Under the pieces are notes generated by a model. The model was not told where the DNA came from, ran no database searches, and was given only the letters and a program-made list of their open reading frames with translations. Source: a virus. Taken from it: DNA of 31,532 nucleotides. Where the stretch lies: positions 1 to 31,532 of IMG/VR virus record IMGVR_UViG_3300045912_000635; one strand, given 5' to 3'. Position numbers and translations under genes: made by a program. Below, in pieces: positions 1-31,532 of this stretch (positions within the stretch are counted from its first letter, which is position 1; each line of letters starts with the position of its first letter).

Positions 1-1
1 T

Positions 2-2383
2 ACTCTCTTTAAAGAAACAGCCTCTATAGAGGTTGACGGAGACTTTGAAACAGTAGGTAAGTCTAAAATTGCCCTTACAGGTAGAACGCTTACAGACAGG
101 CATTTCGGTAAACCAAGACATCATATCCGCTCTCAGGGTAGAACTTTTAAGGTTGAAAAACAAGGCGACTTCACATGTATTAGCTGGAACGGATCAGGTA
201 CCCAACCTTTCTTTTCTAAGGCATTAAACCTGAACGCCACTGCAAGCGGAACGCTCAACATAGAAAGAATTACAAATACAGATGAGGTGAATATCTACAT
301 CCTAACCGGTCCTGTAAACTTTACAGAAGTATCTATAGGAGATATCGTTACGGTATCTGGCATGAGTAAAACCGAAAATAACGGTTCTTTTCTTGTAACC
401 GGTGTTTCAGAAAACGGTAAAACCTTGAGGGTTTTAAACTCTTTGGGAGTAAACGAGTTTTCAACAGGAACGTGCTCTATCCTCAATAACGCCAACATCA
501 CAGGTGACCAGTTCATCATCGGTGGTAACTCTTTGATTGCTGGTGTGGATTTTGTTGTTGGGCCTAACGCTGCTGCTACTGCTGCCAACCTTGCTTCTGC
601 TATTGGTGCTCTTCCAGGAGTCACAGCTACTTCTTCTGGAGGCGTTGTGACGGTTGAGGCTACAGCTCCAAACGCAAACATAACACTAGTCTACAACGAC
701 CTTGGTGGTGGCGGTGGAGGTGCCGTTTCCGGTGCAACTCTTGTTGGTAAGCCATACACTACTTCTAGTTTTTCTTGCACCTCTTCTGTATCTGAAGGCG
801 ATAGCGTAATAATCTCAGCGCCTTTTGGCGTTTTGAACCGAGGCACTTTCAGGGTGATTCGACGCTTCAATAACTCTATCTATATAGATAATCCAAACTC
901 TGTTGAAGAATCTGTCAACTTGCCTCTTAACTCTATCTCTCTTAGCTATACAGGTACTACTCAGTTTAATGTTCAAGCAACAAATAACAAGATGAAGCTT
1001 GTTTGGAACGGCGTTGGAACAGAACCGCTTCTTGGTGTTGCTCGCCCAGGTGATGAGATCACTTTCGGTACCGATTTCTTGTCAAACAACCAAGGAACTT
1101 TTATGGTTACCAAATCTGGTGCCAAGCTGCAGGAGATCACAAAAGCAACTTGTATCTCTGGAAACTTAATTACCACTGGTGATTATTGGTTGATAAATGC
1201 CGCTGCTAATACTACTGAATACTATGTGTGGTATGACGTAAACGGTGGTGGTGGAGACCCTGCTTTAGTTGGTAAAACTGGAATCCAGGTTGCAATTAAC
1301 AGCTCGGACACTGCTACGCAGGTCGCGACGGCCACAGCGCTGGCGATCAATACCGTAGCTGGTACCAATCTTACAGCCGTAGCTTCTACCAATAAGGTCA
1401 CTGTTACAACAACAGGGTTTGCCGAAACTACGGATGCAACCGAAGGTAACATGAATGCTCAGTTTGACATCGAAATCTTGCAACAAGGCCGAAGAACTTT
1501 CCTTGAGTGCATAAATCCTGCGGTCTCAGCAGAAACTGGTATTTTGATCACGGACGTTCTTCAGTTGCATCGCCCTCAAATGCTGTATTTTGAATATGAA
1601 GCTACAGTTCCTGGGGATTCTTTCGTAATCACGAGCAATTTTTTGGGTACAACCAATAAGGCTTCTTGGGTTGTTGATCGAGTCATCGATCAGGATACAA
1701 TACTTGTTGTTGGTACTATGTCAGATAAAGCGCTCACTTCTTTAGCAGGAAATGAAGAGTCTATTTTTGTTCAAGAAAAAAATCCTTATGTAGGATACAA
1801 AAAGATTAGAATGCTATTAAATGACCCAGCATCCACAGATCGTGGGATTATGGTGTTTTCAACTTACGAACAGCACAACAAGATCAACGATGTTGGCGAA
1901 GTTCAAATCTCTGCAATGGTTAAACTTAATTTTAACACTAAGATCATAAAAGGATTAGATAGCTATCGCTACCATACTGGCATGATCGGAGAGGCAAACC
2001 GTATAGTTTACGGTGACCCAAGAGATCCTGTAACTTATTCGGGCGTAGGAGCTGCTGGAGCTGAGATATTTATTCGCGAGCCTCTATTTAGACGTGTTCA
2101 AGTCGCTATCGACGTTCGTATTGAGACCGGCATTCCGTTTGCCCAAATTACAGAACAGGTTAGAACAAATATTTCAGCCCTTATCGATGGTAACCCGATC
2201 GGCCAATCTATCGCCATCAGTGATATCGTTGAGTCTGTGAACACTATCCCTGGGGTTAGAGCTGTTGCGATTAGTTCTCCTCTTTATAATGCTTCTAACG
2301 ATACTATCCGTATCTCTCCTTCAGAGAAGGCTAGAATTATTGACCCAACAACAGACATTTCTGTTAGACAGATTGGAAGTTAA
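2..2383 (+). CDS. Baseplate J/gp6-like wedge protein with repeated beta modules (5' partial)
   Basis: The frame is open from base 2, so the gene begins before the window. The GTG at 287 is only an internal codon. The C-terminal ~140 residues (from about 1965) resemble the baseplate J / gp47 / T4 gp6 family: a V-A-I-D-V-R-I strand, a helix ending in I-S-A-L-I-D-G, then S-D-I-V-E-S-V-N and a P-G-V-R-A-V strand. Upstream are four copies of a small beta module with the signature G-D-x-V-x-I...N-x-G-T/S-F/W-x-V (near 338, 797, 1049 and 1613). Inserted among them are an A-A-N-L-A-S-A-I module (about 479-755) and a Y-Y-V-W-Y-D module (about 1136-1490). The protein should sit in the tail baseplate. 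It ends two bases before the next gene, so the two are probably co-translated. The family call is good, but the exact wedge position is unknown. Confidence 0.7.
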   Translation, partial: TLFKETASIEVDGDFETVGKSKIALTGRTLTDRHFGKPRHHIRSQGRTFKVEKQGDFTCISWNGSGTQPFFSKALNLNATASGTLNIERITNTDEVNIYILTGPVNFTEVSIGDIVTVSGMSKTENNGSFLVTGVSENGKTLRVLNSLGVNEFSTGTCSILNNANITGDQFIIGGNSLIAGVDFVVGPNAAATAANLASAIGALPGVTATSSGGVVTVEATAPNANITLVYNDLGGGGGGAVSGATLVGKPYTTSSFSCTSSVSEGDSVIISAPFGVLNRGTFRVIRRFNNSIYIDNPNSVEESVNLPLNSISLSYTGTTQFNVQATNNKMKLVWNGVGTEPLLGVARPGDEITFGTDFLSNNQGTFMVTKSGAKLQEITKATCISGNLITTGDYWLINAAANTTEYYVWYDVNGGGGDPALVGKTGIQVAINSSDTATQVATATALAINTVAGTNLTAVASTNKVTVTTTGFAETTDATEGNMNAQFDIEILQQGRRTFLECINPAVSAETGILITDVLQLHRPQMLYFEYEATVPGDSFVITSNFLGTTNKASWVVDRVIDQDTILVVGTMSDKALTSLAGNEESIFVQEKNPYVGYKKIRMLLNDPASTDRGIMVFSTYEQHNKINDVGEVQISAMVKLNFNTKIIKGLDSYRYHTGMIGEANRIVYGDPRDPVTYSGVGAAGAEIFIREPLFRRVQVAIDVRIETGIPFAQITEQVRTNISALIDGNPIGQSIAISDIVESVNTIPGVRAVAISSPLYNASNDTIRISPSEKARIIDPTTDISVRQIGS

Positions 2384-2385
2384 AG

Positions 2386-4428
2386 ATGGCTACTACTAAG
2401 CAGGAACAGTACGAAAGGCTAAGAAAGCTATTTAACAGTGCCATCCGTGGTCCAAACACGGATGCCATGCTATGGGCTTTAGCAAATCCTGCCGTAAATC
2501 TTGTCAATAACGTTGAAGCTATCCACGACAACGTATACATTGCAACTGCTGTAGATCGATACCTAGATCAGAGACTTGCTGACTATAACTTGGTTAGACC
2601 AACTAAAGTTGGACTGAGCGATGACATTTTTCGAAAAATAGGTATCTCGGTAATCAATCGAAAACAGGTTCGCGATCTTTTGATGTCTATTTTAAGAATT
2701 ATGTTTGGCGATGAGCTTACTCAGGCTACCGCAAAAAGTGGCAATGTAGAGCCATATAATCTTGATAACGGAGACCTTCTCAAACTAAAATTTGATGGTG
2801 ACGAAGCTATTCAGATAAAATTTGAATCTTCACAATTTGTCAATATAAACGCCGCAACCGCTCAAGAAGTGGCCGATGCAATTACTAAGTCTTTAAGAGC
2901 GCAAGGCAAGACCGGAAGAGCTTTTGCAAAAGATGATGGCTCAGGTGCGTATGTTGTTATTATCTCTGACACAGAAGGACCTCAATCTTCCGTTGTTGTT
3001 CTTGGCGGACGAGCGCAAAATGAACTACTTTTTGACAAAGTTCGACCAACAACTGGAGGCGCATCTACACAATGGACCGTATCTCTTGTTTCCGGTGGAT
3101 CACTACGGTTTACATGGTCAGCAGGAGCAAATCCTTCTATTGGAAAAGTTAAAGTTGGCGATTATGTAAATATCTTTGCTTCCGGTTTCAGTTCTGTAAA
3201 TAAGGGAACGTTTACGATTACCAAAGTAAAAGGCGGAACTGTAAATAATGCGTATTTCGAGATAGAAAACCCTGTAGGAGTAGCTGAAATTGTCCAACAA
3301 GGAACTGTTGATGGTGTTCTATTTTTTCAGCCTTTTAAAAATAGCCTTACAACAAAATCTAGATACGCAGCTATCTTCCAAGAAGAGGCAAGACTTCTTG
3401 AGGTTTTCATACCGGCAACGACAAAGGTCGTTCGCCGTGACCGAAAAGGAGCCTCCCATATTCATGAGCCAGTTATTACTACGGAAACTTACGACCCAGG
3501 AAAAAACGAAATCACGGATGTAACTGTTCCAAATCCCAGCTCCATCTCAGATGGTAATTATTTTCTTTTAAACTCAGCAAATAACACAAATCTTTACTAT
3601 GTTTATTTTGACAAAACAGGTGGAAACCTTGTAGACCCTGCAATTCCTTCAAGAACTGGCATTAGGGTAGATATCTCGACAGCGACAACCGCTACTGACG
3701 TAGCTGTTAGTGCTGCAAGCGCAATAAATAACATCATCCACTTTAATTGTTCTCCGCCGTCAGGTTCGACTTTTAGGATATGCAACGCAGCAGTAGGTGC
3801 TTGTAATGACGTTGCAAATGGTAACATAACAGGCTTATCTATAAGTGTTTTTCAGCAAGGTACCAATTTAGTCTCAACTACAAGCTCTTCTCCAAATCCC
3901 GATGAACTTTTACCTGATCAAGAAGGTCCTTACATCTATGACCCTTCTCAGCCCTACGTTCTTTCTGATATAGGAACGTCTTCAACCGCTACGATTTCAC
4001 CAGATTCAGGTAGGGTGATTCAAGTTTCTAACTCCGCCAATTTTCCAGATGAGCAAGGTTTTTTAATAATCGCTTACGGAACGGACAAACAAGAGGGCCC
4101 GATTCCTTATCTGGCTAGACCAAGTAATAACACTATTCTTTTAAGCCCTGCGTATCGTATCGTAAACACCCACCCATCTGGAACAGAGGTCAGGCTTGTT
4201 GCCAAAACAGGTCCCGTCTCTATTGATAAATCAGGGAGAGATTTTCCTGCATATCTTACCGACGTTGTTGCCGGAAGAACTTATGCAGAGGATCTTATTA
4301 AAGAGGTGGCAGCTACAGGTATCAATGTTGTTATTACCATCCTTTATCCAGGATCAGAGGGATTAGGTAAATGGTCAGAAATTTCTGACGAAAAAGTAGC
4401 AATTTGGGGAGACGATTCAGATGTCTAG
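2386..4428 (+). CDS. Second baseplate wedge-like structural protein
   Basis: 680 residues, ATG start two bases after the previous stop. The first ~110 residues (helical, with R-L-R-K-L-F-N, W-A-L-A-N-P, N-V-Y-I-A-T-A-V-D-R-Y-L-D and an F-R-K-I-G-I segment) resemble the N-terminal domain of baseplate J-type proteins, in which a T-A-x-x-x-x-L-D turn is typical. It also has one G-D-Y-V...N-K-G-T-F module (about 3157) and one Y-Y-V-Y-F-D module (about 3511-3858), both shared with the preceding protein. A clear J-type C-terminus is not visible; it ends with a distinct G-I-N-V-V-I-T-I-L-Y-P segment. It is probably a baseplate protein that contacts the first one. Its last eight bases overlap the next gene. 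Confidence 0.6.
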   Translation: MATTKQEQYERLRKLFNSAIRGPNTDAMLWALANPAVNLVNNVEAIHDNVYIATAVDRYLDQRLADYNLVRPTKVGLSDDIFRKIGISVINRKQVRDLLMSILRIMFGDELTQATAKSGNVEPYNLDNGDLLKLKFDGDEAIQIKFESSQFVNINAATAQEVADAITKSLRAQGKTGRAFAKDDGSGAYVVIISDTEGPQSSVVVLGGRAQNELLFDKVRPTTGGASTQWTVSLVSGGSLRFTWSAGANPSIGKVKVGDYVNIFASGFSSVNKGTFTITKVKGGTVNNAYFEIENPVGVAEIVQQGTVDGVLFFQPFKNSLTTKSRYAAIFQEEARLLEVFIPATTKVVRRDRKGASHIHEPVITTETYDPGKNEITDVTVPNPSSISDGNYFLLNSANNTNLYYVYFDKTGGNLVDPAIPSRTGIRVDISTATTATDVAVSAASAINNIIHFNCSPPSGSTFRICNAAVGACNDVANGNITGLSISVFQQGTNLVSTTSSSPNPDELLPDQEGPYIYDPSQPYVLSDIGTSSTATISPDSGRVIQVSNSANFPDEQGFLIIAYGTDKQEGPIPYLARPSNNTILLSPAYRIVNTHPSGTEVRLVAKTGPVSIDKSGRDFPAYLTDVVAGRTYAEDLIKEVAATGINVVITILYPGSEGLGKWSEISDEKVAIWGDDSDV

Positions 4429-4849
4429 ACCTTCAATTGTACTTTCCGGAGCCCTAGTTAAAATTTACATCAACAACCGAGTTTATAACGAAGCCCAGTC
4501 TGTCTCGTATACTCTTGACTATGGAGAAACAGAAGTTTACGGTATCGACACTCCCTTTCCTCAAGAGATTCACTCAACTCGGGCCATGGTCGCCGGCTCT
4601 ATCTCTGGGATTCGTATAAGAAATTCTGGCGGTATTCAGTCTTTCAACGCTAGACCAAGAATTACCGACATCGTAAAGGCTGAGTATATTAGTATTCGAA
4701 TCCAAGATAGGAGTACTGGCGAAGACCTTCTTTTTGTTCCAAACGCTAAGATCGGCAAACAAAGCTTTCAAGCTCAAGCTAAAGGCGTTGTGCGTTTAAG
4801 TTTTGATTTTAAAGGACTTGTAGGTTTTGAGCCTTCTGATAGAGGCTAG
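4421..4849 (+). CDS. Small beta-rich structural protein, possibly tail-tube-like
   Basis: 142 residues. ATG 4421 lies inside the end of the preceding gene, with a GGGAG element about 10 bases upstream. The chain is almost all short alternating strands: S-G-A-L-V-K-I-Y-I-N-N, then S-V-S-Y-T-L-D-Y-G-E-T-E-V-Y-G, a V-A-G-S-I-S-G-I-R-I strand and a final V-V-R-L-S-F-D-F strand. This order of long hairpin, loop and closing strands fits the tail-tube/baseplate-hub fold of contractile phages. The size and the place right after the baseplate genes fit too. No diagnostic motif separates tube, tube initiator and spike-linked forms, so only the general structural role is inferred. Its stop overlaps that of the convergent exonuclease gene. 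Confidence 0.45.
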   Translation: MSRPSIVLSGALVKIYINNRVYNEAQSVSYTLDYGETEVYGIDTPFPQEIHSTRAMVAGSISGIRIRNSGGIQSFNARPRITDIVKAEYISIRIQDRSTGEDLLFVPNAKIGKQSFQAQAKGVVRLSFDFKGLVGFEPSDRG

Positions 4850-4858
4850 GGATTTTTT
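4830..4858 (+). terminator. Weak candidate intrinsic terminator
   Basis: An AGCCT (4830-4834) / AGGCT (4843-4847) stem of five base pairs with an eight-base loop is followed five bases later by six T residues. It spans the end of the structural gene at the convergent junction with the exonuclease gene. The stem is short, so termination may be partial. Confidence 0.25.
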
Positions 4859-5385
4859 AGTTTAGAAGTTAAAAATTTATAAATTTTAACCGTATTTATA
4901 GCATCAAATAAAGCATCATGGTTTTTTCCTTCAAAAGTTAGCCCAAGTTCTTCCATCGCCGCAGCAAGTCCACCTTTTATTGAAAGACCATTTTCAAACC
5001 TGTACATCTGGTAAAGGGTTTTTACATCCCATACGCGGTGTCCCATGAAGTTTGGCTCTCCTGGGTTAGCTTCCTTATAAAGGTGTGCTGAATCGTCCCA
5101 TGAACCTGAGCCCCAAACTAACGGATTTTTTAGAACTTTGTGCTTTTGGGCAAATTGTTTAAGTTTAAAATAAGCTTCCTTACACGAGTACCCTTCGGTG
5201 TCGACCTTGTTTTGTGTGATACCTGTTAGTTCAACGATTTTCTTGTCTAGTTTCTCGCCAGGGTTAACGTAAACCATAAACTTATCAATTATAGCGCCGT
5301 CTTTTTTTCTAAAAACGCAAGCGCCTACCTGGATAACTTTTCCGCTAGGCTGGTTCATTTCAAGATCTAGCGAGAGAAGCTTCAT
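4846..5385 (-). CDS. DEDDh-type 3'-5' exonuclease (RNase T/DnaQ-like)
   Basis: 179 residues with the DEDDh exonuclease pattern. Motif I is L-S-L-D7-L-E9-M. A middle W-G-S-G-S-W-D-D segment around residues 91-98 supplies the next acidic residue. The last motif is H156-D-A-L-F-D161-A. The I-V-E-L-T-G-I-T stretch after motif I is typical of the family. These enzymes remove nucleotides from 3' ends with two metal ions. It could proofread for a phage polymerase lacking its own exonuclease, process RNA, or degrade host nucleic acid; the sequence does not decide. It has an AGGAG five bases before ATG, overlaps the upstream gene by four bases, and converges tail to tail with the structural gene. Confidence 0.85.
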   Translation of the reverse strand: MKLLSLDLEMNQPSGKVIQVGACVFRKKDGAIIDKFMVYVNPGEKLDKKIVELTGITQNKVDTEGYSCKEAYFKLKQFAQKHKVLKNPLVWGSGSWDDSAHLYKEANPGEPNFMGHRVWDVKTLYQMYRFENGLSIKGGLAAAMEELGLTFEGKNHDALFDAINTVKIYKFLTSKLKNP

Positions 5386-5702
5386 GGCTCCTGCTCTTTC
5401 TCGATTTGCTCCTTAATAGCTCTTTCATCAACCAGAAGATATCCTTTTTCGATACCCTTTTTAAGATTTACAGGACCTAGATTAAGAAGCACCATCTCGA
5501 CTGATGCCTGGATTCTTCTTTCGATCGTGTGAGGGTATTCTTTTTTAAAAGCTTTTGTGAGATTTTTCCGAAGCTCGGAATAGTCCTTTTCGTTCATATA
5601 TACCTGGCTTGGAAACGCTTGATTTCCGTGGACAGCCCCTGCTTTTCTTAAAAGAACCTCTGGGTTCTTAAGCATATTTTTTGTAATTTTTACAGTCTTC
5701 AT
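5382..5702 (-). CDS. Small basic protein of unknown function
   Basis: 106 residues, not recognised. It is charged and largely helical, with a lysine-rich N-terminus and a glutamate-rich end (K-E-Q-I-E-K-E-Q-E-P). There are no membrane segments or cysteine clusters. A strong GGAGGTGG element precedes the ATG by a few bases, so translation looks real and efficient. It overlaps the genes on both sides by four bases, so it belongs to a three-gene operon with the exonuclease and the zinc-ribbon protein and may assist either one. Confidence 0.65.
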   Translation of the reverse strand: MKTVKITKNMLKNPEVLLRKAGAVHGNQAFPSQVYMNEKDYSELRKNLTKAFKKEYPHTIERRIQASVEMVLLNLGPVNLKKGIEKGYLLVDERAIKEQIEKEQEP

Positions 5703-6031
5703 TCTTCCACCTCCGGTGTAAGTTTTTTAGAGCGAGTTCTATAGCCGCAAACTTCACAGCTACGATAATACCACTCGCCGTCTGGTTTTCCATATTTAAA
5801 TATTATCAACTTTCCCTTGCCACATTCATAGCATATTCTGTCTTTTTTCTTAGGCTTAACTTCCGCTGCCTCCTCTACCCTTGATTCTTGAGGGGGCACC
5901 CATTGGCTTTTGAGCCTTTCGTTCTCTCTCCGTAGTCGAGCTATTTCGCGCTGTAACTCCTTGTTTTTGTGGGACAATTCCTGAATTCGGCCATGTTCTT
6001 TGTCAGTTTTAAAGTGCCTGCCTTTTCCCAA
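5699..6031 (-). CDS. Coiled-coil plus zinc-ribbon protein
   Basis: 110 residues. The start is taken as TTG 6031 because AGGAG lies about seven bases upstream and the next methionine is far inside. Residues about 14-44 form a heptad-like coiled coil rich in E, L, K and R. A proline/acidic linker follows, then a zinc ribbon with C67-x2-C70 and C92-x2-C95 (the second knuckle reads C-E-V-C-G-Y-R). Such ribbons bind nucleic acid or RNA polymerase partners. It is first in the minus-strand cassette and lies beside the divergent promoter region, so a regulatory role is possible but not shown. Confidence 0.65.
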   Translation of the reverse strand: MGKGRHFKTDKEHGRIQELSHKNKELQREIARLRRENERLKSQWVPPQESRVEEAAEVKPKKKDRICYECGKGKLIIFKYGKPDGEWYYRSCEVCGYRTRSKKLTPEVEE

Positions 6032-6146
6032 GAGGTCTCCTTTCGAGCCTTGCCCTAAGACTATGATATTATATTTTTAAGATTAAATCTAGTATTTTCG
6101 ACTGATAGACAATCTTTAGTGAGTAAGCACCGACGTGAGGTATTAA
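6032..6146. promoter_or_regulatory. Divergent intergenic region between cassette and fibre genes
   Basis: 115 bases separate the start of the minus-strand cassette from the start of the large fibre gene. The middle is AT-rich. On the minus strand a perfect TATAAT lies at 6073-6068, placing a transcript start near 6061, about 30 bases before the TTG start. No good -35 hexamer sits 17 bases further up. On the plus strand I see GTGAGG eight bases before ATG 6147 but no convincing sigma-70 promoter. A phage-specific late promoter would not be recognised by eye. Confidence 0.35.
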
Positions 6147-8927
6147 ATGTCAGTTAGGCGTAGACAAAGATGGTTAGGATCTCAAAGAATTGACGTTCCT
6201 CATCTTCGTTCCATTGAATCTGCTGTATCGGCAGATTTTGACGAGTTGCTCAAAGGTTTTGTCACCGGCGAAAACAACGTCTATGTGGTTCGTGGATTTG
6301 AGATAAACATGACAGGGGCTATTGGAGCCGCTGCATCAGGGCTACAGATGCTTGTTGCGTCTAGTACGCTATTCCACGGATCTTCAAGGCAGTCTGGTAC
6401 TTTTTACACAGTTTCTTCTACGGCCACTCCTGAGGTTTTAAACTCAACGATCAATACTAAGGTTCGCGGTGCTTTCACGCCTAATGCTGTAAACTATGTT
6501 GGTATCGAGTATGAGCGTTTTGCAGATACGGCAACTTCAGATACGGTTTATTTTTGGAACCCTACAAATAAAAACGAATTTTCTTCAAACGTACCACTAG
6601 CTAATATATTGCGATATAACATCGTTATCACAACTTCGGTGTGGGCTAATAACGTAGTGCCTATTGCTAAGGTTACGGTTGACGTTGCTGGTAACGTCGT
6701 CGATATCACAGACCAAAGACCTATGCTTTTCCGATTAGGAACAGCAGGTCGTACAAATCCAAATCCGGCATATGTTTACCCATGGACAAACCAAACAGAA
6801 GGTCGATTAGAAAATCCTGTAACGTCGACCTCAAATTCAGTTAATCCTTTTCGTGGTGGTGACAAGCAGATCTACAACTTAAAAGAGTGGATGGATGCTG
6901 TCATGTCTTCTTTCAAGGAAATGAAGGGGACAACTTTTTGGTATTCTCAAAATGTTGGTGGTTCTTTAGTTAAATTAAGACAAGACCTTGGAAATACAGT
7001 AATTACTGGTCGAGGCCAGATCTCCCATAGTAGTACCGTTGCTGGTCGAATTAACTGGGATCAGGCAATACAAATTGCTCTTGTTAGCTCAAGGCTTTCT
7101 TTTCAATTAAACGCAAATCCATCAAGCAGTGACATTACGCTTGCCGACGATCAAGCGGCTTATATAACTTTAAAGCGTGGTGTTAATATTGTGCCCAATC
7201 TCGTGTTTACAAACGGAAGTGCGATTGTAACTTCTGTTGGAGCTGTTTCTTGGACAGGTCCGCTTCAAGCTGGTGACTGGGTTAAATTGGCCACTGACGA
7301 TGATACGAAATATTTAAAAATCCAATCTGTAGACTCACTTTCCCAAGTGACTCTTTCTGTTGTGTACCCTTATACGTCTACCGGCATTTCTGGAGCCAAA
7401 GCTCAGTATGCCCTTGGTGTTTATGAAACAAACCCAACTCCTTCGACAGATCGGCATATCCGCGTTGCGGCCAGAAAAGATGTTCCATTTACTGAAGATA
7501 CCTTCTGGTTTTTGCTAAGATCAGATAACGGTGGATCACTACCTAGGGTTTATGTTCGTTTCCTTGGTTCAGAACTTGAGCAAGGTGAAGATAGAGATAT
7601 TTCTGACAATACATCCAAAGATATCGTAACCTATATTGGTTCTGTTAGTGAAGTAGATAACTCTCCAGAGTATTCTAACAAACTTGGTGCTTTAGTTTCA
7701 GAAGTTACAGATATTACTGTTCCAGCAGCATCTGCTATCACTTCTGGTCAGCACATGCTAATTTATAGTGCTCTTGATTTGAATGAGTATTATATTTGGT
7801 TTAATAGGGACAATTTGGGTGGTAATCCAAATGTTGTTGGAAAAATACCTATTGAAGTTGCAATCACTACTGGTGATACTGCTAACCAAGTTGCCTCTGC
7901 CTTACAAACCGCAATAAACGGTGTGATTGATTTTAACGCAACTGTTTCTGGTGCTACGGTTACGGTTACAAACGTAGATGCAGGTACCACAACAAACGCT
8001 TCTAACGTTAACGTAAACGGCGCCACCGTCACTGTTACAACACAGGGTACCGGTGCTTCTAATAACTATATCAGTGATGGTGACAACCTCACTTTGGCAA
8101 TTAAAAAACTCGACAAAAAACTTAAAGAACTTGCTGGTAATGAGATAACCATATACGAGGAAGTCCTAACCGTCGTATCGGGCTCTCCTGCTAACGATAA
8201 TGAAGTTACGGGCCCTATTACCTCAGGTACCAACCTTACTTTGCCTTATGACTCTCACTTTTTTAACGCGGTTAATGGATACATAGTCGGTAAAGCTGAC
8301 CTTGAAGTTTACTTAAATGGTCAACGACTTCGTTTGGGTGCTGATTATACAGAAGTTGGTGCCAATAATACCGAATCTGTAACTATTCAAATTCAACAAA
8401 ACCTTGTAGTTGGTGATGAGCTTCTTTTCCGTATCGATCCAGGTAAGGCAGCAGCGGCTGGCGGTGGCGGTTCGGGTGAGGCTAATACGGGTGCAAACAT
8501 TGGAACAGGAGCTGCCGTATTTAAGAACAAGACTGGTGTAACTCTCAATTTTAGAAGAATTCAACAGGGTTCTGGCGTTACAATCACGGAAAATGCCAAT
8601 GACATAACCATCTCTGCTGCTCCTTCTGCTCCTATTTATGATGTTGTAACCGTAAACGGTACAAACTATACAGCGACCGCTTCAAATGACTATATACTAG
8701 TCAACAACTCAGGTGGCAACAGAACTGTAACACTTCCAACTGCTATTGGAAATAGCGGTAAACATATTACAGTCAAAAAACTTGATACTGGTAACACTTT
8801 GTTTGTAGCAACTGTGTTAAACCAAACAGTTGATGGTGTCGACCGCACATCCACTCCTTACTCGATTACAACTCAGTACGAGACAATATCGATTATAAGC
8901 GATGGGGCAAATTGGTGGATTGTTTAA
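6147..8927 (+). CDS. Large tail fibre / baseplate appendage protein
   Basis: 926 residues. The N-terminal ~270 residues have features of a virion-attachment domain: an R-R-R-Q-R-W start, then V-G-I-E-Y-E-R-F and V-D-I-T-D-Q-R-P. The middle (about 7705-8050) holds the Y-Y-I-W-F-N module shared with both baseplate proteins. Next comes a V-V-S-G-S-P...E-V-T-G-P-I module (about 8160-8440) that also exists as a stand-alone gene at 11367. A short GGGGSGE linker follows. The C-terminal ~95 residues carry the appendage-tip pattern N-R-T-V-T-L-P...K-K-L-D...S-D-G-A-N-W-W-I-V seen in many phage fibres. It should link baseplate to fibres and may contact the host. The overall role is well supported; the exact position in the tail is not. 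Confidence 0.7.
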   Translation: MSVRRRQRWLGSQRIDVPHLRSIESAVSADFDELLKGFVTGENNVYVVRGFEINMTGAIGAAASGLQMLVASSTLFHGSSRQSGTFYTVSSTATPEVLNSTINTKVRGAFTPNAVNYVGIEYERFADTATSDTVYFWNPTNKNEFSSNVPLANILRYNIVITTSVWANNVVPIAKVTVDVAGNVVDITDQRPMLFRLGTAGRTNPNPAYVYPWTNQTEGRLENPVTSTSNSVNPFRGGDKQIYNLKEWMDAVMSSFKEMKGTTFWYSQNVGGSLVKLRQDLGNTVITGRGQISHSSTVAGRINWDQAIQIALVSSRLSFQLNANPSSSDITLADDQAAYITLKRGVNIVPNLVFTNGSAIVTSVGAVSWTGPLQAGDWVKLATDDDTKYLKIQSVDSLSQVTLSVVYPYTSTGISGAKAQYALGVYETNPTPSTDRHIRVAARKDVPFTEDTFWFLLRSDNGGSLPRVYVRFLGSELEQGEDRDISDNTSKDIVTYIGSVSEVDNSPEYSNKLGALVSEVTDITVPAASAITSGQHMLIYSALDLNEYYIWFNRDNLGGNPNVVGKIPIEVAITTGDTANQVASALQTAINGVIDFNATVSGATVTVTNVDAGTTTNASNVNVNGATVTVTTQGTGASNNYISDGDNLTLAIKKLDKKLKELAGNEITIYEEVLTVVSGSPANDNEVTGPITSGTNLTLPYDSHFFNAVNGYIVGKADLEVYLNGQRLRLGADYTEVGANNTESVTIQIQQNLVVGDELLFRIDPGKAAAAGGGGSGEANTGANIGTGAAVFKNKTGVTLNFRRIQQGSGVTITENANDITISAAPSAPIYDVVTVNGTNYTATASNDYILVNNSGGNRTVTLPTAIGNSGKHITVKKLDTGNTLFVATVLNQTVDGVDRTSTPYSITTQYETISIISDGANWWIV

Positions 8928-8950
8928 TAGCTAAACAAAGAGATTAAGAT

Positions 8951-9400
8951 ATGACTTACAGACCATTTGCTGCAATTATAGCAGAAGCTCAGGCTGCAAA
9001 CTCAAATCTGACGACACAGATGGAAAATCAATCTGGCTCTTTAATTCCTGCTTTAACACCTGTAGCAGTAGATAATAACGGCTATATTACAACGATTGAC
9101 GTTTCAGATGACGATACTATTTTTTCTATTGCAGGAGTGACTCAAGCGTCTATTGCAGATAATGCCACTGGTACCGTTTCCTTAGCAGGAAGAATTGAAA
9201 ACGTATCCCTATCTTTTCCCCATGGAGATTATGTTTATGTATCCAAAACTGGGGGCCTTACCAACCAGCATCCAGTTATAGGGGTTAATGGTTTTGTAGC
9301 TGGGGATGCTGTTATTAGGGTAGGGGTTATTGTAAGAAATACAAACACACCTTCAAATAAGGACTTGCTGGTTAAAATGCAGCTCGTCGGAAAGCTGTAA
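8951..9400 (+). CDS. Small fibre-associated beta protein
   Basis: 149 residues. After a short helical start (A-A-I-I-A-E-A-Q-A-A-N-S) the chain is beta-rich and ends G-D-A-V-I-R-V-G-V-I...M-Q-L-V-G-K-L. The last ~100 residues align by eye with the C-terminal domain of the 566-residue fibre protein at 9654 (D-D-A-V-V-R-I-G-I-V...P-E-V-V-G-V-L). It is therefore a free-standing copy of a fibre tip module, perhaps a cap or decoration protein. The Shine-Dalgarno element is weak (about AAGAGATTAAG). It lies 23 bases after the large fibre gene. Confidence 0.6.
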   Translation: MTYRPFAAIIAEAQAANSNLTTQMENQSGSLIPALTPVAVDNNGYITTIDVSDDDTIFSIAGVTQASIADNATGTVSLAGRIENVSLSFPHGDYVYVSKTGGLTNQHPVIGVNGFVAGDAVIRVGVIVRNTNTPSNKDLLVKMQLVGKL

Positions 9401-9403
9401 GTT

Positions 9404-9640
9404 ATGGAAAGAATTAGAAAAATTGACATCGAATCAATTCCAGAAGAGCAATACGTAGAGATTGAGGCGATGCTAAGAAAAAAGATAAAAGAAAGAGTCG
9501 AACAGGCCGTTTCCGATATGAACAAATACCTCAACGTTTATGGGCTTGAGGTGCTTTTAGGGGTCCAGATAGTAAAACAGGGCGAAGCCAATCTTATAAA
9601 AGAGATGGCAAAAGATCCCTCTTTTAATACAGAAGAGTAA
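9404..9640 (+). CDS. Small helical protein of unknown function
   Basis: 78 residues, not recognised. It is strongly helical and charged (I-E-A-M-L-R-K-K-I-K-E-R-V-E-Q-A-V) with an acidic end. There is no signal peptide, membrane segment or cysteine. GGAAAG precedes the ATG, which lies three bases after the previous stop. Its place among fibre genes and its all-helical character suggest a fibre chaperone or a short coiled-coil virion component, which is inference only. Confidence 0.6.
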   Translation: MERIRKIDIESIPEEQYVEIEAMLRKKIKERVEQAVSDMNKYLNVYGLEVLLGVQIVKQGEANLIKEMAKDPSFNTEE

Positions 9641-9653
9641 TTAGGAGAAGAAA

Positions 9654-11354
9654 ATGGCAGATATTTCAAAGCTTTCGCGTTTAGTTTCTGGTGTTCACAG
9701 AGATGTAGACCTTACGGCCAATACGCTTGTTTTGGAAAACCTCAAACTAAATCTTGGCGGTGCAAACAACGTAACTTTTGCGGGAACTTTAACGGCAAAC
9801 CGCACGATTACAGTACCCGACTCAAACATCAACCTGGGGCATATCTCAAATCTCCAAAACCTTTCTGGTGTAGCCCCTGCTTCCGACAATCTTGGAGTTT
9901 TTACAGGAAGCACTATCCCTGCAAACTCAACAATTAAGCAAGCTCTCCAATCATTGGAAACTGCGGTTGAAAACGTTAGTATTACCCCAGACTTTCAAGA
10001 TAACGTTTTTAGAATCTCTGACGATGTCGATAACACAAAAAAGATAGCGTTCCAAGCTTCTGGTATCGCTACAGGTACCACTAGAACGATCACGATGCCC
10101 GATGCCAACGTAAACCTTGGCGAGGTTAACACCGCTATCCTCCAAAACGGTTCGCGAGCTTTTACAGCCGACCAGTCAATGGGCGGTTTTAAGCTTACAA
10201 ACCTTGCTGCTCCTACTGTTGGTTCCGACGCTGCAACCAAGACCTATGTCGATAACGCTATTGAGGGGGTAAAACCTAAGGAAGCTGTTCGGGCTGCCAC
10301 CACTGCAAACATCACACTATCAGGTACTCAAACCATCGATGGTGTAAACTTGGTTGTCGGTGACAGAGTCCTTGTTAAGGATCAAACCTCTGCTGCTGAT
10401 AACGGTATTTATGTAGTGGCCGCAGGTGCTTGGTCAAGAGCTGAAGATTTTGACCAACTTACACCCGTAAACGAGATCAAAGGGGCTTATGTTGCGGTTT
10501 CTCAAGGAACTACAAATGCAGGCAAGGTGTTTGTTTGTAACTCTGACCCAGCTACTTTAGGTACAGATCCTATCACCTTTGTATTCTTTAACTCCATCAC
10601 AACCCTCAACGGTGGTGATGGTATATCGATCGTAGGCACTACAATCGAAGTTGATCATGACGGTCAAGGTCTTCAATTTGTTTCTGGCCAGCTTTCTCTT
10701 GAACTTGACGGTTCCACTCTTTCTAAGTCTGCCGCAGGTCTTAAGGTTGCAGACGCAGGGATCACAGCTACCCAGTTGGCTACAGATTCTGTTATTACTG
10801 CCAAAATCCAAGATGGTGCTGTTACAGAAGCTAAACTAGCCGCTTCTGTCGCTGGTGCCGGTTTAACTGGCGGTGCTGGTTCTCCTCTTGCTGTTGGTGC
10901 TAACGCTGATGGTTCTATCCAGGTTAACGCAAACGACATCGCAGTTAACAGTGCTCCTCTTGCTCGCCGAACGATGGTTGCAGGTGAGGCGTTCGCTGCT
11001 ACCACGACCTGGCTTGTAAGGCTTGCAAGGACTGGTGAAACTGCTGGTAGAATTTACAAAGCAGACAAAGACGCTTCATCAAATGACAATTTTTATGTAA
11101 TTGGTGTCGCTTTTTCTTCTACTACGGTTGCTGCTGGTGATAATATGACAGTGATTATGCTTGGCGAACACTCATTACAAGTTTCTGATGCCAACTTTGC
11201 CGCAGCAGACATTGGTAAGCCTGTCTTCTTGACTTCATCAGGAGCTTTCTCAGTGACTGCCCCGACTGCTAACGATGATGCTGTTGTTAGGATCGGTATA
11301 GTTCAGGATACAAATAAATTGTGGGTTCAGCCTGAGGTTGTTGGGGTATTGTAA
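9654..11354 (+). CDS. Tail fibre protein with well-known fibre motifs
   Basis: 566 residues. Early repeats read L-T-A-N-R-T-I-T-V-P-D-S-N-I and T-T-R-T-I-T-M-P-D-A-N-V, common in fibre shafts. Then comes K-L-T-N-L-A-A-P-T...S-D-A-A-T-K-T-Y-V-D, a hallmark joint of phage tail fibres. A compact domain follows with I-D-G-V-N-L-V-V-G-D-R-V-L-V-K-D-Q-T and N-G-I-Y-V-V, found in many tail proteins. After an alanine-rich stretch (about 10720-10930), the C-terminal ~120 residues form the tip module shared with the 149-residue protein at 8951. It has a clear AGGAG element. It is likely a trimeric fibre, with the tip contacting receptor or another fibre segment. Confidence 0.75.
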   Translation: MADISKLSRLVSGVHRDVDLTANTLVLENLKLNLGGANNVTFAGTLTANRTITVPDSNINLGHISNLQNLSGVAPASDNLGVFTGSTIPANSTIKQALQSLETAVENVSITPDFQDNVFRISDDVDNTKKIAFQASGIATGTTRTITMPDANVNLGEVNTAILQNGSRAFTADQSMGGFKLTNLAAPTVGSDAATKTYVDNAIEGVKPKEAVRAATTANITLSGTQTIDGVNLVVGDRVLVKDQTSAADNGIYVVAAGAWSRAEDFDQLTPVNEIKGAYVAVSQGTTNAGKVFVCNSDPATLGTDPITFVFFNSITTLNGGDGISIVGTTIEVDHDGQGLQFVSGQLSLELDGSTLSKSAAGLKVADAGITATQLATDSVITAKIQDGAVTEAKLAASVAGAGLTGGAGSPLAVGANADGSIQVNANDIAVNSAPLARRTMVAGEAFAATTTWLVRLARTGETAGRIYKADKDASSNDNFYVIGVAFSSTTVAAGDNMTVIMLGEHSLQVSDANFAAADIGKPVFLTSSGAFSVTAPTANDDAVVRIGIVQDTNKLWVQPEVVGVL

Positions 11355-11366
11355 AGGTAGTGTTTA

Positions 11367-11696
11367 ATGGCCAAATTTACTCGTATCGTCAATGGAGTCT
11401 TGAGATCGTTTGATGAGTCTGCGACTCCACCGATTTATGACGAGTATCTGCTTGTTGTGTCAGGATCTCCTGGAAACGGTAATGAGATTACGGGCCCTAT
11501 AAACGCTGGTGTAAACGTTACGCTCCCCAACAGCGGACAGTATACTAGTGATGAGCTGATGGTTGACCTAAACGGCCAGACGCTAGAAAATGGATTTGAT
11601 TTTAATTATGTTGGGTCACCACCTAGAACTCAGGTAGCTTTTACTTTTCAGCTCTTGGTCGGTGATAGAATATATTTCAGGAAGCATAGGAACTAA
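11367..11696 (+). CDS. Stand-alone fibre module protein
   Basis: 109 residues. The core V-V-S-G-S-P-G-N-G-N-E-I-T-G-P-I through L-L-V-G-D-R-I-Y-F-R is a close relative of the module at about 8160-8440 inside the 926-residue appendage protein, including V-D/Y-L-N-G-Q and a glycine/aspartate turn. It is thus a whole gene made of one beta module. The N-terminal ~25 residues (K-F-T-R-I-V-N-G-V-L-R-S-F-D-E) are unique and may dock it. It lies 12 bases after the fibre gene and nine before the next one. It is probably a small virion protein or a fibre joint. Confidence 0.6.
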   Translation: MAKFTRIVNGVLRSFDESATPPIYDEYLLVVSGSPGNGNEITGPINAGVNVTLPNSGQYTSDELMVDLNGQTLENGFDFNYVGSPPRTQVAFTFQLLVGDRIYFRKHRN

Positions 11697-11705
11697 GAGG
11701 TTTAA

Positions 11706-13607
11706 ATGTCTACCAAAACTGATCTCAGACAAACGAAATTTGTTGGACCGATTAGCCAACTATCCACTACTCAAGTTACCGAAGGCGATAACATCGTACA
11801 GTCCATCAATGATGAGCTGACGCCTTTACTTCGTTTGTCCGCAACAACCCCAACATCGTTAGTAGTAAACGTGGGTGGTGGAGACCTTTTAAATGCAGAG
11901 TCTAACCGTCGCAGAGCCATTCCCCATATAGGCACAGCCTATATCCAGTTCACCTCTGGTACTGTAACCTTTCCTGCTTCTTCTGGCGGAAACATTACAT
12001 GCTCTCCAGGTGGTACTACAGTACTTAACGTAGCTAGCGGTAATTTTGCGGCTGTTCTTGTTTATCTTGATGGAGCTGGAAATCTAAACACTGTAGTAGG
12101 AGCTGACGCTGCTACAGAATCCGCAGCCATCACCAATCTTCCACCTGCCCCCAAAAAGACTTTGGCCGCAGGCTTTGTAGTTGTGCAAAATATCGGTGGA
12201 ACTATCCAGAATATAGCACAAAATAGAATTCGCCAATTTGGCGCAGGTAGCGGAGGAGGAAGTGGTTCAGGAGACGCCTCTGGGCTTTTAGAAGATTTAA
12301 AAAATCAGTTTGTAGATTCTTATTATAACTTCTTATCTGCTGAGGATTTCGGAAACACAACCGAACTTGTTGATTCAGGAAATACTACTGCTACGTACAA
12401 CTTACTGTCTAGCTCTTACCATATGTCGTCAGGACAAAAGGTTACAACAGTAAACTTGCTAGATAGTGGGTTTTTTGATTTTCAGAGAGATATCGACCAA
12501 GCTATGGTCACATTAAGATATGTGGATGGTTACGTAGATACGAACCCAACCGTAAAGCTTACAAGAGATAGCGGTGTTACATGGCAAACCGTCACGGTAT
12601 CTAGGAACGGACAAACGGATGAGCTTAGTGGGATTTTAAACTTTGCAAACGAAACTCTTACACAGACTGCCACCTACACCGTAACAGGAAACAGAACCTT
12701 AAACACCAACACACAGAAAAAACTTGCTCAAATTTTAACCATTCCAGCAAATACTTTAAAGTTAGTAAAAGAGTTTACTTTTGATGTAACCAAAACAGGC
12801 TCCCCCAATGGTAAACTGATAGTTAAGCTTGTAAAAGAGGCATCTGGAAACCCTTCTTTGCTAGATACTAACCTTGTCAGCACCGTAGAAAAAGATATGT
12901 CAACCATATCTACAGGTGCTGTAACTGTGGACTTTGGAAATCAGGTTTTAAAACCAGGAAACTACTACTTACTTTTCGAGACTGATGAGGCTTACGAAAA
13001 CTCGTTCGTATCAGGCACCACTCAGTTACAGATCAGAACAAACACAATAACTCCTGACGCCAAAGCCTACAACGGAACCACTTGGTCCGCAATTGCTGGT
13101 GAATCAATTCAATATAGATATACCTTTAAAGATATAAACCTCAAACTGGAGGTAACAGCAAGTGCCGCCAGCAGATTAGTTGGGTTTGGAGTTTTTTATC
13201 AAAAACTAAACGAGCTGGTCTCACCTGTATCCTATGATCAGATCATAGTCGGTAGCTCAGCTCAGGTAGGCGCAGGGCTCGCAACTCACTCTTCCTTGCA
13301 AGGCGCTATCAATGATGCAGGTTTTGCAAAACGCATCAAATTTTTAGCTGAGACGGTATCACAGAACGTAACGATGGCTCAAAGCCGAGTGGTGATCGAG
13401 GGAGATGGGGCCAACTCCGTTTTGTCAGGAAACCTAACCATATCTGGAAACTACAACGTGATAGAAAAGATAAGAGTTGTAGGCAATTTGACGATCAGCG
13501 GAAAAGGTAACGTGATAAAAGATGTGATCGTGGTTGATGGTATAATTGATAATACTGGTCTTGATAATGATCTAAACATTTTATGGGTGACTGCCGATGA
13601 GATATAG
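11706..13607 (+). CDS. Fibre protein with C-terminal beta-helix-like end
   Basis: 633 residues, AGAGG before ATG. The N-terminal ~190 residues look like an attachment domain with a proline/valine-rich beta pattern and end in a glycine-serine linker (G-S-G-G-G-S-G-S-G). The middle has jelly-roll-like strands such as T-L-K-L-V-K-E-F-T-F-D-V and P-G-N-Y-Y-L-L-F-E-T-D, which resemble carbohydrate-binding or bacterial surface beta domains. The last ~80 residues step in short repeats (G-N-L-T-I-S-G-N-Y-N-V-I, G-N-L-T-I-S-G-K-G-N-V-I, V-D-G-I-I-D-N), typical of right-handed beta-helices in fibres and tailspikes. No catalytic motif is seen. It overlaps the first seven-repeat gene by 11 bases. Confidence 0.65.
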   Translation: MSTKTDLRQTKFVGPISQLSTTQVTEGDNIVQSINDELTPLLRLSATTPTSLVVNVGGGDLLNAESNRRRAIPHIGTAYIQFTSGTVTFPASSGGNITCSPGGTTVLNVASGNFAAVLVYLDGAGNLNTVVGADAATESAAITNLPPAPKKTLAAGFVVVQNIGGTIQNIAQNRIRQFGAGSGGGSGSGDASGLLEDLKNQFVDSYYNFLSAEDFGNTTELVDSGNTTATYNLLSSSYHMSSGQKVTTVNLLDSGFFDFQRDIDQAMVTLRYVDGYVDTNPTVKLTRDSGVTWQTVTVSRNGQTDELSGILNFANETLTQTATYTVTGNRTLNTNTQKKLAQILTIPANTLKLVKEFTFDVTKTGSPNGKLIVKLVKEASGNPSLLDTNLVSTVEKDMSTISTGAVTVDFGNQVLKPGNYYLLFETDEAYENSFVSGTTQLQIRTNTITPDAKAYNGTTWSAIAGESIQYRYTFKDINLKLEVTASAASRLVGFGVFYQKLNELVSPVSYDQIIVGSSAQVGAGLATHSSLQGAINDAGFAKRIKFLAETVSQNVTMAQSRVVIEGDGANSVLSGNLTISGNYNVIEKIRVVGNLTISGKGNVIKDVIVVDGIIDNTGLDNDLNILWVTADEI

Positions 13608-14688
13608 AATTGTAAATAACAAAGTTAAAAGAAAACCAGGAAATCAATCCAATATAAAGCTTACTAATTTAACTGTAGCAGAAAAAATTAGACAATCTAA
13701 GATTGAAGTTGAACCTTTTTCTGATGTCCAAACAACCACAGCTTTAACTGGTGGTAGCGATGCTTTTTCTGGCGGCGTCCTTCTTCTAGATGGCAGAGTA
13801 TTCTGTATTGCTCGTAGCGCTTCAAACGCTAAGATCTACGACCCTGTAACTAATACCCAAACAACTACAGCTTTAACTTCTGGTGGTAGCGATGCTTTTT
13901 ATGGCGGTGTTCTTCTGCCAGACGGAAGAGTATTTTGTGTTCCTTTAAGCGCTTCAAACGCTAAGATTTACGACCCTGTAACAAACACCCAATCTACCAC
14001 AGCTTTAACTAGTGGTGGTGGCTTTGCTTTTATCGGCAGCGTTCTCCTCCCAGATGGAAGAGTATTCTGTGTTCCCCACAACGCTTCAAACGGTAAAATA
14101 TACGATCCAGTAACCAACACCCAAACAACCACAGCTTTAACTAGTGGTGGTAGCTCTGCTTTTTTTGGCGGAGTCCTCCTCCCAGATGGAAGAGTATTCT
14201 GTGTTCCTCTTAACGCCTCAAACGGTAAAATCTACGACCCTGTAACTAATACTCAAACCACCACAGCTTTAACTTCTGGTGGTAGCCTTGCTTTTGTCGG
14301 CGGTGTCCTTCTTCCAGACGGTAGGGTATTCTGTGTTCCCCACAACGCCTCAAACGGCAAGATCTACGATCCTGTAACCGATACTCAATCTACCACAGCT
14401 TTAACTGGTGGTAGCGGTGCTTTTGAAGGTGGAGCTCTCCTTCCAGACGGTAGAGTATTCTGTGTTCCTCATAACGCCTCAAACGGTAAAATCTACGACC
14501 CTGTAACAAACACACAAACCACCATAGCTTTAACTGGTGGTAGTGCCGCTTTTATCGGCGCTATTCTTCTTCCAGATGGAAGAATATTCTGTGTTCCATT
14601 TAGCGCCTCAAACGCTAAGATATACGAAGCATCAAAACGAGATCTTCCCATGGAATACGTTTTATCCCCATTTTTTAATAAATTTTAA
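13597..14688 (+). CDS. Seven-repeat Kelch-like propeller protein A (candidate receptor binder)
   Basis: 363 residues. A basic ~45-residue N-terminus leads into seven tandem repeats of 42-44 residues (about 47-345). Each reads roughly T-T-A-L-T-x-G-G-x-x-A-F-x-G-G-V-L-L-P-D-G-R-V, then F-C-V-P-x-x-A-S-N-x-K-I-Y-D-P. The D-G-R-V and Y-D-P-x-T-N-T turns match Kelch/galactose-oxidase-type beta-propeller blades, but the usual G-G after the D-G-R-V strand is replaced by V-P. Seven blades would close one complete propeller. Variation is focused around A-F-x and V-P-x-x. The C-terminus ends L-S-P-F-F-N-K-F. It is in the fibre operon, so a host-binding role is likely but inferred. No enzyme motif is visible. 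Confidence 0.75.
   Translation: MRYRIVNNKVKRKPGNQSNIKLTNLTVAEKIRQSKIEVEPFSDVQTTTALTGGSDAFSGGVLLLDGRVFCIARSASNAKIYDPVTNTQTTTALTSGGSDAFYGGVLLPDGRVFCVPLSASNAKIYDPVTNTQSTTALTSGGGFAFIGSVLLPDGRVFCVPHNASNGKIYDPVTNTQTTTALTSGGSSAFFGGVLLPDGRVFCVPLNASNGKIYDPVTNTQTTTALTSGGSLAFVGGVLLPDGRVFCVPHNASNGKIYDPVTDTQSTTALTGGSGAFEGGALLPDGRVFCVPHNASNGKIYDPVTNTQTTIALTGGSAAFIGAILLPDGRIFCVPFSASNAKIYEASKRDLPMEYVLSPFFNKF
13735..14631 (+). repeat. Seven tandem ~128-bp coding repeats in propeller A
   Basis: Seven head-to-tail units of 126-132 bases encode the Kelch-like blades. Framework codons differ mainly by synonymous changes (GACGGTAGG, GATGGAAGA and GACGGCAGA for D-G-R), while a few positions differ in amino acid. 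Long stretches are shared with the arrays at 16173 and 17718. Confidence 0.9.
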
Positions 14689-14702
14689 AAGGAGAGTTAT
14701 CT

Positions 14703-14930
14703 ATGAGAAAACTTATTAAAGGAAACAAGACATTAGAGATTCTAGAAAACGATGTACTTATCGCTAGGATCTACCTAAGCGGAGAAAAGCCTGAAGAAGA
14801 TGCTGCTATCCTTGCTACCGAAGAAGCAAGAGCTGACGAGGTTATTACCGTAAACTCAGACATCGTTCAGCACCCAGAACAGCCTGGAATAGATTACACA
14901 AAAAGTATCTTGCTTCCAGAAGAAGATTAA
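14703..14930 (+). CDS. Small acidic protein of unknown function
   Basis: 75 residues, strong AGGAG before ATG, not recognised. It starts basic (M-R-K-L-I-K-G-N-K) and becomes acidic, ending L-L-P-E-E-D. There is a short strand pair followed by an alanine/glutamate helix. It lies directly after propeller gene A and before the glycosyltransferase. An assembly chaperone or assisting factor is possible, but nothing in the sequence proves it. An overlapping frame at 14537-14719 is a shadow. Confidence 0.6.
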   Translation: MRKLIKGNKTLEILENDVLIARIYLSGEKPEEDAAILATEEARADEVITVNSDIVQHPEQPGIDYTKSILLPEED

Positions 14931-14947
14931 TGTATTATCAAATTTAA

Positions 14948-14976
14948 GGATATCTTATTCGTATATTGAGATATCC
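14948..14976 (+). promoter_or_regulatory. Perfect 8-bp inverted repeat before the glycosyltransferase
   Basis: GGATATCT (14948-14955) and AGATATCC (14969-14976) form a perfect 8-bp stem around a 13-base AT-rich loop, ending 13 bases before ATG 14990. No T-run follows, so it is not a normal terminator. An operator, an RNA processing site or translation control are all possible. Confidence 0.35.
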
Positions 14977-14989
14977 CAAAGGGTATTAG

Positions 14990-15991
14990 ATGGCCAAGGG
15001 TTTTATATATAACAGACCTATCACTTTTGATGCTTGCGAGTTCTCACTTTACAGAGCACAACAAAGCAAGCACAAAAAGAGCTTCCTTATATCCGTAGGA
15101 GGAGGGCTTGGCGATCGTGCCTGCACAGAACCAGCTATCAGGTGGTTTGTAAAAAAGTTCCCCGAATACAGCTACGTCGTCGTTTCTCAAAACCCTGAGC
15201 TATTCTCCCACTTGCCCGTAAAAAACCTTTCCCCTCAAGACGATTACGACTTCGATGACCATAACGTCCTTGTTTCTATGTGGCATGGAAATGCTCCTAG
15301 CCATTCCTTCTATAACGTGCTTAACCTGCATCCTGTTGATTACGCTTCATTAAATATGTTTCAAAGCACACTGCCTACACCTGAAGATAAGGTGATAGAA
15401 ACTCCTTTCGACATAAAAAACCATAGTAATTTAGAATACTTATTAGAAAAACCATTTATAGCTTTTCATCCAGGAATCTCTTGGAAGTCAAAAACCTTAC
15501 CTTTTTCTTTCTGGGAAGAGGTGCTAAAAAGCCTGTCAAAACATAAAGATAAGTACGATATTGTCCTTATAGGGAATACCCAAGAGGATAAGAAAGGGGT
15601 TTATAGCGATCTGGCCTCTAGGTATGATGTTATAAACCTGATAAATAAAACCTCGATTTCCGAGCTAGGGGCAATCTTAAAAGAGGCTAGGGCTGTCATA
15701 ACAAACGACTCTTCTCCTATCCATCTAGCTTCGGCTAGGGGAGGAAAAGCTAAGATAGCCTACGTTAGCATAATTAAAAGTGAGCCTTATCTAAACCATT
15801 ATAGGGTTAACGATAAGGGTGACGTTGAGTTTGGTTGGAGGATGAAGAACTTTGTAAAACGCGATTATGGTGATGATTTTGCAAATCCCATAAAACGTAT
15901 AGTTTATAGACCCCAAGACTTCTTAACCGTAGAAGAGATCAAGGGGTGTTTGCCTGAGCCTGAGGAATTGGTGGCTTGGGCGATCGATTAG
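14990..15991 (+). CDS. GT9-like (heptosyltransferase-family) glycosyltransferase
   Basis: 333 residues with a GT-B layout. Near the N-terminus is V-G-G-G-L-G-D-R-A (36-44) followed by P-A-I-R-W-F-V-K-K-F-P, the acceptor-side loop and helix of GT9 enzymes. The second half has F-H-P-G-I-S-W-K-S-K-T-L-P (160-172), I-V-L-I-G-N (192-197), I-S-E-L-G-A-I-L, and T-N-D-S-S-P-I-H-L-A-S-A (239-250), the donor-binding signature of ADP-heptose:LPS heptosyltransferases. It should transfer a nucleotide-linked sugar. The acceptor could be host surface polysaccharide or a phage protein. It lies between propeller genes A and B in the same direction. The ribosome site is weak (AAAGGG). Confidence 0.75.
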   Translation: MAKGFIYNRPITFDACEFSLYRAQQSKHKKSFLISVGGGLGDRACTEPAIRWFVKKFPEYSYVVVSQNPELFSHLPVKNLSPQDDYDFDDHNVLVSMWHGNAPSHSFYNVLNLHPVDYASLNMFQSTLPTPEDKVIETPFDIKNHSNLEYLLEKPFIAFHPGISWKSKTLPFSFWEEVLKSLSKHKDKYDIVLIGNTQEDKKGVYSDLASRYDVINLINKTSISELGAILKEARAVITNDSSPIHLASARGGKAKIAYVSIIKSEPYLNHYRVNDKGDVEFGWRMKNFVKRDYGDDFANPIKRIVYRPQDFLTVEEIKGCLPEPEELVAWAID

Positions 15992-16028
15992 AAGATGTGA
16001 TATAAGTTAGAGAAAAGGAAAATAGCAC

Positions 16029-17150
16029 ATGATAAAGCTTAAGAACGGATTTGTAGAAGGGCTACCAAAAACAACTCAAGGGTTGATTGATAGTTCTTTC
16101 TTAGACATAGTCAGAGCTATAACCAAAAGAAACAAAGATGGCCAGTATGCCCCTTACCATACAAGCGAGTTTGCTACGGCTTTAACCTCTGGTGGTAGCA
16201 ATGCTTTTTACGGCGGTGTCCTTCTTCCAGACGGTAGGGTATTTTGCGTTCCTAATAGTGCATCAAACGGTAAGATCTACGATCCTGTAACTAATACACA
16301 AACTACAACAGCTCTAACTTCTGGTGTTGCTAATGCTTTCCACACCGGAGTCCTCCTTCCAGATGGTAGGGTATTCTGTGTTCCTTATAGCGCCTCAAAC
16401 GGGAAAATCTACGATCCTGTAACTAATACCCAAACCACCACAGCTTTAACTTCTGGTGGTAGCGCTGCTTTTGTTGGTGGCGTTCTCCTTTCAGACGGTA
16501 GGGTGTTCTGTGTTCCTCTTAACGCCTCAAACGCTAAAATCTACGATCCTACAAACGATACACAAACAACTGTAAATTTAACTTCTGGTGTTAGCGATGC
16601 TTTTGTCGGAGGAGTCCTCTTATCAGACGGTAGAGTATTCTGTGTTCCATTTAACGCTTCAAACGCTAAGATCTATAATCCTGTAACTAATACCCAAACC
16701 ACCACAGCTCTAACTTCTGGTGTTAGTGGTGCTTTTGTCGGCGGCGTTCTCCTCCCAGACGGTAGGGTATTCTGTGTTCCTTATAACGCCTCAAACGGTA
16801 AGATCTACGATCCTGTAACAAACACACAAACCACCACAGCTTTAACTGCTGGAAGCGCCGCTTTTGAAGGTGGATTGCTTCTTTCAGACGGAAGAGTGTT
16901 CTGCGTGCCTGCCAACGCCTCAAACGGTAAAATCTACGATCCTGTAACCAATACCCAAACAACTACAGCTTTAACTTCTGGTGTTGCCGCTGCTTTTGCC
17001 GGTGGTGTTCTCTTACCAGACGGTAGGGTATTCTGTGTTACTCGTAATGCCTCAAACGGTAAGATCCTTAGCGGTCCTTGGATTTCCAGCGTAAACAGAT
17101 GGCAGCTTCCTCCTTTACTAGCTATGTCAGCTTTTTACAACAAATATTAA
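16029..17150 (+). CDS. Seven-repeat Kelch-like propeller protein B
   Basis: 373 residues with AAGGA about 11 bases before ATG. A 48-residue N-terminus, different from A, ends H-T-S-E-F and is followed by seven Kelch-like repeats (about 49-347) with the same framework as A. Variable residues after A-F are Y, H, V, V, V, E and A; after V-P they are N-S, Y-S, L-N, F-N, Y-N and A-N (T-R-N in the last blade). Repeat 2 has H-T-G in place of x-G-G. The C-terminus N-R-W-Q-L-P...S-A-F-Y-N-K-Y closely resembles that of protein C. It is probably a propeller-shaped binding head made by duplication of A or C and mounted through its own N-terminus. Confidence 0.75.
   Translation: MIKLKNGFVEGLPKTTQGLIDSSFLDIVRAITKRNKDGQYAPYHTSEFATALTSGGSNAFYGGVLLPDGRVFCVPNSASNGKIYDPVTNTQTTTALTSGVANAFHTGVLLPDGRVFCVPYSASNGKIYDPVTNTQTTTALTSGGSAAFVGGVLLSDGRVFCVPLNASNAKIYDPTNDTQTTVNLTSGVSDAFVGGVLLSDGRVFCVPFNASNAKIYNPVTNTQTTTALTSGVSGAFVGGVLLPDGRVFCVPYNASNGKIYDPVTNTQTTTALTAGSAAFEGGLLLSDGRVFCVPANASNGKIYDPVTNTQTTTALTSGVAAAFAGGVLLPDGRVFCVTRNASNGKILSGPWISSVNRWQLPPLLAMSAFYNKY
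16173..17069 (+). repeat. Seven tandem coding repeats in propeller B
   Basis: Seven units of 126-132 bases, in frame, homologous to those at 13735 and 17718. Stretches such as the codons for A-S-N-G-K-I-Y-D-P-V-T-N-T are nearly identical at the DNA level across all three genes, which would allow recombination or gene conversion. Confidence 0.9.
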
Positions 17151-17162
17151 TAGGGTGTTATC

Positions 17163-18689
17163 ATGTCAACAATAGGAAAAAATTTATCATTCGTAAAAAG
17201 AAAGCTAGCTCAAGAGCGTACACCAAATGTCATTTCTCGAACCGTCGTGTACATGCATCAGGCTACCGGCTTCTCAACGCTCATAGATCTTAACTCCCTA
17301 AACCTACCCTCAGAAGCCGCTGCTAACGGGTTTGCTAACCCAGGTCTTGACAATATTCCTTTTCTTGTTTTGTTTCGACAAAACGTAAAAATCGAATCAT
17401 CTTATAAGGGGGAGTTGGTAGATTATCAAGACTACATAATTACAAACAATACACAGATAAATCTACTTTCGCCTAACACTACTGAGCCTGGCGAAATCTT
17501 CGTTATTACTTTAAATCTTCCTAACAACGTAGATGTTAAAAGTTTGCTAGATAACCTAAATACCCCATTGTTCTCTTTAAATCAGGCTCTTTATGGGGTT
17601 AATTCATTATTAAAATTTAGTGCTTCTAATCTAGGTACTCAGGTTTTAAGCATACTTGATTATGTTGCGGATAAGAATAAGGATGAGCAGCAAAACTCTA
17701 ATCAGACAAGCGAGTTTGTTACGGCTCTAACTTCTGGCGTTAGCTTTGCTTTTGCCGGCGGCGTTCTCCTCCCAGATGGTAGGGTATTTTGTGTTCCTTA
17801 TGGCGCATCAAACGGTAAAATCTACGATCCTGTAACTAATACCCAAACCACCACAGCTTTAACTTCTGGTGTTAGCTTTGCTTTTTTTGGCGGTGTTCTC
17901 CTCCCAGACGGCAGAGTATTCTGCGTTCCCCATGTTGCCTCAAACGGTAAGATCTACGATCCTGTAACTAATACCCAATCTACCACGGCTTTAACTGGTG
18001 GTAGCGCTGCTTTTTTAGGCGGCGTCCTCCTTCCAGATGGTAGGGTATTCTGTGTTCCTTATAGCGCATCAAACGGAAAAATATACGATCCTGTAACCAA
18101 TACTCAAACCACCACAGCTTTAACTGGTGGTGTTAGCGATGCTTTTGTCGGCGGCGTACTTCTTCCAGACGGAAGAGTGTTCTGTGTTCCTCTTAACGCC
18201 TCAAACGGTAAAATCTACGATCCTGTAACTAATACTCAAACCACCACAGCTTTGACTGGTGGAAGCCTTTCTTTTGTCGGCGGTACCCTCCTTCCAGATG
18301 GAAGAATATTCTGTGTTCCTGCCAACGCCTCAAACGCTAAGATCTACGATCCTGCAAACGACACTCAATTTACCACAGCTTTAACTGGTAGTGGTAGCGA
18401 TGCTTTTTTAGGCAGTATCCTCATTCCCGACGGCAGAGTATTCTGTGTTCCTCGTAATGCCTCAAACGGGAAAATCTACGACCCCGTAACTAACACACAA
18501 TCTACCACGGCTTTAACTGGTGGTAGTAATGCTTTTTCTGGCGGTGTTCTTCTCCCAGACGGCAGAGTGTTTTGTGTTCCTCGTGACGCCTCAAACGGTA
18601 AAATATTGAATGGAAGTTTTAGTAAGGAAACAAATCGGTTTCAATTCCCTATTAATTTGCTTCTTTCGTCCTTTTTAAACAAGTTTTAA
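17163..18689 (+). CDS. Seven-repeat Kelch-like propeller protein C with long N-terminal domain
   Basis: 508 residues, starting 12 bases after B. The first ~185 residues form a separate domain: a basic start, S-R-T-V-V-Y-M-H-Q-A-T-G-F-S, a beta-rich section with P-G-E-I-F-V-I-T-L-N-L-P, then a leucine-rich helical part (V-L-S-I-L-D-Y-V-A-D). This is probably the virion anchor or oligomerisation part that A and B lack. After T-S-E-F come seven Kelch-like repeats (about 186-482). Repeat 5 reads L-S-F in place of x-A-F. The end N-R-F-Q-F-P...S-S-F-L-N-K-F matches B. It is last in the plus-strand arm, directly before a strong terminator. Confidence 0.75.
   Translation: MSTIGKNLSFVKRKLAQERTPNVISRTVVYMHQATGFSTLIDLNSLNLPSEAAANGFANPGLDNIPFLVLFRQNVKIESSYKGELVDYQDYIITNNTQINLLSPNTTEPGEIFVITLNLPNNVDVKSLLDNLNTPLFSLNQALYGVNSLLKFSASNLGTQVLSILDYVADKNKDEQQNSNQTSEFVTALTSGVSFAFAGGVLLPDGRVFCVPYGASNGKIYDPVTNTQTTTALTSGVSFAFFGGVLLPDGRVFCVPHVASNGKIYDPVTNTQSTTALTGGSAAFLGGVLLPDGRVFCVPYSASNGKIYDPVTNTQTTTALTGGVSDAFVGGVLLPDGRVFCVPLNASNGKIYDPVTNTQTTTALTGGSLSFVGGTLLPDGRIFCVPANASNAKIYDPANDTQFTTALTGSGSDAFLGSILIPDGRVFCVPRNASNGKIYDPVTNTQSTTALTGGSNAFSGGVLLPDGRVFCVPRDASNGKILNGSFSKETNRFQFPINLLLSSFLNKF
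17718..18608 (+). repeat. Seven tandem coding repeats in propeller C
   Basis: Seven in-frame units of 126-132 bases, the third array of the same family, bringing the total to 21 blades in three genes. Unit lengths vary by one or two codons at the G-G/S-G turn only. Confidence 0.9.
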
Positions 18690-18707
18690 CAATTTTTATT
18701 GTTAACA

Positions 18708-18733
18708 AAACCCCACCTGATTAGGTGGGGTTT
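18708..18733. terminator. Strong bidirectional intrinsic terminator
   Basis: AAACCCCACCT (18708-18718) pairs perfectly with AGGTGGGGTTT (18723-18733) around a GATT loop, an 11-bp GC-rich stem with A/T flanks on both sides. It lies between two convergent genes (ends at 18689 and 18753), so it can stop transcription from both arms. A weaker AACAAT/ATTGTT hairpin (18688-18703) precedes it. Confidence 0.9.
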
Positions 18734-18752
18734 ATAAACATCTTATTTATTT

Positions 18753-19754
18753 TTAGTTATTTTTAGCTTTTTGATATATCTCCCACACCGCATCTTTAAT
18801 ATGCGCACTGGCTCTTTTACTTTCCTTAAAAAGTTTTTTAGATGATGCTGCCTCTTTTACCTGACTAAAAAAAGCGTGCACAACATTCGGCATATCGCCA
18901 GGTTCATTTCCAAGCATAGCCTCAAACAGATCGTTTCTTACAGGAACGCTTTCGTTTACCTTTTTCATGGGAATTCTTATCCACCATCTATCTCCAAAAA
19001 TTTCGCGATGCGCCCAAAGAGCTTTCATAGTTATGTCTCTTACATACCACAAACCGTCTTTCGGATAGATTGCAGGCCACCAGGCCCAATACCAGCCTCC
19101 CATAAGTAGCCAATGAGCCCAAAACACGAATTTAAAAAATAAGCTTTTTTGAGAGGCTAAAGCAAATAAACTACTTGAAGTATAAAACTGAGGACCTGCT
19201 GCAGGCTGTCCTAAACTCCACGTATCACTGTCAGGACAGTAATTAATACCAAAATTATTACAGCGGTTAGAAACGTCACCTTTATTGACTTCATCCCAAG
19301 ACCTAGTGCCTAAATACTTTAAATAATTCCATGCTACTTTTTCTATGGTTTTTTGACTTCTTTGTTCGGAAGGGACCAAAGAATAGGCGAATGCCCAAGC
19401 TACAACACAATCTCCAGAAACTTTGCGCATGTTAAGCGTAGCGTCGTCTCTGATAGCCCGAGCAAAATTGCCATCACCATCTACTAAAAGACTCAGCCCC
19501 AAAGCTTGAACGAATCCGTACTGAGTAAGAGCGCCATGGTCATCGTCGTTATCAAGTAAAAGGCCATCAAATCTAGTAGCTTTACCTGTTTCAAAATCAG
19601 GCTCCCAATGCATCGGATTAGTTTTTTCAACCTTTTTAAAAATAGCAATACGCCAGTAAAGCCAAATTAAGGGATACACAACATAGACAATAAGTTGAAA
19701 AGGTAGGCCAACTAACAGGAATGTGAGCCATCTAATGATAGGGGTTTTGTTCAT
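18753..19754 (-). CDS. Membrane-anchored protein of unknown function
   Basis: 333 residues, GGAGG about nine bases before ATG. The N-terminus is strongly hydrophobic (about 8-38: R-W-L-T-F-L-L-V-G-L-P-F then V-V-Y-P-L-I-W-L-Y-W), one or two membrane segments. The next ~170 residues are soluble in character, with D-N-D-D-D-H-G-A-L and four cysteines, including C-N-N-F and N-Y-C-P-D. A second tryptophan-rich hydrophobic patch lies around 205-232 (W-A-H-W-L-L-M-G-G-W-Y-W-A-W-W). The C-terminus is basic and helical. I do not recognise the family. It is last in the minus-strand series. A role in the host inner membrane, such as exclusion, lysis timing or metabolism, is possible but unsupported. 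Confidence 0.7.
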   Translation of the reverse strand: MNKTPIIRWLTFLLVGLPFQLIVYVVYPLIWLYWRIAIFKKVEKTNPMHWEPDFETGKATRFDGLLLDNDDDHGALTQYGFVQALGLSLLVDGDGNFARAIRDDATLNMRKVSGDCVVAWAFAYSLVPSEQRSQKTIEKVAWNYLKYLGTRSWDEVNKGDVSNRCNNFGINYCPDSDTWSLGQPAAGPQFYTSSSLFALASQKSLFFKFVFWAHWLLMGGWYWAWWPAIYPKDGLWYVRDITMKALWAHREIFGDRWWIRIPMKKVNESVPVRNDLFEAMLGNEPGDMPNVVHAFFSQVKEAASSKKLFKESKRASAHIKDAVWEIYQKAKNN

Positions 19755-19783
19755 AGGGCATGTCCTCCATACCCTAAAGATTG

Positions 19784-20431
19784 CTACCAGCCCATGGCCT
19801 CAGCCGTAGCCGGATATTCTTTCTTAAATATCTCTTTTGCTGCCAAAGCTATGTCCATATGCTCTTTTTGGGTGCCATTGCCGCTCCGAAGTTCGATATA
19901 ATGGAGCCAGGAGCGTGCGTTCCCTGTCATGTAAAGCTTGGTTTCGGTTGATAATGGAAGCAGAAATCTTGCCTGCTCCTTGGCAATGCCACGTTTTAAC
20001 GCCTCTTCGTAGAGCCTGCTTGATTGAAGCATAACCTGGGTCTGCGCATCTGTGAACCAGTTTTTGTCCTCTTCACTCATATTGTCAATAGAGTTCTGAC
20101 GGTTCTTTTGGTCTTGGCTTCGTGCGTCGTAGTAGATGAAGTTTGTAGCCTGGGCATAGCGTTGCGAAAATTCTTGAAAAACAAATGATCGGTGCCTTAA
20201 GATCTGGGCGGCAATAGCTCGCGATGTCACGATCTCAAGCGTCATGTGAACGTGCTCAAAAGGCGACCAGTGCTTGTTTTTGGCTAGATACTTAAGAAGT
20301 TTAGGGGCTGTCTCCGTGTTCATCTGATTCGATGGATTTGAGACACGTGCAACGTATGACACAATATCCTCAGACATTAATCCGTCAAGTTCGTTTACGC
20401 CCTTAGTAATCGCTACAAGCTTTACGCTCAT
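19784..20431 (-). CDS. thyX: Flavin-dependent thymidylate synthase ThyX
   Basis: 215 residues, usual ThyX size. The diagnostic R-H-R-x7-S motif is present as R79-H80-R81...S89 (R-H-R-S-F-V-F-Q-E-F-S-Q-R). Also typical are W-S-P-F-E-H near residues 55-60 and N-A-R-S-W-L-H-Y-I-E-L-R near 171-182. ThyX makes dTMP from dUMP using methylene-tetrahydrofolate, FAD and NADPH, so it feeds phage DNA synthesis without dihydrofolate reductase. AGAGGAATAAG precedes the ATG. It overlaps the stop of the upstream small gene by four bases. Confidence 0.95.
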   Translation of the reverse strand: MSVKLVAITKGVNELDGLMSEDIVSYVARVSNPSNQMNTETAPKLLKYLAKNKHWSPFEHVHMTLEIVTSRAIAAQILRHRSFVFQEFSQRYAQATNFIYYDARSQDQKNRQNSIDNMSEEDKNWFTDAQTQVMLQSSRLYEEALKRGIAKEQARFLLPLSTETKLYMTGNARSWLHYIELRSGNGTQKEHMDIALAAKEIFKKEYPATAEAMGW

Positions 20432-20661
20432 CTTATTCCTCTTTTTTCTTCAAGTTTAGTTGTTTTGCCTTCCATCTCTTTCGTTATGGCTCCACCTGTT
20501 GCAATATTTACTGACTGTCTACCAAAAGCAGAGCTATGACTATTGCGTGGATCAAGACTATACGCAAAATCACGGAGATTCTTTGCTCCATCTTTCGTCG
20601 GTCTGCCTGCCCACTCATTAACCGCATCAATCAGCTTTATCAGTTTGTCCTTGTCCGTCAT
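20428..20661 (-). CDS. Small protein of unknown function (start revised to internal ATG)
   Basis: 77 residues beginning M-T-D-K-D-K-L. A longer frame reaches 20733, but its extra 24 residues are an arginine/lysine-rich shadow of the neighbouring acidic gene. ATG 20661 has a strong GAGGAGG nine bases upstream, so it is preferred. The protein has a helical start (L-I-K-L-I-D-A-V-N-E-W-A-G-R-P) and a charged end. It is not recognised. It overlaps the upstream gene by 35 bases and ThyX by four, so it is translationally coupled to both. Confidence 0.6.
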   Translation of the reverse strand: MTDKDKLIKLIDAVNEWAGRPTKDGAKNLRDFAYSLDPRNSHSSAFGRQSVNIATGGAITKEMEGKTTKLEEKRGIR

Positions 20662-21055
20662 CGAACTGATCCTCCTCAGAAATTTCTTCCATGTCTTCTT
20701 CCGTGACCGTCTCTTCTTCAACCTCAGTAACAATTTCTGATCTAACCCCGTATGTCGCTTCTATAGCCATATCGCGAATAGGGCTTAGTAGATCTTTAAT
20801 ATCCCTTAAAAGGTCGTCACTCTCTTCACCCTCAACAAGGGCTGCATGCTCTAAGGCTTCGTGTCTATATTCTTCGCCGATATGGAACCAACCGATGGCA
20901 CTATCACGGTCTTCTGAACTAAAATATGCCGCAATTTCAAAAGCTACATACGCCCTTGCCGCCCATTTCTTTGCGGTGTCAATTTGAATATCCTCCATCG
21001 ACTTTTCTTGCAGCTCTTTACGGGCCGCCTCTACGTAACTAAATTCAATCTTCAT
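20627..21055 (-). CDS. Helical protein with very acidic tail, unknown function
   Basis: 142 residues, AGGAG six bases before ATG. The first ~95 residues are helical (A-R-A-Y-V-A-F-E-I-A-A-Y-F, G-W-F-H-I-G-E-E-Y-R-H-E-A-L-E-H-A-A-L). The last ~35 are strongly acidic (E-V-E-E-E-T-V-T-E-E-D-M-E-E-I-S-E-E-D). Acidic tails of this kind can mimic DNA or regulate a partner, but I do not recognise the family. The histidine/glutamate-rich helix might suggest a metal-binding bundle, which is weak. Confidence 0.6.
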   Translation of the reverse strand: MKIEFSYVEAARKELQEKSMEDIQIDTAKKWAARAYVAFEIAAYFSSEDRDSAIGWFHIGEEYRHEALEHAALVEGEESDDLLRDIKDLLSPIRDMAIEATYGVRSEIVTEVEEETVTEEDMEEISEEDQFDDGQGQTDKAD

Positions 21056-21056
21056 T

Positions 21057-22079
21057 TTAGCTCCTATCCGCTTTAAGGATACGCTGGACCATCTCCTGCG
21101 TCATCTCGTTAGTGTTTGCCAAGTTGATACGTACAGACTGATAATCTGCGCCACATTCACTGCCAGGAGTGAATTCAATCTTGGCTCTCTTAAATAACTC
21201 TTCCATCTTATCATCGGTTCTGAAAAAAGCAAACATCCCGAAGTTAGAAATCTCGTCCTGACCAAAAATGTGTTTAAGTTTGAGCACCTCTTCCCTGTTC
21301 ATGTCAATAAGGTTTCTGGATTGTAAAAAATACGTAATAAGCCTGTTTTCGTCAGACAAAATCTCTTTTGCTACGTACTGGCTCGGGTAGCTAACACCAC
21401 ACACAGAATTCTTGCTATATAGTTCGATACGTCTATGGATTTCGTCTATATCGGTTGCTGTCCAGCCAAGCCTAATGCCGTTAATACCGGTAAGCTTTGA
21501 CAGGCTTCCGCAAAAGATTTTATGTCCAGGTACGTTACTGACACCGAACGGGATTCCATATGTAGGAGTGTGATAGGCGGCATCCCAGATAATTTTGTCG
21601 GTGTTTAACTCCTGACCGATGCCGATCTGGCCCATAGGGTTTGAAGGGCTGTCAACAATAGCTAAGCAGCTCTTAGTATGGGGCATGCCCCATGTTCGAT
21701 GGACGTAGGGAGTGAGCGCGATCATTGTAGGGTATCTAGGGTAGTAAAGATTTCGCGTGCTAACGCTAACAGTACGAGCATCTGACAGTGCGTAGATGGA
21801 TGCGTTCACAGCATGGGTACACCCTGCGGTAACGGAAATGTTTTTGTAGGTGTGGCCAGTGAGATCTGCAGTGAGCTTTCTTAGCATTTCCACAAGCTCT
21901 GCATCACCAGTATACGGAGGATAGCCGTATCTTTCTAGCGGCATTGTCTGTAAATTGCTTAGGTTTTTGTAGATCGATAGGATCTTTTTCCTTAAGCCCC
22001 TGGTGTCGCCCCAACCAAAATCCAAAACTTCCAAAGTTTCACCTTCCTGTTCGTCTCTAAATTCTTTTATTTTTCCCAT
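21057..22079 (-). CDS. PLP-dependent aminotransferase, class I/II fold
   Basis: 340 residues, slightly short for the fold. Family hallmarks appear in order: T-A-G-C-T-H-A-V-N (84-92, cofactor-phosphate loop), S-P-S-N-P-M-G (144-150, equivalent of N-P-x-N-P-T-G), W-D-A-A-Y-H (165-170, aspartate for the pyridine nitrogen), and G-S-L-S-K195-L-T-G with G-I-R203-L-G-W after it (Schiff-base lysine and substrate arginine region). It should transfer amino groups or carry out a related PLP reaction; the substrate is unknown. There is no Shine-Dalgarno element. The ATG follows the CYTH stop by one base, so translation is coupled. Unusual cargo for a phage. Confidence 0.85.
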   Translation of the reverse strand: MGKIKEFRDEQEGETLEVLDFGWGDTRGLRKKILSIYKNLSNLQTMPLERYGYPPYTGDAELVEMLRKLTADLTGHTYKNISVTAGCTHAVNASIYALSDARTVSVSTRNLYYPRYPTMIALTPYVHRTWGMPHTKSCLAIVDSPSNPMGQIGIGQELNTDKIIWDAAYHTPTYGIPFGVSNVPGHKIFCGSLSKLTGINGIRLGWTATDIDEIHRRIELYSKNSVCGVSYPSQYVAKEILSDENRLITYFLQSRNLIDMNREEVLKLKHIFGQDEISNFGMFAFFRTDDKMEELFKRAKIEFTPGSECGADYQSVRINLANTNEMTQEMVQRILKADRS

Positions 22080-22080
22080 A

Positions 22081-22650
22081 TTAATCTTTACGGTATATTT
22101 CCCAAAGGCTTCTTCTCATTCGTTTTTGGGCATTTAGCCCTAAGGAAGCCAACAACTTTTCGTATTTTACAATAATTTCTCTAGCCTGCTCTTCTGAAAT
22201 ATCAAGATTCTCATTTACCTCAATCTCTATAAAATTTGCAGATTTTTTATTTTCATCCAAAACGGTATAAAAAACCACATCAGCATCCTCAAAGAAATAT
22301 ATATCGCAAATCTTATAAACAGAAAAGTTTTTCTTATAGCCTAGGCCTTCACAAAAAGCCTGAATAGTATTGAGGTCATTAGAATCAACCCTTAAATTAA
22401 CCTCTGTTCTAACGACGTTGTTTCCGTTGGTTGTTTTCTTTTTAAACGTAAGCTCAGACCTTTTAGTTTTATCGGTCTCAGGAGGCATTCGGTATCGGAT
22501 AAACTCGTCATCTTTAGAATAGTAGATATCGGTAGACTCTACATATAAAAAGGATTTGGGAGACATAGATCTTAACAAGTTTTTAAACTTAATACGATCT
22601 ATATCTGAGGCATCATACTTTGTTTCTATTTCTAGAAATTTTTTAGACAT
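22081..22650 (-). CDS. CYTH-domain protein (adenylate cyclase class IV / triphosphatase superfamily)
   Basis: 189 residues. The defining E-x-E-x-K motif is at the N-terminus (E7-I-E9-T-K11). Further alternating charged strands follow: F-I-R-Y-R-M, S-E-L-T-F-K-K-K, V-V-R-T-E-V-N-L-R-V, and a late F-I-E-I-E-V with the metal-binding glutamates. This is the tunnel fold of class IV adenylate cyclases, thiamine triphosphatases and inorganic triphosphatases. It acts on a triphosphate substrate; which one cannot be told. A GAGGG element precedes the ATG, and the start overlaps the metallopeptidase end by eight bases. The aminotransferase follows after one base. Confidence 0.8.
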   Translation of the reverse strand: MSKKFLEIETKYDASDIDRIKFKNLLRSMSPKSFLYVESTDIYYSKDDEFIRYRMPPETDKTKRSELTFKKKTTNGNNVVRTEVNLRVDSNDLNTIQAFCEGLGYKKNFSVYKICDIYFFEDADVVFYTVLDENKKSANFIEIEVNENLDISEEQAREIIVKYEKLLASLGLNAQKRMRRSLWEIYRKD

Positions 22651-23176
22651 ATTTTCCCTCGTGCTTTTCTTTTATCATCTTCCATTTTTCTTTCTTTTCA
22701 CGACCTTTAGGGAAATGTCCTGTTTTGTAAAAAACCTCATAAATCCATACGTCAAACTCTCTCTGGGCGTGTAGTTTCCAGATAGGGAACTTCATGTCGG
22801 TGTCTTTGTAGATAGTTTCCCACCACTGGGAGCTTGCAAGTTCTACCTCGTATATTTTCTTGCGTAGTTTTTTTGGTGTTGGCCGGTTGCGGTCTTCTGT
22901 TTCTACAAGATTTTGAACTGATATGGCTTCTTCAAACTTTAAATCTGGTTGACGGTTCTTCTCATGAATAAACCAGACGTGATGCCCGATCTCATGGATA
23001 AGAGAAAGGATAGTGTCCGTTTTTGAGTCTTGCTTGTTTGTAAATATGGTAATTTCAGTGCCATCAATGGTCCACTCAGCAGCAGCATCGTCACTGTTTT
23101 TACGAGAAAATACGACCCTTACGCCAAGTCCTTTGGCATAATGGACAAGTCTTTCAATTTCCTTGTCTCTAATCAT
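22643..23176 (-). CDS. HExxH zinc metallopeptidase-like protein
   Basis: 177 residues. The zinc motif is H61-E62-I-G-H65 in a hydrophobic helix (I-L-S-L-I-H-E-I-G-H-H-V-W-F), preceded by a strand like that of ImmA/IrrE-type or small soluble gluzincin peptidases. The third ligand is not obvious; candidates are glutamates in E-V-E-L-A-S-S-Q-W-W or R-E-F-D-V-W. The C-terminus is lysine-rich. It may cleave a host regulator or process a phage protein. It has no signal peptide, so it acts in the cytoplasm. It follows the primase gene by one base. Confidence 0.65.
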   Translation of the reverse strand: MIRDKEIERLVHYAKGLGVRVVFSRKNSDDAAAEWTIDGTEITIFTNKQDSKTDTILSLIHEIGHHVWFIHEKNRQPDLKFEEAISVQNLVETEDRNRPTPKKLRKKIYEVELASSQWWETIYKDTDMKFPIWKLHAQREFDVWIYEVFYKTGHFPKGREKKEKWKMIKEKHEGKYV

Positions 23177-23177
23177 A

Positions 23178-24035
23178 TTATTTCCTAGCTTTCTTTACAC
23201 CGCTTTTTACGGCTGTTTCCCATTCACGTCTAGTAAAGTCCCTTTCTTCTTGAAAGAAACCGCTTAATACAGCTATTGTATCATCTTCTGTCCAACCAAG
23301 CAAGCCACATTGTAAACCTATGGCAAACCACCGATTATTCCGACCCTTAGACCTATCTATACCAAACTCAAGCTCGTTTTGAGCCCATTCAGGAAGATTT
23401 AAAATATCTAAAGGCTTATCGGAGGGTATACTTCTTTCTGGCTTTTGAGGGGCAAGACCAGGGTATTGGGACAGCCAGGTTGTAAGTTCTTCAAGGTCAA
23501 TCCTACCCTTAACGTCGATCATCCTCATCTCGTTTCCGTTACGGTAGTTTCCTGCCATACGGATGCTTCTAGATGGGTTTTTTGTCTGTTGGTCAGCCCT
23601 CATCATTACGGCCAGTATCCACTCGGCATAGTGACGCCATATGTTATAGCTTGGAAGAGGCTTAGACAGGGTTATAGCAAAGTGTAAGCTCTTTCCGCCT
23701 GAAAAAACACAGACGGAATAGGGCATCTTCATATCCTTGACGTACCGAAACTGCTCGCCAAGGTCACCGTCGTCAAGTTCAACCATGAAGGTTCGGTAGG
23801 CTGTGACGTTTTCGTCTCTTCTGGCTCCGTTTATAGGGTTTATAGCAACCAAGAGTATGTCGTCTGCGGTACAAAATCTTGGCTGCATTTTTTCTGTTTG
23901 AGGTTTAAGGACAAAAGACCCCATAGCGATCTCAGATAACGGGATACTCATCCACCCGTAGCCATCTGGAGAAACGCAAACCTGCTCATCAGGCTCAAAC
24001 AATATGTCGAGGAGCTTTTGTCCACTTGGGTTCAT
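23178..24035 (-). CDS. Primase of the archaeo-eukaryotic (PrimPol) superfamily
   Basis: 285 residues. The core has F-M-V-E86-L-D88-D-G (motif I acidic pair), V-F-S-G-G-K-S-L-H118-F (motif II, the s-G-G-x-s-x-H loop), and R-S-I-R-M-A-G-N-Y-R-N-G (157-167, motif III region). The C-terminal ~80 residues (W-F-A-I-G-L-Q-C-G, D-D-T-I-A-V-L-S-G-F-F) look like the helical accessory domain often found after such cores. It should lay primers for replication, as T4 gp61 does but with an unrelated fold. Its ATG shares a base with the preceding stop, and the helicase is two genes upstream, so the pair likely works as a primosome. Confidence 0.75.
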   Translation of the reverse strand: MNPSGQKLLDILFEPDEQVCVSPDGYGWMSIPLSEIAMGSFVLKPQTEKMQPRFCTADDILLVAINPINGARRDENVTAYRTFMVELDDGDLGEQFRYVKDMKMPYSVCVFSGGKSLHFAITLSKPLPSYNIWRHYAEWILAVMMRADQQTKNPSRSIRMAGNYRNGNEMRMIDVKGRIDLEELTTWLSQYPGLAPQKPERSIPSDKPLDILNLPEWAQNELEFGIDRSKGRNNRWFAIGLQCGLLGWTEDDTIAVLSGFFQEERDFTRREWETAVKSGVKKARK

Positions 24036-24289
24036 TAATTACCTACTGAACCAGCAGCCTTTTGAACCTCAGCAAGCTTTGCCCGTTCTTCTTTTTCTTT
24101 CTTCATATTGCGAAGAAGTTCAAGAACCTGCTCTTCGCTAAGGTATGTTGCTTGCTTAACCTCAAGACCTGTGACGGGGTCTTTACTCGGTATAAGTTGA
24201 GCCTTTTTCAGAAGTTTCTGATAGCGACTGCTCGCCCCCAGTAGCTCCTGAGATAATTCCTTCAATTCCTGACGCATTTGACGTTCCAT
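24035..24289 (-). CDS. Small helical protein overlapping the helicase end, unknown function
   Basis: 84 residues, M-E-R-Q-M-R-Q-E-L-K start. A TTG at 24319 would add ten residues but has no ribosome site. ATG 24289 has AAGGAAGG about six bases upstream and is preferred. The product is a charged helical hairpin (L-K-E-L-S-Q-E-L-L-G, then E-E-Q-V-L-E-L-L-R-N-M-K-K-E-K). It overlaps the helicase gene by 107 bases in another frame and abuts the primase start. By position it could be a small helicase-primase adaptor, but no family is recognised. Confidence 0.55.
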   Translation of the reverse strand: MERQMRQELKELSQELLGASSRYQKLLKKAQLIPSKDPVTGLEVKQATYLSEEQVLELLRNMKKEKEERAKLAEVQKAAGSVGN

Positions 24290-25382
24290 TGACGCCTTCC
24301 TTTCTTTGTAAAGCTTCAAGCTTTTTTTGTGCTATTTTCTTTTTAAACTCTTCATCAAACTTAACATACTTACCGTTGTCCCATCCAGCTATAATCTTAC
24401 CACGAACGAAGTCCATATTTCTACCTTTATGTAACTTAAATTCTGTGGCCGAGTTTTCACGGTCTGCCGTAATCTCAAAAACAACCGTTGCGTAGTTAGC
24501 AAGAACCTTACGGCCCTGGATTCTATTTTCAAAAGGCGCTGAAGAGCCATCTTCGTCATCTTTGCCGTCGTTCATCTGAGAAAACACGACTATAGGAGCA
24601 GGATACGTTACGCGCAAGTTTTCGATTATAGCGGCAGCAAACTCTTGACATTCATACGGTTTCATCATTGGCATTTTCATAGAAAAGTTAAACTTCTGGT
24701 AGTAGTCTATGATTATGGCATCGAAAACTTTTCCCTGACTCGCTTCTTCCAAAAGCTTTGACTCGATGAATTTCAAACCTTCGATAGAGTTTGTAAGCCT
24801 TTCAATAGTAAGACCCTTCATCTTTGCAAAGTCGGCGTCGATGACACGGACATATTTTAAAAGCCCTGGTATCATTTTTTGAAGTCTTTCCTTGGTTTCG
24901 GCATCGATCTTTTCTAGATTTCCGTATCGTTTTTCCATAAACAAAGAGGCAAGCCTGTTAAGGAAGTCCTCGGCAGACTCCTCGTTTGTAATAACGACAG
25001 GTTTCTTTCCTTGCCTGATCATAGAATAAGCAATATTTACACACGCTGTTGTTTTTCCGGTACCGGTACGGGCACCAAACATAATTAATTCGCCTGCATA
25101 AAAAGGTACAGGCACACTTAGCTCTGGAACGCCATATATGATCTGCATCTTCTTTTCCGAACTCTCAAATTTTTTAGCATTCTTTTCCTGAAGCTTTTTA
25201 GTGTAACTATCGTCAACATCTAGGCTGAGGTTTTCCAGATCTTTGGATTCTATCCTACCACGAACAATCCTTTGATGTCTTTGTTCAAGCTCGGCCTCTT
25301 CAACCTCAAGTTTTTTTCGTCTATAGTCACTAAGTCTTTTTTGTTGCTCTTCAGGAGAAAGCTTGGTTTGTTGATCGCTCAT
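24183..25382 (-). CDS. DnaB/gp41-like replicative helicase
   Basis: 399 residues. The RecA-type core has Walker A G103-A-R-T-G-T-G-K110-T111, a V-V-I-T-N-E-E-S strand with the catalytic glutamate region, Walker B A-I-I-I-D226-Y-Y-Q, and V-V-F-S-Q269-M-N (sensor glutamine). H-K-G-R-N near residue 340 resembles the arginine-finger region. This is the layout of T4 gp41 and DnaB C-terminal domains. The N-terminal ~75 residues are charged and coiled-coil-like instead of the usual DnaB N-terminal domain. It should unwind DNA 5'-3' at the fork and recruit the primase. AGGGGAG precedes the ATG. It overlaps the upstream gene by four bases and the downstream one by 107. Confidence 0.85.
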   Translation of the reverse strand: MSDQQTKLSPEEQQKRLSDYRRKKLEVEEAELEQRHQRIVRGRIESKDLENLSLDVDDSYTKKLQEKNAKKFESSEKKMQIIYGVPELSVPVPFYAGELIMFGARTGTGKTTACVNIAYSMIRQGKKPVVITNEESAEDFLNRLASLFMEKRYGNLEKIDAETKERLQKMIPGLLKYVRVIDADFAKMKGLTIERLTNSIEGLKFIESKLLEEASQGKVFDAIIIDYYQKFNFSMKMPMMKPYECQEFAAAIIENLRVTYPAPIVVFSQMNDGKDDEDGSSAPFENRIQGRKVLANYATVVFEITADRENSATEFKLHKGRNMDFVRGKIIAGWDNGKYVKFDEEFKKKIAQKKLEALQRKEGVNGTSNASGIEGIISGATGGEQSLSETSEKGSTYTE

Positions 25383-26053
25383 GCAATCTCCCCTTTATCG
25401 TTCAAGCCTAATAACATTTGAACTTCTGGATCTAAGTCTGGAATAAAATTTTTAGCAATCTCTTCGTCAGAAAGAACAAACTGCCCACTGGAGATTTTGT
25501 CTAGCTCCATAATTTGCTTCTTAAGTCTAGCTTCTGCAAGCTCATTATTTATTTGCTCTTTCTTCTCTTCTGAGATTTTACTAATACTTAGTTTATCATC
25601 GATCGGTTCTCGTTTGACATCTGGAATTTCTTCAATTGTTTCAAAATCCGTTTCTTTTCTCTTTACAATGTTTGGATTGATTTTTTTCTTTTTAGGTTTG
25701 AGTTTAAGCATCGCGGTTAAAGCGTCTGAAGTTTTGTCGAAGTCTAAGGTGGTTTCTATTTCTGGAAACTTAAGGTCTAAAACCTCAAAATAATCTCTCA
25801 GTACATAGTATAGGAATTCCTGGGTCTGGTTCTTTTTTGATTTATTTTCAGGAATACAGTATTTTAAAATATTTTTCATCGTTAGGATGTTTTCAAGGTC
25901 TTCGCGAGAGTAGCCGTTAGAGATAGACTCTTCCACAAGAACAACAAAAGCAGAAGGACGATCATCAGGAGCGATGTTTTGTCCTTCTCCAAAACTGGCC
26001 ATGTTTGCATTCGCCCAATTTTTAATGATGGAACTAAGACTCTTTGAGCCCAT
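25379..26053 (-). CDS. Charged protein of unknown function before the helicase
   Basis: 224 residues, AGGAG five bases before ATG, not recognised. The N-terminal ~100 residues look folded and helical (S-S-I-I-K-N-W-A-N-A-N, E-F-L-Y-Y-V-L-R-D-Y-F). A lysine-rich linker (K-L-K-P-K-K-K-K-I-N-P) and a long charged helix follow. The end has L-D-P-E-V-Q-M-L-L-G-L. The ends of the gene overlap both neighbours. Its place directly before the helicase would suit a helicase loader like T4 gp59, but this rests on position only. Confidence 0.55.
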   Translation of the reverse strand: MGSKSLSSIIKNWANANMASFGEGQNIAPDDRPSAFVVLVEESISNGYSREDLENILTMKNILKYCIPENKSKKNQTQEFLYYVLRDYFEVLDLKFPEIETTLDFDKTSDALTAMLKLKPKKKKINPNIVKRKETDFETIEEIPDVKREPIDDKLSISKISEEKKEQINNELAEARLKKQIMELDKISSGQFVLSDEEIAKNFIPDLDPEVQMLLGLNDKGEIA

Positions 26054-27047
26054 CCTTCTCCTTAGAGCTAGCTATCTTTTTCTTTAGATTGTAAATCATT
26101 CGTTTGACCTGATTAATCTCTTCTTGCATTTCTTTTTGGTGTCCGTTACGCCTAGACAGCCATCCTAGAAAAAGTTTAAGCGTTCTTAGCTGTTTCTCAG
26201 GAGGTCTTTGTTTATAAAGGTCAACAAGATTGGATAGTCGTTCCCCTAAAGATATGTTAAAAGTTACACCTTTTACGGTAACCTTGCGCGATCTGGTTTC
26301 TTCCATATCGATCATCTGCTCTTCGGGAGTCATAGGAGAGTTCGAAACGTTTTCAATAAGAGTTGTAATATCGTTACAAGTATTAACAATAGATGTGTTT
26401 GGAACCGCTATCCTGTAAAGTTTACCGTTTAGCTCGATGGAATATCCTGGCGTCATAGTTAAGAACATATCACGGATCTTCGTGAAGTCTGCCCAGGGAA
26501 GGCGCTCCCATCCGTATTTTTTTGGTGAGCTGATAAGCTCGTCGTCGGTTGGCCACTGATCTCCGTCAACACGATAAAAGACACTGTAGTAGGCAAATCC
26601 TGCCTCACCCTTACAGTATTGTCTTAATACGTGAGCGCATTCAAGAAGGCGCTGCTCAAGAAACGCTATCAACGAGTAGTTATCCTTTTTCTCGATATCG
26701 GCTCTTTTAGCCTTTCGTTTCTCTTTTTCCTCAAAAGATTTTTTGAACCGTTCTTTCTTTTTTAAGTCCTTATCCATCGAGTAGAGACCAAGATAGCTTA
26801 CCGTGTAAACTCTTGCAATGTTTTCGACGTCCTCAAGCTCCATGCTCATGAAGGCAAACTCGTTCATATACTTATAGTATGCACGTCTAGCGGCGTATCT
26901 TACAATCTTGTCCTTACTTTGGAGTAAGGACTCTTTAGGATTTGCAACCTTTACAAGGTAGTCCCATCGAAGATAGCGTAACTCTAATTGGTCTTGGTAG
27001 GTCACTTTTTCGTGGCCTGCTGGAAGAGGTCTCATGTATTGCTGCAT
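26034..27047 (-). CDS. Unrecognised helical protein, possibly a sigma-like factor
   Basis: 337 residues. The segment K-I-V-R-Y-A-A-R-R-A-Y-Y-K-Y, then E-L-E-D-V-E-N-I-A-R-V-Y and Y-L-G-L-Y-S-M-D (about 45-93) recalls sigma-70 region 2, where A-x-x-Y is followed by a D-L-I-Q-E helix and G-L-x-x-A...F-D. A lysine-rich stretch follows, then a compact middle domain with W-E-R-L-P-W-A-D-F and a basic helical C-terminus. A late-gene sigma factor like T4 gp55 would make sense in such a phage. The likeness is partial and no clear DNA-binding helix-turn-helix is seen, so this remains a suggestion. Confidence 0.45.
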   Translation of the reverse strand: MQQYMRPLPAGHEKVTYQDQLELRYLRWDYLVKVANPKESLLQSKDKIVRYAARRAYYKYMNEFAFMSMELEDVENIARVYTVSYLGLYSMDKDLKKKERFKKSFEEKEKRKAKRADIEKKDNYSLIAFLEQRLLECAHVLRQYCKGEAGFAYYSVFYRVDGDQWPTDDELISSPKKYGWERLPWADFTKIRDMFLTMTPGYSIELNGKLYRIAVPNTSIVNTCNDITTLIENVSNSPMTPEEQMIDMEETRSRKVTVKGVTFNISLGERLSNLVDLYKQRPPEKQLRTLKLFLGWLSRRNGHQKEMQEEINQVKRMIYNLKKKIASSKEKDGLKES

Positions 27048-27048
27048 A

Positions 27049-28101
27049 TTAAGCCTCTAATTTTTTAATTTCTTCTAAAATCTTCTTATAAAGATTTTGG
27101 TCCTCTTTGATTTTTTTAGCGAAATTAGCCTTACCGTTAACTTTTAAATCGCCAAAAACGTAGTTGCTAACTCCCTCTCGTTTAATTACACCAGTATTAT
27201 AGCCGAGAAGAAAAACCTCCTCATGCTGGTTTATGATACCTTCTTTATAGTCAAGCGTGATCATACCAGCGCGCCCTGCTGTTCCAATAGACGACTGATC
27301 CATTTTTACAACTATACGATGTCCAGTGATTTCTTTATTTCCACGCAAATCTTTTACGGCTTCATTTTCAAATTTATTGCCTTCAATATCCTGCTTATCT
27401 CCTGCTGCGTTCGCACGACGAACAGAGATAAAGTACTCAAAAGTATGTTTAACAGCCCAGCTTGCTGCCATCTTTTCTTTTGGAGCGTATGGGTTATCGG
27501 CATCGACGTTAGATCTGATTTGAGCCGAAGCAAAAAGGTTTAGCTTGTGATTTCGAACGATAGGCATGAGCTTTTGTAGTCCACGCTGAATTGTAAGAGC
27601 GTGATCGCCAACCAGATGATCGTTTACTGATCGGTCGGCGGACATGGATTTTGTTCCAGCAATACCGGTTAAGGAATCAATAGCCACAATTCGAAGGGGC
27701 ATACCCTCTTGAATCAAGGGAAGGATCTCTCGTTCCATACGGTCAAATATATCCTCTGGACGGTTAGTGTCGTAGATGATCAAGCGGTCTGGGTCGATCG
27801 AACTAAAAAGGCCCGACTGGACGAAACCTCGCATCTCTGTGTTAAAGATGATGGCAATTCCTTCGGGGTCGTTTTTGTGCATCTCACCCACGATTCCCTG
27901 AATAAGGAGCGATTTGCCTGCCTTGGGCTCTGAGAAGAACAGTGTGGCCGTACCTTTAGGGATACCCATCGATTTATTGGCAAAAATCCAGTCTACAGAA
28001 GGGCTTGGGGTATGAATCACGTTTTCAGGCGCAAATGCGTCGTATTCATACTTAACCACATCGTCAAACTGCTTGAGCATTTTGGTCCATTTATTAGCCA
28101 T
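27049..28101 (-). CDS. uvsX: UvsX/RecA-like recombinase
   Basis: 350 residues, close to T4 UvsX in size. Walker A reads S57-E-P-K-A-G-K63-S64, with S in place of the first glycine. Walker B is R-I-V-A-I-D142-S-L-T. The P-S-P-S-V-D-W-I-F start, the S-A-D-R-S-V-N-D-H-L loop and the L-F-A-S-A-Q-I-R-S-N strand with sensor glutamine all match the RecA/UvsX core. It should form filaments on ssDNA, promote strand exchange and support recombination-dependent replication. GGAG precedes the ATG, and the gene overlaps the UvsY-like gene by eight bases. Confidence 0.88.
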   Translation of the reverse strand: MANKWTKMLKQFDDVVKYEYDAFAPENVIHTPSPSVDWIFANKSMGIPKGTATLFFSEPKAGKSLLIQGIVGEMHKNDPEGIAIIFNTEMRGFVQSGLFSSIDPDRLIIYDTNRPEDIFDRMEREILPLIQEGMPLRIVAIDSLTGIAGTKSMSADRSVNDHLVGDHALTIQRGLQKLMPIVRNHKLNLFASAQIRSNVDADNPYAPKEKMAASWAVKHTFEYFISVRRANAAGDKQDIEGNKFENEAVKDLRGNKEITGHRIVVKMDQSSIGTAGRAGMITLDYKEGIINQHEEVFLLGYNTGVIKREGVSNYVFGDLKVNGKANFAKKIKEDQNLYKKILEEIKKLEA

Positions 28102-28651
28102 TTTCTTCTCCTGTATTTGATTTGTTATTGTAATAAATATCAGTAGGTACGCCGCTTTTCATTACTAAACGCATAGCGTTTCTCATGTAGTGACATACGT
28201 TTTCCATAACCTTTACTCGACCTTCCAGAAAAACCTGTAGGGTCTTTAAGGAATCGAGCCGCTCCTTGGCTTCTTGCACTTCCGTGTCTCGAGCTAAAAA
28301 AGCATCTCGTATCGCTGCATTGTCAAACTTTGCCGGCTTCCCTTCCAGGAACGCAGGATATCGATCGAGAAGAGCAGAGGCTTTTGACCTCTCAAGCTCG
28401 TTTTCTGTTTTGAGAATCTGGTAACCAACGGTTGCTAGGTTTTTCTTGATTTCACGGTAGGCTTCTCCCATCACGTATTCAAGCTCTGTGTAGGTTGAAG
28501 GGGTTACCGTTTTGGCCTCGATCAGGCGACGCTCTGCTTCCTTGAGAGCTACCATGTTGATCGAAACCGCATCCAATCCTCTGAACGCAGGAAGGACCAC
28601 CTCGAGGTGGTCCTTGTTGAACGTGTTTGAGGGTATGGAGTTTTTGCTCAT
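28094..28651 (-). CDS. Helical protein between SSB and UvsX, UvsY-like by context
   Basis: 185 residues, mostly helical. The C-terminal half has A-I-R-D-A-F-L-A-R-D-T-E-V, L-D-S-L-K-T-L-Q-V-F-L-E-G-R-V-K-V and M-R-N-A-M-R-L-V-M-K-S-G. This resembles the order in T4 UvsY of a short helix with L-S-A-D-K-D, a long helix, then a final A-I-K-S-R-G. UvsY helps load UvsX on gp32-coated ssDNA, which would suit a gene placed exactly between the two. No clear Shine-Dalgarno element is seen; the ATG lies three bases after the SSB stop, so coupling is likely. The match is by eye and weak. Confidence 0.5.
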   Translation of the reverse strand: MSKNSIPSNTFNKDHLEVVLPAFRGLDAVSINMVALKEAERRLIEAKTVTPSTYTELEYVMGEAYREIKKNLATVGYQILKTENELERSKASALLDRYPAFLEGKPAKFDNAAIRDAFLARDTEVQEAKERLDSLKTLQVFLEGRVKVMENVCHYMRNAMRLVMKSGVPTDIYYNNKSNTGEENG

Positions 28652-28654
28652 GGA

Positions 28655-29689
28655 TTAAAGCCCCATGCTTTTTAAGAAGTCATCAGTTGACATGTTGGCA
28701 ATATCCTGTAAAGGAGTTGCCGCAGCCACTTGGGCCTGTTGTTGTACAGGAGCCGCTTCTTGTTTTTTCTCAACTACTGGGGTAGTAAGAGTCTGCTGTT
28801 GTACAGAGGCCGCAGATGTTGCAGTTTGGCTAGGGCCTGAAGATGCAGGTGAAGAGGAGTAGCTTTCTTCGTCATCACTACCACCAAGGCCACTGCTTCC
28901 GCCGTTCGAGGATCGATACTTAGCAAAAACGTCTTCAAGAGTCTTTGCGTTGCCGGATACAATTTGAGCGATCTCGTCGGGAGTTGGGGCAATGTAAAGA
29001 TCACCAAGATCTGCGCCTTCTGATTGAATGCGACTTCCCACGTCCGCAGTTAAAGCATGCTTTTTTTCGATCTCAACTTCCATACCATTCATAGTAACCT
29101 GTTCTTTGTAAACAGCTACTTTATGGGTGGTGTTTGCGCCGAAACCAGTTCGTGTGAACACGAAAAAACGTCCGTCGTTGGCGCTAATAGGGTTAATACC
29201 TTTGGCATTCAATGCTTTGATTTCAGCATCAAGAGCTTCTTTCATCTTATAAGGAATGCTGATAACGCCGATTTTACCTTGAAGGTCCATAACGTTCATG
29301 TAGTAAGCTTTTTTAACATTAAAGATCTTAAGCTGCTCACCAAGCTTCTTAACAACTTCTTCATTGCCTTCAAGCTTAGCTTTGTCCTGAGCCATTTTGA
29401 TCTTTTTGATACGCTCAACAGCAGGGTCAGCAACCTCCACCATTTTAGTGTTACGATTTACAACCTCACAGCTTTGAAATGGGCGAAGGTTACCTTTAGT
29501 GTCACGATATCCAAAATGGATAGCATAGTATTTTGCCCAGCCTGTTTTAGAGTTTTTCAAAGAACCGTATGGTGGAAGGATTCGTAGAATCAGGCTTCCT
29601 CCTTCTCTAGGGAACTTGAACCAGTGTGTTTTTTCTCCACCTAGACCTGCTTCACCGAATACATCATTGAATACATCATTGTTAGACAT
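28655..29689 (-). CDS. gp32-like single-stranded DNA-binding protein
   Basis: 344 residues, GGAGAAAAGCA before ATG. The N-terminal part (W-F-K-F-P-R-E-G-G-S, L-I-L-R-I-L-P-P-Y-G, A-I-H-F-G-Y-R-D) and the middle strands fit the OB-fold of phage gp32-type SSBs. I see only one cysteine (S-C-E-V), so the zinc knuckle of T4 gp32 is absent. Residues about 262-330 are a low-complexity S/G/Q/A/P linker. The last residues D-D-F-L-K-S-M-G-L form an acidic-hydrophobic tail of the type that recruits partners. It coats ssDNA at the fork and before UvsX loading. A 12-bp tandem duplication near the start gives N-D-V-F-N-D-V-F. Confidence 0.82.
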   Translation of the reverse strand: MSNNDVFNDVFGEAGLGGEKTHWFKFPREGGSLILRILPPYGSLKNSKTGWAKYYAIHFGYRDTKGNLRPFQSCEVVNRNTKMVEVADPAVERIKKIKMAQDKAKLEGNEEVVKKLGEQLKIFNVKKAYYMNVMDLQGKIGVISIPYKMKEALDAEIKALNAKGINPISANDGRFFVFTRTGFGANTTHKVAVYKEQVTMNGMEVEIEKKHALTADVGSRIQSEGADLGDLYIAPTPDEIAQIVSGNAKTLEDVFAKYRSSNGGSSGLGGSDDEESYSSSPASSGPSQTATSAASVQQQTLTTPVVEKKQEAAPVQQQAQVAAATPLQDIANMSTDDFLKSMGL

Positions 29690-29715
29690 TGCTTTTCTCC
29701 TTTTATGGGTTTAAG

Positions 29716-30465
29716 TTACTTAAGTTTTTTCTTAATCTTTTTTAAAGTTTCAAGTACAGATTTTTCATTGACTTCGTCGATTTTCATCTCGGCGCTGACA
29801 GATGATTGGCCTGCAGATACAACAATACTCTTGTTGCCAAGAATTTTCAAGCCTGAAAGTAATGATTGTAAATTTTTCTCATCACGAACTTTTACAAGGA
29901 TAGGGTGAACCTTAGCCTCAAGCTCATTTTCATAGGCAAATCGGACAGCATGATCAATAATAAAAAGACTCGCCATCTCTTCTCCGACTTGATCGATCAC
30001 AACTCGTTTAATAAGCTTCACCGCTTCTTCTCTTGTAGAGGTACGACCATCGTACTTTTGATTAAAAACTATCTGCTTATACGATTGAACGCCAAGTTCT
30101 GTTGCAGCATCTTCTAGATATCGAGAAGCAACTTCGATAAGATATGCGTTCTGCTCTCCGCGAGCAAGTAGGCGGTCGTCGATTTTAGAAACAAGCTGAC
30201 GGTAGAAAGCATCCGACTCTAAACTTTGAAGACCTGCAATTTCTAAGGATGTTTTTTCAAATTCATCAATCCCATCACCGACCACGGCAATCACGAAAAC
30301 TTTCGATCTAACCTGTTTTCGATACTCAAAAAACAAATCTTGCAGTCTAAGAGCAGCGTTTTGTTTTCGGCTTTTTCTAGCGTTAATGGTTTGAGGTGTC
30401 GCATCTTCAAGCGTATCTGCAACATATTTTCTCTGTCTTTTAATTTCTTCAATTAGATCTTCCAT
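29716..30465 (-). CDS. Protein of unknown function upstream of SSB
   Basis: 249 residues, GGGAG before ATG, not recognised. It begins with a charged helix (I-E-E-I-K-R-Q-R-K), then a strand K-V-F-V-I-A-V-V-G-D-G that looks like the first strand of an alpha/beta fold but lacks a Walker motif. The middle is helical. A final strand I-L-G-N-K-S-I-V-V-S-A-G precedes a lysine-rich tail. It overlaps the subtilase gene by 17 bases. A replication-related or virion role cannot be decided. Confidence 0.6.
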   Translation of the reverse strand: MEDLIEEIKRQRKYVADTLEDATPQTINARKSRKQNAALRLQDLFFEYRKQVRSKVFVIAVVGDGIDEFEKTSLEIAGLQSLESDAFYRQLVSKIDDRLLARGEQNAYLIEVASRYLEDAATELGVQSYKQIVFNQKYDGRTSTREEAVKLIKRVVIDQVGEEMASLFIIDHAVRFAYENELEAKVHPILVKVRDEKNLQSLLSGLKILGNKSIVVSAGQSSVSAEMKIDEVNEKSVLETLKKIKKKLK

Positions 30466-31213
30466 CTTTGCTCCCTTTAAAGTTCACGGTATCTTTTATA
30501 TGTTGTATCATACCTTGATTAGCTTTAGCGATAATTTGGTTAATTATTTTTCCAGTAACTACGGCAGTTGCTTGACTGGTGCCTGTAAGAGTTACACCGC
30601 CTGCTTTCCTGTCTTTGCCTATTTCCCACACGTCAACGACCGCACCAAAATTTGAAGACTTTACAATTTTTCCGTCAGAATCTTTATTTCCTACAACGAT
30701 CACTCTAGGGTCAGAGAGCGCAGGATAATATGGTTGTTCTGATAGATCTTTACCTTCGTTACCTGCTGCGGCTACAAAAATGATTCCTGAATTCAAAGCT
30801 TTTTTTACAAGCTCTGTTTCTTGTGAGTCTTCTTGTATTCCTCCGCCACTGTAATTAATAATATCGACGCCAATTTCGATCGCATACTCTATGGCCCTAC
30901 TTGAGAGCTGTGTATTCGTAGTTTTTTTATCAAAATATTTGATAACCACTATACAATAGTGTTGCAAGTTTTCCTTGCTTACCTGGTCCTGTATCAACCA
31001 AGACACGTTGCTTCCGTGCCTTACTTCATGAGAGTCTAAGGGAGGATTCTGCATGTAGGTTTTGTTTTTGGTAAGATCAGCATGCAAGCCTTCGCACAAA
31101 GATACGTCTTCTGTTTTGATAAAATTAGAATAGCCAGTGTCTATTACCGCAACCTTGATGGGTTTGGCAGAAACAAATAACGGAAACAACAAGGTAAAAA
31201 AAATTTTAAACAT
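30449..31213 (-). CDS. Secreted subtilisin-like serine protease (S8)
   Basis: 254 residues. The N-terminus has a signal peptide: M-F-K then a hydrophobic run F-F-T-L-L-F-P-L-F-V-S-A, likely cut after A16. The S8 triad follows in order: D25 in A-V-I-D-T-G, H66 in R-H-G-S-N-V, S213 in G-T-S-Q-A-T-A, with N152 (A-A-A-G-N-E-G) as oxyanion residue. It is near the minimum length for a catalytic domain and has no visible prodomain, so folding help or direct activity is expected. Export to the periplasm or outside suggests cleavage of envelope or surface proteins, or a role in lysis. No Shine-Dalgarno element is seen; a promoter predicts a nearly leaderless mRNA. Confidence 0.85.
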   Translation of the reverse strand: MFKIFFTLLFPLFVSAKPIKVAVIDTGYSNFIKTEDVSLCEGLHADLTKNKTYMQNPPLDSHEVRHGSNVSWLIQDQVSKENLQHYCIVVIKYFDKKTTNTQLSSRAIEYAIEIGVDIINYSGGGIQEDSQETELVKKALNSGIIFVAAAGNEGKDLSEQPYYPALSDPRVIVVGNKDSDGKIVKSSNFGAVVDVWEIGKDRKAGGVTLTGTSQATAVVTGKIINQIIAKANQGMIQHIKDTVNFKGSKDGRSN

Positions 31214-31219
31214 ACTTAA

Positions 31220-31248
31220 ATCTTAACATAAAACAACTCTTGTGTCAA
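31220..31248 (-). promoter_or_regulatory. Candidate sigma-70-type promoter for the subtilase gene
   Basis: On the minus strand a perfect TTGACA (31248-31243) and TAAGAT (31225-31220) are 17 bases apart. The predicted start falls about at the A of ATG 31213, giving a leaderless message, which agrees with the missing ribosome site. The -35 box overlaps the end of the upstream gene. Confidence 0.5.
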
Positions 31249-31532
31249 GATAAGACTTTTATGCTAAAAATTTTACAATCTGTTCTGTTTTCTTTAAGAC
31301 CCATAAACAAAAGTACGACAGAATGCTTTTTAAGTTCCTTGGGGTAGGTTACAACACTCTCACCCCAGGCAGGCCACATGACTCGTTCTGAGATTCTTCC
31401 ATCTATATCTACGGTCATTTTGAGAGCTTTCTTCTCGTTCTTACTAAAAGAAAACTCTTTCATATCAATAACATAAGCAGGAACACAAAAATGCATAGGC
31501 TTTGGAAACGGCGCACGTCTTTCGACCTCGAA
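31245..31532 (-). CDS. C-terminal end of a gene with OB-fold-like segment (partial), possibly DnaE-type polymerase
   Basis: The frame is open to the window edge, so this is the end of a longer gene; M at 31496 is probably internal. The 95 visible residues contain A-L-K-M-T-V-D-I-D-G-R-I-S-E-R-V-M-W-P, then V-V-T-Y-P-K-E-L-K-K-H-S-V-V-L-L-F and a final strand I-F-S-I-K-V. This follows the OB-fold of the nucleic-acid anticodon-binding type found near the C-terminus of bacterial DNA polymerase III alpha (DnaE), where L-x-D-x-x-G...V-V-x-F-P and L-x-x-x-x-V-V are typical. Other OB-fold proteins would fit too. Confidence 0.45.
   Translation of the reverse strand, partial: FEVERRAPFPKPMHFCVPAYVIDMKEFSFSKNEKKALKMTVDIDGRISERVMWPAWGESVVTYPKELKKHSVVLLFMGLKENRTDCKIFSIKVLS

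Follow-up and report, generated by a model that had tools for sequence, protein, structure and literature searches.

The 31,532-nucleotide stretch of DNA analysed here, from an uncultured tailed phage (IMG/VR record IMGVR_UViG_3300045912_000635, positions 1–31,532; hereafter the window), contains three genes that each encode seven copies of a short repeat, and the question they raise is whether each product folds into a single seven-bladed β-propeller and whether that propeller acts as a host-recognition head, both of which had been proposed from the letters of the DNA alone (the sequence-only reading). We put the probability at about 0.8 that the trio consists of paralogous tail-tip adhesins, each composed of a variable anchor, a seven-bladed propeller with a hypervariable face and a conserved C-terminal tail. 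That the propellers are located on the virion, how they face and that they bind receptors we infer from the evidence set out below.

All genes of the locus are on the + strand and closely packed, behind genes with matches to families of the baseplate, the tail sheath and the tail fibre, including a 566-residue tail fibre or virion structural protein (9654–11354; PHROGs families for tail fiber and virion structural proteins, E as low as 5.6e-39). A 633-residue gene (11706–13607) overlaps gene 1, and its homologue (51% identity) in contig IMGVR_UViG_3300036768_000354 likewise precedes three consecutive propeller genes. The three open reading frames are present where the sequence-only reading had placed them: gene 1, a kelch-like seven-bladed propeller protein of 363 residues (13597–14688), gene 2 of 373 residues (16029–17150) and gene 3 of 508 residues (17163–18689). 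The description of the trio as one operon holds for strand and packing, but genes 1 and 2 are separated by a 75-residue open reading frame (14703–14930), with similar small frames in the same place in related phages (L008, L018 and L040), and by an inserted GT9-family (heptosyltransferase-like) glycosyltransferase (14990–15991; PF01075, E=3.8e-17). Regulatory, tRNA and Rfam scans of the window gave nothing useful.

Seven units anchored on DGR[VI]FC are found in each of the three proteins, as had been claimed, at a spacing of 43–44 residues rather than 42–44. Tandem Repeats Finder independently recovers all three arrays (period 132, 6.5–6.9 copies, scores 936–995; gene 1: 13728–14627, 6.9 copies), and the repeats are therefore not a chance pattern. 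Each array is preceded by a strand resembling part of the repeat (VQTTTALT in gene 1, SEFATALT in gene 2, SEFVTALT in gene 3); in gene 1 this strand (13726–13749) is identical to the repeat's fourth strand and, by analogy with the gene 2 model, would form the fourth strand of blade 7. The array is thus a circular permutation in which the N-terminal strand completes blade 7, giving 7.0 blades. The N-termini differ as described, with lengths before the closing strand of about 43, 45 and 182 residues rather than about 45, 48 and 185. Blades of one gene share a mean DNA identity of 75–78% and are recognisably amplified from one blade, as in highly repetitive propellers, while the longest exact DNA repeat within each gene is only 32–36 bp, which makes it unlikely that assembly has distorted the count of seven in the window genes.

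Structure prediction favours a closed ring over an open solenoid for genes 2 and 3. The AlphaFold2 model of gene 2 (input alignment of 48 sequences; mean pLDDT 88.5, pTM 0.84) has a short N-terminal helical stalk followed by a propeller domain (residues 46–348, 16164–17072; pLDDT mostly >90) in which strand 46–53 precedes seven β1-β2-β3 sets with six β4 strands, so that strand 46–53 supplies the β4 missing from blade 7. The same propeller domain is predicted for gene 3 (residues 183–483, 17709–18611), behind a 182-residue N-terminal anchor (17163–17708) that is modelled unreliably and shares 52% identity over 172 residues with the N-terminus of the third propeller gene of IMGVR_UViG_3300036768_000354 (L149). 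Seven-bladed propellers lead the Foldseek matches of the model (streptogramin/virginiamycin B lyase, TM by target 0.82–0.88; galactose oxidase; G-beta), and VIA gave a Z of 32 against virginiamycin/streptogramin B lyase (2z2o, residues 43–357; RMSD of 2.3–2.5 Å for about 295–297 residues). The proteins are thus predicted to be seven-bladed β-propellers with four-stranded blades and a strand exchange that closes the ring, as read from a monomer model built on a repeat-rich alignment of a kind that can favour symmetric rings.

A relationship to kelch proteins is detectable at the level of the family profile, which matches galactose oxidase (E=2e-13) and a kelch-domain copper oxidase (E=5e-13) in a PDB sequence search, a significant similarity to the kelch / galactose oxidase superfamily. 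The double glycine that follows the second strand in kelch repeats is missing and is replaced by Val-Pro in nearly all 21 window blades, and the curated Pfam Kelch_1 cut-off of 20.1 bits is not reached (gene 1, 18.3; genes 2 and 3 not listed); we therefore describe the proteins as kelch-like only. Weak Pfam matches of single proteins (ETM, DUF4651, Rap1a, FimH and others) were set aside as chance, being summed weak repeats with no single stretch passing.

Relatives of the propeller proteins occur in well over 100 phage loci. A first IMG/VR profile scan gave 77 loci and a DNA pattern gave 97 stretches, many of which overlap; a second scan with divergent members gave 215 matching stretches, of which 78 loci were kept. 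The relatives fall into two sequence subfamilies, subfamily 1 with LLPDGRVFCVP (including the window) and subfamily 2 with LAPNGKIYGIP (including the Cylindrospermopsis phages CrV and Cr-LKS4). Because these searches used patterns of the conserved core, the true diversity is larger and the conservation of the core is overstated. Blade number does not vary freely: seven blades are present in 55 of 67 complete ORFs of subfamily 1 and, by span estimate, in 41 of 47 of subfamily 2, the ORFs being non-identical yet unclustered so that close relatives are counted separately. Other arrays have 2–6 or 8 blades, and one relative of 700 residues has 14. Collapse during short-read assembly may lie behind some of the non-seven arrays; exact-repeat lengths do not separate these from seven-bladed arrays, and a collapse would erase its own trace. 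The C-terminal tail is a second constant element. It comprises 17073–17147 in gene 2 (ending SAFYNKY) and 18612–18686 in gene 3 (ending LLLSSFLNKF), and its motif LSxYxNK[FLY] recurs in nearly all relatives of both subfamilies; seven blades and a similar tail are also found in very divergent members from contigs binned as Afipia and Planctomycetaceae MAGs. The family is unnamed in Pfam and PHROGs, and since neither it, its conserved tail nor its variable positions were found described in the open-access literature, it is apparently undescribed.

The gene neighbours and fusion partners of the relatives connect the propeller with the phage tail. Tandem pairs and trios of propeller genes recur in other phages, and in five loci the propeller is attached to a tail or fibre module, C-terminal to T7-type tail fibre and tail spike N-termini (L073), behind a tail protein (phrog_6616, L064), behind a minor tail protein (phrog_14 and PF05939, the latter below its cut-off; L047) or behind tail fibre repeats (L070, L085). 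In the window propeller genes themselves no known anchor family could be recognised, and no collagen-like stalks were found among the phage loci. The propellers might be directed at something other than the primary receptor, serving as tail decoration or whiskers, in attachment to particles or eukaryotic surfaces, or as intracellular protein-binding effectors, for which poxvirus kelch proteins are the model. The best match among viral predicted structures, a Hokovirus collagen-repeat protein (29% identity, TM 0.80 by query), speaks for such a role; it outranks a viral entry of 1138 residues, which, judged by its length, is presumably CrV gp012. So does Pectobacterium phage CBB, a phage with tail whiskers and a set of three kelch proteins of which the virion contains one (PMC5259590). 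Attachment to minor tail proteins and to fibre N-termini, like the place of the genes behind fibre genes, nevertheless favours the tail tip, and an intracellular effector would need no tail modules. We consider a target of this kind improbable, though it is the strongest of the alternatives to a tail-tip adhesin.

The distribution of variation within the blades bears on what a tail-tip adhesin would present. Numbering the D of DGR as 0, nearly all amino-acid variety in the blade core is found at −10, −7 and +8, and partly at +9, whereas changes in the frame are mostly synonymous; the hypervariable positions of subfamily 2 are the same. These residues lie at the start of β1 and the end of β2, which places the β4-β1 and β2-β3 loops on one face of the disc, as read from the strand order of the model rather than from coordinates. 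On this reading the N-terminal stalk would enter at the start of a β4 and the tail would exit after a β3, both opposite the variable face, and the conserved β1-β2 (LPDGR) and β3-β4 (DPVTNT) loops would share the face of the chain ends. With both chain ends on the side opposite to it, the variable face would be turned outward from the virion.

The same distribution argues against an enzyme, that is, a depolymerase or lyase cutting host surface glycans in the manner of the endosialidase propellers or streptogramin lyase. The nearest solved folds do include lyases and galactose oxidase, and some phage propeller tailspikes are endosialidases (PMC4901313). The conserved residues (GGVLLPDGRVFCVP, IYDP), however, have a structural look and are present in seven copies, subfamily 2 has not retained the Cys of FCVP, and conservation is lowest at the positions of the presumed ligand face, contrary to what an active site would show. 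The family consensus is nearly alike in all seven blades, none of which carries unique conserved polar residues, and since no blade is specialised an enzymatic function is disfavoured and, in our estimate, quite unlikely.

The variable positions behave differently from the frame in their rates of change (Nei-Gojobori counts, comparing blades of the same gene). Frame dN/dS is 0.065 in the window and 0.13 in the family, whereas dN at −10, −7 and +8 is 1.7 times frame dS in the window, 1.92 times in 64 genes of subfamily 1 without the window genes (95% bootstrap 1.64–2.34) and 2.36 times in 42 genes of subfamily 2 (95% bootstrap 1.94–2.88), ratios that are approximate since tandem blades are compared and sites are partly saturated. 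Because the three positions were chosen on the window, the two subfamily sets serve as replications. At minimum these positions lack constraint, and they are probably under diversifying selection. Between closer homologues most amino-acid changes likewise fall at the variable positions, while about 75–115 of 189 codons differ synonymously. Together, the tail fibre and tail-tip fusions of the relatives and the fast variation confined to one face back the host-recognition role that the sequence-only reading had proposed.

Writing of the variable positions by a diversity-generating retroelement, suggested by variable residues at fixed positions of likely phage adhesins and by +8 and +9 codons that end in C or T in 91–95% of cases (59% background), is very unlikely, since synonymous differences between blades are spread over the whole frame (0.35 of degenerate codon pairs), where a retroelement would confine variation to template adenines and leave the frame otherwise identical, variable codons include non-AAY forms (GAA, TTA) that are not all adenine-derived, no reverse transcriptase was found in the window (a genome fragment only), and the variable codons change synonymously about as much as the frame does, so that the pattern fits selection and not targeted mutation.

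Among the three window genes no positional orthology of blades was detected (permutation p = 0.24), and blade DNA identity is equal within and between genes (0.784 each); the blades thus behave as one pool. This fits an exchange of blades among the paralogues, as it does equal divergence after one amplification. A further idea, that codons are scrambled as a protection against recombination between blades, was tested and fails: codons are shared between blades more often than in a random draw (differences at 0.35 of degenerate codon pairs, compared with 0.61).

Under the preferred reading, that of paralogous tail-tip adhesins, the variable N-terminal anchor would join each propeller to the tail fibre or baseplate, and on the outer face of the disc that the virion exposes a variable patch would be repeated seven times. 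Diversifying selection, acting on some 3–5 residues per blade, would tune binding to receptors on the host surface, probably glycans or surface proteins, while closure of the ring would keep the frame and the blade number fixed. The three paralogues might then provide three specificities or greater avidity. A broader proposal, which we advance tentatively and at less than even odds, is that a modular recognition system is in use across viruses, in which a fixed seven-bladed scaffold carries sevenfold variable patches, blades are cassettes pooled among paralogues and phages, and recombination and diversifying selection generate host specificities without a mutator, akin to repeat-based immune receptors; the same module may also tip the collagen-like proteins of giant protist viruses.

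The family can be compared with several known systems. gp131C of phiKZ (PDB 4GBF), located at the periphery of a myovirus baseplate, is likewise a propeller of seven blades, for which a role as a receptor-binding or degrading domain has been proposed but not confirmed; it is likened to the window proteins by description only, and near-repetitive blades and hypervariable positions are not mentioned for it (PMC4901313). 4GBF is not among the PDB matches listed for the family profile, which is not evidence against kinship. Gp45 of phi11 is an adsorption protein for which GlcNAc on teichoic acid is the key part of the receptor; as proposed for the window proteins, it is a phage adhesin with a propeller closed by an N-terminal strand, in its case on a trimeric helical stem, but it has five blades followed by a C-terminal tower (PMC4901313). 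Pectobacterium phage vB_PcaM_CBB encodes kelch proteins CBB_550, 552 and 554 in one region, one of which was found in virions (PMC5259590), a trio of kelch-type propellers comparable to that of the window although structural similarity is weak (TM by query 0.44, 14–15% identity). Myxococcus phage Mx1 (OR576727), the nearest isolate found for the window tail genes, has a related tail gene order; next to its baseplate J protein a kelch repeat protein is annotated, with a classical kelch domain (GG motif) that sits inside the homologue of window 2386–4428, whereas the window propellers are separate genes. CrV gp012 and Cr-LKS4 g13 of the Cylindrospermopsis phages, which adjoin virion structural genes, belong to the same family, with seven repeats, the same variable places and a C-terminal LNK[IF]; they differ in being members of subfamily 2 (LAPNGRIYGIP), in an N-terminal region of about 800 residues and in their annotation as hypothetical. 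Given phiKZ gp131C, phi11 Gp45, the CBB kelch proteins and a family widespread in metagenomic phages, the earlier remark that such propellers are uncommon as a phage tip fold is right only in part. Amplification from single blades is established for highly repetitive β-propellers, whose repeats are near-identical and which have been surveyed mostly in cellular proteins (PMC9218822, PMC6805158); the phage family described here instead retains seven blades and diversifies one face.

Precedents thus exist for propeller receptor-binding proteins and for kelch trios in phages, and the new point is the pattern of variation. Phage propeller receptor-binding domains have so far been mainly isolated structures with unproven or single ligands. 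In this family the frame is constant, the blade number nearly so and the tail shared, and the residues that probably face the host can be mapped. The variable positions form a readable candidate specificity code, and with propellers compact enough for expression and glycan array screening the host choice of uncultured phages becomes directly testable.

Propeller genes 1 and 2 of the adhesin locus are separated by a small acidic ORF of ~70–75 aa (14703-14930 in the window), which several phages keep between the same two genes (near position 8051 in locus L008, 10950 in L018 and 9649 in L040). In these relatives the ORF carries the pattern LEILxxN...DWxxSL, and its product is possibly a fibre assembly helper. 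The adhesin locus also contains a GT9-family (heptosyltransferase-like) glycosyltransferase (14990-15991), which is missing from the corresponding place in L008, the nearest of the relatives that carry three propeller genes. The window enzyme might modify host surface glycans and thereby block superinfection.

Adjoining the adhesin locus are a class I/II aminotransferase (PF00155/PF04864) and a CYTH-domain protein (PF01928), together with a ThyX-like ORF recognized by eye (19784-20431 and 21057-22650, minus strand). The replication region carries a subtilisin-like (S8) protease, unusual cargo there, at 30449-31213 (minus strand), in which VIDTG, HG and GTSQA motifs and an apparent signal peptide were read by eye.

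In the viral structure comparison the best match, ranking above those from phages, was a collagen-repeat protein of the giant virus Hokovirus (BFVD A0A1V0SG21; 29% identical), and a propeller module common to tailed phages and giant viruses is possible. One relative, a 700-aa ORF in L230, contains 14 blades, apparently two successive seven-bladed propellers in a single chain. By eye, the subfamily 2 (LAPNGKIYGIP-type) propeller proteins L005 and L195 have BspA-like leucine-rich stretches N-terminal to the propeller, that of L195 being SLTSFPLIDTSSG.

Three tail proteins encoded near one another in the window (287-2383, 2386-4428 and 6147-8927) share, by eye, a module of the type YYVWYDVNGGGGDPALVGKTGIQVAINSSDTATQVATATA, and the PHROGs tail sheath family matches this module weakly in the first and third. 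The homologue of the second in Myxococcus phage Mx1 (OR576727; L007:11604-14552) has a classical kelch domain inserted, whereas the window protein has none at that place; this related tail apparently acquired its propeller independently of the window.
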